Below are positions 1-64,000 of a stretch of 64,000 nt of DNA, piece by piece. Under the pieces are notes generated by a model. The model was not told the origin of the DNA. It ran no database searches and was given only the letters and a program-made list of their open reading frames with translations. How positions within the stretch are numbered: position 1 is the first letter of the stretch; every line of letters starts with the position of its first letter. Both the position numbers and the translations under genes were made by a program. This DNA is from a virus: positions 84,365 to 148,364 of the IMG/VR virus record IMGVR_UViG_3300032032_000001. The stretch is one strand, 5' to 3'.

Positions 1-25
1 AGTAGTAGAGGCCGATATTAACTCT

Positions 26-523
26 GTGACTAAAATCTCAGAACTCTTAAAAACCAAGCTTCAAACAAAGCTTGCTTCCCGCCGTGAGGCTGAAAGCGCT
101 GCAATTGAAGAACGTGGCTCTCAGATCGCAGAAAGCGTTCTAGGGAAGCTTCTTGAGTTAAGAGGCGATGTTGACGAGTTGAAGAACGAGTTCAACGACT
201 CTACCCCGGAAGAGGTAGAGGATGTTATTGCTCGGAGCTTCTACTCAGATAATAATGATAATAATATGGATAGCGAGAACGAATCTGACTCAAATGAGGC
301 AGATGGTGAGGCAGCGATCAAGGCAGCAGCCGCAGATCAAAGTCTTGCTGATGTGCTGAATGCAGCACTTGGTACTGACGAACAAACCGATGAGAGTGTC
401 CAAGAGGACACAAAGACCGCTGGGGTTCGTGGTAGCGATGGGTCAACTAAGACCCGTAAGGCGGCCACTACGCTTCTAAAAGAGAAGTTAATGGCCAAAC
501 AAGGTGAGGAGGCACAATCATGA
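26..523 (+). CDS. Acidic helical protein, possibly the C-terminal part of a longer head protein
   Basis: The 165 residues from the GTG are rich in Glu, Ala, Asp and Lys and predicted mostly helical, with a poly-acidic, Asn-rich middle near residues 60-95. No family is recognised. The reading frame is open to the left edge of the window and no ribosome binding site sits at a good distance before the GTG, so this is probably the end of a larger protein that starts outside. It overlaps the next gene by four bases and lies two genes before the decoration and capsid candidates, where myophages often keep prohead scaffold or protease-scaffold genes. A scaffold role is inference from position and composition only. 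Confidence 0.6.
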   Translation: MTKISELLKTKLQTKLASRREAESAAIEERGSQIAESVLGKLLELRGDVDELKNEFNDSTPEEVEDVIARSFYSDNNDNNMDSENESDSNEADGEAAIKAAAADQSLADVLNAALGTDEQTDESVQEDTKTAGVRGSDGSTKTRKAATTLLKEKLMAKQGEEAQS

Positions 524-867
524 GCAAACTAACCAAGGAATCAACCCAAGAGGTGTTGTCCCAAGTACCTGAGGCCCTTAGGGCTTTAGTTGACGAGAAC
601 ACCAAGCTCGCATCTGCTTTGGCAGAATATGAGCGCAGGGATAAAGCTGAGGAAATCGTTTCAATGATGGATGCCCGTGGCTTCTCAGACAAAGCAACTC
701 CTTTTAAGAAGAAGGTGGCAGCCCTGTTAGCTTCTAAGAAGGATTTGTCTGTAGTTAAAGAAGCTCTGGCCCTATCCGCACCTGATTTGTCCTTTGCATC
801 ACTCTCCGACGTGCCGGAACATAGAGATGCAACATCCGCCTTCGAGAACTTTCTTCTCGAAGATTAA
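520..867 (+). CDS. Small helical head-region protein, unknown
   Basis: A 115-residue, mainly helical protein starting MSKLTKES. The ATG overlaps the stop of the preceding gene (ATGA), showing translational coupling. Lys/Glu-rich helices with regularly spaced Leu/Ala suggest a coiled-coil segment. No recognisable domain. Its place just before the decoration and capsid candidates suggests an assembly or scaffold accessory role, which is inference. Confidence 0.7.
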   Translation: MSKLTKESTQEVLSQVPEALRALVDENTKLASALAEYERRDKAEEIVSMMDARGFSDKATPFKKKVAALLASKKDLSVVKEALALSAPDLSFASLSDVPEHRDATSAFENFLLED

Positions 868-889
868 ACTGTAACTGGAGGAAAATAAA

Positions 890-1471
890 ATGGCATTACA
901 ACCATTAGAAGCCACCAGACGGCGGAGTGTAAGCCCTACCACGTCAACTCTTCACATGCTTGTCGAAGATATTGACTGTAGTGCTTTAACTGCTGCGCCC
1001 GAAGATGGTCAATTTATTGTCGCGGTCTCTAAGACTGGACAGGACGGGGCTGGGCTAACGCTCAACCACGACAACGCTGGATCTGTTGATTCGTTAGGCG
1101 CTGGTCTGTCCATGGTCTGGGGTTCCGCTCAACGGTCTGATCGACAGGCACGAGGAGACGCTCGCGTCCCCGTTATCCGCAAGGGTGGCGGTCGCTTTCG
1201 TACCAAGTGTTTCTTGCGTGACGACAACGATGGTGATCTTTCAACTAAGTACATCGAGGGTGCGGCGTTAACCGTTGCTCCCCCGGCTACGGCGTTGCAA
1301 GGATCTACTGATCGTTTGATGATCACAACCGTCTCGTCTGCTGCTGGCAACGACAACTGTTGGGTTATTGGTTACTGCATCCGCGTAATCACTGATTCGA
1401 TTGTTTCCGGAACCGGCGAAATCGAGTTTTACCTGTACGACCAACCACGTCTCGTCCAGACGGACGACTAA
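890..1471 (+). CDS. Putative capsid decoration/stabilisation protein
   Basis: 193 residues with alternating polar and hydrophobic segments typical of beta-rich virion proteins, preceded by a clear GGAGG. It sits 13 bases before the major capsid candidate, the usual slot of a decoration protein (lambda D position). No homologous family is recognised by eye. It could instead be a head fibre or minor capsid protein. The function is inferred from position. Confidence 0.6.
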   Translation: MALQPLEATRRRSVSPTTSTLHMLVEDIDCSALTAAPEDGQFIVAVSKTGQDGAGLTLNHDNAGSVDSLGAGLSMVWGSAQRSDRQARGDARVPVIRKGGGRFRTKCFLRDDNDGDLSTKYIEGAALTVAPPATALQGSTDRLMITTVSSAAGNDNCWVIGYCIRVITDSIVSGTGEIEFYLYDQPRLVQTDD

Positions 1472-1483
1472 AGGAGGATAATC

Positions 1484-2680
1484 ATGTCTAGTGTACCTAG
1501 CGAAGTCCTCAACGAGTTGTTTGTAAGCAAACTCGATTCTGAGGCTGGAAAAGAAAAGATCGCTGCTCTTGGTGGCGATTACATTAAAGATCGTTTGCGT
1601 GAGGAGAGCTTTGCTCGCAAAATTCTTCCCCCGAAGACGGTTTCACGCTCTGACCTTCAGGTCAGTGTTAGTCACGATACCCTGGTTAAGATCGTAGAGG
1701 TCGAACCCCAGAGCCGTGCCATGAGTATGTCTTTCCGAGGTCAGCCCTCGGTTAAGTACTACACTGGTCCGCGCTTTGAGGTGCCCTTCCACACGGTGGG
1801 CTCCGAGCGATACGAGCAGACTGAGCAGGAGTTGATGGCATACACGATGCCTATTACGGAGATCATCCGTCGTAACATCGTGAACGACATCCAAGAGGTT
1901 GAGGACACTGTGTTCTTGAGCCACATGGAGTCGGCATGTCAATCGCTTCAGCAGGATGCACAGGATCTTGTCTTTGGTGCTGATTACGCGGCAAACGTTT
2001 CTTTCACTGCAAAGAACGTTAACGCAAACAGCGTCCCTGAGATTGGTAAGTGTAAGGGTGTTGATGTCCTTCAAAACGCGGACGCTGGCTTAGCCGACGG
2101 TCTCGCAAACGACGAGGACCTTGCGTTCCCCGTCCAGAAGGATGACTTCATTAAGTTGTTCCAACTCTTCACGGGCTCGGGTAACCGAGGTTCGCGTCTG
2201 CGTTGTGATCAATTCCTGATGACTGATACCGATTTTGAAGATCTTAACGCTTGGGTCCATGCGGACATGGGTGAGAAGATTGTCGGTGAGACTACTGTTG
2301 ACGGGTACAAGTACTCTACGGTTATTGGCCGTAAGTTTGTTCGTACCTTGAAGACGGACATTCTCCGCCCCGGCAATATCTACGCCTTTGCTGCCGCTGA
2401 GTACCTTGGTGGCTTCTTGCTTCTCAACAAGACGAAGTTCTACGCTGATAAAGAGCGTAACCGAGTCTCGTTCGAGGCGTGGGAAGATATCGGCATGTAC
2501 ATCGGCAACGTTGCTGGTGTCCGTAAGCTTGAATTGTATGCAGGTTCTGTTGAGACCGTTACTGCGACTCCCAACACGAACACGCGTGCTGCTCGCTTGC
2601 CTGTTGATGAAACCGATCTCGGTAAGAAGAACAACCTCGTCGAGGAAGGCCAGACCTTCCCCGCCGTAACGTCCTTCTAA
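1484..2680 (+). CDS. Putative major capsid protein
   Basis: 398 residues, preceded by AAAGGAGG. Size, position and composition fit an HK97-fold major capsid protein. After a helical N-terminus comes a segment around residues 45-100 with PSVKYYTGPRFEVPF, resembling an N-arm and E-loop, then a long helix (about 110-150), a central domain and a beta-rich C-terminus. The phrase IRRNIVNDIQEVEDTVF resembles the spine helix of myophage capsid proteins. A strong hairpin follows the stop. The gene is flanked by the decoration candidate and basic structural proteins. I saw no catalytic motifs. The assignment rests on context and overall pattern, without a database match. Confidence 0.72.
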   Translation: MSSVPSEVLNELFVSKLDSEAGKEKIAALGGDYIKDRLREESFARKILPPKTVSRSDLQVSVSHDTLVKIVEVEPQSRAMSMSFRGQPSVKYYTGPRFEVPFHTVGSERYEQTEQELMAYTMPITEIIRRNIVNDIQEVEDTVFLSHMESACQSLQQDAQDLVFGADYAANVSFTAKNVNANSVPEIGKCKGVDVLQNADAGLADGLANDEDLAFPVQKDDFIKLFQLFTGSGNRGSRLRCDQFLMTDTDFEDLNAWVHADMGEKIVGETTVDGYKYSTVIGRKFVRTLKTDILRPGNIYAFAAAEYLGGFLLLNKTKFYADKERNRVSFEAWEDIGMYIGNVAGVRKLELYAGSVETVTATPNTNTRAARLPVDETDLGKKNNLVEEGQTFPAVTSF

Positions 2681-2694
2681 TTTGCCCTCGTGGG

Positions 2695-2722
2695 GGTGCC
2701 CCTGGCTTCGGCTGGGGGCACC
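2695..2722 (+). terminator. UUCG hairpin after the capsid gene
   Basis: A 12-bp stem, with two wobble pairs near the loop, closed by a TTCG tetraloop starts 14 bases after the capsid stop. No long T-run follows, so it may act as a partial terminator or an mRNA-stabilising 3' hairpin that keeps capsid mRNA abundant. The loop-proximal sequence TGGCTTCGGCTG recurs in the hairpin after the fibre-like gene at 61.7 kb. Confidence 0.6.
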
Positions 2723-2752
2723 TTCCACTTACTTTATTTGGAGGTAATAAAG

Positions 2753-3313
2753 ATGCCTTACATCATCAAAGCATTAATTGGCGGTCGAAGAGACCCGCTA
2801 CACAAGCCCAAAAAGGGCGGTAGGCATTTGTCCCCTGCCTCTCGACGCGCATATGGGCGCTTGACAATTGGGAACAGAACTATCAAACGCGGAAAACAGA
2901 TTTCCGTAAGTGACGATGTCTATGATCAATTTAAGACTAAGATTGACGCACTCGCTGAGAGCGGAATCATTGCTCTTACCAAGACAGGTCACACTAAGGA
3001 TGGGTGGAAACAAGAACAGCTCCACGCACCAGCGCCCCCTGCTCACGCCCCTGAGCCACCCGCTCCAGAGGTTAAAGAAGAAGAGCCTACACGGGGTGTA
3101 ATTGAAATCGATATGTCTCCAGCTGACGAGCCAGTAGAGGAGCCCGTTGTTGTGGCTGCCCCTGAGCCGGAGCCAGAAGAGCCGAAGGCCGAAGAGCCCG
3201 CCCCAAATAAGCGTGCATCTAAGAAGGTATTGGCTAAGGAAGACAAAACTGAAGAGGCACCTGCCGAAAAGCCAAAGAGACGTGGTCGAAGAAAAAGCAA
3301 GAAGGATGACTAA
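2753..3313 (+). CDS. Structural-cluster protein with Pro/Glu and basic tail
   Basis: I take the ATG at 2753 because GGAGGTAATAAAG precedes it; an upstream in-frame start at 2690 would overlap the hairpin. The 186 residues have a basic N-terminal part of about 80 residues (GGRRDPLHKPKKGG), then a long low-complexity Pro/Glu/Ala stretch, ending in a strongly basic Lys/Arg tail. No family is recognised. The charged linker and basic end suggest a DNA- or capsid-contacting virion protein. It is followed without spacing by the next gene. Confidence 0.75.
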   Translation: MPYIIKALIGGRRDPLHKPKKGGRHLSPASRRAYGRLTIGNRTIKRGKQISVSDDVYDQFKTKIDALAESGIIALTKTGHTKDGWKQEQLHAPAPPAHAPEPPAPEVKEEEPTRGVIEIDMSPADEPVEEPVVVAAPEPEPEEPKAEEPAPNKRASKKVLAKEDKTEEAPAEKPKRRGRRKSKKDD

Positions 3314-3571
3314 ATGTATATTCGAAGCGAAAGAAAGGCTTGGAATATCGAAGGAACCTACTTGATTCCTGGAGCCACCATGTCCATCGATCAGGCAACG
3401 TTGAGTAAATATCAGCGTCTGGTCGATAGGGGTGACTTGGTTGTGTTTGAGAGAGACCCAAACGCAAAGAAGGTAGCTGCTAAGCCTACGGTGGAGGTCC
3501 CTCCTGAGAAGGAGCCTAAGCCTAAGGCAAAGAGAAAAAGAAGCACTAAGAAGAAGGTAACTGATGCCTAA
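3314..3571 (+). CDS. Small structural-cluster protein with Lys-rich tail
   Basis: 85 residues; the ATG directly follows the stop of the previous gene. The first 50 residues look like a compact beta domain (MYIRSERKAWNIEGTYLIPG), then a Pro/Lys-rich tail of about 30 residues. It is similar in architecture to its upstream neighbour, a small folded N-terminus plus a charged tail. Function unknown; a head completion or DNA-contacting role is a guess. Confidence 0.7.
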   Translation: MYIRSERKAWNIEGTYLIPGATMSIDQATLSKYQRLVDRGDLVVFERDPNAKKVAAKPTVEVPPEKEPKPKAKRKRSTKKKVTDA

Positions 3572-4097
3572 TGATCCTCTAAAGCCTAGCGGTGATGCGC
3601 ACGGAATCGATGCGTCTGCGAAAAAGGGATTGCCAGAGAAGCTGGTAAATCTCATCGCACTGATCCGCGCAAAGCTTAGGGATTATCCGGAACTCAATCG
3701 CCTTATTGAAGGTAACGAAACCTCTGATAGAGAGATCGCGTTTGCGATCATGGAAGCAATTGACGACTTCAACACATCTCCCCCACTTATCGGGCAGTTT
3801 GGGTTGGAGAACTTTCCGTCTACCTCCCTTCTTATCAGAGGCTCTATTATCAACGTGCTTGAGTCTGTCGGCTTACTACAGACACGTAACCAAATGAACT
3901 ATTCAGACGGACAAGGCTTACAAGTTGGTGTCTCTGACAAAGCTCCCATGCTCATGAACTGGATTAATCTCTATACGAACCAGTATGAGCAGAAGAAGTT
4001 TCGTCTTAAACAGGCAATCAATCTTGGCGGAGCTTTGAACGGCTCAGCGGTACCTTCCGAGTATGTGCTCGTGAATGGGTACTTTGATGATCTGTAG
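3564..4097 (+). CDS. Putative neck/connector virion protein
   Basis: 177 residues overlapping the previous gene by eight bases. Contains a segment near residues 85-115 (LIRGSIINVLESVGLLQ) and LQVGVSDKAPMLMNWINLY, a pattern I associate with uncharacterised structural proteins of large myophages. It lies between head and tail genes, so a neck or head-completion role is likely. No precise homologue is named. Confidence 0.65.
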   Translation: MPNDPLKPSGDAHGIDASAKKGLPEKLVNLIALIRAKLRDYPELNRLIEGNETSDREIAFAIMEAIDDFNTSPPLIGQFGLENFPSTSLLIRGSIINVLESVGLLQTRNQMNYSDGQGLQVGVSDKAPMLMNWINLYTNQYEQKKFRLKQAINLGGALNGSAVPSEYVLVNGYFDDL

Positions 4098-4108
4098 GAG
4101 ATACTGAT

Positions 4109-4537
4109 ATGGCACAGATTCCAAATAAGAAGCTTGAGATTCTGAATTTCGGTCAACCAGTTCCGCTCGCGGACAACGGGACCGAAGTTATTAAAATCCC
4201 AGACTCACACCTTTACACGAACTTCTCCCTTACCTTGGGCACGCTTACCAATGTAGCTGTCACAGTTTCGGGCCTTGTTTCTGGATCAACTGAGCCTGGG
4301 GTCGCCGCCCCCGGAGCCAACGTAGGCTCTAAAGAGATTGTGCTCATCGGCGGATCCACAACGAACAACGAAGTTGATGTAAAGCCTCAGAAGAACCAAA
4401 CGTCCACCTGGGCCCTAAGCACTCCTTTTCCGGGAGGTGTAGAGGTCACAGTTGTAAACACTACCGGTGGAAATGTCGTGCTCAATTTAGCAGTGATGAT
4501 GTCTGGGTCTCTGTATAGCTCGGGGAGGAACTCATGA
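4109..4537 (+). CDS. Beta-rich virion protein, unknown
   Basis: 142 residues, rich in Gly, Val, Thr, Ser and Asn with alternating strands, consistent with an all-beta jelly-roll or Ig-like fold. A GGAG ribosome site precedes the ATG. Its stop overlaps the next start by four bases. It may be a small surface or neck component. No homologue is recognised. Confidence 0.65.
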   Translation: MAQIPNKKLEILNFGQPVPLADNGTEVIKIPDSHLYTNFSLTLGTLTNVAVTVSGLVSGSTEPGVAAPGANVGSKEIVLIGGSTTNNEVDVKPQKNQTSTWALSTPFPGGVEVTVVNTTGGNVVLNLAVMMSGSLYSSGRNS

Positions 4538-4896
4538 ACCCATTCGACACTTTGGCCGAGAGTAACACCGACGACAACTACCTTGCGCGTGTTGAGTTCT
4601 TCTTAAGCCTTAAGGAAAAGATCGGAAGTGTTTCGTCCGTCAAATCTATCGCTAAGGATGAGGTTAAGGCCCTTCTTAAATCTAAAGGCGTCGGCAGCGC
4701 CAAGCTCAGAAGCGCACTTTCTGGGAAGATGAACAAGCCTAAAGACATCCCAGGGTTCTCCAAGAAGCTTGGGCCCAAGTCTGATGTAAAAGTCAAAAGC
4801 ACCAAGATCAAGAGCCCCGACAAAGTTAAAGCACCCAAGAGTGAGGCTAAGCAGAAGCTAGTCTCCGCGCTTAAGAGACTAAAGGCGGGGATCTAG
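4534..4896 (+). CDS. Lys/Ser-rich basic structural-cluster protein
   Basis: 120 residues. The N-terminal 45 residues form amphipathic helices; the remainder is Lys, Ser, Pro and Ala rich with repeated KSPDKVKAPKS-like phrases, probably disordered. It overlaps both neighbours by 1-4 bases. Like several genes in this cluster it ends in a basic tail, suggesting contact with packaged DNA. Function unknown. Confidence 0.65.
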   Translation: MNPFDTLAESNTDDNYLARVEFFLSLKEKIGSVSSVKSIAKDEVKALLKSKGVGSAKLRSALSGKMNKPKDIPGFSKKLGPKSDVKVKSTKIKSPDKVKAPKSEAKQKLVSALKRLKAGI

Positions 4897-5792
4897 TGAT
4901 CAAAGTCTCGGACATACGGGTACGCAGCTTTAATGTTGATTACCTAGATATCTATTGGGATATCGAGCCCGCGTTCGAAGACTTGAATAACTATGAGTTT
5001 GTTGTAGAGCGCTCCGAGAACGAATTCGGTCCGTACGAGCCGCTTACAGGGCCCATCATTGACAAGTATCACATAAGAGATATTACCCTTCGTGGCCGAT
5101 TTACATATTACACGAAAATATACTATCGTGTCCGTGTTAGTAATCGCGAAACGGGGGAGAGCTTAGTATATCCTGAGACTGGTGGCTCGAAGTTAGCCGC
5201 TAAGCCGGATTTAGCCGCTCTAGAGATGGCAAGACTTAACAACCTAAGACTGAAAGAGTTTTCCGGAAGGAAGCTGTGGATCTTCCCAAAAAGAAAGATG
5301 GGGCAGCGGTGTAGTATCTGCTGGGACCAGACATCTGGGAGAAAGCTTAGGTCACAATGCCCCAACTGTTTCGATACTACATGGGTCGGGGGTTATCATG
5401 CCCCTGTTGAGACCTACGGCTTAATTGCCACACCAAACGAGCAGACTATCCACGCGAACTTCGGAAACGTGGAAAATGAGAACACTTCATTTAATCTGGG
5501 AAACTTCCCTGAGTTGTTTGAGGGCGATCTCGTCGTGGAGGCCGAAAACGTCCGATGGCGTGTGGCCTCCTCCGTGTCTAAAGTAAAGAAATCTCGTTCG
5601 TTGGTACGACAACAGGCTGCTTTGCATAGAATACCTAAAGGGGATATCGAATATAGAATTCCTCTTAACCTCTCCGATGAAGAGATCAGCATTTTGACTG
5701 CTTCCCCGGAAAGGAATTATACAAACCCCCAGACAATGTCTGAGGCTAAATTGTCTAATGTGTTAACCGACGTTTTTGGAAATAGATCTTAG
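4896..5792 (+). CDS. Neck/tail structural protein with Fn3-like and zinc-ribbon segments
   Basis: 298 residues from a GTG that overlaps the previous stop. The first 95 residues resemble a fibronectin type III-like beta sandwich (DYLDIYWDIEP...YYRVRVSN). Near residues 145-165 are two Cys pairs, CSIC and CPNC, a zinc-ribbon-like knuckle that is uncommon in virion proteins. The C-terminal part is mixed beta and charged. Position before the sheath suggests a neck or tail-terminator protein. No exact family is recognised. Confidence 0.65.
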   Translation: MIKVSDIRVRSFNVDYLDIYWDIEPAFEDLNNYEFVVERSENEFGPYEPLTGPIIDKYHIRDITLRGRFTYYTKIYYRVRVSNRETGESLVYPETGGSKLAAKPDLAALEMARLNNLRLKEFSGRKLWIFPKRKMGQRCSICWDQTSGRKLRSQCPNCFDTTWVGGYHAPVETYGLIATPNEQTIHANFGNVENENTSFNLGNFPELFEGDLVVEAENVRWRVASSVSKVKKSRSLVRQQAALHRIPKGDIEYRIPLNLSDEEISILTASPERNYTNPQTMSEAKLSNVLTDVFGNRS

Positions 5793-5793
5793 A

Positions 5794-6414
5794 ATGACTG
5801 CTTTAGCGAACGAAACCACCTTTGTGCTGCCTGACGACCGACTGGTCGTAGCAACACGTGCGTGGATTATCTTCCTACAAGGCTTATTTAAAGGTCGTCC
5901 TGCCGGTTTTCATAAGTGGTCTCCCAATATTGATGAGACTGAGATTATAATTACAGATCAGAACCCCTCTCATATCGAGAGCACGAACAATAGACCGATT
6001 ATTTGTACAGCAAGAGGTCCAGCAACATGGTCAGGAACTTCATTAAGCCAAGCGATGCAGCCAGTGTTTCATTCGCCAGCCAAGGTGATGTCCGACATGA
6101 TGGGGACTTCGATGACACTTAGTGTGGTTGCCAGGGAAGGGTTAGAAGCCCAGAGTCTGGCATACTTGATTTTTAGAATGATACCTATCTTTAAGCCGCA
6201 GATTATGCGATTGGGAAGAATGCACGCGATTGGTAATAATATTACCTTGACCCAGGAAACCCAAATGGGACAAATTGTCCCTGGCTCGTCTACACCTGAA
6301 TGGAAAATGGTCCAGTTAATGATTCCATTTTATATACAGGATGTAATATCGGCAGATGAGAAGGACTTCTACTCAATGGTGCAAGCTGTTAACCTACATA
6401 TGGGTTTGGGATAG
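5794..6414 (+). CDS. Putative tail terminator/neck protein
   Basis: 206 residues from the ATG at 5794, two bases after the previous stop; a TTG at 5776 is an alternative. The protein has mixed alpha and beta segments (VVATRAWIIFLQGLFKG, WKMVQLMIPFYIQDV) and directly precedes the sheath gene, the usual place of tail-completion or tail-terminator proteins. There are no distinctive motifs. Confidence 0.6.
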   Translation: MTALANETTFVLPDDRLVVATRAWIIFLQGLFKGRPAGFHKWSPNIDETEIIITDQNPSHIESTNNRPIICTARGPATWSGTSLSQAMQPVFHSPAKVMSDMMGTSMTLSVVAREGLEAQSLAYLIFRMIPIFKPQIMRLGRMHAIGNNITLTQETQMGQIVPGSSTPEWKMVQLMIPFYIQDVISADEKDFYSMVQAVNLHMGLG

Positions 6415-6438
6415 CAAACCGACAGGAGTAATAAAGAA

Positions 6439-9400
6439 ATGGCAACGCTTACTCGTCCAGGCGTCGAAATCGCACAAGAAATTACTGCGGGTGCGCCGAC
6501 AATATTGACCCCAACTTTGGTTCCGTGCCTAGTTGGGCCTTGTTTTCAAATCGTCTCCCCTCTGACCGAGGATGGTGCTTTGAACACCGGGGCTATCGTT
6601 TCGGTAGCCGCCCTTGTTCAGAGTGATCAACCGCTTCCAGCGGCCCTGAGTTTATCAGGTCGTTCGATGCAGATTAAGGTCAACAATGGGCAGGTGCAAA
6701 CCATCAACTTCCCAGTGACTATTAACGGCGAGGCAATCGACCACGCATTAACTGTTAATACGATCAACAAGCAGCTCACGGGCGCTGTTGCGGAAATCGT
6801 TGGTGATAAGCTCAACATCCGGACCAACTCAAAGGGTTCCAGTCAGAGTATTGAGTTAATCAATATTGCTGACCCAAATGTTGAGGCATATTCACTCTTA
6901 GAGATTAACCAACTTGTTGGTGTGGTTGTTACTGGCCAGAGCCAGTACACTAATATCTCTTACACTGTCCCCTACTCCAGTTTTCCGTCTCCGATGGCTT
7001 CCGTGGACGAGGTAGTCATTACAGACGAAAACACTAAGATGTACCGATACTTCGGTGGGACTCTTAGAGAATTCTCTGAGGATAGTGCAATTAATACGAA
7101 CGCTTACGCGTGGAACGTTATGCAGGTTGCTGACCATACGGTCGCCTCCGCACATAGCCCCGCGTTTGGAGACTCTAAGTCTTGGATGTTCGGCAAGGTT
7201 AAGGCTGGGTCTAAGACAGACACCATGCAGCACCTTGGTTCCGATGCCTACCTAGAGTTCCCCCTCTGCCATGATGTGGCCCCTGATGGAGGCTCCCTCG
7301 GAGTAATGACCCAGTGGCCAGACCCCCGTGGAAAGAACAAGATTGTTCTCCACGCTAAGGGTATGAGTGACTACACGAGCAGCGGAATTCTCTCTTCTAT
7401 GGGGACTGCCGCAAGTCTTGGTAATGCTGGTAATAATCTTTCGCTAACCATGTCGCACAACGCTGGTCTTGGTGATGGCGCTACGGTTGTTTATACGCCG
7501 GGTACCGGTCTAGAAGTGACCGTTTCCGACGACACCACTTTCGCCACGTTGGCTGCTGCTATTGCTGCATCGCCATCCTTGGCTGACGCCTCGGGCGAGA
7601 TGTCCGTAACGCTGGAAAGTGATGTGGACGACCCTGCCGTAGCAACTGTGCGTAATTTCACCGCAGGTAACCCTGCTGGAGCACCTTGGAACAACGCCAA
7701 CACGTGTTCCCTTAACCTTTCTTACGGTTCTGACCCTGTTGACTTTAGCATCGACGCTCCAGTCGCTGAGGGTTGTGGCCAAGGTGAGGCTAACAACGAG
7801 AACCTCTCGCAGGCACATGTTTGTGGCGCTGTTCCAATCGGCGGCGGCGACACGGCAACCGACCTAGGCATCGCTGGGGAGACCATTAGTGTCTCTATCG
7901 ACGGTGGCGCAGCTGTCTCCCATACCTTTATTGGTGGGGACCCTGTTATTGGTGGTCTGAACACCGCCCTGACTGGGGTAGGTACTGCGACGCAGGTTGG
8001 TTATGCCTTAAGCAATGATATTGGCGAGACTTTTCAGCCTATCCGAATCACCTCTGTCTCAGACAACGGGCACGACTCTACTATTGAAATCTCCGCAGAT
8101 AACGCACTTGTTATCCAGAGACTGTTTAGTGGTTCGGCCTCCGGTTCTGGCTCAGCCGCCCCGGCTGCTCAGACTGCCGCTCTGAATGAAGATCGTGGCG
8201 GGCTCCTTACCTCTGCTGCGTACAACGCTGTCACTGGGCAGAATGAGTCGGTCAACCAGCGAGCCTTGGTTCCTGGTAGCGTGACGATTCAAATCGACGG
8301 AGCCGTCGCCATTGGCTGTATCGCGGGAATCGGTGACGATACCTGTAACGCCACCGCTGGTAACGCAGCCGCTACTGTTAATATTGAGGTTGACGGCGGA
8401 GCGACCAGTTTTGACGTTAATATGCCCGCTGGCGGATGGCCGGGAGACCCGGGCGCTGCCGCCGCTGCTATGCAGGCGGGAATTGTTGCCGCCGGTGGTG
8501 GCTTAGATTCCCAGATCTGTGCTTCAGAGCACGCGGGAACTGTTGTCATCTCCAGGTTCTCCGGCAATGTTGGCGACTCTATCGCCATCCTCAGTACCGG
8601 TGACGCTGATCTTGCTGCGTACTTTGCGAACACGGATGTGACATCCACTTGCGAAGCAACCTCCATCACTCTTAGGGACTCTGGCGCAAGCCCTGCGTTC
8701 CGAGTTGAATGTACGGCTGCCTCCACTGGATCTCAGATTGGTGTAGCTGGAACTCTTGATGAGTGGGTTATGGGTGGAGCGGAGGCCGACAATACTGGTA
8801 GAGCCGCGACACAGATCAACTACTCCTCGGGTGACATTAACTTCGCTTTTGCTGGTGACGATTTCGCGGGCGCTTACGCCGATGCACATCCGATTACCAT
8901 GAAGCTCGGTGCCGCACCTAGCGCTACGGTTACTTACAACCGATCTTGGGCCAATACGGTTCAAGCGGCTAAGCAGGGGTATACCGGAAAGCTTCATCAC
9001 GGTCAGAGCAACAGAACGATTCTCTCCGACTTTGTTTCACACGATGGCAATGTCCTTGGTCGCGTTTCTGCGATTGAAGACTTCGCTGCTGGGGGTGCTA
9101 CTTTTAGTGGAGCCCAGGTTGTCCTTTCTGAGTTCGCTCTGGACAACAAGCAGCTCTCTAACAAGTGGTACATGACTGCTGACGGCGTAGTTGCCGGATC
9201 TGTTGACAACCCACGTGTTGAGCCTGAGGCAAGCGGAAACGATCTTGAGCAGATCTACACTCTGAAGCACGCTCTTAACCGAGACTCTTCGGGCGTAGCG
9301 ATCTCCGGAGGCGCAGACATCTATGTTGACTACAGCGCTCTCCGAAGAGACGTTACAGGATCTGCTGCGGACCCAGGATTATTAGTCTTTAATAGTATTG

Positions 9401-10791
9401 CTGAAGTAGAGGCAAATATCGGGCCTATTAGTCCTGATAACCCCCTTGCTTTCGGTATGTACTTGGCGTTCCTCAACACCTCAAACATCAACATCGCAGC
9501 ATTCGGTGTCGATGAGGTTACTGCGGATGCGCCACAGGGGACTGTTAAAGCATACGCTGAGGCACTTGACTTCTTACAGATGAAGGAAGTCTACGCTCTT
9601 GCTCCTCTCACGCATGACATGGAAGTGTTCAAGGTGTTCAACCAACACGTGAACGACATGTCGGCACCTACGGGCAAGAAAGAGCGGATGGTGCTTTGCT
9701 GTCCAGAGCTTCCTTCTGAGAAGCCCTCGATCCTAGCCTTCTCCTCAACGGACTTCGAGATTAGTCCAGAGGGTGGCGGAAAGTGGAGACTAACTGACGC
9801 GAATGGTGGAAACATCATGCTGGCTCTAAATGAGTCCACTGTTAAGGATGCTAACGGAAACCCGCTCGACCTGAGCGTTGGCGACTCGTTGCTCCCTGAG
9901 CAGGATGTTTATATCGACCGTGAGGGAGATCCCTACCGATACCTGATCACCGCACTTCCCGCTGCCGATGCCGTAATCATCGAGCCTGCGAATGATGTGT
10001 GGCGTCCAGGCGTCTACGGCCCAGGAACGGGTGGCAACGCTGACGCGTATTACAACAACGCTAATCCTGAGGATTGGGCAGCTACTGGAGAAGGTGCTTC
10101 CATCTTCGTTAGACAGGCAGCTACTGATTTGTCTACCACTGGTGGCAAGCTCGCTACCTGTGAGACTCTCGCGGAGATTGCTGGCGGACCTACCGGGTTC
10201 CAGAACCGAAGACTCGTACTTGTTCTTCCAGACCAAGTTGGTGTTTCGATTGGTGGCCTTGAGTCCGCTGTGAACGGCTACTACTTATGTGGTGCCATCG
10301 CTGCAATGATTGGTCAGCAGAATCCATCACAACCGTTTACCAACCTGCCTATGGTTGGGTTTACGCGCCCGATTGGATCCAATGACTTGTTCAGCGAAAA
10401 CGCTATGTCCACGGCTGCTGCTGGTGGGATTTACTGGGTTATTCAGGACAATCCTGGCGGAGCGCTGGTGTCAAGGCACCAATTAACAACGGACCTCACT
10501 TCTATTAAGACTAGAGAAATGTCTATTCTTAAGGCTGTGGATTACGTTGCTAAATTAATGAGAGGACAGGTTAAGCGATTTATCGGTCGCAATAACATCA
10601 CTAAGCAGCTTCTCGAAGCCATCTCTTTGGGGATGCAGGGATCGCTCGCTAGTGTAACTGGTTCGGTTGTAGCTGAGGCCACTCTTGATTCTTTGACTCA
10701 AGACTCGGACCAGCCGGATACAATTAGAGCGGAAGTGACCTTGGTTCCGTTCTATCCCGCAAACTACATCAAGATCACTATTTACGTGTAA
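6439..10791 (+). CDS. Giant contractile tail sheath protein
   Basis: 1450 residues, preceded by AGGAG. The N-terminus (RPGVEIAQEI) and C-terminus (STAAAGGIYWV, RHQLTTDLTSIKTREMS, AVDYVAKLMRGQVKRFIGR) match contractile-phage sheath proteins, whose N- and C-terminal arms mesh neighbouring subunits. The conserved C-terminal region begins near residue 1050. Usual sheaths are about 400-750 residues, so this one is roughly two to three times larger. Between about residues 320 and 830 lies Gly/Ala/Asp-rich sequence with several related beta-alpha-beta units resembling the flagellin/FliD hook-IN type (near 333, 481 and 646, and one near 77). These would probably decorate the outside of the tail. No frameshift is seen. 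Confidence 0.9.
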   Translation: MATLTRPGVEIAQEITAGAPTILTPTLVPCLVGPCFQIVSPLTEDGALNTGAIVSVAALVQSDQPLPAALSLSGRSMQIKVNNGQVQTINFPVTINGEAIDHALTVNTINKQLTGAVAEIVGDKLNIRTNSKGSSQSIELINIADPNVEAYSLLEINQLVGVVVTGQSQYTNISYTVPYSSFPSPMASVDEVVITDENTKMYRYFGGTLREFSEDSAINTNAYAWNVMQVADHTVASAHSPAFGDSKSWMFGKVKAGSKTDTMQHLGSDAYLEFPLCHDVAPDGGSLGVMTQWPDPRGKNKIVLHAKGMSDYTSSGILSSMGTAASLGNAGNNLSLTMSHNAGLGDGATVVYTPGTGLEVTVSDDTTFATLAAAIAASPSLADASGEMSVTLESDVDDPAVATVRNFTAGNPAGAPWNNANTCSLNLSYGSDPVDFSIDAPVAEGCGQGEANNENLSQAHVCGAVPIGGGDTATDLGIAGETISVSIDGGAAVSHTFIGGDPVIGGLNTALTGVGTATQVGYALSNDIGETFQPIRITSVSDNGHDSTIEISADNALVIQRLFSGSASGSGSAAPAAQTAALNEDRGGLLTSAAYNAVTGQNESVNQRALVPGSVTIQIDGAVAIGCIAGIGDDTCNATAGNAAATVNIEVDGGATSFDVNMPAGGWPGDPGAAAAAMQAGIVAAGGGLDSQICASEHAGTVVISRFSGNVGDSIAILSTGDADLAAYFANTDVTSTCEATSITLRDSGASPAFRVECTAASTGSQIGVAGTLDEWVMGGAEADNTGRAATQINYSSGDINFAFAGDDFAGAYADAHPITMKLGAAPSATVTYNRSWANTVQAAKQGYTGKLHHGQSNRTILSDFVSHDGNVLGRVSAIEDFAAGGATFSGAQVVLSEFALDNKQLSNKWYMTADGVVAGSVDNPRVEPEASGNDLEQIYTLKHALNRDSSGVAISGGADIYVDYSALRRDVTGSAADPGLLVFNSIAEVEANIGPISPDNPLAFGMYLAFLNTSNINIAAFGVDEVTADAPQGTVKAYAEALDFLQMKEVYALAPLTHDMEVFKVFNQHVNDMSAPTGKKERMVLCCPELPSEKPSILAFSSTDFEISPEGGGKWRLTDANGGNIMLALNESTVKDANGNPLDLSVGDSLLPEQDVYIDREGDPYRYLITALPAADAVIIEPANDVWRPGVYGPGTGGNADAYYNNANPEDWAATGEGASIFVRQAATDLSTTGGKLATCETLAEIAGGPTGFQNRRLVLVLPDQVGVSIGGLESAVNGYYLCGAIAAMIGQQNPSQPFTNLPMVGFTRPIGSNDLFSENAMSTAAAGGIYWVIQDNPGGALVSRHQLTTDLTSIKTREMSILKAVDYVAKLMRGQVKRFIGRNNITKQLLEAISLGMQGSLASVTGSVVAEATLDSLTQDSDQPDTIRAEVTLVPFYPANYIKITIYV

Positions 10792-10818
10792 TAAAGCCCA
10801 CGTTTAAGGAGAAAGAAA

Positions 10819-11076
10819 ATGGCAAGTAAAGCTTTTGGATCGCAAAAAAGACCCGCTGGTAAAGAGTTTCGTGACGGAACTGTCGGAGAGGCCCTTGACG
10901 AAGTGTACAAGGACGTTGACGCCGGATTCGCTAACCTGGAACAGCCACTCATCGCTGACTCCGCTGAAGTAGGCGGTAACGAGGCAGCAAACGAGGCTAG
11001 CATTATTGCTCACGCAGCAAAGATTAACGAGATCCTCGTTGCCCTTAAGGCGGCTGGAATCGTTGCAGAAGCGTAA
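10819..11076 (+). CDS. Small protein between sheath and tube genes
   Basis: 85 residues with a strong AAGGAGAAAG site. Short basic N-terminus (SKAFGSQKRPAGKEF) then Ala/Glu-rich helices. It lies between the sheath and the putative tube gene; possibly a virion or tail assembly accessory. Unknown family. Confidence 0.65.
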   Translation: MASKAFGSQKRPAGKEFRDGTVGEALDEVYKDVDAGFANLEQPLIADSAEVGGNEAANEASIIAHAAKINEILVALKAAGIVAEA

Positions 11077-11110
11077 GCTCACCACGGAACCACCTGATAA
11101 GGAGTAATTC

Positions 11111-11875
11111 ATGCCCGGTTTAGAAAATTGGTCACCATATAAGACCCACGTACAGGGTGGTCTGCGAGAAGGTAACTTCCTAAACGGGCAGTTCATCCTC
11201 ATCTGCGCGGGACCACCGTTCTTTAGTCAGCTCGCCCTTGGGTCTGGAGACTCTGATCTGTCGAATACCATCGTGTATCCGATTGGTTTGACCCAGAACA
11301 TCGCGCTGTCTCAGAACAAAGCCATCAGTCGAATCTTTGAGATTGGTTCGGACCGAAGCTACTTCATCTCTGGCCGAAGCGTTGGACAGTTGTCCCTCGG
11401 CAGAGTTGTGTATCACGGACCTTCCCTTCTTCGCTGCTTGTACGCATACTATGACACCACTAATGGTGACGTTGATGAGTACAAGATCCGTCCTTTGATG
11501 GAGACAGCAGGTTTGGGAATCAACCCCTTCTCCACCGAAGGCGCTGATAGTGTTAGTTCGGGACTTCACTCTGTGAAGATTCCCCCAGGTTACGACAACA
11601 TGTTCTTGAACTTGGCGTCGGATCTGTTCAGCCAGCCTCTTGGCATCTTGCTTATCTTCAAAGATAACGAAGAGAACAACATCGCAACGGTCTATCTTGA
11701 CCAGTGTTATGTGCCACAGCACTCTCTTGCTGTTGACGCACAGGGCCTCCTTATTCAGGAGTCTGTGGGTATTCAGTATGAGAAGATGGTTCCAATTAAG
11801 CTCGCGCAGCTTAACTTGATCCAAGGCATTCTGGCAGACGACACCGGCGGATTCACTAGCGAATCACAGGTGTAA
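11111..11875 (+). CDS. Putative tail tube protein
   Basis: 254 residues, start preceded by AAGGAG. Sheath and tube genes are normally adjacent in contractile phages, and this is the first sizeable protein after the sheath. The mixed beta sequence (RIFEIGSDRSYFISGRSVG, LGRVVYHGPSLLRC) resembles uncharacterised tube-like proteins of large phages, where a beta sandwich forms hexameric rings. The C-terminal TGGFTSESQV is flexible. Assignment by position and style. Confidence 0.65.
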   Translation: MPGLENWSPYKTHVQGGLREGNFLNGQFILICAGPPFFSQLALGSGDSDLSNTIVYPIGLTQNIALSQNKAISRIFEIGSDRSYFISGRSVGQLSLGRVVYHGPSLLRCLYAYYDTTNGDVDEYKIRPLMETAGLGINPFSTEGADSVSSGLHSVKIPPGYDNMFLNLASDLFSQPLGILLIFKDNEENNIATVYLDQCYVPQHSLAVDAQGLLIQESVGIQYEKMVPIKLAQLNLIQGILADDTGGFTSESQV

Positions 11876-11876
11876 T

Positions 11877-12185
11877 ATGCCTCCTTGGTCAGAACTTGCC
11901 ACAGTACTCTTCCTTGCTGGCGTAATTACTTACGGCGTAACGGAAATTTTCAAAATTGCTTGCCGTAAGTGGGTGGGTACTGATGTTAACAGTGCGGACC
12001 CCGTGTGGTGGCAAGTTGCGTTCCGAGTTATCCCAATCGCAGTCGGGACCCTTGTAGGTTGGCGCTTCTATATGGAGCAGCCAATTTGGGGTCTATCGGT
12101 AGGCTGCTCAGCCGGAGTTTTAGCGGCACTTATTTATAAGAAAGCCAAAGAGATGATAGGTGCAATAAGGAGCCCCCAAAAATGA
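11877..12185 (+). CDS. Membrane protein, holin-like candidate
   Basis: 102 residues with three likely membrane segments (about 7-25, 45-62 and 70-88) and a short charged C-terminal tail. Size and topology fit a holin, but nothing specific identifies one, and no endolysin is adjacent (it is at 47.2 kb). The start follows the tube stop by one base and the stop overlaps the next gene, so it belongs to the structural operon. Confidence 0.6.
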   Translation: MPPWSELATVLFLAGVITYGVTEIFKIACRKWVGTDVNSADPVWWQVAFRVIPIAVGTLVGWRFYMEQPIWGLSVGCSAGVLAALIYKKAKEMIGAIRSPQK

Positions 12186-13237
12186 TTCCTTTAGACAAAG
12201 AAGCCACAAAGCAACATCTCATTAGCTTGCTGACAAAAACTTCTGAGGCTGAACGGGTTAATATGCCCGCCAAGTTAGTACAGACACGAACCCGCGCAAA
12301 GTTTGACGTACCACACGCTAAGTTTATTAAACGTGTGAAACGGGATATGCGTAAGGCTAATCGCGGTGGCGGTGGGGGCGGAATTGTTCGCACCCATAGG
12401 TCTGGTCCTGACAAGCCCAAAAGCACCACATTCGATGTTGCGGGTGGGCAGGCCAAGGCTAAACATGTTGGCGTAGATCACTACCAAGCACCGGCTAAGC
12501 TAATCCAGGCTAGGCCTAAGCCTAAATTTGGGCCTTTGTTTGGTGGTCCTGGGTCCATGGCTCAGAAGAAGCTCGAAGATGGAGCAGCAGCCAAGAGGCG
12601 AAAAGCAAACACAAAGAGCGATCTCCAGAGAAAGCTTTTCGGTGTTGCGTCTCTTAAGCGTGGGTGGGCCCCTGGAGACCAGTCCAACATGACTGGTATG
12701 CAGAAAGACTACTTGGCTAGAAATAAAGGAAACTTGTCTTCATCTTTGGATGAGCAAGGAAACTTTCTTAGGCCCGGAGCTAAAAAGCTTGAAAGCCCTG
12801 TGAAGGCCCTGGCCGCAGCCAAGACCCCTGTGTCTACGCCCAAACCAAAGGCGGAGGCTACTAAGCCAGCCGCTAAGCCCGACCGGTTCGCTGGACGCCC
12901 AAAAACAACTCCTGACGGTAAACCCATCCAATACATCGACATCAAAGAGCCGATGGTTATCAAGGGCAAGGCACCAGCGAGTAAACCAGCGTACGCGCCA
13001 CCTAAATCATTGGTTGGTGCAAACTACGCGTCTCGTAAGAAGTTTATTGAGCATCACGGCGGTAATGCTGCTGACAGGAAGACGTGGAACCCTACGGTTC
13101 GTTCGGCAATGAACAAGTGGTACGGAGACCTTAAGTCTAGAAGAGCTGCCGCAAAGAGCAAGCCACCTGTTCAACACATCACTATGCCCACTATGCATAT
13201 CAAGGGACGGGCTCCTGCCAAGGTTGCCCAGAAATAA
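12182..13237 (+). CDS. Large basic low-complexity virion-cluster protein
   Basis: 351 residues, very rich in Lys, Arg, Ala, Pro and Gly, including a run of six Gly near residue 65 and many KPKP-like motifs. The motif PAKLVQTRTRAKFD returns as PAKLIQARPKPKFG about 80 residues later, an internal duplication. Phrases with MHIKGRAPAK and MVIKGKAPASK also repeat. Such composition fits an internal head protein or tape-associated DNA-binding protein. Function unknown. It overlaps the preceding membrane gene by four bases. Confidence 0.65.
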   Translation: MIPLDKEATKQHLISLLTKTSEAERVNMPAKLVQTRTRAKFDVPHAKFIKRVKRDMRKANRGGGGGGIVRTHRSGPDKPKSTTFDVAGGQAKAKHVGVDHYQAPAKLIQARPKPKFGPLFGGPGSMAQKKLEDGAAAKRRKANTKSDLQRKLFGVASLKRGWAPGDQSNMTGMQKDYLARNKGNLSSSLDEQGNFLRPGAKKLESPVKALAAAKTPVSTPKPKAEATKPAAKPDRFAGRPKTTPDGKPIQYIDIKEPMVIKGKAPASKPAYAPPKSLVGANYASRKKFIEHHGGNAADRKTWNPTVRSAMNKWYGDLKSRRAAAKSKPPVQHITMPTMHIKGRAPAKVAQK

Positions 13238-13249
13238 AGGACTATACTT

Positions 13250-13828
13250 ATGAACGTCTTTGAAAAATTCGCTGCTAAAAGATTCCTCACAGAGGCTTTG
13301 TTTTATAAGGTAGCGCAACTGCCCCCAGCACAGCAGAATGCCATCCGTGGCCGCGCAGCGAGCGCGTTTGCTGAGATGGACGCTATGCCGAAACCAAAGC
13401 CCCTGCCGCAGAACCCTAAGAAGACCACCACTTCAACGGGTACCATGAAGGTACCACCTATTGGCGGTCCGAAGCCTGGGAATCCACATGCGGCAACTCC
13501 GGCCATAAAGAGCCCTAACCAGCCCATTAAGCGCCCCGTTCCACAGAGCAACCCTAACGTTTTAGACACAGCGGCTAAGGGTCTTAAGAAGATCCCAAGT
13601 GCTATGGAAAGAATGAAGAGACGCCCAGCGAAAACCACTGTTATGCAGGGTTCCACCGGGGCAAATGTGAAGGGCGGATTTGCGTTTGATCGGAAGGCTG
13701 CCCAGGCGGACTACATTAAGAAGCGCGGTACGTACAGCAAGAACCCCAGCATGGATAGAACGATCCACTTCAGCCGAGCACGACGCGCCGCACTGAAGGC
13801 ACACCACGCGAAGCAACAAGGGCAGTAG
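13250..13828 (+). CDS. Basic Pro/Lys-rich virion-cluster protein
   Basis: 192 residues. An amphipathic N-terminus (MNVFEKFAAKRFLTEALFYKVA) precedes a Pro/Lys/Asn-rich disordered middle and a basic C-terminus with many Arg, Lys and His. The N-terminal helix may target or anchor the protein in the head. It ends the rightward structural operon; the next gene converges four bases away. No family is recognised. Confidence 0.6.
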   Translation: MNVFEKFAAKRFLTEALFYKVAQLPPAQQNAIRGRAASAFAEMDAMPKPKPLPQNPKKTTTSTGTMKVPPIGGPKPGNPHAATPAIKSPNQPIKRPVPQSNPNVLDTAAKGLKKIPSAMERMKRRPAKTTVMQGSTGANVKGGFAFDRKAAQADYIKKRGTYSKNPSMDRTIHFSRARRAALKAHHAKQQGQ

Positions 13829-13831
13829 GCT

Positions 13832-14257
13832 TTAGTCGGGAGTGTTTACCGCATAGGTAATTCCGACAGTCGTGCCTGTGGCGACCACAAACCCAACAGC
13901 GAACCAAAAAGCAGGGTGCTCATACCAAGCTGGCTTAGCCACCACGAGCGCTTCTTGGTGAAGCTGGAACAACTTATCGCCCCTCGTCTGCTCTGCCAGC
14001 AGGAGGGATGTGAGGCGCTTCTCACGGCTTTCCCACAGCTCTTTGTGGAAAGACAGCTCCAGCTTTAGCCTGGGAACGTCTATCTTCAGGCACCTCAGTC
14101 CATCAGCCGCAGCGTCCGTGGGCAATAAGACCCCGGAGCATGGCGATGTTACCGCAATTGGCACCGTACATTTGACCGGCGTTGGTTCTTGCGCACTCAC
14201 CTGTAGTGGTAGAAGAACCATAGCGGCACATAGATACGCTGATATGAGTCGTTTCAT
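13832..14257 (-). CDS. Secreted/anchored protein with signal peptide and C-terminal membrane helix
   Basis: 141 residues. Residues 1-22 form a signal peptide (MKRLISAYLCAAMVLLPLQ, then VSA-QE). Three Cys between 29 and 56 could form disulfides. A charged helical region follows, then a membrane helix near 115-135 and a short tail. It overlaps its upstream partner by four bases. The pair (one N-terminal membrane anchor with coiled coil, one exported protein) recalls spanin-type envelope disruption pairs, but this protein has no lipobox, so the assignment stays open. Confidence 0.6.
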   Translation of the reverse strand: MKRLISAYLCAAMVLLPLQVSAQEPTPVKCTVPIAVTSPCSGVLLPTDAAADGLRCLKIDVPRLKLELSFHKELWESREKRLTSLLLAEQTRGDKLFQLHQEALVVAKPAWYEHPAFWFAVGFVVATGTTVGITYAVNTPD

Positions 14258-14652
14258 TCGTCTTCCCCGTTCTTTTTCTTCCTTTTAAGAAGGAACTCGC
14301 TCCATTCGTTTGCAATAGCCACGGGCCCCTTGACCTCAGCGTTCTTTAGCTCATCTTCTTCGTCCTTTAGGACCTTGAGCTTTTCTTCGTGAGCCGCCCG
14401 TATCTTCTTTTCTTCTCTTCTAGACACGTCCCCGATCTCTGCGATCTCATCAGCGTGCTCCTTCTCTACTAGAGACACTTTTTTCTGAACCTTGAGAAGC
14501 TTCTTACTGGTCGCAGCTCGCTGCATAAAATACCAAACAGCCGCAACTAAAAAGAAGCCGCAGACCAACGCCCAGTGTGGAAGCTTCTTGATAGCCGCCC
14601 ACGCCTTAGAGAACGCCCCCTTTGTACTCAACCATATTGATGCCCATTGCAT
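14254..14652 (-). CDS. Membrane-anchored coiled-coil protein, inner-spanin-like
   Basis: 132 residues after GGAGG. One membrane helix near residues 28-44 (WALVCGFFLVAAVWYF) followed by a heptad-rich, highly charged coiled coil (about 50-105) and a basic end. This topology is shared by inner-membrane spanins (Rz) and other envelope-spanning phage proteins. It is translationally coupled to the exported protein that follows. Function is inferred from topology and pairing. Confidence 0.55.
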   Translation of the reverse strand: MQWASIWLSTKGAFSKAWAAIKKLPHWALVCGFFLVAAVWYFMQRAATSKKLLKVQKKVSLVEKEHADEIAEIGDVSRREEKKIRAAHEEKLKVLKDEEDELKNAEVKGPVAIANEWSEFLLKRKKKNGEDE

Positions 14653-14671
14653 AATTCCTCCTACTGATAGT

Positions 14672-14703
14672 TAAAAAAACGCGAACCCATGGGGGGAACG
14701 CGC
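14672..14703 (-). terminator. Intrinsic terminator after the DUF1257 operon
   Basis: On the minus strand a CGCG/CGCG-based stem with a C-rich/G-rich inner part is followed by seven T. It lies directly after the stop of the DUF1257 gene and closes the 14.7-19.5 kb operon. Confidence 0.7.
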
Positions 14704-14715
14704 TTTTGTTATATA

Positions 14716-15138
14716 TTAACCTTTTGCTAAGACAAGTAGCTTTCCATCTTCTTCTTTAACCTTTGCAACCAAACCCTGCCTCTTTAAAGCCTTTTGCGCC
14801 TTTAGAGCAGAGTACCACTGGTTTACCGATTTCGAGAAGCTATTGGTTGCTCCGGTCTTAGCCACAAGTCCTCCGACATCGTCTGAGTCATCTACGTGGA
14901 TGCCGTAGGTGCCATCATCGTTCTTCGCGAAGCCGAACCCGGAGTACCCTCCGTGGAACTCTTGCTTCACGAGTATTTCTACTTCGGACTTGTGTGATGT
15001 GTAGTACCCTTGGAGGGTGATGGTCTTTCCCTCTTCAGCCACCACGATCATATCGTCGGGGACCCCTAGCTTTTTCAAGGCAGAAAGGACCGTCTTTTTA
15101 TCCTTCATGCAGGACTTGCATGTTACCAAGTGTGACAT
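14716..15138 (-). CDS. DUF1257 (Ycf35-like) protein
   Basis: 140 residues starting MSHL, with the features of the DUF1257/Ycf35 family: the N-terminal MSH followed by a Cys pair region (CKSCMKD), a 'one helix then LGVPDD' segment, a central Gly/Phe strand region (GYSGFGF) and a C-terminal helix ending in a basic strand. Ycf35 proteins are conserved in cyanobacteria and many bacteria; their biochemical role is unknown. In bacteria they often occur with DUF2997 and an AAA+ ATPase, and both are present in this operon, which supports the call. Confidence 0.7.
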   Translation of the reverse strand: MSHLVTCKSCMKDKKTVLSALKKLGVPDDMIVVAEEGKTITLQGYYTSHKSEVEILVKQEFHGGYSGFGFAKNDDGTYGIHVDDSDDVGGLVAKTGATNSFSKSVNQWYSALKAQKALKRQGLVAKVKEEDGKLLVLAKG

Positions 15139-15140
15139 TG

Positions 15141-15719
15141 TTACTCCTTCAGTGCTCTCATGAGTCCTAAACTGACGCCTCTAGTCGGGAACCCCGCTAT
15201 GGTAGCGGTATCCCCATCTATGTGTACTTCTACATCTGGGATGTCGTCTAGGGACTCTTTTGAGATACGGTTTGTGATGAATACTAGCTCTTGATTTGTC
15301 GAGCCCCTCAAGGGCTCATTACATGCCAGATCCCTTCTGTAAGGACCGGCCACAATTAAGTCGAAAAACCTAGAACCATCAGCATCCCAAAAGGGCTTCT
15401 TTTTCAGATCTTCGTACGTAATACCTGTGAACATAATTACTGACATATCTGGGTGGCAGAGTCGTACCCTTTCGAGTATCGTCATAATAGGGCTCCACTG
15501 CTCTGTTGGCTCCCCACCGCTTATGGTGATTCCGTCAGGATCCCCACTAACGAGGTCTTCGTAGACCTTGTGCCAAGGCGTGACTGTACCCTTCTCCGCG
15601 CTCCAGGTATGCGAATTAAAGCACCCAGGGCATCCTATAGTACACCCCTGGACATGTAGAACATTTCTACGCCCAGGGCCGTTAACGTAACTATTTTTGG
15701 TTACCTTTGAGATCCTCAT
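15141..15719 (-). CDS. Small radical-SAM activating enzyme (NrdG/PflA-like)
   Basis: 192 residues. The motif GCTIGCPGCFN near residues 25-35 supplies the CxxxCxxC cysteines of a radical-SAM 4Fe-4S cluster, and TISGGEPTEQW near 68-78 is the SAM-binding GGE motif. Length matches NrdG-type activases, which generate a glycyl radical in a partner. No class III ribonucleotide reductase is seen in the window; the one reductase is class II, which needs no activase. The partner is therefore unknown, and the DUF1257/AAA+ neighbours are candidates. It overlaps the previous gene by four bases. Confidence 0.8.
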   Translation of the reverse strand: MRISKVTKNSYVNGPGRRNVLHVQGCTIGCPGCFNSHTWSAEKGTVTPWHKVYEDLVSGDPDGITISGGEPTEQWSPIMTILERVRLCHPDMSVIMFTGITYEDLKKKPFWDADGSRFFDLIVAGPYRRDLACNEPLRGSTNQELVFITNRISKESLDDIPDVEVHIDGDTATIAGFPTRGVSLGLMRALKE

Positions 15720-16018
15720 TCGGCACCATCATCTTCATGAACTGCGTCTGGATCAAAGTCATCCCACATCGCCCAGTTTTGTAGAACCGGACCATCAACG
15801 TCCGCGTTGGAACACGCCTCTGTGGAGAATGGGTACACGTCAATAGATAAGCCCTCGCTGTTAATGAGGATTCCTATATCGGCTTCGCTAGTCCCACTGG
15901 GGTCCTTGACACGAATCCATACACGATTATCTGCGTGTTCTTTAACGAGAGTGTATTCAAACACACTGTTCTGCGTTAAGGCAGGAACGTTCGGACATCC
16001 TGACGGGAGGTCCTTCAT
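15716..16018 (-). CDS. Acidic unknown protein in the AAA+/DUF operon
   Basis: 100 residues, acidic (C-terminus DPDAVHEDDGAE), likely a small beta-rich domain (SVFEYTLVKEHADNRVWIRV). It overlaps both neighbours by four bases (DUF2997 upstream, radical-SAM downstream), so it is clearly part of the operon. No known family. It may be a subunit or adaptor for the neighbouring enzymes. Confidence 0.65.
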   Translation of the reverse strand: MKDLPSGCPNVPALTQNSVFEYTLVKEHADNRVWIRVKDPSGTSEADIGILINSEGLSIDVYPFSTEACSNADVDGPVLQNWAMWDDFDPDAVHEDDGAE

Positions 16019-16197
16019 GTCTTTAGACTTTCGGAGTCAGTTTCATAGAACTCCGGCTTGATTTCTTCTTTTACAACTTCTCCGCCAAGAGCCTTGATAA
16101 CGGCGTCAGTGTACTGCTTACAGCCACCGCCTTTGATCCCGTTTACCTCGGTCTCGACAGACCCATCCTCATGGATGGTTACTCGCACTTCAACCAT
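16015..16197 (-). CDS. DUF2997 family protein
   Basis: 60 residues from the ATG at 16197, preceded by GGAGGTATTACA. The core VRVTIHEDGSVETEV followed by NGIKGGGCKQYTDAV is the hallmark of DUF2997: a short beta hairpin with I-x-x-D/N-G, a conserved Gly-Gly-x-Cys and a C-terminal helix. In bacteria and cyanobacteria such proteins sit next to DUF1257 and AAA+ genes, as here. The biochemical function is not established. The conserved Cys may be functionally important. Confidence 0.75.
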   Translation of the reverse strand: MVEVRVTIHEDGSVETEVNGIKGGGCKQYTDAVIKALGGEVVKEEIKPEFYETDSESLKT

Positions 16198-17041
16198 TGT
16201 AATACCTCCAGTATTTAGTGAAATTTTTCTCAATTTGTTCCGCTGCTTCAATATGCCCAGGACCAAGCGAGACCCCGTCGGGATCCCTCAAATATGACCC
16301 AGCCTGTTCGAGTATATTACTTGATAATAATACCCGCATTAACTCAAACCCACGGGAGAACCCCCGCTGGCTGAACAAGAACCCGCACGATTTACTGTTG
16401 GGTGGGCACACCATCGATCTGAATATATTGAATCTAACTCTTAGGTAGGCGAGAGACCCGTATTCATTTCTGGTCTTCTCGCGCTCGGTCCTTATCCGGA
16501 CAGAGCATAATCTGTTGATTGTTCCCTCAAGCGCTGAAGAAGGCTTAGGGACTAAATCTCGTACAGGAACCCTTAACTGGTTTACGACCAGGATTAAGGC
16601 TCCTCTTTTTAACGCTTCCTCTCTTAGAAAACTAAGGCCGTGGTATGCAGCCTTCCTCTCGGCGAAGGGGACACGTTCATCAACACCTAAGCGCTGATCG
16701 CACAGCGGCTCTGTGGAGGACAGGGAGTCTATAGTTATCACCATGGCCCCCTCATCAAGAAGGGTGTAAGCCGATTCTATAGCAGACTCCATGCTGTTTG
16801 GGATGACGGCTATTAGGTCCTTTGGACCAGCAGCCTGTATATACCCAGAGCTAGGGAAAGCCTCCGTATGGATAAGGGCGGTCGGGAGGCCCCCAACGGA
16901 GGCCTCCCTCATCACACTGAAACACAACGTAGATTTACCACTAGCGTCCTCCCCGATAACTTCACAGATACCGGGTGGTATTCCTCCAAGGAGCGCTTCA
17001 TCTAGTTGATAGATGCCAGTGCGATGCCGCCCATAACTCAA
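16190..17041 (-). CDS. RecA-fold recombinase-like ATPase
   Basis: 283 residues. N-terminal TGIYQLDEALLGGIPPG and Walker A GEDASGKST (about residues 29-37) match the RecA/RadB/KaiC core, and a Walker B-like VITIDSLSS follows near 100. ILVVNQLRVP (about 150) corresponds to the RecA motif with the sensor Asn-Gln. It is shorter than bacterial RecA (about 350) and lacks its C-terminal domain. Many large phages carry such UvsX/Sak4-like proteins for recombination and replication; this one is embedded with AAA+ and ParB genes and overlaps both neighbours. Confidence 0.8.
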   Translation of the reverse strand: MSYGRHRTGIYQLDEALLGGIPPGICEVIGEDASGKSTLCFSVMREASVGGLPTALIHTEAFPSSGYIQAAGPKDLIAVIPNSMESAIESAYTLLDEGAMVITIDSLSSTEPLCDQRLGVDERVPFAERKAAYHGLSFLREEALKRGALILVVNQLRVPVRDLVPKPSSALEGTINRLCSVRIRTEREKTRNEYGSLAYLRVRFNIFRSMVCPPNSKSCGFLFSQRGFSRGFELMRVLLSSNILEQAGSYLRDPDGVSLGPGHIEAAEQIEKNFTKYWRYYNG

Positions 17042-18642
17042 CTGTCGCCCTCTGCTTTTCGCAGTTCGTCCCAGCCGCTACCCTTGACACTTGTCACCTT
17101 AGCGGTGCGCCGTGATCTCTTGGGCTTCTTCTGCTTTGCTTGGGTTTCTTGAACTGTGTTAGCCAAGAGCGCTCTACCGTTTGCCCACTTGCGTAAGGCT
17201 TCGATCTTAGTACCCATTGTTGTTGACAGCGGGACTGTATTGGAAGCTGCGGTGACCATGTCATCACACTCCAGGTCTCTATTTTCAGCGAAAGCCTTGT
17301 ACATACCGTCCACAACAACCTGTTCAATTTCGGCACCCGTGAAGGAGTTGGTCTCCTCCGCCAGACGCTTAACGTCAAACTTGTCTGAGTCTCTACCCAG
17401 TCTGGATATGTGGATCTTGAACACTTCCTCGCGATCAACCTGTGAGGGTAGGTCTACGAAAAACAATTCGTCAAACCGGCCCTTTCGAAGCATCTCTGGC
17501 GGAAGCGCAGATACGTCATTAGCGGTAGCCACTACGAAGACCTGAGATGTCTTCTCAGACATCCAAGACAAGAAACTACCAAACACACGAGCAGATGTTC
17601 CACTGTCGTGTGACCCAGAAGCCGAACCAAAACCCTTTTCGATCTCATCGATCCAAAGGACACATGGTGAAATAGCTTCAGCGGTCTTGATAGCTTTCCT
17701 GAAATTGGCTTCAGACTGTCCAACATACTGGCCAAACAAGGCACCTACATCCATACGGAGTACGGGCATTTGCCAAGCCGAACCAATACACTTTGCAGTT
17801 AGTGATTTCCCTGTACCAGGGATACCAACAATGAGAACGCCTTTGGGGTGCGGGAGACCAAACTCCCTAGCCTCTTCAGAAAAAGCTCGACCACGCTGGT
17901 CCAACCATGTCTTAAGAGTATTCAAACCACCAACATCACCCATCGCCCGATCAACTTCATGGTACTGAAGCACGCCAGACTTGCGGATAATGTGCTTCTT
18001 CTCATCCAAAACAACGCGAGGCTCTATGCCCTCACACTTTGCTAAGGATTTCGAGAAGACGTTCTCTACTTCTGTAAGAGTTAAGCCTATAGCGGCTGAG
18101 CAACCCTCTTTGAGCATGTTATCTTTCTCTTCATCGGTTTTAGAATCCCCAAAGAAGTCTTCAATAATATGCCTGTTCCAGCGCTCTAGTTCAGATTCAT
18201 CAGGTAGATCAAAATCTACAACAGACATAATCTTCTCAAGCCGTGGGGGAACCTTTAGTTCGCTATCAATTATTACCACGGTAATACCGGGGTTCATTGT
18301 ATTGGCTAGATCCCTAAGCTTCCTCTGCACTGGATAACATGGACCCTCGTTGAGCCAGTAGCCGAAGTCCTTAAGAAGGAATACAGCTGACTGCTCATGC
18401 TCCCCGATTTTTTCGAGGATATCTAAAGGTGTCTCAACATCTGGGAAATGCTCGTTCCCACAGTATGCTCCCTCAGTGAAGCTCCACGTCCAAAGTGACG
18501 CGTTTGCTTCAGAGGATACGTTCTTTCTCTCAACGACACTTGCCAGTGCCTGCGCAACCCGATGCTCTTCGTGGCTAACCACATAGACCACCGGGTGCGC
18601 GGCTCTGACAAGAACGTCGAGTTCTTCGACGCTACGGTTCAC
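17038..18642 (-). CDS. Ycf46-like AAA+ ATPase
   Basis: 534 residues. A 200-residue N-terminal domain resembling the P-loop-like N-domain of Ycf46 precedes a classic AAA+ module. Walker A is GIPGTGKS near 273, the pore-loop region is FGQYVGQSEANFRKA, Walker B is CVLWIDEIEK near 330, sensor 1 is VVATAND, and the arginine-finger region is RKGRFDELFFVDLP. A helical lid and a basic Lys-rich C-terminus follow. Ycf46 proteins are FtsH-clade ATPases without a protease domain. Here the gene sits between ParB and RecA-like genes (4-bp and 1-bp overlaps), suggesting a remodelling machine acting with them. Confidence 0.85.
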   Translation of the reverse strand: MNRSVEELDVLVRAAHPVVYVVSHEEHRVAQALASVVERKNVSSEANASLWTWSFTEGAYCGNEHFPDVETPLDILEKIGEHEQSAVFLLKDFGYWLNEGPCYPVQRKLRDLANTMNPGITVVIIDSELKVPPRLEKIMSVVDFDLPDESELERWNRHIIEDFFGDSKTDEEKDNMLKEGCSAAIGLTLTEVENVFSKSLAKCEGIEPRVVLDEKKHIIRKSGVLQYHEVDRAMGDVGGLNTLKTWLDQRGRAFSEEAREFGLPHPKGVLIVGIPGTGKSLTAKCIGSAWQMPVLRMDVGALFGQYVGQSEANFRKAIKTAEAISPCVLWIDEIEKGFGSASGSHDSGTSARVFGSFLSWMSEKTSQVFVVATANDVSALPPEMLRKGRFDELFFVDLPSQVDREEVFKIHISRLGRDSDKFDVKRLAEETNSFTGAEIEQVVVDGMYKAFAENRDLECDDMVTAASNTVPLSTTMGTKIEALRKWANGRALLANTVQETQAKQKKPKRSRRTAKVTSVKGSGWDELRKAEGDS

Positions 18643-19535
18643 TATTCACCCATCCGAATGCGGCGTTTCCGCTTGACGGTTGGCTTCTTAGTTTCCTTTG
18701 AGACCTCAACCGCATCGGTTGCGTCAATAATATGCAGAAGGTCCTCTGTCTCAATTTCACAGAAGTACCAACGCACAACTCGGTCAACCGCTTCGCGGTA
18801 CTCCTTGTCGAGGTCAGCATTATCCTTTGCAAGGAACGTTCTAAGCTCTTCCATCTCCTTCTTGGAGCGGTAGGTCTTAGCTCGCTTACGCTGCTTCTCC
18901 TTGGGGACCTCATCAGCACCCTGGCCAAGCATGACCTCTAGGGCCTCATCCTGTCCCTTCTCGTTGGGATTACCGTCCTCGCGGACGATCTTCGACAACT
19001 GCTTCGCCTGGGTCATTGTGATTCGACCGTGACGAAGCGCCTCAAAGGATACAGTGCTCAAGCCTTTGTAGGTTGCGCAAAGAACGCTAACCTGTGGCTG
19101 TGAGATATTCAGCATACTGGCTACAGACTGTTGATTCCCAACGCGGTCATTAAGTCGATAAATCGACTCACAACGATCCGCGAAGTTCAGCGACTTCCTC
19201 TGTAGGTTTTCTGCAATGTTTAAGGCCAAGGCATCCTCAAGAGATCCTTCATGGACACCGCATTGGATGGTATCAAAGAAACCATCACCATCGTTTCCAC
19301 GAGAGTCTCTCTCCTCAAGGATTGCTTGAACCCTACGATAACCAGCGATCAGAAGAACTCTCTCATTGCCCTTGTCATCCTGAAGGATGTGGACAATAGG
19401 GGGGTTCATCAATCCATCGGAAATGATGGAAGATCGTAGGTCTCTGGTATCGCCCACATCAGAACGGCTGTTCTTGAATCCGAGCGTATTTCTCTCAATG
19501 TCTTCAATTTTGAATGACTTTTGCGCAAGTTGCAT
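18642..19535 (-). CDS. ParB-like DNA-binding protein
   Basis: 297 residues from the ATG at 19535, chosen for its AGGAGG site. The N-terminal ParB/sulfiredoxin-type domain contains IAGYRRVQA (ParB box II-like, GERRxRA). A helix-turn-helix follows (SVASMLNISQPQVSVL), then a KorB-like helical part and a basic C-terminal tail. ParB proteins bind centromere-like sites and many are CTP switches. No ParA is nearby. Three TGACA-N10-TGTCA sites lie just upstream and three more beyond the next gene, making this protein the leading candidate binder. Roles could be segregation, transcription control or nuclease activity. Confidence 0.8.
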   Translation of the reverse strand: MQLAQKSFKIEDIERNTLGFKNSRSDVGDTRDLRSSIISDGLMNPPIVHILQDDKGNERVLLIAGYRRVQAILEERDSRGNDGDGFFDTIQCGVHEGSLEDALALNIAENLQRKSLNFADRCESIYRLNDRVGNQQSVASMLNISQPQVSVLCATYKGLSTVSFEALRHGRITMTQAKQLSKIVREDGNPNEKGQDEALEVMLGQGADEVPKEKQRKRAKTYRSKKEMEELRTFLAKDNADLDKEYREAVDRVVRWYFCEIETEDLLHIIDATDAVEVSKETKKPTVKRKRRIRMGE

Positions 19536-19645
19536 TAGTTTCCTCCTATCTGCGTTGATAAGCGCACACACGTTACGAAAGTTTCCGGGCTGTAGTAGTC
19601 GGGATAAACCAGCCCATACTTATATCCACGTTTATTATTAATAAA

Positions 19646-19759
19646 TGACAATGTATACTCTGTCGGTGACAATTTAAAAGCTGTCATCAATTCTCCAGTT
19701 AAAACCAGCACTTATAGTAGTTCTGGTGTTTTTCGGGAGTGACAAGATTATTATTGTCA
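19646..19759. promoter_or_regulatory. Operator array A: three TGACA-N10-TGTCA sites
   Basis: Three 20-bp dyads begin at 19646 (one mismatch, TGTCG), 19667 and 19740. Half-sites TGACA and TGTCA are always ten bases apart, and starts are spaced by 21 and 73 bases. They fill the gap upstream of the ParB-like gene. A possible -10 element reading leftward lies at about 19707-19716. The dyad form indicates a dimeric DNA-binding protein. Confidence 0.75.
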
Positions 19760-19766
19760 CCCTTAC

Positions 19767-20843
19767 CTATGTTTTCTTCCTCGGGGAAATGTTTCTTTTC
19801 CTCCGCTGATTAACACTCTCCTTAGCGACTGCGCCGCTAGAACCTGTATATAACTTTAGGGCAGCAGGATCTCCCTCCACTCTTACAGAGTCTGGGGTTA
19901 AGATTATCCTTATCCCCGTTAGGTTGATCACTAAATCCTCCCCGTACCCTGAGCATTTTGTCAAGGCTGGGAACCACTGCCTAAGTTGTCCAATTTCATA
20001 TTGCAGGGTGCCTACGTGTGCAGGCTTAGTTGTTGGTGACTCTTGTTTAGAGTCTACCCTGAATCTATGTATCGCCTCTCTTTCAAAGCGTGTGTAGTTT
20101 ATACCTGTCAGTCTGGATACAGTCTGACTCACTCTCTCTGCTTCAGAGTTAGCTCTTACTGAGTCAGTCTTTCTACCGACTTCTTTTTCCAGAGCTAACG
20201 TCAGTCTCACAAGATCAGCACTTCTTCTCTTAATGTCCTCTGCTTGTTCTCTGAACCATGCAAATTCCTTAAGAGCATCATCTAGCTTATCCTGAGTATC
20301 TAACTTGTAGTCAGTAGTTCCACTACATCTTTCTTCTCTCATATCGTGTATTTTACGAATTAATTCTTCCGATTCCAATACAAGTGTTTCCTGATCAGAA
20401 AGTAACTTTCCTAAGTCTACTTCGTCTTTTTCAACAGTACCACCTAACATCTCTACTCTAGAATTAAATATAGAGAAGTCAGTTTTACTGAGAGAAAAGT
20501 TCTGTAGGCAAGATCTAGGTTTTGCTACCAGTACTTGAGGGATACTTCTACCTATATAGGGTCTTTGACTTCTGTAAGAAGCTAACCCTAAAACAAGTGT
20601 AGCTGTTTCAGCATCCATTACTCTGTAAGGCATGGATACTTGGACATGGTCGTTCTCAGTTAATTTCCAGAGATACACATGTCCCTTCTCTATAGGGGTA
20701 AGGTCATCATCGTAAAAAGCTATCTCTTCAGGATCAGCTGGGTCACAGAATAAGTTCTGCGAGTACTCAGAGGTACGTTTTGTGATGAGACCTTTGATTA
20801 GTATAGGTGGGTTTGCCCTATCGTTCACAAACCGTAATTCCAT
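19767..20843 (-). CDS. Coiled-coil protein between two operator arrays, unknown
   Basis: 358 residues. The N-terminal 110 residues look beta-rich (MELRFVNDRANPPILIKGL; VSMPYRVMDAETATLVLG), the middle (about 125-230) is a charged helical coiled coil, and the C-terminus is a mixed domain ending in a strongly basic RRKRNISPRKKT tail that may bind nucleic acid. No family is recognised. It is a single-gene unit with operator arrays on both sides, suggesting tight control together with ParB. Start preceded by AAGGAGAC. Confidence 0.75.
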   Translation of the reverse strand: MELRFVNDRANPPILIKGLITKRTSEYSQNLFCDPADPEEIAFYDDDLTPIEKGHVYLWKLTENDHVQVSMPYRVMDAETATLVLGLASYRSQRPYIGRSIPQVLVAKPRSCLQNFSLSKTDFSIFNSRVEMLGGTVEKDEVDLGKLLSDQETLVLESEELIRKIHDMREERCSGTTDYKLDTQDKLDDALKEFAWFREQAEDIKRRSADLVRLTLALEKEVGRKTDSVRANSEAERVSQTVSRLTGINYTRFEREAIHRFRVDSKQESPTTKPAHVGTLQYEIGQLRQWFPALTKCSGYGEDLVINLTGIRIILTPDSVRVEGDPAALKLYTGSSGAVAKESVNQRRKRNISPRKKT

Positions 20844-20880
20844 ATTGTCTCCTTATGCAGTTCAAAGATCTAAGAGGGGG

Positions 20881-20994
20881 TGACAAGTTAATGGTTGTCA
20901 GACCCCTTATACCACAAATCGTTCCTAAGTAGGCGTAGATACTACGTTTCTTGTGGCAAGTTAAAGGTTGTCAGTGACAGGTTTCCACTTGTCA
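20881..20994. promoter_or_regulatory. Operator array B: three TGACA-N10-TGTCA sites
   Basis: Dyads begin at 20881, 20954 (left half TGGCA) and 20975. Spacings are 73 and 21 bases, the reverse order of array A, so the two arrays are mirror images. They lie upstream of the coiled-coil gene. An extended -10 element reading leftward (TGGTATAAG, 20906-20914) is between the single site and the pair, placing it under control of bound protein. Confidence 0.75.
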
Positions 20995-21009
20995 CCTCAT
21001 TAGTAAAGA

Positions 21010-21079
21010 ATAAAAAGTTGCCCGTCAGTAGAGGAGGCAGCCACCCCTTTGGATGACTGCCCCCTCTACTTTGGACGGG
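21010..21079 (-). terminator. Long terminator hairpin
   Basis: On the minus strand CCCGTC...GACGGG encloses a GTAGAGG/CCTCTAC plus GGCAG/CTGCC stem; a T-rich stretch follows. It is positioned right after the stop at 21090 and isolates the ubiquitin-like cassette from the operator array downstream. Confidence 0.75.
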
Positions 21080-21089
21080 AGGCTGTTGA

Positions 21090-21833
21090 CTACTTCTGAG
21101 CGGCTGCCTGTCGTCCCTTACGCGCCTTACGAACACGCTTGAACTTCAGTCCAGCAGACTTCATCAGGTGGACGTGAGCCTCGGTTAGAGCCGAAGTCAA
21201 AGCGATCTCATCGCTCTCACCATCCCATTCACCCTCAGTCGCCTTAGCGTACGTGGGCTGCACGTACCTTGAGATCGCCTTAGGCACATCCACTTCGAAC
21301 CTCAGACCGCGAGATGCAGCCAAGTTGACAACGAACGCCTTGACGCCAAGAAGGGCGTACAGGTTCCGATCCTCAGGGGTGATATCCCCCTCAGACACGG
21401 ACAGTCCGGTGTCACGCTCAAGCGTGGACTTCAACTCCTGCCAGCGGTCTAGCCCCTGAAGGATGATTGCGCCGGAGATTGCCTTGCTAACGAAGTTCTT
21501 TCGACCTTCGAACAGCTGCTCTCTCGTAGGCTTCACAGTGCCCTTACCCCAACCACCTTGAACGATAAAGTTCAAAGCAGCAGTTCCCGTAAAGAAACCG
21601 TTGGTCTCCAGGGTTAGTGCAAACTTGCAACGCTTTCCTCCAGAAGACACAGGGGTGCCAACATAGAGGATAGAACCATCCTCACGGGTCTGCTTCATCA
21701 GATCCGTAGAGGTTGTGGCCCCAGACGGTGCCTCGTGCTCGACAGTGATAACGTCGGGCGCTCGTTGTGGGTCAACCAGACCGCACATAGGGAGTCCTGT
21801 GGACCAGGACTTTTTCTTGTCAAAACCGCTCAT
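21090..21833 (-). CDS. Unknown protein closing the ubiquitin-like cassette
   Basis: 247 residues from the ATG at 21833 (AAGGAGG site). Mixed alpha/beta sequence with Gly-rich loops (GFFTGTAALNFIVQGGWGKG) and a strongly basic C-terminal 20 residues (KRVRKARKGRQAAAQK), which may contact nucleic acid. No family is recognised. It follows the E1-like gene by 42 bases on the same strand and is ended by a strong terminator, so it may belong to the conjugation operon as a target, adaptor or single-stranded DNA-binding-type protein. These roles are guesses. Confidence 0.7.
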   Translation of the reverse strand: MSGFDKKKSWSTGLPMCGLVDPQRAPDVITVEHEAPSGATTSTDLMKQTREDGSILYVGTPVSSGGKRCKFALTLETNGFFTGTAALNFIVQGGWGKGTVKPTREQLFEGRKNFVSKAISGAIILQGLDRWQELKSTLERDTGLSVSEGDITPEDRNLYALLGVKAFVVNLAASRGLRFEVDVPKAISRYVQPTYAKATEGEWDGESDEIALTSALTEAHVHLMKSAGLKFKRVRKARKGRQAAAQK

Positions 21834-21875
21834 AATAGCCTCCTTCACATATGTGATTGTTTTTTTTACGGTTGC

Positions 21876-22553
21876 CTAATTGGCTACAGTTGTGATGACT
21901 TGATTCATAAAGATATTAGCGAAATCAATTTCCGCAGAATCAAAACGAATCTCCTCACCGATAATACTCTTTGCAAGCAAGGAGCAGATGATCGAAGATA
22001 AGCCGTACGCACAGAAGACCGTCGCCTTCTCAGTACAGGGGAGCGCTACCGCTTCATCATCGGAGAACAAGCTTGCCTCGTACTTTTCGATAGACTTACG
22101 GTTAGACTTGTCTACAAAGAAGACTTGCCCAAACCGTGCGGCCATCCGGCCATCGATAAAGTATCTGGAAGATGTACTCATGAGGAAAGATTCAAATATG
22201 GCCTTTCGAGAAGCCATATTATCCACAGCAGAAACTACGTACACTTCGTCAAACTTGTGTCCGTCCTCTACCCTTTTGTCCTCAGCAATGATTTCAGCAC
22301 CAGTGCCTTCTGTAAGACGCTTAGCTATTGCTTCACATTTCTTATACCCGATTTCAGGTATGAAATAGCCTTGATTGGCTAGGTTATGCATCTCCACCGT
22401 GTCATCATCGAAGACCCGAATTTTGCGCACACCCATCTTAGTCATAGCCTCCGCAGTATGGGAGCCAATAGCCCCCACACCCACAACAGCTACCGTAGTA
22501 TTATTAATGAGTTCGTCAGGAATGATTCCACTCTGCCTTGTTGTATCAATCAT
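21876..22553 (-). CDS. E1-like ubiquitin-activating (ThiF-family) enzyme
   Basis: 225 residues. Rossmann ATP-binding motif VVGVGAIGSH (residues 24-32), acidic strand end VFDDDTVEMHNLANQ (48-61) and VSAVDNMASR (108-116) are the adenylation signatures of ThiF/MoeB/E1 enzymes. C173 in LPCTEKAT is a good candidate for the thioester-forming Cys. No CxxC zinc pairs are present, and the protein is a minimal adenylation domain. In bacteria such E1 proteins activate the C-terminal glycine of ubiquitin-like modifiers and hand them to E2 proteins. Its gene overlaps the JAMM peptidase gene by eight bases. Confidence 0.88.
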   Translation of the reverse strand: MIDTTRQSGIIPDELINNTTVAVVGVGAIGSHTAEAMTKMGVRKIRVFDDDTVEMHNLANQGYFIPEIGYKKCEAIAKRLTEGTGAEIIAEDKRVEDGHKFDEVYVVSAVDNMASRKAIFESFLMSTSSRYFIDGRMAARFGQVFFVDKSNRKSIEKYEASLFSDDEAVALPCTEKATVFCAYGLSSIICSLLAKSIIGEEIRFDSAEIDFANIFMNQVITTVAN

Positions 22554-23547
22554 CTAATTCCTCCTTTTTCTCATCCTCATCCTCTTGCGCCATATAGGCC
22601 TCATAATCAGAACCATCGTCGTCTTTAGTTGGGGTAACCAACTCTTCGACATCTACACCGTGCACAAGCTCAAGCTCCTGCAAGAGTTCTTCTTTTGAGA
22701 TCTCTTGCGCGTAGAACTTGGTGTAAAGCTCCATGGCATCATTGGCTCCGATATCATTTCCATCGTAAGCCTTCTGTAGCTCAGGAAGCTCAAAGGGGAA
22801 GTCGAGGGCCTCAATAACCTCCTCAACCTTTCCAGCAGCATCATATGCACCATGGACTCCTCCCATAGCCCAATCCGTATCGTCGTCCATTGCCCAGGAT
22901 GTGTCGTAAACCTGACCACCAGTACCGATGCGGGTATACCCACTACCGGTGTACCAACTCTTTGTTTTTGCGGCGGGAGCCTTAGTCACACTGATACGCT
23001 CGGCGCGGAAGGTTGCCTTCTCTACATACTTCTCAATAATGTCTTCCGCCCAGCCATCTGGGAGGATGTCAATTTGATCAACAGCATATGAGCACTTCTC
23101 AAACGAGTACCGAATAGGTGACATCATGTCGATTCTCAGATTGAGATCACCCTTCTTATTGGTGATCACAGAGATACACACCGAATCAAAATCAAACTTC
23201 TCAATTTGACTCTCATCAGTACCGCTGTGTCCCGTGTCCATGTTTACGTGACTATGCCACCAAACAACAATCTGCTCAGACTTGATCCCCTTCTCCCGTA
23301 GGTCGAAAGTTAGATCCACAAGAGCTTCGTCATCTAGAACAGTGGATGTCCCAGAGCACAACTGCTTAACAGGGAAGAACTCTGTTACGTAGAAGTCTTC
23401 ACCGACTCCCGCGTCATCCTTTTCTTCTTCGGTGGCGATGATTCCCATCGCACTTATTTCAATGTCACATTTATTTGTTAGTCTAAACATTTGCTGGTAG
23501 GCCTTCTGGGAAAACCTAACCGTCGGCTTGCTGAGTACTTTCATCAA
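22546..23547 (-). CDS. JAMM/JAB-family metallopeptidase (deubiquitinase-like)
   Basis: 333 residues. The JAMM zinc motif is complete: E30 in CDIEISAMGII, then HSHVNMDTGHSGTD with H98, H100, S108 and D111 (HxH-x7-S-x2-D). This family cleaves after the terminal glycine of ubiquitin-like proteins, either to mature the precursor or to remove conjugates. Residues 190-250 are Gly/Tyr/Asp-rich and probably flexible; about 260-305 is a helical bundle; the end is highly acidic. It overlaps both the E1-like and E2-like genes, so the three enzymes are co-translated. Confidence 0.9.
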   Translation of the reverse strand: MMKVLSKPTVRFSQKAYQQMFRLTNKCDIEISAMGIIATEEEKDDAGVGEDFYVTEFFPVKQLCSGTSTVLDDEALVDLTFDLREKGIKSEQIVVWWHSHVNMDTGHSGTDESQIEKFDFDSVCISVITNKKGDLNLRIDMMSPIRYSFEKCSYAVDQIDILPDGWAEDIIEKYVEKATFRAERISVTKAPAAKTKSWYTGSGYTRIGTGGQVYDTSWAMDDDTDWAMGGVHGAYDAAGKVEEVIEALDFPFELPELQKAYDGNDIGANDAMELYTKFYAQEISKEELLQELELVHGVDVEELVTPTKDDDGSDYEAYMAQEDEDEKKEELDD

Positions 23548-24610
23548 TAACTCCTAGTTTCTGTATTTGGGTAACTGCCGCTTTAGCGACATCAATAAAT
23601 TCTACAAATTCACCCAAAACACAGGACCCCTTAGAGAGTCCCGGGTGGGAGTTTCGATGCCAGCGCATACATTCAGATGCACTCATTCCACAGTCCTCAA
23701 CAGGACCAGTACTTTCACAGCCACACTTGTCTATCCAAAGACCCTTCCCACATGCACAGAGCTTGTGGTCCCAGCGATTCGCTATGCCAAACTTATGTAG
23801 TCGCGCATACGGATCGACGTGGTTGTATGTGATTAAATATTCTGTGGTTGTTACTATTACGTTAGCGATGTCTTTGTTCTTCATGTGCTGAAGAAGCATC
23901 CTCTGAACGTTCCCCAAGCAGGGACTACCATCTGTTTGGATATGCGGATGGGAGTACGATGAGAAGCTGATATTGTTACCCGCTTGTCGGAACGAGGCTG
24001 TAACGCCCTGAAAACCATTCGCTTGGTAAGTGTAACGGATCTCTACCTTGAACTTACCAAAGACCTGATCAAGGAAGCCTCCGAAGCCATCCTTCAGCTT
24101 AATTGTGTTTGTTGTCCACGATAGAATTGAGACCCCGCTTATGGGATCCTCAACATAGTTTACCGGGACGCGCTTATCTATAAACGAGTCAACTGACTTA
24201 AGCATGAACGCTCTATTAGAGAGCGAGGACTCATCGTATAGATCATCAAAATTCGACAGAAACGAATTCTTAGAATGAATCTCCGCAGACAGGTTACGCT
24301 GCTCATCAGCTAACTGGCTAACACGGGACGACTTATCCAGGTACTTACGCCTTGCAATCTCACTTCTTGACTTGGCCGCCATGTAATCAGAGTACTTCTG
24401 GATCTCACGGCTTTTCTGTTTTTCATATATTCTTTGCCGAGCGGCAGCCTTTGCTTCAACAGCTTCTTGACTCTTCACTACTTGTGCGAGCCTCTTACCA
24501 AGACGCTCACTGTCTTCACGTGCGGATGAAGCGGCAGACTCTACAATACTGTCTAGATCTTTTATTAATGTCTCATCTTCGGCACACAGCCGAATAGAAA
24601 ATGCGTTCAT
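23516..24610 (-). CDS. E2-like ubiquitin-conjugating protein with coiled coil and Cys-rich tail
   Basis: 364 residues. Residues 15-115 form a long charged coiled coil. Residues 150-260 carry UBC-like features: strands, then HPHIQTDGSPCLGN with H221-P222 and C231, matching the HPN...CL arrangement of E2 enzymes with C231 as probable thioester cysteine. Residues 282-330 hold CAC, CGC, two further Cys and two His (C285, C287, C296, C298, C307, C314, H318, H322), suggesting a zinc-binding module. E2 enzymes take the modifier from E1 and transfer it to targets. An N-terminal coiled coil and a C-terminal Cys cluster are unusual additions. Confidence 0.75.
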   Translation of the reverse strand: MNAFSIRLCAEDETLIKDLDSIVESAASSAREDSERLGKRLAQVVKSQEAVEAKAAARQRIYEKQKSREIQKYSDYMAAKSRSEIARRKYLDKSSRVSQLADEQRNLSAEIHSKNSFLSNFDDLYDESSLSNRAFMLKSVDSFIDKRVPVNYVEDPISGVSILSWTTNTIKLKDGFGGFLDQVFGKFKVEIRYTYQANGFQGVTASFRQAGNNISFSSYSHPHIQTDGSPCLGNVQRMLLQHMKNKDIANVIVTTTEYLITYNHVDPYARLHKFGIANRWDHKLCACGKGLWIDKCGCESTGPVEDCGMSASECMRWHRNSHPGLSKGSCVLGEFVEFIDVAKAAVTQIQKLGVIDESTQQADG

Positions 24611-24630
24611 TCCACACCTCCATGGGTTCC

Positions 24631-24663
24631 AAAAAAAAGGGGGAGGACAAAAGCCCTCCCCCC
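24631..24663 (-). terminator. Intrinsic terminator between modifier and E2-like gene
   Basis: On the minus strand GGGGGGAGGGC and its complement form a perfect G/C stem with a small loop, followed by eight T. It lies 21 bases after the modifier stop and 21 bases before the E2-like start. It would reduce read-through so the modifier transcript outnumbers enzyme transcripts. Confidence 0.85.
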
Positions 24664-24683
24664 AGAATTATTAACAAGTAATA

Positions 24684-25136
24684 CTAGATTCCACCGGCAA
24701 CCTTTTGTGCGATGAAAATCTCGTGCTCACCCGGACCAACTGCTTGGGACAGGTCAGTAATCTCTACGGTCTGCCCAGGGCCAACACGACGTTTAAAAGT
24801 AACGTCATCAGTTGACCAGCTCAGGGAGTGCATAAGGTCGGCAACAGAAGTGTGCGCCGGAACCTCTACACACCGATCACTCTTACCGCTGCGGATTAAC
24901 GAAACAACACAGAATTCTGCGTCGCCCTTAGCCTCGGAGGACATGCTAGACGCCGCTTCCTTAGCTTCGGCCTCCTCTAACGCCGATGTCTTAGTGGCTA
25001 CCATTTTCTGCAAAGCGGAAAGCTTATCCATAGCGGGTTGACTAAAGTTCTCAGCAAGCTCTTTGTATTGAGCGTCACGCTGTGTGGTGGTTTCTTCTAG
25101 GTCCGTTTTCAGACGGGCCAGATTATCATTTGCCAT
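24684..25136 (-). CDS. Ubiquitin-like beta-grasp modifier with C-terminal Gly-Gly-Ile
   Basis: 150 residues. Residues 1-65 form a charged helix or coiled coil. Residues 72-150 read as a beta-grasp fold: strand FCVVSLIRSG, strand CVEVPAHTSV, the helix VADLMHSLSW, then strands VTFKRRVGPG and HEIFIAQKVAGGI. It ends with G148-G149-I150, one residue after the di-glycine, so removal of Ile by the adjacent JAMM peptidase would expose Gly-Gly for activation. The gene has a strong AAGGAG site, overlaps the gene before it by 11 bases, and is followed by a terminator. No sequence identity to a specific named family can be claimed by eye. Confidence 0.75.
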   Translation of the reverse strand: MANDNLARLKTDLEETTTQRDAQYKELAENFSQPAMDKLSALQKMVATKTSALEEAEAKEAASSMSSEAKGDAEFCVVSLIRSGKSDRCVEVPAHTSVADLMHSLSWSTDDVTFKRRVGPGQTVEITDLSQAVGPGEHEIFIAQKVAGGI

Positions 25137-25485
25137 TAGGCGTCTCCTTTTCCCACAGGAACTGTGGAAATGTTTTTGTTATTTCTTTTGTAATAGATTC
25201 CGGTGTCTCACCAGACCACATAACCACAGAGGACTCCCCTGCGTTTATCCTAGTAGCCCCGCCCCCTGGTTCTGGGTTTGCGGACTCGGACCTGTTGGTA
25301 GTTGTTGCCGAAGCTGTATATCCAAGCCTATCCAACAGCTCTCCCTCAACTTTAGGCTCAGGCCCAAAGTAAAGAGTCACAGTCCAATTCTTGAATTCTG
25401 TAGTTTTGACAGTTCTCTGTTTTCCAAGCGCCGCCGCTATATTATGGGGCGTTGGATGATCGGGGATATTCTCGTCCGATTTCAT
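25126..25485 (-). CDS. Unknown protein coupled to the modifier gene
   Basis: 119 residues from the ATG at 25485 (GGAG site). It contains two strand-rich segments (TEFKNWTVTLYFG; GESSVVMWSGETPESITKEI) separated by a flexible Asn/Ser/Gly linker. Its stop overlaps the modifier start by 11 bases, so both are translated together. It does not end in Gly-Gly and I see no clear beta-grasp. It may be a chaperone, substrate or regulator of the pathway; unknown. Confidence 0.65.
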   Translation of the reverse strand: MKSDENIPDHPTPHNIAAALGKQRTVKTTEFKNWTVTLYFGPEPKVEGELLDRLGYTASATTTNRSESANPEPGGGATRINAGESSVVMWSGETPESITKEITKTFPQFLWEKETPNGK

Positions 25486-25538
25486 CAATTCTCCACTAAT
25501 TCCCGACTACTGAGAAAGTGTGGATCTCCCAAGGTGTG

Positions 25539-26162
25539 TCAGATTGGGAGGGGTTTTCGTTTATGCTCCCTCTTGAGGAACCTAATCGCACGCAGAACGG
25601 CTCGTTGATACCTAGCCGGTCTACTACATTTACGGACGCACTTGTCGAAGAACTCTTTGTCCTCGATAGCCCCGCATCTATTTTTTTCGATACACTGGTT
25701 CATCCGGACCTTCCAGCCCTGACCTCCGTTGTAACAAGCGTAGGCGTTCCTACCTCTACACTGCTTGTAGTTATTTCTGAATAAGAGCAGTATACGAATA
25801 CCAGCCTTCACATTGACCGGTATATGTAACATTTCCTTTTCACAATTAACTACACCAAACTCTCTCTTGAGTCTCTTGCGGTGTATGCGACAGTTGACCT
25901 GTATAACCCCATAATCTCCCGTATGGCTTACAGCCCTAGGGGTGAGATTGGATTCAACAATACCTATGGCGAGGATCTCAAACGGATCAACCCCATCAGG
26001 GATGTGCTTTACGATTTCTTTCACAACCAGACGCTGCCTATCAGACAGCTTCTTCGGAGGCTTTCTACCAGACCCACTATAGTTCTGGGCGTACGCCAGA
26101 CTACAGGTGATCATAAGAAAAAAAGTAATTAAAGAAACAACCAGACGTAGTTTAGATCTCAT
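25539..26162 (-). CDS. Exported lytic transglycosylase-like (SLT) protein
   Basis: 207 residues from the ATG at 26162, placed by GGAGA. A signal peptide of about 25 residues (LRLVVSLITFFLMITCSLAYA) is followed by a basic linker and an SLT/lysozyme-like domain. EILAIGIVESNLTPRAVSHTGDYGVIQVN contains the catalytic Glu in IVESNL and the conserved G-x-x-QVN part. The C-terminal half is Cys-rich and basic, which may form disulfides. The enzyme would cut peptidoglycan from outside the cytoplasm. It may act at entry or lysis; the main endolysin is at 47.2 kb. Confidence 0.8.
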   Translation of the reverse strand: MRSKLRLVVSLITFFLMITCSLAYAQNYSGSGRKPPKKLSDRQRLVVKEIVKHIPDGVDPFEILAIGIVESNLTPRAVSHTGDYGVIQVNCRIHRKRLKREFGVVNCEKEMLHIPVNVKAGIRILLLFRNNYKQCRGRNAYACYNGGQGWKVRMNQCIEKNRCGAIEDKEFFDKCVRKCSRPARYQRAVLRAIRFLKREHKRKPLPI

Positions 26163-26196
26163 TTCAAAAATCTCCGCGCTAATAATTATACTCCAC

Positions 26197-26240
26197 ACAA
26201 GCAGGGGGGCGACATATTACACGCCACCACCCCTACTTGT
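26197..26240 (-). terminator. Strong hairpin after candidate RNA
   Basis: ACAAG-TAGGGG...CCCCTG-CTTGT with an inner GGCG/CGCC forms a long stem with a four-base bulge. It separates the non-coding region from the transglycosylase gene. No long T-run follows, so termination is uncertain; a TATAAT-type element reading leftward just after it (about 26185-26192) could restart transcription. Confidence 0.5.
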
Positions 26241-26571
26241 ACAGAGATCTCACCTTGCTTCAGCAAAAGGCGAACCCTAGCCACTCCTTGAGGGACCCCT
26301 CGGGGTAATCGAAGAAGTATGGATTGAGAGTTCGGGGGATTCTTGTCTAACCGATGTCGCTTGTCCTTCTACGAAGAAACAAGGTATTACCAGAAGACTG
26401 GAAAATCCCTCCCGCTCAGCCCTGTCTTTCCAGGCAGTCATCCTAAGATAGTTTCGCAGACCTAAGTCTGTTTCCCTGCGTCCTAAGAAACGCCTTAGAC
26501 AACTCTCCAATATAACGAATCTGCTCACGGTGCACTCGCGTCAGCCCAGGTCATATAGTCTAATTGCCTAA
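26241..26571 (-). ncRNA. Candidate structured non-coding RNA
   Basis: About 330 bases without a convincing gene, starting just downstream of a perfect TATAAT-type promoter (26579-26589) and ending at a strong hairpin. On the minus strand, CTTAGG occurs three times in 46 bases at 26442, 26461 and 26482. Two of these lie in the loops of short perfect stems (CAGA/TCTG and GCGT/ACGC). CCTG/CAGG and ACCCC/GGGGT stems also occur. No known RNA family is recognised. The only open frame here (26277-26528) lacks a ribosome site and protein-like composition. Confidence 0.45.
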
Positions 26572-26578
26572 CAAAACT

Positions 26579-26589
26579 ATTATACCCAA
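26579..26589 (-). promoter_or_regulatory. Extended -10 promoter TTGGGTATAAT
   Basis: A consensus TATAAT preceded by TTGGG, reading leftward toward the candidate RNA. It matches the TGGGTATAAG-type elements found upstream of genes at 59.4 and 62.5 kb. No convincing -35 box is visible. Confidence 0.6.
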
Positions 26590-26627
26590 CTATTATTACA
26601 GTTTGCATGTAGATATTAGCGCGTAAT

Positions 26628-26924
26628 TTATTTCATTTTATCTGTTTCAAAAACAGAGTCTATTACTTGATGAAGGAGGACACCGAAAACTTGTATGCTT
26701 TGGTGCTCCATATCGGCCTCACCGAAGAAGTTTAGAGCTTCCATCACCTCGTGCCAAAATGTCTCCCAGTACAGGGACCCACTCAGGGAATCATCAATAG
26801 TTATAGTTAGTTCTGTGGGATCAAACATGCCGTAAGCTTCGGCGTGCTCCATTAGATTTTTACGTCTAACAACTTTGAGAGTGTGCCCTCCCACACGTAT
26901 CTTCTTAGGTAACTTGTTTTTCAC
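26628..26924 (-). CDS. Small HExxE-type metallopeptidase-fold phage protein
   Basis: 98 residues. A beta-rich N-terminus (KIRVGGHTLKVVRRKN) is followed by a strand (ELTITIDDSL) and the helix ETFWHEVMEALN, giving H-E-x-x-E within a family of about 100-residue phage proteins with an ImmA/IrrE-like or zincin-like core. Whether zinc is bound is uncertain because a third ligand is not obvious. A role in cleaving a host or phage repressor is speculative. Confidence 0.6.
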   Translation of the reverse strand: MKNKLPKKIRVGGHTLKVVRRKNLMEHAEAYGMFDPTELTITIDDSLSGSLYWETFWHEVMEALNFFGEADMEHQSIQVFGVLLHQVIDSVFETDKMK

Positions 26925-26964
26925 AGGGACCCTCCACGAGTTATATTAACGGTGAGGGTCCTGA

Positions 26965-27084
26965 CTAATTACCAGAGAAGTGCGAGCCTATTGATATTCG
27001 AACATCCCCCTTAGCGATACTAAGATGAATGGCCGTTGCCAAACAGAGAGCAGCTAGAGCGAGCAACCACTTAATTTTCCGCAC
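26965..27084 (-). CDS. Small membrane peptide
   Basis: 39 residues from a GTG located 12 bases after the stop of the preceding gene. Residues 5-24 (KWLLALAALCLATAIHLSIA) form one membrane helix or signal anchor; the remainder is short and polar. No strong ribosome site is seen. Such mini membrane proteins are common in large phages. Function unknown. Confidence 0.4.
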   Translation of the reverse strand: MRKIKWLLALAALCLATAIHLSIAKGDVRISIGSHFSGN

Positions 27085-27096
27085 AGAACACCAAAC

Positions 27097-27390
27097 CTAA
27101 CCTAGTTCGCGCAAACCGTTCTGCGTTTTTGCATACGCGTTGGCGAACTCTATTAGCTTAACGGCTTCGGCGTCCGCGTAGTAGCTCTTGTCCAAAGTGC
27201 ACAAATGCTTGTGTAAAACGCGGGCTGCCTCAAAGAGTTCAATACTTTTAGGATCATACGACCTAGGCATTAACCCTACATCTAAGAGATTATGGAAAAA
27301 CCCCTGTAATACCTCAGCTTTATAATCGTCTAATTCTGACAAATGTGCGTATTTTTCGAAGTCGCGGTTTATAGAATCTTTAGTACTCAT
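27097..27390 (-). CDS. Unknown helical accessory protein
   Basis: 97 residues, acidic and fully helical by composition. It overlaps the Api92-like gene by one base (TAATG-type junction). No family is recognised; a typical small accessory protein. Confidence 0.65.
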   Translation of the reverse strand: MSTKDSINRDFEKYAHLSELDDYKAEVLQGFFHNLLDVGLMPRSYDPKSIELFEAARVLHKHLCTLDKSYYADAEAVKLIEFANAYAKTQNGLRELG

Positions 27391-28106
27391 TAGGATAACT
27401 CTCCTTCGTTCACACGTATCATGTGCTCAACCTCGTCTGCACAGAATTCAAATAGTGGATTTCCGTTCTGGTCCTTTGCATCCGCTTCGTCCGACAACTC
27501 AGCCAGAACGTTTCCGTCCAGAACCTTCTTGTAACCAGCGAACCACATGCCAAGCTCTGAGTACTCACAGAGCATCGTCAGCTTAGGCCAATCCAGGGAC
27601 ACCGTATCCATCCACTCAAGTGGCGGACCCCACGCCGTATCAAACGATACGTACAAGCCCTCGTCCCCTTGTTTGTATGTGATGCTTAGGCCCCCGTCTT
27701 TCGTAGGAACATCCCATTTCGTGCCCCAATTTGCGATAGCCCAGCCGTACCAGCTTTTGAACCCGTATGCCTCCAAGTTGTACTTGTAGAGGTCAGCGTC
27801 CTTTTTCGTGAACCTAGGTTTGTCTTGCGCCTCGAAGAGCGCGATTAATTTTTCACGAACTTCTGGATCATCCTTAGCAATTCCACTCTCCTTAATATCT
27901 ACCCAACCAAACGCATAGTCGGGTATTTCGCCATAATAAAGATTGTACGAGAACTCATCTGTTCCCTTCGAAGCTTCTTTAAGCGACTCCGGCATCGGAA
28001 ATAGTGCTGACAAGAGCCCTTCCGAGTTTTCTATCTTAGAAACAAAAAGGGCCAACTCTTCAGCTGGCCCCTTTACAGTTAATTCGTTGCTACACCAATT
28101 TGGCAT
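27390..28106 (-). CDS. Api92-like protein with ferredoxin-like fold (DUF1281-type)
   Basis: 238 residues from the ATG at 28106, preceded by GGAGGAATT. The start MPNWCSNELTVKGP is the signature of the Api92/DUF1281 family found in phages and plasmids. A ferredoxin-like beta-alpha-beta domain follows, with GWAIANWGTKWDVP and TAWGPPLEWM being typical conserved segments. The family's function is not known. The gene belongs to the accessory run between the transglycosylase and the tRNAs. Confidence 0.8.
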   Translation of the reverse strand: MPNWCSNELTVKGPAEELALFVSKIENSEGLLSALFPMPESLKEASKGTDEFSYNLYYGEIPDYAFGWVDIKESGIAKDDPEVREKLIALFEAQDKPRFTKKDADLYKYNLEAYGFKSWYGWAIANWGTKWDVPTKDGGLSITYKQGDEGLYVSFDTAWGPPLEWMDTVSLDWPKLTMLCEYSELGMWFAGYKKVLDGNVLAELSDEADAKDQNGNPLFEFCADEVEHMIRVNEGELS

Positions 28107-28131
28107 AATTCCTCCATGTTTGTTTTTTTGA

Positions 28132-28338
28132 TTATCTATCCTCTCCGTCCCACACAGCCATGTGTAGTCCGTACACGTCAATAGAGCCTAGGTGGCTCGG
28201 TGGTCCCGACCGCCTTCTTCTCTGCTCTTTTTTCTCTACCCTGGCTCCACGAATCTCTTCAAGAAGAGACCGAGCCTGGGCCACAGACATAATGAATGTG
28301 CTTACGTTTTCATGGGTATTTCGAACTTCATCGAGCAT
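28132..28338 (-). CDS. Small unknown protein with basic central stretch
   Basis: 68 residues from the ATG at 28338; the frame stays open to 28443, but that would overlap the upstream gene by 89 bases. Helical N-terminus, then EKKEQRRRRSGPP and a short C-terminal strand. The start is uncertain because the ribosome site is weak. Unknown function. Confidence 0.5.
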   Translation of the reverse strand: MLDEVRNTHENVSTFIMSVAQARSLLEEIRGARVEKKEQRRRRSGPPSHLGSIDVYGLHMAVWDGEDR

Positions 28339-28354
28339 ACACTCGATCTCTACG

Positions 28355-28570
28355 TCACTCAGGTAGTTCACAAAACTTAACACTCCACAGAACCTTTTGC
28401 TCACCCTCGTCCAGGGTGAATACACGGACTCCGTTGTTATCAACAGACACCGAAAGTTCTCTGTTGTTGTTAGCTGATCTATTAGGAAGGATGTCTACAC
28501 GTCTACTGTCGTGGGCTTCCCCACTCTCTCCAAGATACACGGTAAGGTTCTTTTCGAGTTCGGCAGTCAT
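28355..28570 (-). CDS. Small beta-rich unknown protein
   Basis: 71 residues from the ATG at 28570, inside the frame open to 28600. Alternating strands (ELSVSVDNNGVRVFTLDEG; KVLWSVKFCELPE) suggest a compact beta domain. It may be a small inhibitor or binding protein; nothing specific is recognised. Confidence 0.55.
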   Translation of the reverse strand: MTAELEKNLTVYLGESGEAHDSRRVDILPNRSANNNRELSVSVDNNGVRVFTLDEGEQKVLWSVKFCELPE

Positions 28571-28583
28571 TTGTGATCTCCAA

Positions 28584-29189
28584 TCAATTATGTAGGTCAA
28601 CAGCTACGAGCCATTGCTGGCTTGGCTTTTCCTCACACCTTGTGTCAATGCCGGTTCGCCAACAGCAATGCTCTTGGCCATCAAGCAATGGCGTATCGAA
28701 AGTGTATCTCCCCATAGCGAGATCACACAAGTTCTTCATGTAATAAGCAGCCATGGATTCATCACCAAGTGACTGGATGTCCCTCGGAACCCGCTCCCAC
28801 TCCATAAGTCTACTGAACGCCATACCGAAGTTTTTATTACTTTCAGTTACGCGCTTCGCGTATTCTTCCTTATCCTGGACAGGGAACCCTAGCGGCCCGG
28901 TGTCATCTACGTCTTCGGCATGGATAGCGTTACCCATAACCTTGTCCCTACAGTCTTTGTACGAAGCGTCCATGCGCTCGTACGCTTGCTCTATGGTTTT
29001 GTTCCATAGCTCTGGGTCATCTTCGTACTTGAGGACATTCTTACCACCGAGGATTCCATCCCAGCGTCCCCCAATGGCGTACCAATCCCAGCACTGCCCA
29101 TCACCGTATGGCTCAAGGGCACCCTCTGCGGCCATGATGGCCTCTTCTTCTGTTTCCGCCTCTACGGCGATAAAGTGTACGGTATGCAT
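28584..29189 (-). CDS. Phage accessory protein with GGRWDG motif
   Basis: 201 residues from the ATG at 29189 (AGGAGG site). It starts as a small beta-alpha domain (MHTVHFIAVEAETEEEAIMAAEGAL), continues with CWDWYAIGGRWDGILGG and then a charged helical body. Similar GGRW/GGRY proteins are widespread in phages without known function. It may be a structural or modulatory protein. Confidence 0.6.
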   Translation of the reverse strand: MHTVHFIAVEAETEEEAIMAAEGALEPYGDGQCWDWYAIGGRWDGILGGKNVLKYEDDPELWNKTIEQAYERMDASYKDCRDKVMGNAIHAEDVDDTGPLGFPVQDKEEYAKRVTESNKNFGMAFSRLMEWERVPRDIQSLGDESMAAYYMKNLCDLAMGRYTFDTPLLDGQEHCCWRTGIDTRCEEKPSQQWLVAVDLHN

Positions 29190-29211
29190 AAGCAACCTCC
29201 TTATTAGGTTT

Positions 29212-29499
29212 CTAGTCGTCATTTTCTTCTGTTAATTCTTTTGGCTCTATGCCGTTATTCACAATAACATCGACTTCGTTCTGTGTCTCGATCCATAGTC
29301 GAGCGCCGCAGCTTAGGGGCTTGTGTGGGCGATATATAACCCTCGCAGCCTCCTCCCCGTCTTGCCCGTAGATCACAGCTTCATGGCCGTAGTCGTTGCT
29401 TTTGTATGTTTTCACCGTTATCACGGGCTCAGCACCACAACCGTCAGATTTTATGTTTCTGCGGATAGCGTGCTGGTTAACATGTATAACTGTTTTCAT
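29212..29499 (-). CDS. Small unknown phage protein
   Basis: 95 residues from the ATG at 29499 behind GGGGGAG. The sequence KTVIHVNQHAIRRNIKSDG is followed by beta-rich VITVKTYKSNDYGHEAVIYG. The opening HVNQHxIRxN resembles a small family seen in phages and mobile elements, function unknown. It precedes the tRNA-Arg gene. Confidence 0.6.
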   Translation of the reverse strand: MKTVIHVNQHAIRRNIKSDGCGAEPVITVKTYKSNDYGHEAVIYGQDGEEAARVIYRPHKPLSCGARLWIETQNEVDVIVNNGIEPKELTEENDD

Positions 29500-29520
29500 A
29501 TAGACTCCCCCTAACCAAAG

Positions 29521-29597
29521 TGGCACCCCCTGGAGGATTCGAACCTCCGACCCTCGGCTTAGAAGGCCGATGCTCTATCCAGCTGAGCTAAGGGGGC
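29521..29597 (-). tRNA. tRNA-Arg (UCU)
   Basis: 77-base cloverleaf on the minus strand with acceptor GCCCCCT/AGGGGGT, anticodon stem TCGGC/GCCGA and loop CTTCTAA giving anticodon UCU. The T-arm is GGAGG TTCGAAT CCTCC. The CCA end is encoded. It would read AGA codons. Confidence 0.95.
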
Positions 29598-29611
29598 TTT
29601 AGGGGTGGACA

Positions 29612-30085
29612 CTATGATGAAATCTTGGCCCTTGTCTCCGGCGAGGAGAGGTCCAAGAAGGATATTTCACCACTTAGGATCTTGGGTGTCCAGTTACCGT
29701 TTAGCTTTTCACTGAAGAAGCTAAGCGACATCTTCTTCCCACCCTTTTCCAGGATAGAGAACGCTCTAAGTAGCGCACTATCATTCGAGATAATCATTAC
29801 CTTTTCGTGATCAGACAGCGCTGCCCACACACCTAACTCCACCGAGAAGTTGGGCTTTGTGTTGAAATCATAAATATGCAACGTTACCCCAAGACCCTCA
29901 AGCCTCTTCAGAAATTTGGTTTGAGATTGGTTTTTAGGATCCGCGATAGAGAACGCGTGTATCTCTACAGCATCCTCACTATCGGATTGGGACCGAAGCC
30001 ATTCGATGAGGCTTTCGTAATTAACGGTGATATTGATTTCACGTATTGCGAAATACAATGAGCTAAGATCTACACATACCAGCAT
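29612..30085 (-). CDS. NYN/PIN-like putative RNase
   Basis: 157 residues with an AAGGAG site. LVCVDLSSLYFAI at the N-terminus, KPNFSVELGVWAAL near 78-91, VMIISNDSALLRAF near 96-109 and GKKMSLSFF near 115-123 match the NYN (LabA/DUF88-type) PIN-like fold, in which Asp residues bind metal: D6, the E or D in the central helix and D102. Such proteins cut RNA or act in RNA decay. It follows tRNA-Arg by 14 bases and may process nearby tRNA transcripts or degrade host RNA; that is inference. Confidence 0.65.
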   Translation of the reverse strand: MLVCVDLSSLYFAIREINITVNYESLIEWLRSQSDSEDAVEIHAFSIADPKNQSQTKFLKRLEGLGVTLHIYDFNTKPNFSVELGVWAALSDHEKVMIISNDSALLRAFSILEKGGKKMSLSFFSEKLNGNWTPKILSGEISFLDLSSPETRAKISS

Positions 30086-30095
30086 GGGCTGCTCC

Positions 30096-30344
30096 TTACA
30101 CCGCCCACGGAAGATTTTCTTTTGAGATCTCTACAGCGTATGTGCTTTCATCAGAAAACACCGCCCCAACCTCATCAACCGTCATAGGCGTTTTAATAGT
30201 CGAATTATCGAAGTGGATAACCGAGCCCCTCCTACAGGACTCCACCCACAGAATATTATTAATGTTAACCAAAGCTTCTGCGTCAGAAGAAGCCCCAATT
30301 TTTTCCAGCGGATCGTTTTTGCAAAGAGGAATCTTCTTAAGCAT
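30096..30344 (-). CDS. Small unknown protein
   Basis: 82 residues, mixed alpha/beta (VNINNILWVESCRRGSVIHF; TYAVEISKENLPWAV). The start overlaps the stop of the preceding gene by eight bases, indicating coupling. The NNILWVES phrase resembles LytTR-like small domains, but it is too short to be sure. Unknown. Confidence 0.55.
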   Translation of the reverse strand: MLKKIPLCKNDPLEKIGASSDAEALVNINNILWVESCRRGSVIHFDNSTIKTPMTVDEVGAVFSDESTYAVEISKENLPWAV

Positions 30345-30987
30345 CTGTCTTCACCCTCCCCACCATCCAATCAGCAACCGCCTTGGCTGCTGCGCTGTAT
30401 TGGAACCCACGCCCCATCTTTTGATCGTATTCAACCCCAAGGTCGTTCGCAAGCGCACATATTACTTCAAGACCGTACACCGCGTCCATGGACTCTACAA
30501 TTTTACCGTTACGAAAGATGGCCCCCTTAGGGCTCCAACAGGAAACCTCTCGGATATCCTTGCACATCAACTGAGACACGATTTCCTCGGCCCAGCCTAT
30601 TTCATCAATATCACCGGCACGCATCCCACCAGACTCGTTGATGAGTCCTTTGACGCTCTCCGCGATCACTTCGACGGCTTCGTAATTAAGGGTTCTTTGG
30701 CTCACATGGGTCTGGGTAAACCCAGAAACAATGTCTTCTGGCAGCCCTGCTTCAATGTAAGCGTCTGGTTCGAATAGTGTGTGGCCATCGCCAATCGCCA
30801 CTACCTTCTCAATTGTTTCGTTGGACAGCTTTTCTGCCCATCCTTTTGAAAGTGTCATATGACTCTCCTTTTTCTGTTTTATTTCTTCGTAATAAATTCC
30901 CACTGGGGATTCCCAGCAGTATGGACAATTTGGGGTGTCTCTTAAAAAAGCGTGCCCACAACTAAAGCACCTTATCACTTGGTTCAT
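30337..30987 (-). CDS. Phage protein with N-terminal zinc ribbon and internal alternative start
   Basis: 216 residues if it starts at 30987, giving an N-terminal zinc ribbon (CFSCGHAF...CPYCW) joined without stop to a 173-residue body. An internal ATG at 30858 has a much stronger ribosome site (AAAAGGAGAGTCAT), so the body MTLSKGWAEKLS may be made alone as well as fused. The body is acidic and helical with IGDGHTLFEPDAYIEAGLP near the start and KAVADWMVGR at the end; no family is recognised. Start at 30987 overlaps the small zinc-ribbon gene just upstream. Confidence 0.6.
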   Translation of the reverse strand: MNQVIRCFSCGHAFLRDTPNCPYCWESPVGIYYEEIKQKKESHMTLSKGWAEKLSNETIEKVVAIGDGHTLFEPDAYIEAGLPEDIVSGFTQTHVSQRTLNYEAVEVIAESVKGLINESGGMRAGDIDEIGWAEEIVSQLMCKDIREVSCWSPKGAIFRNGKIVESMDAVYGLEVICALANDLGVEYDQKMGRGFQYSAAAKAVADWMVGRVKTDA

Positions 30988-31108
30988 TTTTAGCCACTAC
31001 ATGCCTTGAACATTCTGGGCAACTACGTATAGGTACGCCACGTTTTAGCTTAGTCCTATAGAGCGCCCCGCATCCGGGACATTTAATCGAGACTACTTTT
31101 TTAGCCAT
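30962..31108 (-). CDS. Small zinc-ribbon protein
   Basis: 48 residues: a basic N-terminus MAKKVVSIK, then CPGCG, a 13-residue spacer and CPEC, a complete four-Cys zinc ribbon. Its end overlaps the start of the next gene's zinc ribbon in another frame. It probably acts as a small nucleic-acid or protein-binding adaptor. Ribosome site is weak (GAAG). Confidence 0.6.
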   Translation of the reverse strand: MAKKVVSIKCPGCGALYRTKLKRGVPIRSCPECSRHVVAKNEPSDKVL

Positions 31109-31139
31109 AAGGCTTCATTTCCCTCCACTCTTTTTTGTA

Positions 31140-31410
31140 ATAAAATGAGGCATCTGTTTAGCTAATCGCGCATCCTCGCCACAAAGCTACCATCGGCGGG
31201 CGGTGCTCCCCCATGCCTCCCTGCGGGTTTGAGAGAGCCTACAATATTGCTCCGGGCCGAAGTCGGTGTTCGGCGGGAGCAGACCCAGTGGTGGCGCATG
31301 GGAAAAATCGCGCCCACTTCCGACACAGGGTTTTTGCTGGCTGGCTCTCATCTTCTCTCCACGGAGATAAGTTAATAATACTTTATTACAAGCCTGTGTA
31401 AAATACCCTG
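31140..31410. ncRNA. Candidate structured RNA beside the tRNA genes
   Basis: About 340 bases between the zinc-ribbon gene and tRNA-Lys hold no convincing gene but strong dyads. These include GCTCC-gg-GCCGAA with TTCGGC-g-GGAGC (31250-31281), AGTG..GGCGC with GCGCC-CACT (31289-31321), and an outer ACACAGG/CCTGTGT pairing (near 31324 and 31395). The region is richer in G+C than its surroundings. Strand is not certain. Large ornate RNAs such as GOLLD and ROOL are known near phage tRNA clusters, but I cannot assign it to one. Confidence 0.4.
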
Positions 31411-31448
31411 TTTTACTACTTCTATCAAAGACCCTAGGTATAAAAATA

Positions 31449-31524
31449 TGGTGGGCCGCCTGGGACTTGAACCCAGAACCTGCGGATTAAAAGTCCGATG
31501 CTCTACCTGTTGAGCTAACGGCCC
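31449..31524 (-). tRNA. tRNA-Lys (UUU)
   Basis: 76-base cloverleaf, acceptor GGGCCGT with GCGGCCC, anticodon loop CTTTTAA giving UUU, T-arm CTGGG TTCAAGT CCCAG and encoded CCA. Confidence 0.94.
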
Positions 31525-31537
31525 TGTACAAGTTAGG

Positions 31538-31623
31538 TGGTGGGGCTGGAGGGACTCGAACCCTCAATCCCATAGGGCGTCAGATTTTAAGTCTGATGCG
31601 TATACCAATTCCGCCACAGCCCC
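31538..31623 (-). tRNA. tRNA-Leu (UAA)
   Basis: 86-base class II tRNA with acceptor GGGGCTG/CAGCCCC, anticodon loop CTTAAAA giving UAA, long variable arm (CGCCCTATGGG part), T-arm GAGGG TTCGAGT CCCTC and encoded CCA. It would read UUA codons. Confidence 0.93.
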
Positions 31624-31633
31624 TAGCGATACA

Positions 31634-32002
31634 CTAATTCATGTACCCTTTGTCGGGTTTTGGCATGTTCGCTAACATTTGCTCAGCAAGCTCGTCTTTA
31701 GTCATTGGGCGTCGCTCTTCTGCGAGCCCACTATCAATAATTATGTCCTTGAGCATCTCAAGCTTTTTGTGATGTTCCTCAAGAGTTTCGCACATGGACC
31801 CCATCAGGTTTGCGATGGATGGGAACTTCTCCTGAAAAGCAGCCGCCTCCCTCATATGGGAAGTCAGCCCCTCAAGCATGGGAACGACACTGCTTAAATC
31901 GTCGTCATCCTCACCGCTTTCGGACTTCTCTTTAATGAAGCTAGTGAACTGCTCCATAATTTCAATAAGGTTAATCTCTTCTACTTCGCCCTTTTTACTC
32001 AT
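31634..32002 (-). CDS. Acidic helical unknown protein
   Basis: 122 residues, Glu/Lys/Met rich and helical throughout, with likely coiled-coil segments near 15-30 and 75-100. It sits between tRNA-Leu and tRNA-Ile. A GGAGG-like site precedes the ATG. No family is recognised. Confidence 0.65.
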   Translation of the reverse strand: MSKKGEVEEINLIEIMEQFTSFIKEKSESGEDDDDLSSVVPMLEGLTSHMREAAAFQEKFPSIANLMGSMCETLEEHHKKLEMLKDIIIDSGLAEERRPMTKDELAEQMLANMPKPDKGYMN

Positions 32003-32033
32003 AAGACCTCCAGATGTGATGAGTGTTTTGTTG

Positions 32034-32130
32034 TGGTACGCCCGGTGGGACTCGAACCCACGACCTTGCGCTTATCAGGCGCTAATACGAGGTATAAGCT
32101 CGCTGCTCTAACCAACTGAGCTACGGGCGC
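32034..32130 (-). tRNA. tRNA-Ile with two tandem anticodon-like arms (UAU and GAU)
   Basis: 97 bases with normal acceptor (GCGCCCG/CGGGCGT), D-arm, T-arm (GTGGG TTCGAGT CCCAC) and encoded CCA. After the D-arm comes a 5-bp stem GCGAG/CTCGT with loop CTTATAC (anticodon UAU). Then a second stem GCGC/GCGC with loop CTGATAA (anticodon GAU) appears where the variable region should be, followed by the usual AAGGTC. It is either a tRNA-Ile(UAU) with an odd variable arm or a tRNA-Ile(GAU) carrying a 21-22-base insertion. Both readings give isoleucine. Confidence 0.8.
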
Positions 32131-32139
32131 GTAGTTCAC

Positions 32140-32241
32140 CTACAGGCTCCGTATAAGATGGATAGCTACAGCCAAAATGCCGCTGAATAGGATGATGGGT
32201 ATCCGAGAGCGGAAGTGCTCTCTCCAATCAAACTGTTTCAT
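32140..32241 (-). CDS. Mini membrane protein
   Basis: 33 residues with a strong CCGGAGGAAT site. A basic N-terminus (MKQFDWREHFRSR) is followed by one membrane helix (IPIILFSGILAVAIHLI). Typical of tiny phage membrane proteins; function unknown. Confidence 0.6.
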   Translation of the reverse strand: MKQFDWREHFRSRIPIILFSGILAVAIHLIRSL

Positions 32242-32313
32242 ATTCCTCCGGATATCTAAGACACTAAATTGTGACTCAATCTGCTTATACCTCATAAGGT
32301 CAACCTCTTGCGG

Positions 32314-32691
32314 TCAGTCTTCATCGTCGGTTACGACTGGTAGCTTTTTCGCACATAGGTTTGCGTACTCTTTATACAGGTGTTTTTTCGCGTCCTCTGA
32401 CCGAGCGCCTTCAAATATAAGCTCAAGCGCCATGGAGGACAACATGTGGGAGTAGCACCCACAGTTCTCAGAGCATGGGAAGTTATCTTTCTCCAAGCTC
32501 TCTTTACAATCCTCGTTGAATTTTCCACGATAACGGGTTGCCATATTTATGCTGGAGATGGCAACGATTAGATCTTGGACGCAATCCTCGTTCACAGAGA
32601 GCGTCTCTATTTCCTCCTCCACCACCTTTCGGGTCGGGAAGGGTATTATTTTGGCAGTAGTGCCCTTGGGCTGTTTTTCGTCTTCTGACAT
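32314..32691 (-). CDS. Acidic protein with Cys-rich metal-binding segment
   Basis: 125 residues starting MSEDEKQPKG. A central helical segment is followed by PCSENCGCYSHM, where three Cys and a His could bind metal, then a helical end. Start at 32691 follows AGGGATGAAGTG. No family is recognised. The gene ends the accessory/tRNA operon at its upstream side. Confidence 0.55.
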   Translation of the reverse strand: MSEDEKQPKGTTAKIIPFPTRKVVEEEIETLSVNEDCVQDLIVAISSINMATRYRGKFNEDCKESLEKDNFPCSENCGCYSHMLSSMALELIFEGARSEDAKKHLYKEYANLCAKKLPVVTDDED

Positions 32692-32921
32692 CACTTCATC
32701 CCTTTAGGGTTATCGACCGGAGTCACTCTCCGGAGACTGCCACATTTTAACCCCGTTACGGGGTCGGGTAACAGAGGCCAGATTACTGTCTAATAATGGG
32801 GTCCCATAGATATATTTCATAACACGCACTCTCGATTATTAACGAGTATACACCGGTGTTTGTGGACATCTGTATATCAACAACGAAACCTGTAGAGTCC
32901 CCAGTAATTTCAAACCCTTTG

Positions 32922-32931
32922 TTGGTATAAG
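32922..32931 (+). promoter_or_regulatory. Extended -10 promoter TTGGTATAAG
   Basis: TTGTTGGTATAAGC here is repeated exactly at 35618-35631, each time in front of a rightward gene. The 285-base region 32695-32980 also contains a CCGGAG/CTCCGG hairpin near 32717 and ACCCCGT/ACGGGGT near 32751, and no convincing gene. Confidence 0.6.
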
Positions 32932-32980
32932 CCAGATGAAGGCAAATAACTGTCTTCACCACAACCAAGTAGGAGCAACT

Positions 32981-33505
32981 ATGATTGTTGATTTTGAGGT
33001 GGTTAAAACCACAACGTTCGGTAGATTTTTAGCAGCATCGTTCCAAGACGCGCTGCGCCAGCTAATGGAGGGCCCCGAGCCTGGGGATCCATCCTCCCTG
33101 GATATGAGTGCGCTTGATATTGGCGTAACCCTCAACGGTCGGGATCTCGACATCCGTAGGGTGTTTAGCTCATTTGGGTCCGGGAGCAGCACTCCGGAGC
33201 AGCAGAGCAATGAAACCCGCCCCCCTATGCCCTCTGAGATTGTTGTCTCACGTGAATGGCTACGCAACTTAGCGGATAATGTTCAGACCGCCTACGACGA
33301 AACGCACTCCGTGGACAGCTATGTGTACGATCAATTCTATGACGGCGCTTCCGCAGCAGCGTCTGTTGTAACCGCTGATGTAGAAGAGGCTGCCCGAGAG
33401 GCGGCGTCTGACCACAGTCCCGGAGACTCGGCCAATTATGAGGTACGAGAATCATTGGGTCAAGCGCGGGCAGACATAGACAGTATGCTGGAGGGTGTTG
33501 GGTAA
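32981..33505 (+). CDS. Unknown acidic protein
   Basis: 174 residues from the ATG at 32981 (AGGAG site). Beta-like N-terminus (IVDFEVVKTTTFGRFLAASF), a Pro/Ser-rich linker, then an Ala/Asp/Glu-rich helical half. Monocistronic: own promoter at 32922 and a strong terminator right after the stop. No family recognised. Confidence 0.65.
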   Translation: MIVDFEVVKTTTFGRFLAASFQDALRQLMEGPEPGDPSSLDMSALDIGVTLNGRDLDIRRVFSSFGSGSSTPEQQSNETRPPMPSEIVVSREWLRNLADNVQTAYDETHSVDSYVYDQFYDGASAAASVVTADVEEAAREAASDHSPGDSANYEVRESLGQARADIDSMLEGVG

Positions 33506-33508
33506 AAA

Positions 33509-33541
33509 ATTGTGGGGGGCTTTACACCCCCCACTTTTTTT
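33509..33541. terminator. Bidirectional terminator
   Basis: GTGGGGGG-CTTTACA-CCCCCCAC followed by seven T on the plus strand and preceded by A-rich sequence for the minus strand. It closes the rightward gene and the leftward ribonucleotide reductase, which converge here. Confidence 0.9.
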
Positions 33542-33543
33542 AA

Positions 33544-35523
33544 CTAAATGACACAGGTGTCCCCATCACAAAACTTTTCGGTAACCTCATGCCTTGAATT
33601 GCTGAAGTCAATGTCGGTTGTTTGTGATGTCATAGTTTCATATTGATCTTTTGTGATCTCAATATACGGAGCCTGGACGTACCCATGGTCACCATCCATC
33701 AAAGGAAGAAGAGACACAGACTTTAGCCTAGTCTCATAAATCTCTAGACATGTCTTAATGTCCTGAGACTCATCTTTCTTAAACGTCACAGTGATGCTTA
33801 CCTGATTGTCGGCCCAATGCTTCTGAAGGTCCCCCGCGTTCGCGAACTGCTCCCAGATGGTTACATCAGACTTACCCTTTTGGTAGTGCTCTTCTTTAAC
33901 CGGGAAGCTGATACATGATGTGTCCGACGCGTAAGCGTCTTTCTCAACAAGGTACCCAGCCTTCGCCGCAGCGTCTACAAGCGGCGACGTGTTCGCCACC
34001 CGAATATTTCTTATGTAATACTCGCTGTGTGGGTAGTGAATTCCCGGACTTGCGCCACACAGAAGACTAACCGTACCACTAGGCTTAACGCTCGTGACCT
34101 TGATTGATCTGGGGATACATAACCACTCGCTATACATCCTATCCAGATCTCGTATAAATCCATACCCGGAGTCGCACCACTTAAGGAACTCTCTCCGACC
34201 ATGCTTGTTCATCGCTTGGACGATGCCACTCATAGAACACCCGATTCTCCGATTCCGCATCATTACAGCGTTTGTTCTAGGATCGTGTGTGGGAAGCAGC
34301 GTAACCGTTTTGGCGTACAGGTACGCAAACTTGAGGGTTCTCTGGTAGTCTTCAAGATCCTCATGGTGCGCGGGAAAGGTTTCAACAAGACAACAAAGCT
34401 CGAAGGACTCAAGCGTCTGTTCCGAGCAAGGGTTGCTACCCATAGCTCTAACATCGTAGTTGTTCTTGTTTCCGTCCATTCTTCGGTAGTGCTGCATGTT
34501 ATCCAACCAGATAACCCCAGGCTCCCCGTTCACAGCAATCGACTCGGCAATCGACTCGTAGTCCATCCCGATATGCCCGAACACGGAGTTGTTTGAGGCC
34601 CACCGGCGGTCACGAAGAGCTTCCTCGTCCTGCTTCAGGGTCACAAACTCTTGGTCAGTCGCTTCCCCAAACATGATCTCAGCAGTTCTACGGATACCAC
34701 CACTTACGACGCACTTACCTACAAAGTTGAAAATATCAACAATGACCGAGCTTGTAATCTTATAAGACTCCCCATTCCTAGGCATCAGGAGTGCGGACAG
34801 GTTATCTACCAGATCCACCAACGGCTGCGGGCCAGAGGCCACACCGCCGAACCCGTTGATCTTAGCCCCACGGGGCCTGACCTTAGAGTAGTCGATATTC
34901 TTTGGGTAGTAGCCTTTTCCAACGAAGCTATAAAGAATCACTTTAGCAAGCTCAACCCAACCCTCCCTTGAATCATCCACAACGTAGGGCTCGTCGGAAA
35001 ACCGAGGCACCTGTATTCTAACCTTACCAGCGCCCTTACAGTCACCACCGACACCCACTCCCAGCATGGACATGTCCATAAGGAATGTGAACGGCGCAGC
35101 AAAGTCTACGTCAATTTCTTCCGTGCTAACGAAAGCACAGTTATTTAGTGCGGCTGACCCCTTGGTCATCACCATATCTGTTCCCATGACCCACAGGCCC
35201 CTTCCGGGCGGGAGCCACTTAAATCCCCACATGCGCTCAAACATCTCCTGGGCGCTCTTCTGAGCCTTGGGCTCATTCCATGGAAGCCGCAAAGACCTAC
35301 AGTGTAATTTCTGGACGTTATACACGCCCTCGACTACTCTCTTACATGTTTGCCAGAACTCTTCAGTGCCCCCTTCTTCAAGAGGCCTTGCATATGTACG
35401 TTTGAATGTGAAATAACCCAGAGGGCCCCATTTGGGCTGCTCCCCCATGTAGTCCTCAATAAAAGATGAACTGAGGGTGAAAATTCTCACCTTCCTCTCA
35501 TCAGGCTGCTGATTAAATACCAT
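33544..35523 (-). CDS. Adenosylcobalamin-dependent ribonucleoside-triphosphate reductase (class II)
   Basis: 659 residues, start behind AAGGAGGAGC. It reduces ribonucleotides to deoxyribonucleotides for phage DNA synthesis with coenzyme B12, needing no iron partner. Signatures: NNCAFVSTEEI near 127-137 (redox Cys), the Gly-rich MLGVGVGGDC, the active-site NPCSEQTLESFELCC near 364-378 (Asn, Cys, Glu), and PSGTVSLLCGASPGIHYPHS near 487-505. The C-terminal CDGDTC pair could serve as the swinging dithiol. Length fits the monomeric Lactobacillus leichmannii type (about 740 residues), somewhat shorter. A single-gene unit between a terminator and a shared upstream region. Confidence 0.92.
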   Translation of the reverse strand: MVFNQQPDERKVRIFTLSSSFIEDYMGEQPKWGPLGYFTFKRTYARPLEEGGTEEFWQTCKRVVEGVYNVQKLHCRSLRLPWNEPKAQKSAQEMFERMWGFKWLPPGRGLWVMGTDMVMTKGSAALNNCAFVSTEEIDVDFAAPFTFLMDMSMLGVGVGGDCKGAGKVRIQVPRFSDEPYVVDDSREGWVELAKVILYSFVGKGYYPKNIDYSKVRPRGAKINGFGGVASGPQPLVDLVDNLSALLMPRNGESYKITSSVIVDIFNFVGKCVVSGGIRRTAEIMFGEATDQEFVTLKQDEEALRDRRWASNNSVFGHIGMDYESIAESIAVNGEPGVIWLDNMQHYRRMDGNKNNYDVRAMGSNPCSEQTLESFELCCLVETFPAHHEDLEDYQRTLKFAYLYAKTVTLLPTHDPRTNAVMMRNRRIGCSMSGIVQAMNKHGRREFLKWCDSGYGFIRDLDRMYSEWLCIPRSIKVTSVKPSGTVSLLCGASPGIHYPHSEYYIRNIRVANTSPLVDAAAKAGYLVEKDAYASDTSCISFPVKEEHYQKGKSDVTIWEQFANAGDLQKHWADNQVSITVTFKKDESQDIKTCLEIYETRLKSVSLLPLMDGDHGYVQAPYIEITKDQYETMTSQTTDIDFSNSRHEVTEKFCDGDTCVI

Positions 35524-35620
35524 TTAGCTCCTCCTTATATTTCTCGGTAGTTTCGGTATATTGTATTAGAAATGTATCTATATTGATGTAGTTATTGTGT
35601 GCGCAGTATCCCCCGCCTTG

Positions 35621-35630
35621 TTGGTATAAG
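35621..35630 (+). promoter_or_regulatory. Extended -10 promoter TTGGTATAAG
   Basis: Same element as at 32922, 36 bases before the gene at 35666. A GGAGG site follows downstream. The divergent region 35524-35665 also serves the reductase gene. Confidence 0.6.
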
Positions 35631-35665
35631 CACTTCGGAAACCCCAACCAACAGGAGGATAACAC

Positions 35666-36277
35666 ATGTATCCAAAGGAAAGAATTCTACGCGAGTTTCT
35701 TCGCAATGATTCAGGAGCGCTTAGTAAAAACTATATAGACATTCTTCGCAATTTCTACGGAGAAGACTTAGCAAGGCTAAGTTTTATCCATAGTATTGAG
35801 AGACTTGTCAACACTGGTCAACTCTTTAAACAAGAAGACTGCTTAGCGGAAGGCTACAGGCCTTACGCGGTGCTCAATACTGTGGGGAATAGATCCCTGT
35901 GTGAGAGTATGTTCTACACAACCGGCCCGTACATTGTACACCAACGCTCGCCAATCATTGCTATGATAGCGGGGGCTAACTCGTTGTTCGTAGAATCAGG
36001 GAACGCCAAGAAGGAGAATCTCCCAAGCATGGCCACACCCGTTGCCTATAATGCCGGAAGACTAGGGTCGGCACTGGACCTGTTTCTAAGTGCGGCTCCC
36101 TCTGAAGAGGAGCGCAGCGCCCTGCAAAACGCTGCGCAGAACATCCACAAGGCATATATTAGTAAGGTCTACGACCGATTATCCGTGCAGGAGTATACTA
36201 ATCTCGATCTACTAATATCCTCTGTTGATGAGGATGCGTTATTTGCGCGTGATAATTGGAGAGCATGGATTAGTTAG
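35666..36277 (+). CDS. Unknown protein with winged-helix-like start
   Basis: 203 residues behind CAGGAGG. The N-terminus (KERILREFLRNDSGALSKN...LVNTGQLFKQ) resembles a short winged helix-turn-helix, followed by an Ala/Ser-rich helical region. It may be a DNA-binding or regulatory protein, but evidence is weak. It has its own promoter. Confidence 0.6.
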   Translation: MYPKERILREFLRNDSGALSKNYIDILRNFYGEDLARLSFIHSIERLVNTGQLFKQEDCLAEGYRPYAVLNTVGNRSLCESMFYTTGPYIVHQRSPIIAMIAGANSLFVESGNAKKENLPSMATPVAYNAGRLGSALDLFLSAAPSEEERSALQNAAQNIHKAYISKVYDRLSVQEYTNLDLLISSVDEDALFARDNWRAWIS

Positions 36278-36301
36278 CAGACTACGGATTTTAAAGATGA
36301 G

Positions 36302-36414
36302 CCTCTCCCCGCCATGAAATACTGGTGGGGGGAGGCATCACTTGGAACGCACCTTTATTAGCTACCACCGGATTATACTGCGCCTACCGGTCGGTCCCTG
36401 CGGATAACCGCAGT
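36302..36414 (+). terminator. Two hairpins in the 36.3-36.4 kb gap
   Basis: GCCTCTCCCC...GGGGGGAGGC near 36302-36335 has no T-run. CTGCGG-ATAA-CCGCAG with following TTTGTGTGTT at 36399-36424 looks like a weak terminator. The remaining gap (36278-36445) holds nothing else recognisable. Confidence 0.5.
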
Positions 36415-36445
36415 TTGTGTGTTCTAGACGCTGGCGGAGGCGCAC

Positions 36446-37936
36446 TTGGAAGAAAATATACCAGAGTCGTGGATATCCCTTGAGAGGGAGTATGGCGACC
36501 GGCTGCTCAGGCAGTTACGGAACAGGGAGTGGCGTGCTGTACACAAGCGGTACGGTGATCGTTTTGGGATGGACTACGAAGAGTTAGTCGCCTGGGGAAA
36601 ATGGGTTAGGTTCAGTAGAGCGGAAACCGAAGAGATGACGCCCCCTCCTACCCCAGAAGACGCGGGTGAGCCTGAACAAGCATCATATGTCAGCGACAGC
36701 CGATACTGGTTTGACTCTGATCGGGATGTTTATATCACTTTCATACCCGGCGTACCCCAACCCCTAGAAGTCCCAGGCGCTGTCCACAGAGACATGCTCC
36801 GAGCCTACTCAAACTTTGACGGCAAGCCCGCTACAATCAACGAGATATGTAGAGAGTTTAAAATGCCACGCTCGTGGTTTGAGAAGTACAAGCGTATCCA
36901 CGGATGGACAAAAGACCACGAACCATTCACCCCAGATGAGATGATGGAGCGAGACGAGGGCGACCTCCTAAATGAGGCCCTACAGCTCAGGCGGGCGAAC
37001 TTCTATCGCAAGTTCGAACAGGAGAAATGGAAAGAGGTCCAAGTAGAGGCGAAGAAGTGGAGAGAGTTTGAGGACCATGTATTCAGGAAGATCCTGGATG
37101 TCATTGGTGACCGCAAGCCCCCCAAGCCCGCAAAGATAAAAATAAAACCAGCGAGGGCTCCATACGCTGCCATTGTTGGGCTCTCCGATTTCCATTGGGG
37201 CAAGTATTCCGATGATGAGAACTGGGAGTTTTACGACCGAAAGATTGCTAGAAAAAGACTGTTCTCCTGCACAGAGGATGTTCTATCCAGACTGATCCAA
37301 TTTGGGACACCAGAAAAGTTCATCGTCCCTATAGGCAGTGATTTTCTTAACATCGATAACGACCTAAAGAACACAACAAGGGGGACACCCCAAGACTCCG
37401 ATGGGAACTTTTATGACATCATCGAGACTGCATGTGTTTTAATGGAGGAGTGGATTGAGACTCTAAGGCAAATAGCGCCTGTGCAACTCGTACTAATGAG
37501 TGGCAACCACGACCGAGCCATGGGGTATGTCTTGCTTCTGTACCTGAGCGCCTTCTACAAAAACGCCGCTGACGTGACAGTGGTCAAAGACAAACAACCC
37601 AGACAATACGTTGCCTACGGAAAGAACCTGATCGGTCTTGTCCACGGCGATGGTGTATCAAAAACCAAAGATTTAGCCGGTCATATGGCCAGGGAAGCAG
37701 CAAAAGATTGGGCGAAATGTCCATACCGTACAATCTATACGGGTCATTTGCATTATGAAAAAACGGAGACCGATGTAGCATATGGAGTAACGCGCCGCCA
37801 ACTTCCTTCCCTGTCAGGCCCCGACAGGTGGCACGCACGATCTGGCTATGTTGGGGCCCCTAAGAGCCTCCCCTTGTATTTACACGATAAAGAGCGTGGC
37901 CTAGTTGCTGTTATCCATGGCCCACCAACTGAGTAA
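36446..37936 (+). CDS. Calcineurin-like metallophosphoesterase with N-terminal helical domain
   Basis: 496 residues from a TTG placed by GGCGGAGG. Residues 1-230 are charged and helical, with a possible helix-turn-helix (PATINEICREFKMPRSWFEKYK near 128-148). The catalytic half starts at GLSDFHWGK (about 250), then GSDFLN (about 297), SGNHDR (about 353), VHGDG (about 397) and TGHLHY (about 432), the ordered metal ligands of the calcineurin-like family (Mre11/SbcD type and others). Such phage enzymes may process DNA ends or cleave nucleotides. The substrate is not identifiable. A terminator follows the stop. Confidence 0.85.
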   Translation: MEENIPESWISLEREYGDRLLRQLRNREWRAVHKRYGDRFGMDYEELVAWGKWVRFSRAETEEMTPPPTPEDAGEPEQASYVSDSRYWFDSDRDVYITFIPGVPQPLEVPGAVHRDMLRAYSNFDGKPATINEICREFKMPRSWFEKYKRIHGWTKDHEPFTPDEMMERDEGDLLNEALQLRRANFYRKFEQEKWKEVQVEAKKWREFEDHVFRKILDVIGDRKPPKPAKIKIKPARAPYAAIVGLSDFHWGKYSDDENWEFYDRKIARKRLFSCTEDVLSRLIQFGTPEKFIVPIGSDFLNIDNDLKNTTRGTPQDSDGNFYDIIETACVLMEEWIETLRQIAPVQLVLMSGNHDRAMGYVLLLYLSAFYKNAADVTVVKDKQPRQYVAYGKNLIGLVHGDGVSKTKDLAGHMAREAAKDWAKCPYRTIYTGHLHYEKTETDVAYGVTRRQLPSLSGPDRWHARSGYVGAPKSLPLYLHDKERGLVAVIHGPPTE

Positions 37937-37944
37937 AAAAAAGA

Positions 37945-37971
37945 GAGCGGGGGGACTATACCCCCCCGCTC
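37945..37971. terminator. Bidirectional terminator
   Basis: AGCGGGGGG-ACTATA-CCCCCCCGCT, with an A-run before it. It separates the convergent phosphoesterase and ART-like genes. Confidence 0.88.
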
Positions 37972-37975
37972 CTAT

Positions 37976-39214
37976 TTATCGTTTATCACAATTCTCAAAC
38001 CTGATAGGGCCGTCATAGATTTCCCCAAGGTCTTTGATTACCTTGGAACGCACCATGTTGTAGTACTCCCTCAATTGGTCATCAGTAGCCCCGGGTAACT
38101 CTCTCAGCATTAGCTGCCGAGAAACCGTACCCTCTGGGCCATCTAGGTGGGGGAAACTTATTGCTAAGGCCTTTTCCAGGATGGCATCTCTAGGCAGAGG
38201 TGCGGGACACATATCACCAGTTCCGAAATTGTATGGGTTGATCACTTCGATACCACCCCTGTCTGGGATAACTTCTTCTTCCCACGCTTTTTCGCGCTCA
38301 AGCTCGTTCCGATAGAACCCAATCTGGCCCTTTATATGTCCAACGTCTTTGCCTTCCTTGGCAGCCTCATCGAGCAATTTCTCAAGCTCGTTTAGGGCAA
38401 CAGCAGAATCGCGGTAGGGATCATCATCCCTGGACCCGAACCTGAAAAGCTTTGAACAATCGATATCCGAGTACCCCATGAACCACCTAGATAGCTCGCG
38501 GTACTTGATGGCACAGATCTTCCAATTCATTGTTGAGATCATTGGGTCCAAGGCCGTCACTGTCATGGTTGGGTTGGACTTCGGATCATAGATAGAAACC
38601 CTGGTGATTGCTCGTGCTGGGATATCTGACATAACAGCAACGTTGCCCAAGCCCGATAGAGACTCATCCCAAAGGTGGGAAAACCTGTGAGGGTTGTCGC
38701 GAAAGAACGAGGTTCTCTCAACCATGCCCCCTTCCCACGGAAACCCCTTGAAAAGGTCCGATACCCCCAACTCTTTGGCCTGCTCCTCAGTCATGCCCCT
38801 GGACGACTGCTCAAGCCAATCCTCGTCAGGGACCACATCCTTGTTAGCATACCAGGGGGACAACCTTGTCCCCACGCGTGTTGAACCACTGGTCAAGATG
38901 GTGTCCAGATCAACTTCAATAATTCCCCATTTCTCCCCATCACCAGCCGCCTGGGATGCAAAGTACGGGGCATATCCTTGAGTTAAGTACACACGATCAG
39001 ACCCAGAGGGAACAGTGTGATCCCAGTTACCTTCAGACCCAGTAACGTCTCGGCGGAGTATGCCGGACTTCAAGGCCGCACGAGCTACTTTTTCAGAGGT
39101 CCCGTGGTACACCTTGGTCCCCTCATGCCTGCCCTCTGTCTTGCCCTTCATTCTCTCTAGCTGCTCAGCCATTGATTCGCCGTTAACTAATTCTTCAAAT
39201 TTATTCTTTGGCAT
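37976..39214 (-). CDS. Putative ADP-ribosyltransferase-fold (ART-like) protein
   Basis: 412 residues from the ATG at 39214 (GGGAG site). KVYHGTSEKVARAALKSGI near 36-54 and RVYLTQGYAPYFASQAA near 77-93 match the ART superfamily start: the His in the strand followed by Gly-Thr-Ser, a helix, then a Tyr strand and a helix near the NAD pocket. A third catalytic position (E/Q/D) is not obvious. The rest is charged and helical. ART proteins in phages modify host RNA polymerase, translation factors or defence proteins, but many ART-fold proteins here have unknown targets. Confidence 0.6.
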   Translation of the reverse strand: MPKNKFEELVNGESMAEQLERMKGKTEGRHEGTKVYHGTSEKVARAALKSGILRRDVTGSEGNWDHTVPSGSDRVYLTQGYAPYFASQAAGDGEKWGIIEVDLDTILTSGSTRVGTRLSPWYANKDVVPDEDWLEQSSRGMTEEQAKELGVSDLFKGFPWEGGMVERTSFFRDNPHRFSHLWDESLSGLGNVAVMSDIPARAITRVSIYDPKSNPTMTVTALDPMISTMNWKICAIKYRELSRWFMGYSDIDCSKLFRFGSRDDDPYRDSAVALNELEKLLDEAAKEGKDVGHIKGQIGFYRNELEREKAWEEEVIPDRGGIEVINPYNFGTGDMCPAPLPRDAILEKALAISFPHLDGPEGTVSRQLMLRELPGATDDQLREYYNMVRSKVIKDLGEIYDGPIRFENCDKR

Positions 39215-39464
39215 CACAAACTCCCTGTTCAATTAGTGAATTGGCCGTTCGACCGTAGTGCCCTTGTAGCTGCCAACACAGACCTGAATTAATAAGCTCC
39301 TGGAAAAAACTGACGACCTCGTCATCACTCATCTCGCCGGACTCATATCTCATGATGCTAGTCACAAGAGCGTTATTTTTTGATGCCCCTCCGTCTCCGG
39401 AGGAACCCTTAGTATTATTAGGTGTGATGTCATTTTCTTCTGACCAGCCTTGTTCTTTTGTCAT
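39201..39464 (-). CDS. Small phage accessory protein (IMRYESGEM family)
   Basis: 87 residues from the ATG at 39464 behind AAGGAGAAG. The C-terminal half, SIMRYESGEMSDDEVVSFFQ and then LINSGLCWQLQGHYGRTA, matches a short conserved phage domain of unknown function. It overlaps the ART-like gene by 14 bases, so the two are probably co-translated. Confidence 0.7.
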   Translation of the reverse strand: MTKEQGWSEENDITPNNTKGSSGDGGASKNNALVTSIMRYESGEMSDDEVVSFFQELINSGLCWQLQGHYGRTANSLIEQGVCDAKE

Positions 39465-39537
39465 TAACTTCTCCTTTGGAGGGTTGAAGTGGGCGATCTC
39501 CTGCGAGATCAGCCAGCAAGTTCGAAGGTACGAGGGT

Positions 39538-39723
39538 ATGTCGTATCGAACGGTTGATATTTTTAAGATAAACGGGGCCATGTGCGCCGAAGAGGCGCTG
39601 TCAGGTCCTGAGTGGAAAAAATTACTAAAAGACGCTGGCGGCCTAGATGACTTTTGGGACATCACCGCCGAGCATCTTTTAATGATAGCGAGCGCTTCTT
39701 CTATGAAGCCCGCTAGCGCTTAA
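39538..39723 (+). CDS. Small unknown protein on the opposite strand
   Basis: 61 residues from the ATG at 39538, preceded by GAAGGTACGAGGG. Protein-like composition (SYRTVDIFKINGAMC; GPEWKKLLKDAGGLDDFW). It converges on the leftward gene at 39713 with an 11-base tail overlap. It fills a gap that would otherwise be empty, which supports it, but no homologue is recognised. Confidence 0.45.
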   Translation: MSYRTVDIFKINGAMCAEEALSGPEWKKLLKDAGGLDDFWDITAEHLLMIASASSMKPASA

Positions 39724-40045
39724 GGATGTCTTCAACCTCGCCACGAGAATTCACGGCTGTCAGTTTAAAGACCGTCAACTCATCCGGGATAGGCTTATCC
39801 ATTTGAAGGTTGAAATAGATCCTAGGGTTGTGCTGGAACATGAGGGACCCACGTTGACCAGTAGACTTCTCCGTCACCGATATGAACGGAGCAAGGAAGC
39901 CCTCTATAACGAAGTCCTCCTGCAACTCTATCGTGTCCCACACTTTTCCGAACTCGCGTTCGAGTTCCTCCCTGCTTCTTTTAGTTTCATTTATTTCTTT
40001 AACAAGCTCACGTCGCTTGTCTTCTAACAGTTCATCGTCAGTCAT
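39713..40045 (-). CDS. Unknown phage protein
   Basis: 110 residues from the ATG at 40045 (an earlier ATG at 40051 is also possible). A charged helical N-terminal third (EDKRRELVKEINETKRSREE) is followed by a beta-rich domain. The start overlaps the end of the mini membrane gene by eight bases. Unknown function. Confidence 0.6.
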   Translation of the reverse strand: MTDDELLEDKRRELVKEINETKRSREELEREFGKVWDTIELQEDFVIEGFLAPFISVTEKSTGQRGSLMFQHNPRIYFNLQMDKPIPDELTVFKLTAVNSRGEVEDILKR

Positions 40046-40130
40046 CTTCATCCTCCTCGAAGTTTACGTTGAAATATATAAATACAACGCCGGATGCGAT
40101 AACCATCGCGGCGAGAACTAAGTCTTCCAT
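40038..40130 (-). CDS. Mini membrane protein with acidic tail
   Basis: 30 residues: a membrane helix (LVLAAMVIASGVVFIYF) followed by NVNFEEDEDD. A GGGGA-type site precedes it. It overlaps the next gene by eight bases. Function unknown. Confidence 0.5.
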   Translation of the reverse strand: MEDLVLAAMVIASGVVFIYFNVNFEEDEDD

Positions 40131-40204
40131 ATAAAGTCCCCTGAGGAGAGCGCGTGACCCTCATTCAAAGCCTGCTCTCCCCAGGAAACTCTATGGGATA
40201 TTTT

Positions 40205-41731
40205 TTAGATAGCAACCGCTTTATCTACGGAGTCAATAGCTAGGTACTCAATGAGATCCCTAAGCTCTTCCACCGTGTACGGCTTACCTTTTGTTCCACG
40301 GCTGTGGATGTATTTATGGCATTCGTAACAGACTGGCACCAGATCCTTAACTGGATCCACTACGTGCTCCACGCCGTTGCGGGAATGGATGGGGTTGACG
40401 TGATGAACCTGTAGGTATCTTTCGACCAAGCTTCCCAATTTATGGTGCTCCCCCGGAGCATAGTCACAGACCTGACAAACAAACCCGTAATGGTCTAAGC
40501 AGGCTGCTCTCGCCTTTGGGTCTCGTTCGTAACTGGTCAACTTGACTTCCTTAGCCTTACCCTCTTTGAAGATGTAGTTAGCTAAGAGCCTGTGCTTCTC
40601 TTCACATGCCATCGTGAAACCGTACTCATGTGCACCCTCGTACGCAGGCTCTGCGTCCGGATTACAAAGGGTAGGTTTCACCCAGCGTGTGATCAAAGAC
40701 CTAATAGGCTTATCGTCGTAAACAGAGCTTTGCCAGTTCTCGTAAGGGATTACTTCGCCGACTAAGTCGTGACCGGATGGGTACTTCTTAGGACCAGTCC
40801 AGAATCGGTGTTCGTGCCCACGACGCCACCGCCGTTTCTTCTCCCACGTAAATCCCTCTACTTCTGTGATTTCTGACTCTTCACGCTCACCAACATACGT
40901 AACACTTCTTGGGCTAACCCTATTAAGCATGGTTTTGTAGATACGGGCTTTCTTACTGTTGGGCTTTTTACAGCGCCTGAGCTTGCCCTTCCACTTCCTA
41001 CGCTCATTGATACCAGTAATATCCTCTCGAACACTGGGGTCCTCGGTTTGCAGATACATAAGCATCGAAGCAAACACTCGGTAAATAGACATGAAGGTTT
41101 TACCGTTCTCTATGTTTCTCGCATCAGAAAGCTCCGCTCCAGGAGAGGAAGCATTTCTGGCAGGCTCGGAACACACAAAGTTAACGTAGTCACCAACACA
41201 CTCAAAATCCCTGAAGCAAGTCACCAGATTCATCTTAAGGAAGAACTTTGACCCAAACTCCCCATCCCTTCCCTCTGCGTGAAGAAATAGGATGAGATTG
41301 TCTACATCTTTATCGGATTTATTATCCCTTAATACGTAGAACCCTGAGATTGGGTAGTAGCACTCGTCGTATAAACTCCACAGGCTCCAACCGCATTTTC
41401 TCAGGTTAACGTAGAAGCATGGGAACGGGAGCTTCTCAAGCTCCTCCATCCCAACCTTGCTTATGTCGGTAGCCTCTAGCTTTTCCTGCATAATCTTGGG
41501 GAGGCAGAAAACCTGCTGACCCCACTTGTTGTAGTCGAGCATACAATGGATCTCATTCTTAAAGACCTCATCGTATGGACCACTCATAAATTCGGACGCT
41601 AACCAGTCGGCGACGCTGCCATTACCCATACCGGCTTTGCCGATGTGCGTGGCAACCATCAGACCCTTTGCGGTGTCTGGGTTTATATCTATTAACCAAT
41701 CATAGTGTGGTGTCGGGTATGTGGGATCCAT
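40205..41731 (-). CDS. AcrVA2-like anti-CRISPR domain fused to a C-terminal HNH endonuclease
   Basis: 508 residues. The first about 370 residues follow the AcrVA2 pattern: WGQQVFCLPKIMQEKLE near 71-87, then LPFPCFYVNL near 101-110, and a C-terminal RRGHEHRFWTGPKK near 303-316 with RWVKPTLCNP near 350-359. AcrVA2 in Moraxella has RRGHWHGYW and an RWxPAxFVN end and blocks type V-A CRISPR by lowering Cas12a. Residues 395-490 form an HNH nuclease: CQVC near 423, LQVHHVNPIHSRNG near 442-455 with the catalytic His, and VCYECHKYIHS near 470-480. The fusion of both parts in one gene is unusual. It overlaps the next gene by one base. Confidence 0.7.
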   Translation of the reverse strand: MDPTYPTPHYDWLIDINPDTAKGLMVATHIGKAGMGNGSVADWLASEFMSGPYDEVFKNEIHCMLDYNKWGQQVFCLPKIMQEKLEATDISKVGMEELEKLPFPCFYVNLRKCGWSLWSLYDECYYPISGFYVLRDNKSDKDVDNLILFLHAEGRDGEFGSKFFLKMNLVTCFRDFECVGDYVNFVCSEPARNASSPGAELSDARNIENGKTFMSIYRVFASMLMYLQTEDPSVREDITGINERRKWKGKLRRCKKPNSKKARIYKTMLNRVSPRSVTYVGEREESEITEVEGFTWEKKRRWRRGHEHRFWTGPKKYPSGHDLVGEVIPYENWQSSVYDDKPIRSLITRWVKPTLCNPDAEPAYEGAHEYGFTMACEEKHRLLANYIFKEGKAKEVKLTSYERDPKARAACLDHYGFVCQVCDYAPGEHHKLGSLVERYLQVHHVNPIHSRNGVEHVVDPVKDLVPVCYECHKYIHSRGTKGKPYTVEELRDLIEYLAIDSVDKAVAI

Positions 41732-42066
41732 TACTCAGAAGCCCACCCAAAAAACAGGTACATACGAGTCCCCTTTTTATTCTTTTGCTTGTGTTCGTAT
41801 CCTCTAGATGTGTCCGTCAAATCTAGGCACCCTGCGGGCCCCCATTTGTTATCAATCCTCGGATCACCATTGTCCACCAACTGATTGGCGAACTCGTATG
41901 CGTCTTTTCCCGCAGGTACATTTATAACTTCAAACTCGTTCTTCTCCGCAATTGTGCCCGTGTAGCCGTCCTGACCGTAGTCATAGTTGGCTTGCTCGAC
42001 AGCGCTCGAAAAAGCGCTCTCCGGGTCCTTCCCAAAAGCTTCAGTGAAGAAACACTGTGCTCCCAT
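41731..42066 (-). CDS. Unknown phage protein
   Basis: 111 residues behind ATGGAGG. Compact alpha/beta sequence (FFTEAFGKDPESAFSSAVEQ; KNEFEVINVPAG). Gly/Asn-rich near the end (GPAGCLDLTDTSRGYE). A small widespread type of phage accessory protein without known function. Its stop touches the start of the AcrVA2-like gene, so the two share a transcript. Confidence 0.65.
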   Translation of the reverse strand: MGAQCFFTEAFGKDPESAFSSAVEQANYDYGQDGYTGTIAEKNEFEVINVPAGKDAYEFANQLVDNGDPRIDNKWGPAGCLDLTDTSRGYEHKQKNKKGTRMYLFFGWASE

Positions 42067-42078
42067 AGAAAACCTCCA

Positions 42079-42225
42079 TTATTTTGTTTTTCTGAATCGT
42101 AATATATTTCTTACTGCTCTCCCCCAGCGCTTAATTCCACGCCAGAGGGCCTTGAGTTTATCTCCCCACCACAGAACTGTTTGCGCTAGTTCTTTGGCGG
42201 ACTGTTTGTCGTGTATCACTGGCAT
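42079..42225 (-). CDS. Short basic helical protein
   Basis: 48 residues from the ATG at 42225 (GGGAGG site). Helical and very basic (WGDKLKALWRGIKRWGRAV and a KTK end), amphipathic; possibly membrane-active or nucleic acid-binding. Its start touches the stop of the upstream gene. Unknown function. Confidence 0.5.
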   Translation of the reverse strand: MPVIHDKQSAKELAQTVLWWGDKLKALWRGIKRWGRAVRNILRFRKTK

Positions 42226-42563
42226 CACGCGGCCTCCCTTCGTTTCCTGTGTCTTGATCTGGCGTTCTTGTTTGAACATCCTCGGGAGCAATACTTTGAT
42301 CGCTCCCTAGACATATTCTCACACTCAGACCAGCTACAAGAAGTTGTAACTTTGGGGTGGGCAGGTGTCGCCTTGTTTGTTTTCTTTACGATAACCCGTG
42401 CTTCTTTAGCCTCCTGACGAGGCCGGTCACCCATTGAGGGCCGGGTTGAACAATTCGTATACCAGCATTGCTCGGCAGACGCGGGTATCCTTGCGCTGGG
42501 ACAATGTCTTGCGCATACCCATGTATCAAATGTTAGCCATCTAGAGTCTTGGTTTCGTCGCAT
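42225..42563 (-). CDS. Cys-rich zinc-finger-like protein
   Basis: 112 residues from the ATG at 42563. Cys pairs (CARHC; CWYTNC; CSWSEC; YCSRGC) and a closing basic segment (NARSRHRKRREAA) resemble a CGNR-type zinc finger at the C-terminus. It may bind nucleic acid. It overlaps the preceding gene by 31 bases. Confidence 0.55.
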   Translation of the reverse strand: MRRNQDSRWLTFDTWVCARHCPSARIPASAEQCWYTNCSTRPSMGDRPRQEAKEARVIVKKTNKATPAHPKVTTSCSWSECENMSRERSKYCSRGCSNKNARSRHRKRREAA

Positions 42564-43009
42564 GGGGTCCAATCCTTAAGCGGTACAATCTCTCTCTGTA
42601 TCAAGGAGAAGTCCCTAATACAGTCCATGAATCTCTTCTCTATACCTATAAAACTACGGACGTTCTGAAGCTGCGCCTCGCACACGTTACCGCTCACGTC
42701 TACAGAGACCGTATAGCAGTAGTCATTGTCGGTAACAGCTTCGTACACAGCGTTATCCCATCCAACAATGACCATCGCTGGGTACTCATCTCCGGAACCT
42801 TGTAGGGCCCGAAACCGAACACCAGCTGCCGCCGCCGCATGTAGATCATCGTTGTGCCCATAGTTTGCTTCGTAGAACGTGTAATCCAGCACACCCTTTG
42901 GAAGGTTACAGGATTGATTAATCTCATCAGGCTCCAGAAGGTTGCCGTCAGAAATTTTATCTATATCATCAGGGTGGATAGTTACCTGTAACCAGCAGCG
43001 ATCACCCAT
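42533..43009 (-). CDS. Unknown phage protein
   Basis: 158 residues from the ATG at 43009, overlapping the end of the upstream gene by eight bases. Beta-rich N-terminus (CWLQVTIHPDDIDKI), an Ala-rich helix (LHAAAAAGVRFRALQG), and a mixed body with several Cys. Unknown family. Confidence 0.6.
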   Translation of the reverse strand: MGDRCWLQVTIHPDDIDKISDGNLLEPDEINQSCNLPKGVLDYTFYEANYGHNDDLHAAAAAGVRFRALQGSGDEYPAMVIVGWDNAVYEAVTDNDYCYTVSVDVSGNVCEAQLQNVRSFIGIEKRFMDCIRDFSLIQREIVPLKDWTPCDETKTLDG

Positions 43010-43613
43010 CAGAGTAAACCCCGGGATCTTCAACCCCGGCAGCAATCATCATCATAGGCGAAGCGTACGGACAGGCCGGACAACCAAGATAGGTTCCCCG
43101 CCCCTTTCCACCTTTCAGTGACTCCTGATCTAACTCAAGAGAAACCTCCATAATCTGCTTACAGCCACAGTTCGGGCAGCCGTTAACCAAAACCGGTTTC
43201 ACAGTGCATGGCTTTGCTACCGGTATGCTTGTTGGGCGTCCATTTGGAAGCCCGTAATCCCTATTAAAATCTTTCATTATCTTTTCCTCCTTCTCTTCGA
43301 ATAGTTCGGAAAAGAGCTTTCGCCCCTCCTCTGTTAATTTGACGTATCTTTTTCTCGTAGCAGGCCAACCGATAGCGTGGCCGGTCTCTACTAGGTTACG
43401 AACTGCCCTACACATGGTCGCAGCACTCATGCCGAGAGATTTGAGCAGGTCCTTCTGCCTAGCGCCCGCATAGTCTGGCAAACGGTATAATGCCTTCCCT
43501 ACCCGGATGGCGTTACCAGTTAGTTCTACCGGTACAATCAGCTTATGGCCGCCAATTTCTTGGCCCCCGTGGTAGTTCTTGAGGATCACTACCAGATCCC
43601 TTTGTATAGGCAC
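43002..43613 (-). CDS. Winged-helix regulator joined to a zinc-ribbon domain, with internal start
   Basis: 203 residues. Residues 40-105 look like a MarR-type winged helix (QKDLLKSLGMSAATMCRAVR; RKRYVKLTEEGRKLF). Residues 145-185 carry CPNCGC and CPAC, a zinc ribbon. The ATG at 43277, between the two parts, is preceded by AAGGAGGAAAAGATA, so the 91-residue zinc-ribbon part may also be made separately. The whole is a likely DNA-binding regulator of the accessory operon. Confidence 0.65.
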   Translation of the reverse strand: MPIQRDLVVILKNYHGGQEIGGHKLIVPVELTGNAIRVGKALYRLPDYAGARQKDLLKSLGMSAATMCRAVRNLVETGHAIGWPATRKRYVKLTEEGRKLFSELFEEKEEKIMKDFNRDYGLPNGRPTSIPVAKPCTVKPVLVNGCPNCGCKQIMEVSLELDQESLKGGKGRGTYLGCPACPYASPMMMIAAGVEDPGVYSDG

Positions 43614-43653
43614 AGTGGCCCCCCAAATTAGAATTGTTTCATATCATCTCTTT

Positions 43654-43845
43654 CTAGCCATCAAGCCCGACTACGGTGTACCCCTTGCCCTCTATGAATT
43701 CGAGCGCCTCAGCCTCGATTGCATCGGCAGTGGGCCCGTCGTAGTTGGGGTCCTCAGCGTCTGGATGGTTATCCACCCAGCCAAGGTCTTCAGCAAAGAC
43801 TAGCGTCTCCCCAAAGCCCTCGTAGTTATATATTTTATCTGTCAT
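43654..43845 (-). CDS. Small acidic protein
   Basis: 63 residues from the ATG at 43845 (GAGAGG site), overlapping the upstream gene by four bases. Very acidic (DLGWVDNHPDAEDPNYDGPT); the fold is unclear. Possibly a DNA mimic, by charge alone. Unknown. Confidence 0.5.
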   Translation of the reverse strand: MTDKIYNYEGFGETLVFAEDLGWVDNHPDAEDPNYDGPTADAIEAEALEFIEGKGYTVVGLDG

Positions 43846-44048
43846 ACACTCATCCTCTCGTTCGTTACTTCTGACTGATACCAGCGGAGTTCCGCCCGGT
43901 TTATCCATCGGCTCTTGCATTCCAAACAAGAGCATCGTTCATATGCCTCTGTCATAGGAGGCTCTTCGTCATTGCCTAGCCCTTCGCTTTCGATATTATC
44001 GCTAGCGCAGACCGGGCACCTTTTTGGTATTACGGTGTCTTCAAACAT
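43842..44048 (-). CDS. Zinc-ribbon protein
   Basis: 68 residues from the ATG at 44048. CPVC and, about 25 residues later, CSCLEC form a zinc-ribbon pattern. The protein overlaps both neighbours by 4-8 bases, an operon arrangement. May bind nucleic acid. Confidence 0.6.
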   Translation of the reverse strand: MFEDTVIPKRCPVCASDNIESEGLGNDEEPPMTEAYERCSCLECKSRWINRAELRWYQSEVTNERMSV

Positions 44049-44235
44049 CTTCCACCTCATAGGTATCGCAAAGACCGAAGGCTTCTGTGCAACCCTCTCG
44101 TTCTATGTCATCAAGCCTCGCCCTAGCTCTTGCAAGCAGGGCAGACATGTTTTCTTTATTGAAGATGGCTTCTCCGTCAGCTTCGGTTTCAATGCTGAAG
44201 GCCATGTCCATCATATGGTTATATTTAGCTGCCAT
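44041..44235 (-). CDS. Small helical protein
   Basis: 64 residues with central SALLARARARLDDIEREG helix. The start overlaps the previous stop by 11 bases and its stop overlaps the zinc-ribbon start by eight bases. Unknown function. Confidence 0.55.
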   Translation of the reverse strand: MAAKYNHMMDMAFSIETEADGEAIFNKENMSALLARARARLDDIEREGCTEAFGLCDTYEVEDV

Positions 44236-44473
44236 CTTTGGCCTCCTTTTTCCAATGTCCGAAGGCGTCTTCTACCAACTCTTTGGATGGGACTCCCTCG
44301 TCGTCATCATGCCAAGGAGTGCCTTCGTTTAAACAAAAGCCCTCCTCATCGAACAGATCATAGAAACGATCCCTATCCTCGCCAGGATCATCTCCTTGCC
44401 AGCACAGGTACACGTCCACCTTACGACCATATATCTCGTACTCCGCAACACGCTCGCTATGAAGCTTAGCCAT
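44225..44473 (-). CDS. Small acidic protein
   Basis: 82 residues, very acidic (CWQGDDPGEDRDRFYDLFDE), with a short beta N-terminus (EYEIYGRKVDVYL). Coupled to neighbours by overlap. Unknown. Confidence 0.55.
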   Translation of the reverse strand: MAKLHSERVAEYEIYGRKVDVYLCWQGDDPGEDRDRFYDLFDEEGFCLNEGTPWHDDDEGVPSKELVEDAFGHWKKEAKDGS

Positions 44474-44895
44474 TAGTATTCACACGACGTGCTCATCGGG
44501 TCACCAAGCCCATTCAAAGTCTCAGATACCCATCTGTTTAGATCGTAGTGCTCAATTTCTTTAGGTGTGACCACCGCTGCCGTGCCCACCACATACCTGT
44601 ACTTCTCAGCACCAACCTCCATAAACGTGATGGACCACCCATCAGCGATATGGGGTTGTATTTCCGAGAAGATATCTAAGTCGAAATCCTCACCAAGTTC
44701 CTCATCGTACTTACAGTGAGGGATGCTTCCGCAGTCACTGTTCGGCCCAAAAAGAAATCCATAGAGAGTTCCGTGCTCTTCGGTTTCGTGCGTAATGACC
44801 TCTGCCTCAGAGATCGTCTCAGCCCACCGCAGAAACCCGACATCGTCTTTAACCTTTGTGTAGCTCGTTCGAGCTGTTGCATAATAATTAGCCAT
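44473..44895 (-). CDS. Unknown phage protein with MANYYATARTSY start
   Basis: 140 residues. The opening MANYYATARTSYTKVKDDVGF and the middle GTLYGFLFGPNSDCGSIP are typical of a phage protein family of unknown function. Mixed alpha/beta, Asp/Glu-rich. Stop and next start share a base. Confidence 0.65.
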   Translation of the reverse strand: MANYYATARTSYTKVKDDVGFLRWAETISEAEVITHETEEHGTLYGFLFGPNSDCGSIPHCKYDEELGEDFDLDIFSEIQPHIADGWSITFMEVGAEKYRYVVGTAAVVTPKEIEHYDLNRWVSETLNGLGDPMSTSCEY

Positions 44896-44897
44896 GC

Positions 44898-45212
44898 CTA
44901 ACCTCCTTTGTATGCGTTGGAAACTTTCCTAAGCTGTTCCCAATCAATAGCGTCACAGATTTCGTTATCACTAAGCTCGTGCCCTTCTTCTGTGGCAGCA
45001 TCCAGAACCATACCCACAGCCTCGACAGCATCAGAGCTGTCGAGACTATGGAGTAGTCCAATGTGGTAGGCCTCAGCCTGCCCCTTAGAGCCGTCTTGTG
45101 GGAAACTCTGGATCTCCCGAGCCTTTGAAAGCAGCCTAGTGAATAGGTCTATAGCCTTAGCCCTCATTGTTTCTTTTGTCTCGCCCCAGTGGGCGTAGTC
45201 GTACTCAACCAT
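44898..45212 (-). CDS. Unknown helical accessory protein
   Basis: 104 residues, helical, acidic. Contains YAHWGETKETMRAKAIDLF and SDNEICDAIDWEQLRKV. Coupled to the gene before (one-base overlap) and after. Unknown. Confidence 0.6.
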   Translation of the reverse strand: MVEYDYAHWGETKETMRAKAIDLFTRLLSKAREIQSFPQDGSKGQAEAYHIGLLHSLDSSDAVEAVGMVLDAATEEGHELSDNEICDAIDWEQLRKVSNAYKGG

Positions 45213-45484
45213 TAGTAATCCTCCGGCAGAAGGATCGTAGTCACGCTCCTATCCCGCTCTGTGATGATCCAGAATTTAATCCCGTCATCCGTGTGGTACA
45301 CCGACAGAAGGCGCTCTCCCGCCTTCAAAGCGTCATCATTACTCTTCTTGTCTTCATCACAGCAATCACCCCAGTCACAACGGGCATGACGCACAAGACT
45401 CTTCTGAGCCTCTTTAATGCTGGCCTCTTTACCCAGCGTGTTTTCAAAGTTAGCGGTGGCAACCACCTGTCCAAGTTCAAACAT
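45212..45484 (-). CDS. Widespread phage/plasmid protein (WIITERDRS type)
   Basis: 90 residues. RHARCDWGDCCDEDKKSNDD and then the C-terminal FWIITERDRSVTTILLPEDY match a common small family in plasmids and phages, with no known function. The start has AGGAGAT. Good coding evidence from family resemblance. Confidence 0.7.
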   Translation of the reverse strand: MFELGQVVATANFENTLGKEASIKEAQKSLVRHARCDWGDCCDEDKKSNDDALKAGERLLSVYHTDDGIKFWIITERDRSVTTILLPEDY

Positions 45485-45508
45485 AATCTATCTCCTTGTT
45501 AGTTGTTT

Positions 45509-46285
45509 TTAGTACCAAGCGTGCATTCCATGCCCAGCCTTGCCCCAAAACTCACACCAAGATCCCGCTTCTTCAACGATTTTGATCTGATCTTCTATGG
45601 AATCTTTGCAAGGGTCCTCAGGTTTCGCATCTAATAGTTCTCCGTTCCTTGTCGCAATTTCTTTAAAGACTCTTGCAGCTTCCTTTAGCCTTTCTCCATA
45701 GGCGGTGAGTGCTTCTGGCTCGTGGTTTTCGTAAGCCTCATTTCTGAGATCGTCATCCAACCACTCGATATAATTTAAACATTTGCCCCGAAAGGATTCA
45801 GGACCAACCGCTATCCCGGTAATTGTTCCAAGCCCGCCCTTTTCCGTGGCCAGACTCGCAACACGTTGACCAACGCAGTGCGTCAAGTAGTCCTCTTCGG
45901 TAGGAAACCTTCTAAAGAACTTAGCCCGATCTTCACGGGTTGGTAGCTCTTTTATTTCCCTGTAATACTCTCTAACGAAATCATCAGCCACCTTGTCCTG
46001 TCCCACCAAGGGGGCACCCAATGTTTCCAAGGGGGACACCACGCAGGCAGACCTAACAAACTCCCACTCCTTTATTTTGGAGCTTAGTTCGATGGCCACT
46101 TCTTTATCGGTAAACTCCTCGGCCAGATCGTTTGGATAATGCATAGGATTTTCCCGGTCACCCAGGAACTCTTTCCAAGCATCATCGTACTCTTTCCGAA
46201 GCCTTGTTATATGAGCCTCTGCGAACAGAAGGTTCTCTTTTTTATCTGGAATATTCTTATCTTTAACACACCAATCCAAACCCAT
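45509..46285 (-). CDS. Unknown phage protein (MGLDWCVKD type)
   Basis: 258 residues starting MGLDWCVKD, a phrase repeatedly seen in phage hypotheticals. Charged helical protein with ETLGAPLVGQDKVADDFV in the middle. Preceded by AAGGAG and a leftward TTTCAGTATAAG promoter-like element at about 46343-46354. Unknown function. Confidence 0.65.
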   Translation of the reverse strand: MGLDWCVKDKNIPDKKENLLFAEAHITRLRKEYDDAWKEFLGDRENPMHYPNDLAEEFTDKEVAIELSSKIKEWEFVRSACVVSPLETLGAPLVGQDKVADDFVREYYREIKELPTREDRAKFFRRFPTEEDYLTHCVGQRVASLATEKGGLGTITGIAVGPESFRGKCLNYIEWLDDDLRNEAYENHEPEALTAYGERLKEAARVFKEIATRNGELLDAKPEDPCKDSIEDQIKIVEEAGSWCEFWGKAGHGMHAWY

Positions 46286-46433
46286 GATATTAACTCCTTT
46301 GCTATGGTTTGAGGCCAGACAGCCTCATTGGTTTCCAGTATACTTATACTGAAATACCGATTATGTTTGCTGTAATGACACCAATGATGTATACATCGTT
46401 TCGGCTATCAAGACTTGGCCCATTAGGTGAGCT

Positions 46434-46979
46434 ATGGGAAAAAGAAGTGAAACAGAGTTGTCTACTTGGTCTGGGGGGAAGTTTGACTTCACCAACCCGG
46501 ACCCGAAGGATATTCATATCAGCGACATAGCCCACGCATTATCGTTACAGTGCCGCTTCAATGGGCACATAAACGAGTTCTACTCTGTGGCCGAGCACTC
46601 CGTTCTGGTGGCAGATATACTATTCGAGAGGCACGCCGATCCAAAGCTGGCCATGACTGGGTTACTCCACGATGCGGCGGAAGCATACATAGGAGATATC
46701 GTATCCCCACTAAAGCATCTTCTCCCTGGTTTCTTAAAGTACGAAGCCTCTGTGGAGAAATGTATATCCATTAAGTTTGGTATACCGTACCCTTTGCCCA
46801 CGGAAGTTAAAGAAGCAGACAAGGACGCACTTAAGCTGGAGTTCACGCTGTTGGCCCCGTTCACGCAGAAGGAGCCATACACACCAAGAAAGCCTGTAGA
46901 CGCTGAGGCCCGATTCCTGAAAAGGTATTATGAGTTAGGGAAGATTAACCTTGGAGACTGTGATGATCAAAGCATCTGA
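46434..46979 (+). CDS. HD-domain nucleotide phosphohydrolase (YfbR-like)
   Basis: 181 residues behind AGGTGAG. The HD motifs are clear: FNGHINEFYSVAEHSVLVA (residues 41-59) with H54, TGLLHDAAEAYIGD (about 73-86) with the HD pair H77-D78, and a D near 126. This is the YfbR/5'-deoxynucleotidase-like group common in phages, probably hydrolysing deoxynucleoside monophosphates or balancing nucleotide pools beside ribonucleotide reductase. It starts the rightward endolysin/tail-chaperone operon. Confidence 0.85.
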   Translation: MGKRSETELSTWSGGKFDFTNPDPKDIHISDIAHALSLQCRFNGHINEFYSVAEHSVLVADILFERHADPKLAMTGLLHDAAEAYIGDIVSPLKHLLPGFLKYEASVEKCISIKFGIPYPLPTEVKEADKDALKLEFTLLAPFTQKEPYTPRKPVDAEARFLKRYYELGKINLGDCDDQSI

Positions 46980-47217
46980 GCAGCGTGTGCTGTGGGAATT
47001 TATCGGGAAGAAGTCTGCGAAGTCACGTGACAGAGAGAATGGGGTCGGCCCGTTTGAGATAACGAGTGAGGACACAGAGATACCAAGACACTTAGATTGC
47101 CCAAACTATGACCAGTGTTTGGGTTTTGCCGCCGATAGAAGATGGTCTTCTTTCGGATGTAAGGGATGCAGAAAGACTAACCACGGAAGATTTGTTGAGG
47201 AGGGTAGAGCACTATGA
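46963..47217 (+). CDS. Small Cys-rich zinc-binding protein
   Basis: 84 residues from the ATG at 46963, inside the end of the HD gene. CPNYDQC and CKGC could hold zinc. A basic N-terminal segment (QRVLWEFIGKKSAKSRDREN) may contact nucleic acid. Overlaps the endolysin start by four bases. Confidence 0.6.
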   Translation: MIKASEQRVLWEFIGKKSAKSRDRENGVGPFEITSEDTEIPRHLDCPNYDQCLGFAADRRWSSFGCKGCRKTNHGRFVEEGRAL

Positions 47218-48080
47218 GTTCCCCGGAAGAATACAACGCTAGATCAATGGAAAAATTTGGATGGGATCGGGAGTGCTTAGACCTCCCCCCCGAAGCTACG
47301 ATGGCTGATGTCACACAAGCGGCTATCGAGTTCCAGAAGGAGCACGGATTAGACCCTGACGGTCTAGTCGGGCCCATGACATGGAGGCGCATCCAGGCCT
47401 CAAACGAACTACGCCTACACGAGAAGTACCCGGACGCTAAGGGCTTTGTTCTCGTTGGGGGCAAACCAATTCCTGTGGATTTCCCAGCAAAGATGTGCTC
47501 TCCCTCTTCGGCATATTCTTTGATTGGTCTGGGAGGCCACTCAACACGTTCCCCTGATAAACAGCCGACACAGGTTGTTTGGCATTGGGACGTGGCGGTA
47601 AGTGCTGCCTCCTGCCACAGGATCCTAAAGAGACGGAAGCTATCTACACATGGCGCTATCGACAATGACGGCACCTTTATTCAGTTTTTAGACTTCGCTC
47701 TTCACGTTGGTTGGCACGCTGGTACTCGGCTGGTCAACAAGCGTTCTATAGGCATTGACTTATCCAATGCCGTGTATACAAAGTTTAATCTTTATTACAA
47801 GCGTGGGTGGGGCCCTCGTCCCGTGATTAAAGCTACGGTACATGGACGGGAGCACACCCTGCTTGGTTATTATGACGCACAGCTGAGGACTGCTGGAAGG
47901 GTGGCCGCATTGATAAATGATCTATTTGACATCCCCCTAGTATCCCCGGATACCACCACCATCATAGAAGATCCAGAAGACTACGCTGGGCATATCGCAC
48001 ATTATCACATAACAAAGCGAAAATGGGATGTCGCAGGATTTCCATTTAAGGACGTTTTGGAGGGAAAGTACAATGAGTAA
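47214..48080 (+). CDS. Endolysin: N-acetylmuramoyl-L-alanine amidase with peptidoglycan-binding domain
   Basis: 288 residues with GGAGGG. Residues 25-65 are a PG_binding_1 domain (AIEFQKEHGLDPDGLVGPMTW). Residues 120-255 are an Amidase_2-type domain: VVWHWDVAVSAASCHRILK near 121-139, then HGAIDNDGTFIQF and HVGWHAGTRLVN near 165-176, with conserved His residues for zinc. It should cleave the amide bond between muramic acid and L-alanine, lysing the host. No signal peptide is visible, so a holin or other exporter is needed. It is followed immediately by the tail chaperone gene. Confidence 0.88.
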   Translation: MSSPEEYNARSMEKFGWDRECLDLPPEATMADVTQAAIEFQKEHGLDPDGLVGPMTWRRIQASNELRLHEKYPDAKGFVLVGGKPIPVDFPAKMCSPSSAYSLIGLGGHSTRSPDKQPTQVVWHWDVAVSAASCHRILKRRKLSTHGAIDNDGTFIQFLDFALHVGWHAGTRLVNKRSIGIDLSNAVYTKFNLYYKRGWGPRPVIKATVHGREHTLLGYYDAQLRTAGRVAALINDLFDIPLVSPDTTTIIEDPEDYAGHIAHYHITKRKWDVAGFPFKDVLEGKYNE

Positions 48081-48798
48081 GAAGAGTAAGCCGGATTTAA
48101 GTAAACTAAAGTCCAGGATTCAAAACCCCGACGAGGTGGAGGAGAGAGAGCCCCCCAAGCCAGATCTAGACGGCCCCAGTATCAAGCCTGAGACGATTCG
48201 GCAGATGAAGGACTATGCTCGGGACGTAGAGAAGCTTCGCAAGGAAGAGCACGAGGAGGAGCAAGAGCCCGAGAAGATCGAGCTTGAGGAAGTCCCGGAG
48301 GGCACGAGCCCAGCGGCTTTCGATGACCATACTTATTACCGCCAAACGCCCTCGGACAACCCTAAGGTTCGAAAAGCAATCGAAGATAAGTGCTCTGAGA
48401 TGGATTTCGCGGACCTGATTATTACAGGGCGGGTAACCCAGGTAGTGCCAGTTATCCCAAACAAGCTTGAGGTCGAGTACCAGTCATTGTTGGCGAGTGA
48501 GACTTTCTGGATTGAACGTGAAGCCGAGAACCAAGGAACAAGCGACTGGGCCCTCAGAAGTTGGATGGGGTACGCCCGTCTGGCCATGGCAATTGTTTCC
48601 ATTAACGGTAAGGACTTTCCCGGTAAAAATCTAACCACAAAGGATGAGATTGACCGCGACAGCTTCGAGAGGAAATTTAAGTCAGTAATGAATATGGGCG
48701 AGAAGCCCATTGAGTACCTTCTGGTAAATCTGGGCTGGTTTAACGACAGGGTTGATCGTCTCTCAGAGAGCGACTTCGATGAACTAAAAAATGGATAG
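48073..48798 (+). CDS. Tail assembly chaperone, short form (G-like)
   Basis: 241 residues from the ATG at 48073 (GGAGG site). A charged, disordered N-terminus (residues 1-80, EEE/KEE-rich) precedes a compact helical domain with DFADLIITGRVTQVVPVIP (about 117-135), then EVEYQSLLASETFWIERE and SWMGYARLAMAIVSING (about 172-188), the style of phage tail assembly chaperones, which bind the tape measure during tail building. At its end is the slippery A-AAA-AAT (48786-48792); a -1 shift makes a longer form ending at 49124. Confidence 0.75.
   Translation: MSKKSKPDLSKLKSRIQNPDEVEEREPPKPDLDGPSIKPETIRQMKDYARDVEKLRKEEHEEEQEPEKIELEEVPEGTSPAAFDDHTYYRQTPSDNPKVRKAIEDKCSEMDFADLIITGRVTQVVPVIPNKLEVEYQSLLASETFWIEREAENQGTSDWALRSWMGYARLAMAIVSINGKDFPGKNLTTKDEIDRDSFERKFKSVMNMGEKPIEYLLVNLGWFNDRVDRLSESDFDELKNG
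48786..48792 (+). promoter_or_regulatory. Programmed -1 frameshift site AAAAAAT
   Basis: In the zero frame the codons are CTA AAA AAT, so A-AAA-AAT is an exact -1 slippery heptamer. A stop (TAG) follows two codons later in the zero frame. A TTGGC/GCCAA stem at about 48809-48826 could stimulate. The -1 frame is open without stop to 49124. Confidence 0.75.
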
Positions 48799-49124
48799 AG
48801 TCTCCTCTTGGCTGGGCAAGGGCCAACTTGTTTTACGACTTGTTGGAAGCTCCACCCGACCCAGGAAGCCTTCAGGAGGCTCTTTGCATACTCGTTTTCC
48901 GGTATCGGCAGGAGCAAAAATTTTATGGATTATTGGTTAATGCGCAAACAGAGCACAAGGATAGGGCAGAAAGTTTTGAGAAATACAAAGCCTCACTGTT
49001 TCCGTACGTGTTCAAGTCTGCACGGGACACCAGAGACGCCACCAAAGAAGCCCTCGAACGTGCGTTCAGGCTCGGCCCAATTGTAATTAGGCCACTTAAA
49101 AAGGGAGAAAATGCAAATGATTGA
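48789..49124 (+). CDS. Tail assembly chaperone, frameshift extension (T-like)
   Basis: The -1 frame continues the chaperone for about 111 residues: KWIESPLGWARANLFYDLLE then a helical, charged region (KFYGLLVNAQTEHKDRAES) ending LKKGENAND. It has no good start of its own (only a TTG at 48828), is protein-like from its very first codons and is in the correct frame after the slippery site, all as expected for a GT fusion. The full fusion would be about 350 residues. Confidence 0.75.
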   Translation, partial: KWIESPLGWARANLFYDLLEAPPDPGSLQEALCILVFRYRQEQKFYGLLVNAQTEHKDRAESFEKYKASLFPYVFKSARDTRDATKEALERAFRLGPIVIRPLKKGENAND

Positions 49125-49488
49125 GGTAAATAAGGGGGTTTTGGTTATCGGGCTCTCGAACACTATCTTGTTTGGCGGAGATACCACCACTGAGCTTTTA
49201 ATGCTCGATGTGGCCAGCGGGGAAGACTTTTCGCTGCCGCTATCAGAGGAGCAGGTTGAGTACCTGCTTACCCAAATAAGCCTTGAAGGTCTTCTAGACA
49301 TAGAAGAGCAGCCGCCAACTGCCGCGAAAGCGGAAGCCGAGTCGGATGTAGTGGTCTCTCCCACAATTGACAACGTGGAACAGGCTCGTTCAAAGCTTGA
49401 TGACCTTCTGAACAACAACTCGGGAGCGGATGATGCCCAATACGGTATCGATGCGCGTTCTTCCGCTGAAAAAACACCGCAACTTTAA
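49111..49488 (+). CDS. Unknown protein after tail chaperone
   Basis: 125 residues. A beta-rich N-terminal half (VLVIGLSNTILFGGDTTTELLML) and an acidic Ser/Ala/Asn-rich tail. Start overlaps the chaperone extension. It may be a tail-assembly accessory, by position. Unknown family. Confidence 0.6.
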   Translation: MQMIEVNKGVLVIGLSNTILFGGDTTTELLMLDVASGEDFSLPLSEEQVEYLLTQISLEGLLDIEEQPPTAAKAEAESDVVVSPTIDNVEQARSKLDDLLNNNSGADDAQYGIDARSSAEKTPQL

Positions 49489-50041
49489 CGAGTATTGGGT
49501 ATGTGCATCATGTGGACGACCGCGAAGAAAGAACACCCCAAAAAAGAAGCCCTGCCACCAGTGCAGGTCGTTGCTTCCTCCGAGAGTTCGGATAACACAT
49601 ACTCGCGGAGAAGGGGACAAGGCGCACGAGGACTCCAAGGTGTCCAAGGCGCTTATGACTGCGGCATCTTTTGCGAGAAATCGGCTAAAGATGGGGACCA
49701 ACACGTTCCCGTTAAGCCACCCATCGAGAGATTTTTTAGACCAAGCACAACAATTCGAGAAAAATACGCGGAGAAGAAAGTGGTTTTGCCAAGTATTCCT
49801 CCCATCCGGGACGTACGCGGGGGACCTAGATCGAGAAATATGCCTCTCCACGGTAATTCAGGAGGTTATAAGATACATGAGCGGTAAAAAAATGATGCAG
49901 ATCCGCATTTCAGCGGACTTACACAAGTGGCTAAAGCTACATGCTGCCAAGAATGACACTACGATGACTCAGATTATCATTGATTATTTGGAACGTCTTC
50001 GACAGAGATCTGAGAAGCAGGTCAAGGTGGACCAGATATGA
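49430..50041 (+). CDS. Zinc-ribbon protein with C-terminal ribbon-helix-helix domain
   Basis: 203 residues. CASC...CHQC near residues 25-45 is a zinc ribbon within a basic region. Residues 150-200 form a ribbon-helix-helix: MQIRISADLHKWLKLHAAK and then TMTQIIIDYLERL, the MetJ/Arc type DNA-binding fold. An internal ATG at 49877 with AGGAGG could give the RHH part alone. Probably a transcriptional repressor. Its first 59 bases overlap the previous gene in another frame. Confidence 0.65.
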   Translation: MMPNTVSMRVLPLKKHRNFNEYWVCASCGRPRRKNTPKKKPCHQCRSLLPPRVRITHTRGEGDKAHEDSKVSKALMTAASFARNRLKMGTNTFPLSHPSRDFLDQAQQFEKNTRRRKWFCQVFLPSGTYAGDLDREICLSTVIQEVIRYMSGKKMMQIRISADLHKWLKLHAAKNDTTMTQIIIDYLERLRQRSEKQVKVDQI

Positions 50042-50592
50042 CAAGTGAGAACGTCAAATCCCCGGATCAGGCGTCGTTGACACTGGCTGTCGATGAGATT
50101 GACCTTCCGGGAACGGTTGAGGGAATCTTAGGGGTACTCAAAAGGGTTCTGAGCAAGCCTTACATCCAATCCATACAACTGAAGTCTGAGCAGCCCATCA
50201 GGGTTGAGTGGTATAAAGACCTGTCTGACTCGTTGGGGATTGGTGACCCAGAAGAGGACCCTGATTCGGTCCTATCTAGAGTTGATTTGGAGGAGTTTAG
50301 CTCACCAAAGAGCCCTAAAGAGGTGGTGGTGGAGTCTATGCTGAAGCTGAACAACGCGGGGCTCCAGGCAACGCACTTGTTTGTTGGCTCGGTGGATTAC
50401 TTCAAGAACTGGTTAGAGCTTCCCGCCGTGGTTTCACTGCCAAAGTATGGTGACACTGACTACTACAACTTTATAGGGGTCCGCGTTGCCGAGGTCCCAT
50501 CACTAGAAGAAGACGTTGTTGTCGTAATGGGTGGCGTGGCCGCTGGCGTAGCAACCAATGAGATAATTAAAGCACTAAAAGTGGTCACATAG
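50038..50592 (+). CDS. Unknown protein
   Basis: 184 residues, start overlapping the previous stop (ATGA). Contains TVEGILGVLKRVLSKPYIQS near the N-terminus and EEDVVVVMGGVAAGVATNEI near the C-terminus. Mixed alpha/beta. Part of the rightward operon. No family is recognised. Confidence 0.6.
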   Translation: MTSENVKSPDQASLTLAVDEIDLPGTVEGILGVLKRVLSKPYIQSIQLKSEQPIRVEWYKDLSDSLGIGDPEEDPDSVLSRVDLEEFSSPKSPKEVVVESMLKLNNAGLQATHLFVGSVDYFKNWLELPAVVSLPKYGDTDYYNFIGVRVAEVPSLEEDVVVVMGGVAAGVATNEIIKALKVVT

Positions 50593-50607
50593 ACCAAGGA
50601 GAAGAAA

Positions 50608-51045
50608 ATGGCTAAGAAGAAAACACTCGAAAAGATTCAACTTGAGATGAAAGACACACTTGAGTCAATTGGCTGCATGGAAGTTGTTTCCGCGTCCAGC
50701 CGCAATGGGGACGTGCGGTTTCTATGCCGTGTCAACAACGAAGAGGTGTGGCTCAGAGTGCTTTCCGAGTACTTAGCCGCCGACACAGACTGGTATTCTT
50801 TTGTTGGGAAGAAATACTTCCTTAACAATGGCCGCCTCGTCTTTGGCTGGGTAATCATTCTTGAGTCTGAAGAGGTGGACAAGGCTGTGCAGGGTGCTCG
50901 AAAAATCATCCTTAAAGCTGCCGACACTGTCCAAAACAGGAGAGACGAGGCAGTAGAGGTGGGGAGCGGTGAGATCGAGGTCCCATTACCTTCCGGCGCT
51001 GGCTTCCAGAAGCGGCTACAGAACCGAGTAACCAACGTAAGATAA
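50608..51045 (+). CDS. Unknown protein
   Basis: 145 residues with AAGGAG. Alpha/beta N-terminal domain (KIQLEMKDTLESIGCMEVV; EEVWLRVLSEYLAADTDWYS) and a polar tail. Unknown, probably an assembly or accessory protein. Confidence 0.6.
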   Translation: MAKKKTLEKIQLEMKDTLESIGCMEVVSASSRNGDVRFLCRVNNEEVWLRVLSEYLAADTDWYSFVGKKYFLNNGRLVFGWVIILESEEVDKAVQGARKIILKAADTVQNRRDEAVEVGSGEIEVPLPSGAGFQKRLQNRVTNVR

Positions 51046-51055
51046 GAGGACTCAG

Positions 51056-51700
51056 ATGGGAATATTAGACCCTAATACAATAACGGCTGACTACATAGTC
51101 CAGGTTAGTACAGTTTTTCGACCTAAGACTATGAATAGGCTCGGGTCTATTAACCTGTGGGCCAAGGGCGGATGGTTCGGGCAGGCTGATGAGCTTATGA
51201 AATTCTGTGCAGCGAATGGTTGCATGGGGTTTCTCTCGGACGACTTCTCCCTGTCTGAGGCTGAAGCAGCCAGGATTGGTGACGACCCCTCAACGGTTGA
51301 GGTGGGCGACTGGCCCGCTGACCTACGACACAAGTACTTCAACTGGTTTGACCAACCGACCATGTGTCCTGTATGTGGGAACATATGTGTTCGTGAGCAG
51401 CTTCCCGATAGTTATGGATTTAATATGCCCACCATGAAGATTGCGGAGAGAATGTCCCAGTTCTACCACGCTCTTGGTGGCGCAGCCGACGTGTACATGG
51501 TCAGAACCAAAGAGAATAAGCTATTCCACAAAGCGCGAGAAGGCCTATACTCAGCCAACCATAACTTTTCTAAATACAAGAAGACCCTAGAGTCCGCTCG
51601 TGACCGGGATTGTGTGTATTACCCGCTGCGTAGTATTATCAAAGATACAACCGGCGGGGGAGACTTGGTAATCAGGTTTAAGGCGCTACTGGAGGCATAA
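51056..51700 (+). CDS. Unknown protein with Cys pair
   Basis: 214 residues behind AGAGGA. Cysteines C49 and C54 and a later CPVCGNIC (about 104-111) may bind zinc. Aromatic-rich, partly helical (HKYFNWFDQPT; RMSQFYHALGGAADVYMV). No family is recognised. Confidence 0.6.
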   Translation: MGILDPNTITADYIVQVSTVFRPKTMNRLGSINLWAKGGWFGQADELMKFCAANGCMGFLSDDFSLSEAEAARIGDDPSTVEVGDWPADLRHKYFNWFDQPTMCPVCGNICVREQLPDSYGFNMPTMKIAERMSQFYHALGGAADVYMVRTKENKLFHKAREGLYSANHNFSKYKKTLESARDRDCVYYPLRSIIKDTTGGGDLVIRFKALLEA

Positions 51701-52054
51701 GTGTCAAGGCACCTAAAAGACGTACTCGAAGAGATTGTTAACAAGCAGCATAAAATAGCTGTATTTGAGGACCTAATAGCGTATTTAGAGGATTACCTAC
51801 CATCAGATGTCTGCTTGACACCTGATGAGAAGTTAAGTGTAGAAGGTCCGTGTCTGGAGCCAGATGTCTCCTACGCGGTTATTGAGAATGTTATAGAGTT
51901 CTTGTCTAAAATGATGGAAGAGGAATCCAAGACTTTAGACAAGCTAAACAATATGGAGATGAAGCCCAATGAGCCAGCAAAACGTAAACCCCGAACAACC
52001 AAACCAAAGTCAAAGCCTGCCCCCAGGAAGCCAAGAGCAACAAAACCAAAGTGA
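51701..52054 (+). CDS. Helical protein with basic tail
   Basis: 117 residues from a GTG with GGAGG. Coiled-coil N-terminal part (LEEIVNKQHKIAVFEDLIAY) and a Lys/Pro/Arg-rich tail (KPRTTKPKSKPAPRKPRA). The tail is encoded in DNA that also codes the start of the next gene in another frame. Unknown function. Confidence 0.6.
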   Translation: MSRHLKDVLEEIVNKQHKIAVFEDLIAYLEDYLPSDVCLTPDEKLSVEGPCLEPDVSYAVIENVIEFLSKMMEEESKTLDKLNNMEMKPNEPAKRKPRTTKPKSKPAPRKPRATKPK

Positions 52055-52334
52055 GGCTATTGAGGTGCCGGAAATCGAAGAGATTTTCGGAAGACTCATG
52101 GTAGCAGAGCAGGTCGTCAGCGAACTCCTTAAGGGGTTTAGTATGGCAGGCCAAGCCGTGAACAGGCTTGAGAGTTTTACTTTTGTTCTTGTGAACATTA
52201 TCCTCAAGAAAGAGCTTGCGACAATCGAAGAGATTCGCGTTATGCAAGAAAATCTTATGGGATTTGAGGACTTGAATGAGTTCTGGGGAGTTGCTCCCGC
52301 ACCTGAAGAGCCTGCTGAAGAACAGGCGGAGTAA
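51969..52334 (+). CDS. Gln/Glu-rich protein with helical domain
   Basis: 121 residues. A Gln/Asn/Pro-rich start (QNVNPEQPNQSQSLPPGSQE) overlaps the previous gene by 86 bases. A helical core (IEEIFGRLMVAEQVVSELLK; FTFVLVNIILKKELATIEE) and an acidic tail follow. A later ATG at 52098 is an alternative start. Unknown function. Confidence 0.55.
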   Translation: MSQQNVNPEQPNQSQSLPPGSQEQQNQSEAIEVPEIEEIFGRLMVAEQVVSELLKGFSMAGQAVNRLESFTFVLVNIILKKELATIEEIRVMQENLMGFEDLNEFWGVAPAPEEPAEEQAE

Positions 52335-52432
52335 TATACAAACACACTTCGTCATATAGATATTTACGGATATAATTCTTGTAGATCTTGCGAGGTATAT
52401 TCGAAGTGTGTTTATTAATAAGGGAGCCATAG

Positions 52433-52783
52433 ATGGACTCGACAACGGCAATTAGTACTTTAGTTGGAGCCATCGGCGCGTTAGCCCCTGCCCTTCTCCT
52501 GATCTCCTCACACTACAAGAAGCTTCGTGACGAGGTGATCATGGCGAAAGCCGAGTTCACTACAGGAGTCACTATGCTGAAGCAGGAGTTCCACTCCGGC
52601 TTCCAGCTTGTTAATCAAAAGATTGCATCCTTAGAGAGGCAGATCTCGGACCAACAAAAGCATTTGACGAAGATCCACGACGACCATGTACGGCTGGCTG
52701 AAAGAATGGCTGTCGTTGAGACCAGATTGGGAACTATTGAGGGCGATGTTGTCTCGATAGAGAACAAAATGGCGAACGGGTAA
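52433..52783 (+). CDS. Membrane-anchored coiled-coil protein
   Basis: 116 residues. One membrane helix near 7-27 (ISTLVGAIGALAPALLLIS), then a coiled coil (residues 30-110). Holin-like or spanin-like topology, or a tail-associated membrane protein. Preceded by GGGAG. The rightward gap 52335-52432 holds a dyad around an AT-rich segment. Confidence 0.6.
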   Translation: MDSTTAISTLVGAIGALAPALLLISSHYKKLRDEVIMAKAEFTTGVTMLKQEFHSGFQLVNQKIASLERQISDQQKHLTKIHDDHVRLAERMAVVETRLGTIEGDVVSIENKMANG

Positions 52784-52842
52784 AACACCGGCTCTTCTTC
52801 ATACCACATGGTTGCTGCTATTACTTGTAATAGGGGTGACTG

Positions 52843-53079
52843 ATGGCTTACTCAAACTATTCCGGAAGATACGGCGGAGACCCTATTGTTCACCCTTGTG
52901 TAGGTGAATACGTGGAGGTCAAGCCTGGGAAACTTTTCGCAGGCTCCCGCCTGAAAGTTTTAGATGTGCGTGGTTACTTGTACTCCATCGGATACAGAAT
53001 CTACGTCGCTGCGCCTGATGGGATAGAGACGTGGTACTGGCCGTGGGATGTCATAGTCAGTGACCCGGAAACTTTATAG
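52843..53079 (+). CDS. Small beta-rich protein
   Basis: 78 residues, aromatic and Gly-rich with an SH3-like feel (VGEYVEVKPGKLFAGSRLKV). Ends the rightward operon before a terminator. Unknown function. Confidence 0.6.
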   Translation: MAYSNYSGRYGGDPIVHPCVGEYVEVKPGKLFAGSRLKVLDVRGYLYSIGYRIYVAAPDGIETWYWPWDVIVSDPETL

Positions 53080-53116
53080 CACCCTTCATGGTAATAAAAA
53101 TGTGGAGGTTAAGGAA

Positions 53117-53134
53117 GGGGGACTTTCGTCCCCC
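53117..53134. terminator. Bidirectional terminator
   Basis: GGGGGAC-TTTC-GTCCCCC hairpin between convergent genes. An A-rich flank on the left supports use in the leftward direction. Confidence 0.8.
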
Positions 53135-53140
53135 TCCCAC

Positions 53141-53464
53141 TCACCACCCCACGTATTCGTCCTCTGGACGGTTACGTTCTTTCTCCCACTCGTCTTCGAG
53201 GAGTTGCTCCTCGGCCTCAAAGTCTTTCTTGGTCTGCTCTTCCCAGTACTCTTCGAATCCCTCCCCGGAGAACTGGAGGTGTACAAGAATTGCACCAAAC
53301 CCCATACCGAGCAGACCCCCCTCAAACCAGGGGCGCTGGATAACGAAAGACATCGCTACCCCAAAGATACCGACCCCAACCACTACAGTTGAGATAGCAA
53401 AGAACGTTGACCAGAAACGGTATGACTTATACCGCGATTCGACCTCTTCATTGTCGTAGTACAT
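53141..53464 (-). CDS. Two-helix membrane protein with acidic C-terminal coil
   Basis: 107 residues. Two membrane helices (about 18-38 and 48-62) and a charged helical cytoplasmic tail (WEEQTKKDFEAEEQLLEDEW). Could be a superinfection or holin-related protein; nothing specific is seen. Confidence 0.6.
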   Translation of the reverse strand: MYYDNEEVESRYKSYRFWSTFFAISTVVVGVGIFGVAMSFVIQRPWFEGGLLGMGFGAILVHLQFSGEGFEEYWEEQTKKDFEAEEQLLEDEWEKERNRPEDEYVGW

Positions 53465-53547
53465 AGTTGCCTCCTTCTGGCAGTGTTATCTGTCTGAGGG
53501 CATCCTTTCCCTCAAGTATCTTATATCTAAATTAGGGTGCTGTCTTG

Positions 53548-54063
53548 CTAATGTACAGTAGGGTTGAGGAGCCACATAGCATTACGCAGGAAGAAATCCT
53601 CATTTGACTCATCCCCTGTAGGCCTAACATGCTCCAAAGAGTCGATTACCCGATCATCCTTCGCGGATAATATGGCCTTTAACTCGTGAGGATTCTTGCA
53701 AGCACGTCTTCTACAGAACAGCGTCACACGCGGCACAGGGTCTTGTCCCGGTATAGCTTCATCTATCTCATCCTCCTCAGGGTCGTCAAACTCTTCGTAA
53801 GACGAGACGAGTCTACGAAGCTCCTCGAAGGTGGGAGGGTCAATATCCATCCCATAAAAAAGAAGACGGTCTCCGTGGGACATAGATAGGTACATGGTGT
53901 CAGAGCCGGGTTCCGCCCCTTCCATCTTTATGTATTCTGCGGAGAACTTTTTCCCGGTGATCCCCATCCCCAGAGGTGCCACAGTCTCAAGAGTGTAGTC
54001 GTGTATGTCTCTAAGGATTAGTTCTCTCGGATCACCAAACATGTGGGCCTCCATGTAATTCAT
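53548..54063 (-). CDS. Unknown protein
   Basis: 171 residues, acidic (FDDPEEDEIDEAIPGQD), with a helical C-terminal domain (CKNPHELKAILSAKDDRVID). No known family. Preceded by AGGGCC. Confidence 0.55.
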   Translation of the reverse strand: MNYMEAHMFGDPRELILRDIHDYTLETVAPLGMGITGKKFSAEYIKMEGAEPGSDTMYLSMSHGDRLLFYGMDIDPPTFEELRRLVSSYEEFDDPEEDEIDEAIPGQDPVPRVTLFCRRRACKNPHELKAILSAKDDRVIDSLEHVRPTGDESNEDFFLRNAMWLLNPTVH

Positions 54064-54087
54064 GTTAGGCCCTTATTATATGGTAAT

Positions 54088-54114
54088 AAAAGGGGGCACA
54101 TGGTACCCCCTTTT
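54088..54114. terminator. Bidirectional terminator
   Basis: AAAAGGGGG-CACATGGTA-CCCCCTTTT, nearly symmetric with A-run and T-run, between the genes ending at 54124 and starting at 54063 on the same minus strand. It probably terminates the 54124 gene. Confidence 0.8.
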
Positions 54115-54123
54115 GAAGAATCG

Positions 54124-54408
54124 CTACTGCTTAGCTTCTTCTCCATCTTCTACTTTTTTACGACTCTCGGCCTCCTCTTTGGCCACGAAAGCCACGGTCT
54201 CATCTGGACCATATTTCTCAAGAAGGTAGCTCAGGTAGTCAGCGTTTCCGCCGATCCCAAGCTTGGTTTTACGCAGTGCGTTACTCTCTTCAGTTGCCAT
54301 AGCAAGTCTCCCAATGTTGGTTGATAAAGCTTCCACAGTTCTAATAATATGTGGAAGCGTTGAACTCATAAAGTTTTGTGCGGTAGCCGCGTTTGCCCAC
54401 CATCCCAT
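54124..54408 (-). CDS. Unknown helical protein
   Basis: 94 residues, helical, with acidic tail (SRKKVEDGEEAKQ). N-terminal MGWWANAATAQNFMSSTLPH may be membrane-associated. Preceded by GGAGG and the 54450 promoter. Unknown function. Confidence 0.6.
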   Translation of the reverse strand: MGWWANAATAQNFMSSTLPHIIRTVEALSTNIGRLAMATEESNALRKTKLGIGGNADYLSYLLEKYGPDETVAFVAKEEAESRKKVEDGEEAKQ

Positions 54409-54449
54409 GTATCTCCTCCTTCACGGTAATATTCTAGGTTAACAAAAGC

Positions 54450-54458
54450 CTTATACCA
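54450..54458 (-). promoter_or_regulatory. Extended -10 promoter TGGTATAAG
   Basis: Leftward TTGATGGTATAAG, same core as elements at 32922 and 35621. It drives the gene at 54408. Confidence 0.55.
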
Positions 54459-54550
54459 TCAACCAGAACTGCCTTTGCAAAGAGCATCCTTCCTCATACT
54501 TATTAGTAAACGCTAGTATTAGTAATACCTCGAAGCTTGAGGCAGGAGAG

Positions 54551-54910
54551 ATGAAATGCGAATCTAACACTGCCGTGATTTTGATTCACGTGCTTAATTT
54601 CTTCGACGGCCTTCTAACGCTTTACGCTGTTAGTTTAGGGGTACTGGAAGTCAATCCACTGATGCGTTGGGCCTTAGGGCTCGGCCCACTTTGGTTTTTA
54701 TTCGTTAAGGTCGGGGTGGTTTCCACCGGGCTTTATTTTTTGGACAAACAGCTTGAGGGATCTAAGCGCAAGATATTTTTATTACTACTAGCAGCATACG
54801 CCCTCGTAATAGCGTGGCATGTATTCGGTGTGCTCCTTCTCTATAACTTGCTCCCACCATCGACATCTCAGGCTGTCGGTATCCTAATGGGGAAGGGTTA
54901 TGAATTTTAG
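54551..54910 (+). CDS. DUF5658-type membrane protein
   Basis: 119 residues with three or four membrane helices. The N-terminal LNFFDGLLTLYAVSLGVLEV-NPLM follows the DUF5658 pattern (D-x-L-T-x-x-x...E-x-NP). Function unknown; found widely in bacteria and some phages. The GGAGAG site is close to the ATG. It overlaps the lipoprotein gene by 11 bases, suggesting the two envelope proteins are made together. Confidence 0.75.
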   Translation: MKCESNTAVILIHVLNFFDGLLTLYAVSLGVLEVNPLMRWALGLGPLWFLFVKVGVVSTGLYFLDKQLEGSKRKIFLLLLAAYALVIAWHVFGVLLLYNLLPPSTSQAVGILMGKGYEF

Positions 54911-57032
54911 TCATGCTCACCGTCTTTTTCTTTTTGTTATTCCTTTCTGGGTTATGTCTTGTAATGCCCCTCATGGAGAGGCAACCGACGCAAGTGGTTC
55001 GCCGAGACTCCTACTCGACGCGGAAGAGGTCCCAATTATTGGTGACGACGCAGGAAGTGACTCCGACGAGGAATCCTGCCTACCCCATTGCGGAGAAGAG
55101 TATGAGTACCAGCAGCGATGCTGGAAAATCGAGATGTTCTTCTGCACACCTGATGGAGACTTACCCGGGGGAGATCCATCTATCCACATGCAAGCCATCA
55201 TTATCGATAAGTGCGACGCGGAGGGGAATCCGTGCGTACCAGAGTATCCAAACGACCCCGACTGCCCGTGGCAAATCATCGACATGGGAGAGTGCGAAGG
55301 GTGGCTCGAATGTGACCCCACCAACCCAGACGAACAGCTCCAAGAGGACGTACCCTGCCAAGACGTGGACGAACAGGGAAATGAGTACTACGGAACCCAG
55401 GACATCGTCTGTGAGAAGGGTCAGCTTATCGCAGGACCATGTGAACCCTGTAGTGAGGAGATCTGTGACGCTATTGACAACGACTGCGACGGAATCGTGG
55501 ACGAGGGACTATATCCTTGCTCAAGTGAATGCGGAGAGGGAGAGGCTGTTTGCATCGAAGGGGAACTATTCTTCTGTACCGCACCAGAGCCCGAAGAAGA
55601 GATATGTGACTACGAAGACAACGATTGCGACGGCCTTGTGGATGAGGGTCAGCGCAATGCTTGCGATGAGTGCGGTGGTGTCCCTGCTGATATATGCAAT
55701 GGGCTAGACGATGACTGTGATGGAGAGATAGACGAGGACCTCATACAAGCGTGTGAGACCCTTTGCGAAGCGGGGTTCCAAAGTTGCGTAGGTGGGCAAT
55801 GGGGACCCTGCTCCGCACAAGCCCCACTAGACGAACAGTGCAACGGGTTCGACGATGATTGCAACGGCCTAGTTGATGATGGGCTAATGTGTGAGTGTAG
55901 TCCCGAGGACATAGGAACACTGGTCCCGTGCATGGAGGACCCTCTGGTTTGCGGTCAGGGGTTTAAGACATGTGAATGCTTGGATCCCATGTGCTTTCAG
56001 ACAGCGATGACACCGTGCAAGGCGGCCTGTTACTACATACCGCAGCAGCAGGGGATCTGTGATGAAGTCTTAGGACTTATCCTGCCAGAGACGTGTAATA
56101 ACTGGGACGATAACTGTAACCAACTGACTGACGAAGATCTTGTTACAGGGTGCTACTCCGGACCACCCGGCACCGCGAACGTTGGTATCTGCCTCCCTGG
56201 GGAGGTTACCTGTGTAGCTGGCCAGTGGGGGAGCTACCTAGATCCAGACACGCCAGCAGACTTCATACCAGACCTTTGTTACGGAGAAGTCCTTCCCCTT
56301 CCAGAAGATATATGCAACGGCGCTGATGATAATTGCGACGGCATTATTGAAGAGGAGATGGAGCCAACCGACATCGTTTTCATTATCGATGGGTCAGGCT
56401 CAATGTCTGACAGTATTGACGCCGTCATTAACTCTTTGACGCAGTTTGCCGCCAACTACTCTGACGCTGAAGTCATTCAGTGGGGCCTCGTTGTCGGACC
56501 AATGGATGACGAGCAACTGGTCGCGGTTCAGAACCTCGCCCCATTCATGCAATTTATGCAAGCACTAATAAACCTGCCACCGGACGTTGGGAGTTCTGGT
56601 GGTAACGAGATGCTCTACGATGCGCTCTACTTAGTGCTCCATAACCTAATCGACGCAAATGATCTACCACATAGCATTGCAGACCTTGCGTGGAACCCTG
56701 GGGTCGGTGGGTCTGTTCCGCCCGCCCCACAATTTTCCTTTAACTGGCGTGATGATGCTCATCACGTAGTTGTGGTTTTCACAGATGAGCCTGGGCAAAG
56801 CTATGTAACGCCCGAGGTTACACAACAAAACATATTAGATGTCTTGCTGCTTATTGACGATGTCAATGTGTATGCCTTCACGACACCGATGACTATGGAA
56901 AACGCGGCCCTTTCAGAGAATGGGTGGCTACCCGTCTGCGTAAACGGCGGCTGGTACGAGCTATCGAGCGGTATTGAGGACATGTACACAGATCTTACGG
57001 AGGTAATTGATGAGACAGTGTGTGGTGACTAG
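54900..57032 (+). CDS. Lipoprotein with six MopE-type repeats and a von Willebrand A domain
   Basis: 710 residues. A lipoprotein signal (FLFVIPFWVMSCN) puts it on a membrane. Residues 180-500 carry about six copies of a Cys/Asp repeat (EEICDAIDNDCDGIVDEG and variants, at about 189, 235, 266, 311, 398 and 471), the putative metal-binding motif of MopE-type surface proteins common in Myxococcota and related bacteria. Residues 495-700 form a vWA domain with an intact MIDAS DGSGSMS (about 499) and FTDEPG (about 628), used for adhesion or metal-dependent binding. Such a protein on an infected cell could alter attachment or superinfection; function is inferred. The gene has the look of host-derived DNA. 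Confidence 0.85.
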   Translation: MNFSHAHRLFLFVIPFWVMSCNAPHGEATDASGSPRLLLDAEEVPIIGDDAGSDSDEESCLPHCGEEYEYQQRCWKIEMFFCTPDGDLPGGDPSIHMQAIIIDKCDAEGNPCVPEYPNDPDCPWQIIDMGECEGWLECDPTNPDEQLQEDVPCQDVDEQGNEYYGTQDIVCEKGQLIAGPCEPCSEEICDAIDNDCDGIVDEGLYPCSSECGEGEAVCIEGELFFCTAPEPEEEICDYEDNDCDGLVDEGQRNACDECGGVPADICNGLDDDCDGEIDEDLIQACETLCEAGFQSCVGGQWGPCSAQAPLDEQCNGFDDDCNGLVDDGLMCECSPEDIGTLVPCMEDPLVCGQGFKTCECLDPMCFQTAMTPCKAACYYIPQQQGICDEVLGLILPETCNNWDDNCNQLTDEDLVTGCYSGPPGTANVGICLPGEVTCVAGQWGSYLDPDTPADFIPDLCYGEVLPLPEDICNGADDNCDGIIEEEMEPTDIVFIIDGSGSMSDSIDAVINSLTQFAANYSDAEVIQWGLVVGPMDDEQLVAVQNLAPFMQFMQALINLPPDVGSSGGNEMLYDALYLVLHNLIDANDLPHSIADLAWNPGVGGSVPPAPQFSFNWRDDAHHVVVVFTDEPGQSYVTPEVTQQNILDVLLLIDDVNVYAFTTPMTMENAALSENGWLPVCVNGGWYELSSGIEDMYTDLTEVIDETVCGD

Positions 57033-57034
57033 AG

Positions 57035-57313
57035 ATGGATGCAAAAATTTATGGCGCAGGAGAGAACCCTAAGGTGTTCGGAAGGGGCACGAGAGTTCGT
57101 TTGCGTAGAGATCTACGAGTGAGCAAACCCATGCCAAACGGAGTCATGGAGGAATCAGTGATACGCAAGGGAGAGAAGGGGACCATAGAATCTGTTTTCC
57201 CCTACCGCGTAATACAGATGGATGATGGGTCCGAACTCAAGCTGCATAGAAGCATAAAACTTGTGGACGAGCTAGAGATCGTGGTCGAGAGAGGAAAGCT
57301 TAGACTTGTCTGA
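57035..57313 (+). CDS. Small SH3-like protein
   Basis: 92 residues, basic, beta-rich (RVRLRRDLRVSKPMPNG; EKGTIESVFPYRVIQMDDGS), suggesting an SH3/KOW barrel. Starts three bases after the lipoprotein stop. Unknown function. Confidence 0.55.
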   Translation: MDAKIYGAGENPKVFGRGTRVRLRRDLRVSKPMPNGVMEESVIRKGEKGTIESVFPYRVIQMDDGSELKLHRSIKLVDELEIVVERGKLRLV

Positions 57314-57602
57314 GTGTCATATTAGGACGGTTAAATTGAACGGGGACGTATTATACGAAGTTGGGACTAGGCTTAGATTTCGCAAGCCAATAGATATACT
57401 TGTGCTTAAAGGCGATGAACAAGAGACCCATACAATAGAGCCCGGAATTGAGTGTGAGATCGTATCAGTCGGCGAGGAACCAGCTGTAGAAATAACAAGC
57501 GATGCAGTCCTTGGAGTTTTACGCCTCTGGTTATCTCCAGATGTTGATTGGCCAGACTATTTCGATGTAATACAATACAGACACCTTATTGTTGTGAAGT
57601 GA
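57306..57602 (+). CDS. Small beta-rich protein
   Basis: 98 residues from a TTG that overlaps the previous stop. Similar beta-rich style to its upstream neighbour (GTRLRFRKPIDILVLKGDEQ), so the two may be paralogues. No family is recognised. Confidence 0.5.
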   Translation: MSECHIRTVKLNGDVLYEVGTRLRFRKPIDILVLKGDEQETHTIEPGIECEIVSVGEEPAVEITSDAVLGVLRLWLSPDVDWPDYFDVIQYRHLIVVK

Positions 57603-57609
57603 GCCCCTA

Positions 57610-57927
57610 ATGTACCGACCCCTACCCCCATCTGTAACAATCTCAAATTCGGACATACACGGCCTAGGGCTGTTTGCCGCTACAATCATACCCGGGGATG
57701 TGGAGATAGGTATCTCGCATATAAGGGATTCTCGTTTTGAACACGGGTGGATAAGAACCCCATTAGGGGCGTTCTACAATCACTCTGAGGATCCTAACTG
57801 CAAGAAGACGGTTAGCTTTTGTGGTCGCTTTTTATACCTGATAGCGCTTAGGGAGATATCGGCGGGCGAAGAGATCACCGTTAAGTACACGCTATACGAG
57901 CTTAGTGCGCCGCAAGCCACCCCATAA
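57610..57927 (+). CDS. SET-domain protein (lysine methyltransferase-like)
   Basis: 105 residues. The SET core is plain: SDIHGLGLFAATIIPGDVE, then PLGAFYNHSEDPNC with the NHS pseudoknot signature (about 56-69), and LREISAGEEITVKYTLYEL with GEEITxxY (about 86-99). These match the SAM- and lysine-binding parts of SET methyltransferases, although the domain is short and the post-SET Cys are not complete. Such phage SET proteins may methylate host or phage proteins. Its targets are unknown. Confidence 0.85.
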   Translation: MYRPLPPSVTISNSDIHGLGLFAATIIPGDVEIGISHIRDSRFEHGWIRTPLGAFYNHSEDPNCKKTVSFCGRFLYLIALREISAGEEITVKYTLYELSAPQATP

Positions 57928-58108
57928 CAAAACCTCCTACGAGCGCCATAATAACCACCCCTACCCATATGGCCACATTCGACTGTGACTGTTGTGGCGG
58001 CGGGTTGTTTATGATTATCGGCTGGTTACTTCGGGGGATAGCGGTTGGATTCTCGTGACCACACTTCTCACACTCGGTTGTATATACGTTGTGACTCAAC
58101 CAGCACAC
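57902..58108 (-). CDS. Membrane protein with Cys pairs
   Basis: 68 residues from a GTG. An N-terminal CEKCGHENP half zinc knuckle and one C-terminal membrane helix (VAIWVGVVIMALVGGFVMGWL). It ends 26 bases into the SET gene. Start is uncertain. Unknown function. Confidence 0.55.
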   Translation of the reverse strand: MCWLSHNVYTTECEKCGHENPTAIPRSNQPIIINNPPPQQSQSNVAIWVGVVIMALVGGFVMGWLAAH

Positions 58109-58116
58109 CCATACCT

Positions 58117-58140
58117 AAAAAGGAGGGCGCAAGCGCCCCC
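58117..58140 (-). terminator. Intrinsic terminator
   Basis: GGGCG-CAAG-CGCCC hairpin with an A-run on its left, which reads as a T-run in the leftward direction. It closes the minus-strand group that begins with the JAMM-like gene at 59.4 kb. Confidence 0.75.
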
Positions 58141-58150
58141 CCGAAACAGC

Positions 58151-58312
58151 CTAAGCTATTTCAACTAAATCCACCCAGCGGATAATGTCCCCGCCATCCC
58201 TCGCGTCATAGTATTTGATCTTAACGCTGTGGCCAGAGATCTCAATAACCTTAGCGTATTGTCCACCAGGGCCGATTGAATGAACCAGAACTTGATCGCC
58301 AATTTTCATCAT
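58151..58312 (-). CDS. Small KOW/SH3-like protein
   Basis: 53 residues, MMKIGDQVLVHSIGPGGQYA then VKIKYYDARDGGDIIRWVDL, a compact beta barrel-like sequence, with GGAG before the ATG. It overlaps the end of the CCA-adding enzyme gene by four bases. Unknown function. Confidence 0.7.
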   Translation of the reverse strand: MMKIGDQVLVHSIGPGGQYAKVIEISGHSVKIKYYDARDGGDIIRWVDLVEIA

Positions 58313-59085
58313 CTTTTCTCCATTGTGGGTTTAAGCCAAATATCCTTACCAAGGATTTCCTTTTGAAGGTCTTGGTGCACCATTGATCCGAATAGAACCT
58401 GAGATGTTATTACTGAATCATACTTGAGCATCTTGTGCAGTTCTTCGCGAACCCTTTCTCGGCTCACATTCTCCAGAAGGTCGGTAATCTTAAACCCAGC
58501 GTAACTAGGCTCTTGAACCACACCGTCCTGAACAAGTCTGTTCCGATAAAGCATTTTGGACAAATCTTCGCTGAGCGTTAGACCTTTGGTCACAAAGAAC
58601 CTAAGAGCCCGTAGAATTCGAAGTGAGTCTTCCTCGATCCGTTCAGCAGAGTTACCTACACACCGTATGACTCCTTTCTCAATGTCCTTGCGTCCACCGA
58701 ATGGATCAATGACCTCAGCGTAATACCCAACCAAACTCGCCCACCCATCTAGATTCACTGAACGAGCAATAGCATTCATTGTGAAGTCACGACGAGCCAA
58801 GTCATCTTCCAGTGTCCCTGGCTCAACACTGTCAGGATGGCGTCCATCGCTATATGCCCCATCCTTTCGGGCCAGGACAACATCCATGACCTCGTTGTTA
58901 ACAAGGCCGCGAATGGTGAAGAAGTTCGGCGTTACGAGGAACACCTTGTCCATCACATCATTGCTCCACCGAAGAAGCTCTCCCCACCCACCGTCGCATA
59001 CAGCGACATAGTCTCGATCTTTGTTTTCAAGTCCGAGGATCTCATCGCGGATAGATCCGCCCACCTCGTATAGTTGCACTGCCAT
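58309..59085 (-). CDS. tRNA nucleotidyltransferase (CCA-adding enzyme family)
   Basis: 258 residues. VGGSIRDEILGLENKDRDYV (residues 8-27) is the nucleotidyltransferase GGS...R/D-x-D motif. RRDFTMNAIA (about 98-107) and DPFGGRKDIEKGVIRCVGN (about 127-145) with EDSLRILRALRF (about 151-162) are further family motifs. The enzyme adds or repairs the 3'-CCA of tRNA. Full-length relatives have about 400 residues, so the C-terminal body is short. All four tRNAs in the window already encode CCA, so the enzyme would act in repair or on host tRNA. Confidence 0.88.
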   Translation of the reverse strand: MAVQLYEVGGSIRDEILGLENKDRDYVAVCDGGWGELLRWSNDVMDKVFLVTPNFFTIRGLVNNEVMDVVLARKDGAYSDGRHPDSVEPGTLEDDLARRDFTMNAIARSVNLDGWASLVGYYAEVIDPFGGRKDIEKGVIRCVGNSAERIEEDSLRILRALRFFVTKGLTLSEDLSKMLYRNRLVQDGVVQEPSYAGFKITDLLENVSRERVREELHKMLKYDSVITSQVLFGSMVHQDLQKEILGKDIWLKPTMEKR

Positions 59086-59096
59086 ACGGCACTTCC

Positions 59097-59408
59097 TTAG
59101 AAATTGAATGCAAACTTCTCAACCGCCTGAACCTCATCCTGGTCGGTCAATCCGCAGCACATGTTTACATGCGAGTGCCACCAAATGGACAAACCGCTCT
59201 CTTTCTCCCGTTCAATGTGCTCAATAGTCTGGTCTACGTCAGCCCCAGCGTAGTGGTACCCACCGACCGCCCACCAACCACCACCACGGTAATAGATCTT
59301 TGCACCACTACGGTGCATGTTTTCATTCCCATTGAGGATCAGATTATTGCCGCCGAGAACATTTCTCATAACGCTGAAACGCGCTTGGACCTTTACCTGA
59401 GTCTTCAT
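59097..59408 (-). CDS. Short second JAMM/JAB-like protein
   Basis: 103 residues with a strong AAGGAGGAG site. WWHSHVNMCCGLTDQD (about 76-91) gives H78, H80, T88 and D91, the HxH-x7-S/T-x2-D metal motif. The segment is nearly identical to WWHSHVNMD of the 22.5 kb JAMM protein, so the two are paralogues. It lacks the N-terminal glutamate helix context in its usual place and is far shorter than the 333-residue paralogue, so activity is uncertain. Possibly a regulator or a stand-alone peptidase of the same modification. Confidence 0.75.
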   Translation of the reverse strand: MKTQVKVQARFSVMRNVLGGNNLILNGNENMHRSGAKIYYRGGGWWAVGGYHYAGADVDQTIEHIEREKESGLSIWWHSHVNMCCGLTDQDEVQAVEKFAFNF

Positions 59409-59455
59409 AGTCTCCTCCTTGTTGCGTGTTAATTAGATGGTCTTCCATCATAATT

Positions 59456-59466
59456 CTTATACCCAA
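59456..59466 (-). promoter_or_regulatory. Extended -10 promoter TTGGGTATAAG
   Basis: Leftward element 48 bases before the JAMM-like gene start. Same form as at 62515 and, with TATAAT, at 26579. Confidence 0.6.
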
Positions 59467-59656
59467 CACGCACATCGGTATTGCGAGTATTACAGACTAA
59501 TAAATAAGTACAGATTGTATATCATAGTACGTCGTCACACACCAAATATCAGGTTAGACTAAAAGTGCGAATTTATGCTCTAATAGACCTACGACCCCTC
59601 TGTCAGTACGCGCTATCATTCGTATTGGCGGATTTATTTTTTGGTGTTTTTTATTA

Positions 59657-59731
59657 CCGATTTCACACGTAATATTAGTAGTAGGCGATCACTAGGTCTA
59701 GCGATGGGCGCTATATCGAGTGTGAAACCGG
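59657..59731. promoter_or_regulatory. 12-bp inverted repeat upstream of the fibre-like gene
   Basis: CCGATTTCACAC at 59657-59668 and GTGTGAAACCGG at 59720-59731 are inverted repeats with one mismatch, 51 bases apart, in the leader of the gene at 59763. They could form an operator pair or a long RNA stem. The rest of the 59409-59762 gap is AT-rich and without genes. Confidence 0.5.
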
Positions 59732-59762
59732 TGACTTAACATACCATTGAAGGAGGTAAACT

Positions 59763-61661
59763 ATGTCACACAAAGTAAAAATAGAGTCTGCACAGATTCA
59801 TGAAGCGGTCGAGAAGGACCTCGGACTTGATATTGGGCAGGCAGAACTTAGGAAGGGGCTAAAGGCCGCAGCAGATGAACTGTCGCGAGCCGAAAAGAAC
59901 CTTAAAGACATTGCTGCTAAGGCCCGTACGGACTTTGAAGCGGCAGATAAGCGTATTGAGGATGAGTCCAAGCAACGCGACTCGGCTCTTGGAGATAGGG
60001 TCGATGGTCTATCTAAGGATATCACCGCGAGGCTTTCCAAGCTTCAGATGTCTTTTATTAGTCCAATTTCGGGTATCTACACTACTCAGGCTGCTGCGGA
60101 TTCCGCAACCGAACCTGGGGAGATGGCTGCTGTTTCAGGCAGCCCTGTTGAGGGTGACCCGTTTGCCAGCTTCGCAGGATCCATTCTGGTTCGTGTCGAG
60201 GGCAGCGGAGACGCTGTAGGTAGTTGGAGTGTAGCCACTGATACCAATGGGGAGTCTCTCGCTAGAGAAGGCACTGTCGCTCTAAACAGAGATACTGATG
60301 ACTTGTGTATGTGGACGGACTTCTCCGGTGCGATGGCCCCTATGGGATCGTTCCTAGAGGATTCATTATGCAGCGCCGAGGAAGCACGCAGCAACTTCAA
60401 AAACCTAAGAGGTAAGATTGAAGATGAGGCTGAATCTCGAATCAACACTGACGAAAAGCTTTCCATTCGTATCTCCGAAGCCATTGAGGCTCTCGAAGCG
60501 TATTCTGATGCAGCGGATGCTGCTCAGTCAGTAGAGCTTAGTTCTGAGTACACGTCCCTTTTCGAAGAGGCGAAACATGCACTGGCTGCGCACACCAAGC
60601 AACAGGCTGCGCTCAACGCTGCTATGCAGAGCGGTATTTCCAAAAATACTAGTGCGGTTCAGGACGTTGATAGAAATCTGCGTGCGGCTGAGAAGTATCT
60701 TCAACAGAAGATCGCTGAGACCGAGGTTCGTGCACAGCAGCAGAATGATCTTTTAGAGACGAGAGTCACTGAAAGCGTTAATTCTGCTGACGCTCTCTTA
60801 GGAAAGCGTATCGATGAGTTATCCCGAGCTACTGCGAAGGTTGACGCACGTCATGATGCGGAGATTGCTGAGGAAGGTGCGACTCGTGCGAATGAGGACA
60901 AGCGTATTGAAGCGCAATTGGCCAGCGCGGCCAAAAGCTTAGAGACGCTTATCGTTACCACAAACAGTGAGCAGGATGTGGCCACGGAAGCGCTTGCTGC
61001 GCAACTTCGTGCTGAATCCAATGCTGCTGATGCGGCGCATGACAAGAAGCTTGATCAAAACAAGAATGCCATCGAGGATGAGCAGTATAAAAGGGAGTTC
61101 GAAGACAAGAATATCAGAAGTGATATTAAATACCATGAGTATGAGAATCAGAGAATGTTTCAAATGCTCATGGCTATGGCTGAGGAGCGTTTTGCGGACC
61201 TGGAGACTAAGCTGTTTAGTTGGTCTACTGTTCCGGGAGACGATGACTTCTCGGTTGATTTCTATGAGACCGGTAACGTTGGGAACTTCGTTGTTGGATC
61301 TTTGACGAAAGATATCTACGTCAATCTTCCTGAGGAGGGGCGAGTCCATGACAAGCCTGATCCATATGCGTACACCCCAGAGTTGGTCCATGGTGATGAT
61401 GGAGAATACTCGGTAAAGGGTGGGCTTAAGTCTGATATGACTCAGGCTTTCTCGAAGGTTGCGATTGAGGATTGGGAACCAACCATGGTCAGATGTGATC
61501 TTGAGGGTGAAACCGTCAAGGTTAAGATCAGTGAAACCAATGGTTTCCAGGTCACCGTCAGGGCCAAGTGCATGATCGACGGGAAGCAGGGATATGTATT
61601 ACCTGTATCCGGCGGCTCGGTTGAGTTCGTGTACACGGCTGGTGAGTGGAAGATCCGTTAA
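59763..61661 (+). CDS. Long coiled-coil fibre-like virion protein
   Basis: 632 residues with AAGGAGG. Residues 20-100 and 220-490 form long charged, Ala-rich coiled coils; about 105-205 is a small beta domain (ISPISGIYTTQAAADSATEP); the last 130 residues form a beta-rich head (FYETGNVGNFVVGSLTKDIY; VKVKISETNGFQVTVRAKC). This is the layout of a tail fibre, whisker or surface-exposed fibritin. It stands alone between a long leader and a strong terminator, so expression may be high and separately controlled. No host-binding domain is identifiable. Confidence 0.7.
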   Translation: MSHKVKIESAQIHEAVEKDLGLDIGQAELRKGLKAAADELSRAEKNLKDIAAKARTDFEAADKRIEDESKQRDSALGDRVDGLSKDITARLSKLQMSFISPISGIYTTQAAADSATEPGEMAAVSGSPVEGDPFASFAGSILVRVEGSGDAVGSWSVATDTNGESLAREGTVALNRDTDDLCMWTDFSGAMAPMGSFLEDSLCSAEEARSNFKNLRGKIEDEAESRINTDEKLSIRISEAIEALEAYSDAADAAQSVELSSEYTSLFEEAKHALAAHTKQQAALNAAMQSGISKNTSAVQDVDRNLRAAEKYLQQKIAETEVRAQQQNDLLETRVTESVNSADALLGKRIDELSRATAKVDARHDAEIAEEGATRANEDKRIEAQLASAAKSLETLIVTTNSEQDVATEALAAQLRAESNAADAAHDKKLDQNKNAIEDEQYKREFEDKNIRSDIKYHEYENQRMFQMLMAMAEERFADLETKLFSWSTVPGDDDFSVDFYETGNVGNFVVGSLTKDIYVNLPEEGRVHDKPDPYAYTPELVHGDDGEYSVKGGLKSDMTQAFSKVAIEDWEPTMVRCDLEGETVKVKISETNGFQVTVRAKCMIDGKQGYVLPVSGGSVEFVYTAGEWKIR

Positions 61662-61686
61662 TCTCTAACTAAAGGTTTTTACCTTA

Positions 61687-61717
61687 ACGGGGTGGCTTCG
61701 GCTGCCCCGTTTTTTTA
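61687..61717 (+). terminator. UUCG hairpin terminator
   Basis: ACGGGGTGGC-TTCG-GCTGCCCCGT followed by T8. It has the same loop-proximal TGGCTTCGGCTG as the hairpin after the capsid gene. Confidence 0.92.
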
Positions 61718-61727
61718 TGTACTACGT

Positions 61728-61760
61728 AAAAAAAGGCCAGGGGGATTTCTCCCCCCGACC
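61728..61760 (-). terminator. Intrinsic terminator (leftward)
   Basis: Leftward GGTCGGGGGG...CCCCCTGGCC stem and a T7 run (A7 on plus strand). It ends the minus-strand unit from 62.5 kb. Confidence 0.85.
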
Positions 61761-61837
61761 TCCGGTAGAATAAACGGCGTTCTTTATAAGCAGCATTACC
61801 CGCTCACCGCTCAGTCCGTCCTACCTACCTGCTGCTT

Positions 61838-61957
61838 TCACATGCAGAACATCAAAACCGTGAAAACATACAAAGAACACATGAGAAAGAAAGCGCCGCC
61901 GAGTTCTTGCCAGAACGTCTTCGGATCCTCCTTGTAGAGTTCAATGAGTTCTTTCAT
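61838..61957 (-). CDS. Mini membrane protein
   Basis: 39 residues (MKELIELYKEDPKTFWQELG) ending in a membrane helix (AFFLMCSLYVFTVLMF). GGGAG precedes the ATG. It starts one base before the stop of the upstream gene's neighbour region. Function unknown. Confidence 0.55.
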   Translation of the reverse strand: MKELIELYKEDPKTFWQELGGAFFLMCSLYVFTVLMFCM

Positions 61958-61958
61958 T

Positions 61959-62459
61959 TTAATCGCTCCCATTTTCCAGAGATGAAGGACGGAGGTAAGC
62001 TCCTGCCAAATCATCTTGTCCATCAGCGACCAGTGCGTGCTCTTTCCAGAACGCAACACAGTCCGCGTACTCTTTAGTTTCACGTGCGTCCCAAGGCTCG
62101 CGAGGGCTGGATGATCCTGCACGAGTACCGTACATAGTGAAGCAGGCCCCTCCGCGTAAGCCGATAACAACGAGGTTGCGGGCTTCTCGATTAGGCCTAC
62201 GCACCAATCGGGATGGGCCTCGCCGGTTACCGCGTTGCTCGTAGAACACATCGTCCTCATTAACCGGCTCGTCGCCAGCGGAAGGACCATAAAGCCCACA
62301 GGGGACAGAACCGAGATTCTCGGGGAGGGTCACGACTTCGAGAATGAAAGACTCGGGTGCGCGATCAAGAAGAGGGGGAAAGTTTTGGATGTACGCGGTC
62401 TGTTCTTCAGATAGACCGTGATCATCATGAGCAACGTGGGTGAATACAGTGTTCGACAT
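61959..62459 (-). CDS. Unknown phage protein
   Basis: 166 residues with AGGAGG. Starts MSNTVFTHVAHDDHGLSEEQ and contains FPPLLDRAPESFILEVVTL, PNREARNLVVIGLRGGACF and a charged end. No family is assigned. Own promoter at 62515. Confidence 0.65.
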   Translation of the reverse strand: MSNTVFTHVAHDDHGLSEEQTAYIQNFPPLLDRAPESFILEVVTLPENLGSVPCGLYGPSAGDEPVNEDDVFYEQRGNRRGPSRLVRRPNREARNLVVIGLRGGACFTMYGTRAGSSSPREPWDARETKEYADCVAFWKEHALVADGQDDLAGAYLRPSSLENGSD

Positions 62460-62514
62460 AATGGCCTCCTATAGCCGGGTTGTGATTAGTAAGGAAGATT
62501 TCCCTTACATAATA

Positions 62515-62525
62515 CTTATACCCAA
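62515..62525 (-). promoter_or_regulatory. Extended -10 promoter TTGGGTATAAG
   Basis: Leftward TTGGGTATAAG 56 bases before the start at 62459, as at 59456. Confidence 0.6.
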
Positions 62526-62542
62526 GCAATGGGCCAGTTTTG

Positions 62543-62707
62543 CTACCGCTTCTTGTCTTCCCACATCTCCAGAAGAGTACGACACAGATGGGTTATGATA
62601 GCGTTCTGGTCTGAGTTCATTATGTTAAAGCTTCGAGTGCTGGCCTTGCTGAGCCACTCCTCAACTGTTTTCTTATCTAGTTTCTTTTTAGGAACAGGCC
62701 CTGACAT
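62543..62707 (-). CDS. Small basic protein
   Basis: 54 residues from the ATG at 62707 (AAGGA site); a GTG at 62734 would add nine residues. Basic N-terminus (SGPVPKKKLDKKTVEEWLSK) and a helical body. Unknown. Confidence 0.5.
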   Translation of the reverse strand: MSGPVPKKKLDKKTVEEWLSKASTRSFNIMNSDQNAIITHLCRTLLEMWEDKKR

Positions 62708-62773
62708 CAGCATATCCTTGTTAAAGGCATACACTATTATTACAGCGTAATAGGGGGCAGTCGAATACCACGT

Positions 62774-62804
62774 AAAAAAAGGGGGACGTAGCGCCCCCCT
62801 TTTT
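62774..62804. terminator. Bidirectional terminator
   Basis: A7-GGGGG-ACGTAGCG-CCCCCC-T5, close to the stop of the leftward gene at 62807. Works in both directions. Confidence 0.85.
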
Positions 62805-62806
62805 AA

Positions 62807-63331
62807 CTAATACTTACTCTTAACAATGTTTCGACGACGAACATAGAAGGTCGGACTCACGGGTACGGGCTTGGTGCTGATGATGCAGTAGCCATAACCT
62901 AAGTCACAAATCTTCCCTTCGACACCCATCAAGGCCTGCGTCTTCTGCGCGGTGCTGTGGGTGACCACTCCGACAGAGTCCTTCTTAGGCGTCGCTACAC
63001 CTCCAGGGCCTCCGTACCAAAAGTCGGCTGAGATTTTCGCCCAACCATCGTTTTCCAGAGAGCGCCACATATCCATGGCCCTGTCCATACTTCGCGTAGT
63101 TTTCCTTGAGGGGGCAATGCTCCCGCCCTGCGTAAGGATTAAGACAGTCCTGTTTGCCTGGATCACGAAAAGGTACACGAAAGGCTGACCCTTAGATTTG
63201 TCAGCGTCGTCACTCATAAGGTTTCTACAGACTTGCTCGCCAATTCTTGACGGGTCTACAATTAGTTGAGCCTTGTCAACCATAGTTAAATTGAACGTTG
63301 TTGGTTTTGGTCTAGGCTCAATAATTTCCAT
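62807..63331 (-). CDS. Unknown protein with TSHI-like Gly loop
   Basis: 174 residues from the ATG at 63331 (AGGAGG site). Contains PFVYLFVIQANRTVLILTQGG and KISADFWYGGPGGVATPKKD. Mixed alpha/beta. A longer frame to 63412 has no ribosome site. No family is recognised. Confidence 0.6.
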   Translation of the reverse strand: MEIIEPRPKPTTFNLTMVDKAQLIVDPSRIGEQVCRNLMSDDADKSKGQPFVYLFVIQANRTVLILTQGGSIAPSRKTTRSMDRAMDMWRSLENDGWAKISADFWYGGPGGVATPKKDSVGVVTHSTAQKTQALMGVEGKICDLGYGYCIISTKPVPVSPTFYVRRRNIVKSKY

Positions 63332-63482
63332 CAGCCTCGCCTCCTTTGTGTTTTTGTTTTCTACTTCTACCTTTAAGGAGGTCGTGCGTTCGCGTGTGAT
63401 GCTTGCCAGCATAGCTGCCAGTTCTCAAGGCCAACCCTAGGCTGGCCAAATTACGCTTCGTTACCTCCTTCTTTTTCCTCAT
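63318..63482 (-). CDS. Small basic protein
   Basis: 54 residues from the ATG at 63482 (GAGG site): RNLASLGLALRTGSYAGKHH then TRTHDLLKGRSRKQKHKGG, strongly basic. It overlaps the gene at 63331 and the zinc-ribbon gene. Composition fits a nucleic-acid binding peptide. Coding status is uncertain. Confidence 0.4.
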   Translation of the reverse strand: MRKKKEVTKRNLASLGLALRTGSYAGKHHTRTHDLLKGRSRKQKHKGGEADGNY

Positions 63483-63654
63483 TTTCCTCATCACGCCATC
63501 CTCCATCGCAGTGCAGCCTTATTTCACAATAAGTGCACGCCTTACACCAGTCACCCGGCTTTGTTGTTATGATGTATTTAACTTCGTCAGTTGTTCCGCA
63601 TCCGGAACAGGACAGATTCTTATTCTCCCAATCAGCAATGTAATCCAAGAACAT
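63451..63654 (-). CDS. Zinc-ribbon protein
   Basis: 67 residues. CSGC (16-19), then CKACTYC and a further HCD give the cysteines of a compact zinc ribbon. Acidic C-terminus (EENEEKEGGNEA). May bind nucleic acid or a protein partner. Confidence 0.6.
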   Translation of the reverse strand: MFLDYIADWENKNLSCSGCGTTDEVKYIITTKPGDWCKACTYCEIRLHCDGGWRDEENEEKEGGNEA

Positions 63655-63701
63655 ATTAGTAGACCTTCCTCACAGTAATACTCCTCCGATACTATATAAG
63701 C

Positions 63702-64000
63702 ATGAAGAAGTCTTTTGTATTAACTCTCATCTTGGCATCACTGACAGCAGGTTGTTGCAGCTTGAGCGGATGCAATAGCACTAAAGGCACCAAGGTCGCG
63801 GAACCGCTCATATGCCAATGGACAATTATTACCATGCAGCATGGTGTGTCCGTAGTGCCTGATGGTAATCCTGCGAAAAAGAGTGTAGAAGAGTTACTAG
63901 AGTCCGGAGTTGGATTTCAACGTAAAGTGGACCGGGAGATTAACTGTAGACCATACGGGGACCCCCCAGGAGGCGTAATTACTACACCGCCGGGAGCACC
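63702..64000 (+). CDS. Lipoprotein, cut by the window end
   Basis: At least 99 residues and still open at the right edge. A lipoprotein signal (MKKSFVLTLILASLTAGC) with lipobox LTAGC gives a mature protein anchored by Cys18. The mature part is Pro/Gly/Cys rich (YGDPPGGVITTPPG). No ribosome site is visible: the ATG lies two bases after CTATATAAG, so translation may be leaderless or the start may be elsewhere. Function unknown. Confidence 0.6.
   Translation, partial: MKKSFVLTLILASLTAGCCSLSGCNSTKGTKVAEPLICQWTIITMQHGVSVVPDGNPAKKSVEELLESGVGFQRKVDREINCRPYGDPPGGVITTPPGA

Follow-up and report, generated by a model that had tools for sequence, protein, structure and literature searches.

The conjugation of ubiquitin-like (Ubl) proteins in prokaryotes is now treated chiefly as a form of bacterial antiphage defence, and bacterial ubiquitin-like cassettes of the BIL type are known anti-phage systems. 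A BIL system combines a Ubl, an E2, a DUB and an E1, and its modifier, BilA, carries two ubiquitin-like domains (PMC11354881). The PRTRC cassette of plasmids, which includes ParB-related and ThiF-related genes, is similar to the type 6d operons in Iyer et al. 2006, and the lambda tail genes TAPI and TAPK represent a phage-encoded pair of Ub-like protein and JAB peptidase, without E1 or E2 (both PMC1779556). A search of the literature, mostly of non-subscription papers, found none describing phage Ubl cassettes like the present one or connecting crAss-like phages with ubiquitin.

Here we analyze such a cassette in a marine virus of bacteria (IMG/VR record IMGVR_UViG_3300032032_000001), using a window of 64,000 nt that covers positions 84,365–148,364 of the record. 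A sequence-only reading had recognized a modifier, an E2-like protein, a JAMM peptidase and an E1-like protein in this phage, and our analysis bears this out for every component and for the operon as a whole.

Organization of the locus

The four-gene cassette occupies 25136–21876 of the window on the minus strand, in the order modifier, E2-like, JAMM and E1, with ORF coordinates confirmed. It sits within a ten-gene operon (25488–16190, minus strand) that looks like a phage DNA-replication operon, with two uncharacterized proteins, ParB, a CDC48-like AAA+ protein and RecA encoded downstream of the cassette:

25126..25488, minus strand: conserved 120-aa protein, seen only in the window clade, immediately 5' of the modifier gene and overlapping its start
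24684..25136, minus strand: ubiquitin-like modifier, 150 aa (profile, AF2 fold, C-terminal KVAGGI)
23516..24610, minus strand: E2-like conjugating protein, 364 aa (HPH221-223, Cys231)
22546..23547, minus strand: JAMM/Prok-JAB metallopeptidase, 333 aa (E30/H98/H100/S108/D111)
21876..22553, minus strand: E1-like ThiF-family adenylyltransferase, 225 aa (GVGAIG, Pfam ThiF, candidate thioester Cys173)
21090..21848, minus strand: conserved 252-aa protein (P252), directly 3' of E1; same position in 7/7 clade members
19767..20843, minus strand: conserved 358-aa protein (P358); same position in 7/7 clade members
18642..19571, minus strand: ParB-like protein (NCBIfam parB_part 2.2e-9, phrog_4715 6.8e-14); same position in 7/7 clade members
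17038..18642, minus strand: CDC48/PAN-like AAA+ ATPase (Pfam AAA 1.4e-30, NCBIfam CDC48 8.5e-32, phrog_8638 1.4e-142)
16190..17041, minus strand: RecA-like recombinase (Pfam RecA 1.2e-11, UvsX-like phrog_97 2.2e-13); same position in 7/7 clade members

Family-profile searches with the 120-aa protein gave no match, P252 and P358 have none among Pfam profiles, and a search for a family B DNA polymerase was likewise negative. Four tRNA genes also lie within the window. The motifs named in the sequence-only reading (GVGAIG with Cys173, E30/H98/H100/D111, HPH...Cys231 and the Gly-Gly-Ile end) are all present in the respective ORFs. Of the genes described there as overlapping or nearly touching, E1/JAMM and JAMM/E2 overlap by a few bases, and the modifier and E2 are separated by 73 bases. 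Shine-Dalgarno-like sequences precede all four cassette genes, and the likelier start of the JAMM gene is the ATG at 23544, preceded by AGGAG. The genes of the operon are probably co-expressed.

The order and motifs of the four genes are retained in five sister phages (L001, L002, L009, L010 and L014), and the order of the operon is retained across all the sister phages found, one of which is truncated on the 5' side. Purifying selection acts on the cassette genes: pN/pS between the window and L001 is about 0.12 for both E1 and the modifier, 0.36 in JAMM and 0.45 in E2, at synonymous sites that are near saturation.

The four cassette proteins

The modifier consists of a helical hairpin (residues 2-69), a single beta-grasp domain (75-144) and the C-terminus KVAGG-I. 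A profile built from 29 homologues matches SAMP2 (6.1e-8), its best solved relative, and ubiquitin (2.1e-7), as well as MoaD and ThiS, placing sulfur carriers among its nearest known relatives. The AF2 model has a pLDDT of 88, and its top Foldseek matches in the PDB are mostly ubiquitin-like (prob 1.00), so that profile comparison, modeling and structural search agree on a predicted beta-grasp fold for the 24684-25136 protein, as had been proposed from its sequence. Among the homologues, the second Gly of the Gly-Gly pair is nearly invariant and the tail beyond it is of variable length (0 to about 20 residues), consistent with processing of a precursor.

The E2-like protein has a coiled coil (12-124), a UBC-like core (about 127-275) and a Cys/His-rich C-terminus (285-330) that possibly binds zinc. 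HPH221-223, Cys231 and Gly233 are invariant in all 17 core sequences, confirming the conservation of Cys231 in relatives, and HPH...C aligns on the HPN...C of eukaryotic E2s. The UBC fold that had been suggested for the 23516-24610 protein is supported by its profile, for which all 33 PDB matches at E<=0.1 (best 0.0043, range 0.004-0.1) are E2 enzymes or E2 variants; the structural match of the full model is weaker, with Cdc34 at the top of the Foldseek results at E 0.035 and a TM of about 0.2-0.36. The support for this fold is thus less strong than that for the beta-grasp of the modifier and for the conservation of Cys231.

The E1 matches Pfam ThiF at 8.2e-22, and a chance resemblance can therefore be set aside; its best PDB relative is UBA5 (6.8e-9). 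Cys173 is found in 98 of 100 homologues, and Lys72, Asp111 and Arg116 in all 100. In the JAMM peptidase, E30, H98, H100, S108 and D111 are invariant in 16/16 homologues and fit the pattern E...HxHx7SxxD, while its match to Pfam Prok-JAB (E 0.012) is below the cut-off.

Given a modifier whose profile matches SAMP2, MoaD and ThiS, with a bacterial relative (L100) that exceeds the Pfam ThiS cut-off, a ThiF-like E1 and four tRNA genes in the window, the cassette could instead be a sulfur-carrier system, in which a thiocarboxylate on the modifier would serve as a sulfur source, for example in tRNA thiolation. We consider this improbable, as an invariant-Cys E2-like protein and a JAMM peptidase co-occur in most loci, no rhodanese was seen, the E1 sequence has no CxxC zinc motif, and sulfur or cofactor genes are not among the neighbours.

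A second alternative is a defence system carried by the phage, BIL- or CBASS-like and aimed at competing phages, as the composition and order of the cassette equal BilABCD (PMC11354881) and the E1 adenylation domain matches PADLOC CBASS E1-E2 models (2.3e-14). However, E1 is the only cassette protein with a meaningful match to a PADLOC defence model, so that membership of CBASS or BIL is rejected by profile: the window E2 and JAMM match none, and the modifier gives one coincidental match to Cas3g (0.0035) over its coiled coil. A single Ubl domain is present in the phage modifier against the two of BilA, no CD-NTase/nucleotidyltransferase match was found among the operon proteins, and the cassette is fixed in the same operon throughout the phage clade rather than occupying a variable cargo locus, all of which make a defensive role as doubtful as sulfur transfer. 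Doubtful also, and slightly more so, is a counter-defence role in which the modifier or JAMM jams or strips a host Ubl-based defence (CBASS Cap2/Cap3, BIL, Bub), for although bacteria possess such systems (PMC10097602, PMC13373217) and the faster evolution of E2 and JAMM relative to E1 and the modifier could reflect host conflict, a decoy could do with less than a complete cascade in which the catalytic residues of E1 and E2 are conserved, and the operon is shared clade-wide with replication genes.

Distribution in other phages

Relatives of the cassette were collected via E1 rather than E2. A pattern search of viral contigs for E2 alone gave nothing and tblastn of E2 in phages found no match, owing to the fast divergence of E2. 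Among 57 distinct IMG/VR phage loci with E1, a JAMM gene lies within 4 kb in 54 and an E2-motif gene in 46, with both in 43. Away from E1, the JAMM motif occurs in none of 1,050 ORFs and the E2 motif in 2 of 1,050, counts that rule out chance occurrence of the motifs. Cultured carriers, by annotation and motif, are crAss001 (Gp79-76), Flavobacterium phage Fpv1 (gp58-53) and Xanthomonas phage PhiXhv-12, the last with no JAMM gene in view. In crAss001, a gut phage, the activating enzyme bears the annotation “thiamine biosynthesis protein”. A complete set inside a phage, held to be unusual in the sequence-only reading, is therefore not rare.

The crAss-type E2s match the window E2 profile over the short motif only (21% probability) and the crAss-type modifier reaches 6.5%, so kinship of these two proteins to those of the window rests on motif and gene position. 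Some lineages have E2s with long CxxC arrays.

Gene neighbourhood and proposed mechanism

Across different phages, the genes next to the cassette belong to replication, recombination and nucleotide functions rather than to the virion. Of the AAA+ proteins near some cassettes, those of the window clade and the Cys-rich class are CDC48-like and those of L027/L034 Clp-like, and the phrog_8638 AAA+ also adjoins E1 in L040, L042, L055 and L067. It is not an obligate partner, as it was not found near most other cassettes and is present in mycobacteriophages without E1 in the stretch shown. ParB, P252 and P358 are confined to the window clade, which rejects them as general partners.

We propose that the phage probably encodes a reversible Ubl conjugation cascade, which probably acts on proteins of genome replication, recombination or segregation. 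The cascade itself is well supported. JAMM would trim the residue or residues beyond the Gly-Gly of the modifier; E1 would adenylate the Gly-Gly end and may transfer the modifier onto its Cys173; and Cys231 of E2 would then take it and hand it to lysines of target proteins, with the coiled coil and the Cys/His-rich tail flanking the E2 core during transfer. JAMM may also strip the modifier from its targets. The targets had been suggested to be a virion, host or replication protein; the neighbours narrow this toward replication-type proteins, and since ParB, AAA+ and RecA share the operon, replication, recombination or segregation proteins of phage or host appear the likeliest, though phage replication modules are large and gene neighbourhood is correspondingly weak evidence for targets.

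A far broader hypothesis, which we offer as speculative and rather unlikely, is that many tailed phages, including crAss-like phages, control their own DNA replication by a Ubl tag, some with an AAA+ unfoldase, as a counterpart of the eukaryotic control of replication by ubiquitin/SUMO and Cdc48, and with the CxxC-array E2s resembling built-in E3 modules. 

A large and divergent family of complete phage-carried cassettes beside replication and recombination genes, with an E2 and a modifier unrecognized by Pfam, NCBIfam, PHROGs and PADLOC, would alter the view centred on antiphage defence. As crAss001, Fpv1 and PhiXhv-12 are in culture, Ubl tagging by phages is directly testable through Gly-Gly remnants in infected cells.

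Comparison with known systems

The cassette shares with BIL the same four components (modifier, E2, JAB/JAMM and E1) in one operon, in the order of BilABCD. It differs in being phage-borne within a replication-type operon and, comparing descriptions only, in a modifier with one Ubl domain (its N-terminus being helical in the window clade) where BilA has two. PRTRC membership was suggested by the rank of the E1 profile, the linked ParB gene and the order C-F-B-A-ThiF, which parallels modifier-E2-JAMM-E1. The E1s are clearly related (hhalign 99.2%), and all 13 plasmid tblastn matches of E1 are PRTRC ThiF. However, hhalign gives 3% for E2 and 0.3% for the modifier, PRTRC-B lacks HPH and PRTRC-C ends in KG or similar, the phage ParB is a generic match encoded downstream of the cassette rather than upstream, and PRTRC E1s form a separate clade. 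The window E1 scores 63.4 bits against the PRTRC ThiF model TIGR03736, below its cut-off of 144.75 bits, and we reject membership on E2, the modifier and score cut-offs.

Type II CBASS, with its Cap2 E1-E2 fusion and Cap3 JAB, is linked to the cassette by the PADLOC matches of the E1 adenylation domain, whereas here E1 and E2 are separate genes and there is a dedicated modifier. The archaeal SAMP2/UbaA system resembles the cassette in its short E1 and in SAMP2, the solved protein that the modifier profile matches best, but the phage cassette includes an E2-like gene, and SAMP systems are not known to employ an E2. With lambda TAPI/TAPK, the cassette has in common a Ub-like protein and a JAB peptidase that are both phage-encoded, but E1 and E2 are present here, and the neighbours are of replication type instead of tail genes.

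Operon organization and its conservation in sister phages

The cassette belongs to a run of ten minus-strand genes (25488 to 16190), which overlap or are separated by small gaps, in the following order:

1, minus strand, 120-aa protein
2, minus strand, modifier
3, minus strand, E2-like protein
4, minus strand, JAMM peptidase
5, minus strand, E1
6, minus strand, 252-aa protein
7, minus strand, 358-aa protein
8, minus strand, ParB
9, minus strand, CDC48-like AAA+ ATPase
10, minus strand, RecA-like protein

Each of the four cassette genes has a ribosome-binding-like sequence 5' of its start; for the JAMM gene, ATG 23544 is a more probable start than TTG 23547. All ten genes, in unchanged order, are found in the sister loci L001, L002, L009, L010 (and its near-copies) and L014, while L013, whose 5' end is cut off, carries the remaining operon genes. 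Of the five sister records examined, four contain a terminase large subunit, so the window-clade viruses are tailed phages. This gene was not found in the window's own IMG/VR record (148,364 bases, of which the window is 84365-148364), which may be a fragment. Directly upstream of the operon, a transglycosylase SLT-domain protein (25539-26198) is present across most of the clade. Elsewhere, the window encodes four minus-strand tRNAs (29521-32130; Arg-TCT, Lys-TTT, Leu-TAA, Ile-TAT), a B12-dependent (class II) ribonucleotide reductase (33544-35523, minus strand) and a protein with a C-terminal HNH endonuclease domain (40205-41731).

The four cassette proteins

The E1 matches Pfam ThiF (8.2e-22), with UBA5 as its closest solved relative. 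Asp49, Lys72, Asp111 and Arg116 are each present in 100/100 homologues and Cys173 in 98/100; the window E1 sequence lacks CxxC.

A modifier profile built from 29 sequences matches the solved structures of SAMP2 (6.1e-8) and ubiquitin (2.1e-7), as well as MoaD and ThiS. The AlphaFold2 model (pLDDT 88) comprises a helical hairpin (residues 2-69) and a beta-grasp domain (75-144), and nearly all its top Foldseek matches in the PDB are ubiquitin-like domains, SUMO2 and the Caldiarchaeum ubiquitin-Rpn11 complex among them. Within GG, the second Gly is near-invariant and the residues beyond differ (I; NAC; F; RQ; IH; none), a pattern that a peptidase-trimmed precursor would show.

In the E2-like protein, HPH221-223, Cys231 and Gly233 are invariant across 17 core sequences. 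The 33 profile matches to the PDB at E<=0.1 all belong to E2 enzymes or E2 variants, with HPH...G..CLG aligned on HPN...G..CL. The predicted model runs from a 110-residue coiled coil through a helix and strands to two helices; its best Foldseek matches are to Cdc34, yet with E 0.035 and low TM-scores. This makes a UBC fold probable without proving it. Beyond the core, Cys285, 287, 296, 298, 307, 314 and 330 with His318 and 322 could form a putative zinc site. Some E2-like proteins elsewhere carry 31-52 cysteines (L067:6978-8297, L042:7865-9163, L039:8120-9172, L076:7800-8855), their HPH...C core being followed by a long run of CxxC units resembling built-in zinc-finger or RING-type modules; a comparable Cys-rich end is seen in the E2 of the Xanthomonas phage (L006:5217-7895).

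The JAMM peptidase matches Pfam Prok-JAB below threshold, and E30, H98, H100, S108 and D111 are unchanged in 16/16 homologues. In Flavobacterium phage Fpv1 (L174:3719-6011), the JAMM gene is in two pieces, gp56 (the N-terminal part) and gp54 (beginning LIHSHNTMQVFFSGTD), with an endonuclease gene, gp55, between them on the opposite strand, which may reflect an inserted intron or homing endonuclease.

Distribution and types of cassette

Scanning viral contigs with the E1 alignment gave 178 relatives, from which 80 loci were retained. Among 57 distinct E1 loci with enough flank, a same-strand gene within 4 kb carried the JAMM motif in 54, the E2 motif in 46, and both were found in 43; the background among 1,050 ORFs was 0 and 2, respectively. 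Several types of cassette can be distinguished:

Window clade
Modifiers of 65-100 aa ending VKGG-x; E2 motif HPH...CWG
Minimal (L027, L034)
crAss-like; HSH...C[LT]G; modifier-like domain, then extra sequence (E2 and modifier putatively assigned from motif and gene position, not profile match)
E2 with 31-52 cysteines in CxxC arrays

Among cultured phages, the cassette is carried by crAss001 (Gp79-76; E1 annotated as a thiamine biosynthesis protein), Fpv1 and Xanthomonas phage PhiXhv-12, which has a candidate modifier with SGG at its C-terminus. Contigs of bacterial bins (Myxococcales, Methylomirabilota, Saccharibacteria and others) also hold related cassettes, of which some may be proviral. Three Saccharibacteria bins (L117, L121, L122) hold E1 and JAMM genes; in L117 and L121 these adjoin a gene for a coiled-coil protein that has a membrane anchor and a GFCFGS motif and may be a cellular counterpart of the phage E2.

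Genomic neighbourhood and possible function

Of the annotated families represented among 150 proteins that flank 30 diverse cassettes, those seen most often are exonuclease VIII, Holliday junction resolvases, AAA+ ATPases, helicases, RNA ligase, Sak4, ParB and ribonucleotide reductase, and none of the 25 commonest is a virion family. The crAss001 cassette has a primase on one side and, one gene further on the other, a uracil-DNA glycosylase. These neighbours suggest a possible role in replication, recombination or segregation. AAA+ unfoldase genes recur beside cassettes, as phrog_8638-type orthologues (L040, L042, L055, L067) or Clp-type genes (L027, L034); because mycobacteriophages have the same phrog_8638-type AAA+ with no E1 in view, this link is suggestive only.

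Comparison with known systems

BilABCD, compared by its published description, equals the window cassette in gene content and order; however, BilA has two Ubl domains (PMC11354881), unlike the window modifier. PRTRC has a related E1, a shared gene order and a neighbouring ParB gene, but neither its E2 nor its modifier matches that of the window, and the window E1 scores far under the PRTRC family cut-off. The E1 tree places the window clade in a single group (100/99) and PRTRC in a separate one (100/100). CBASS models match only the E1 among the cassette proteins. We therefore filed the cassette as a new variant among prokaryotic Ubl conjugation cassettes rather than as PRTRC, CBASS or, going by its description, BIL.
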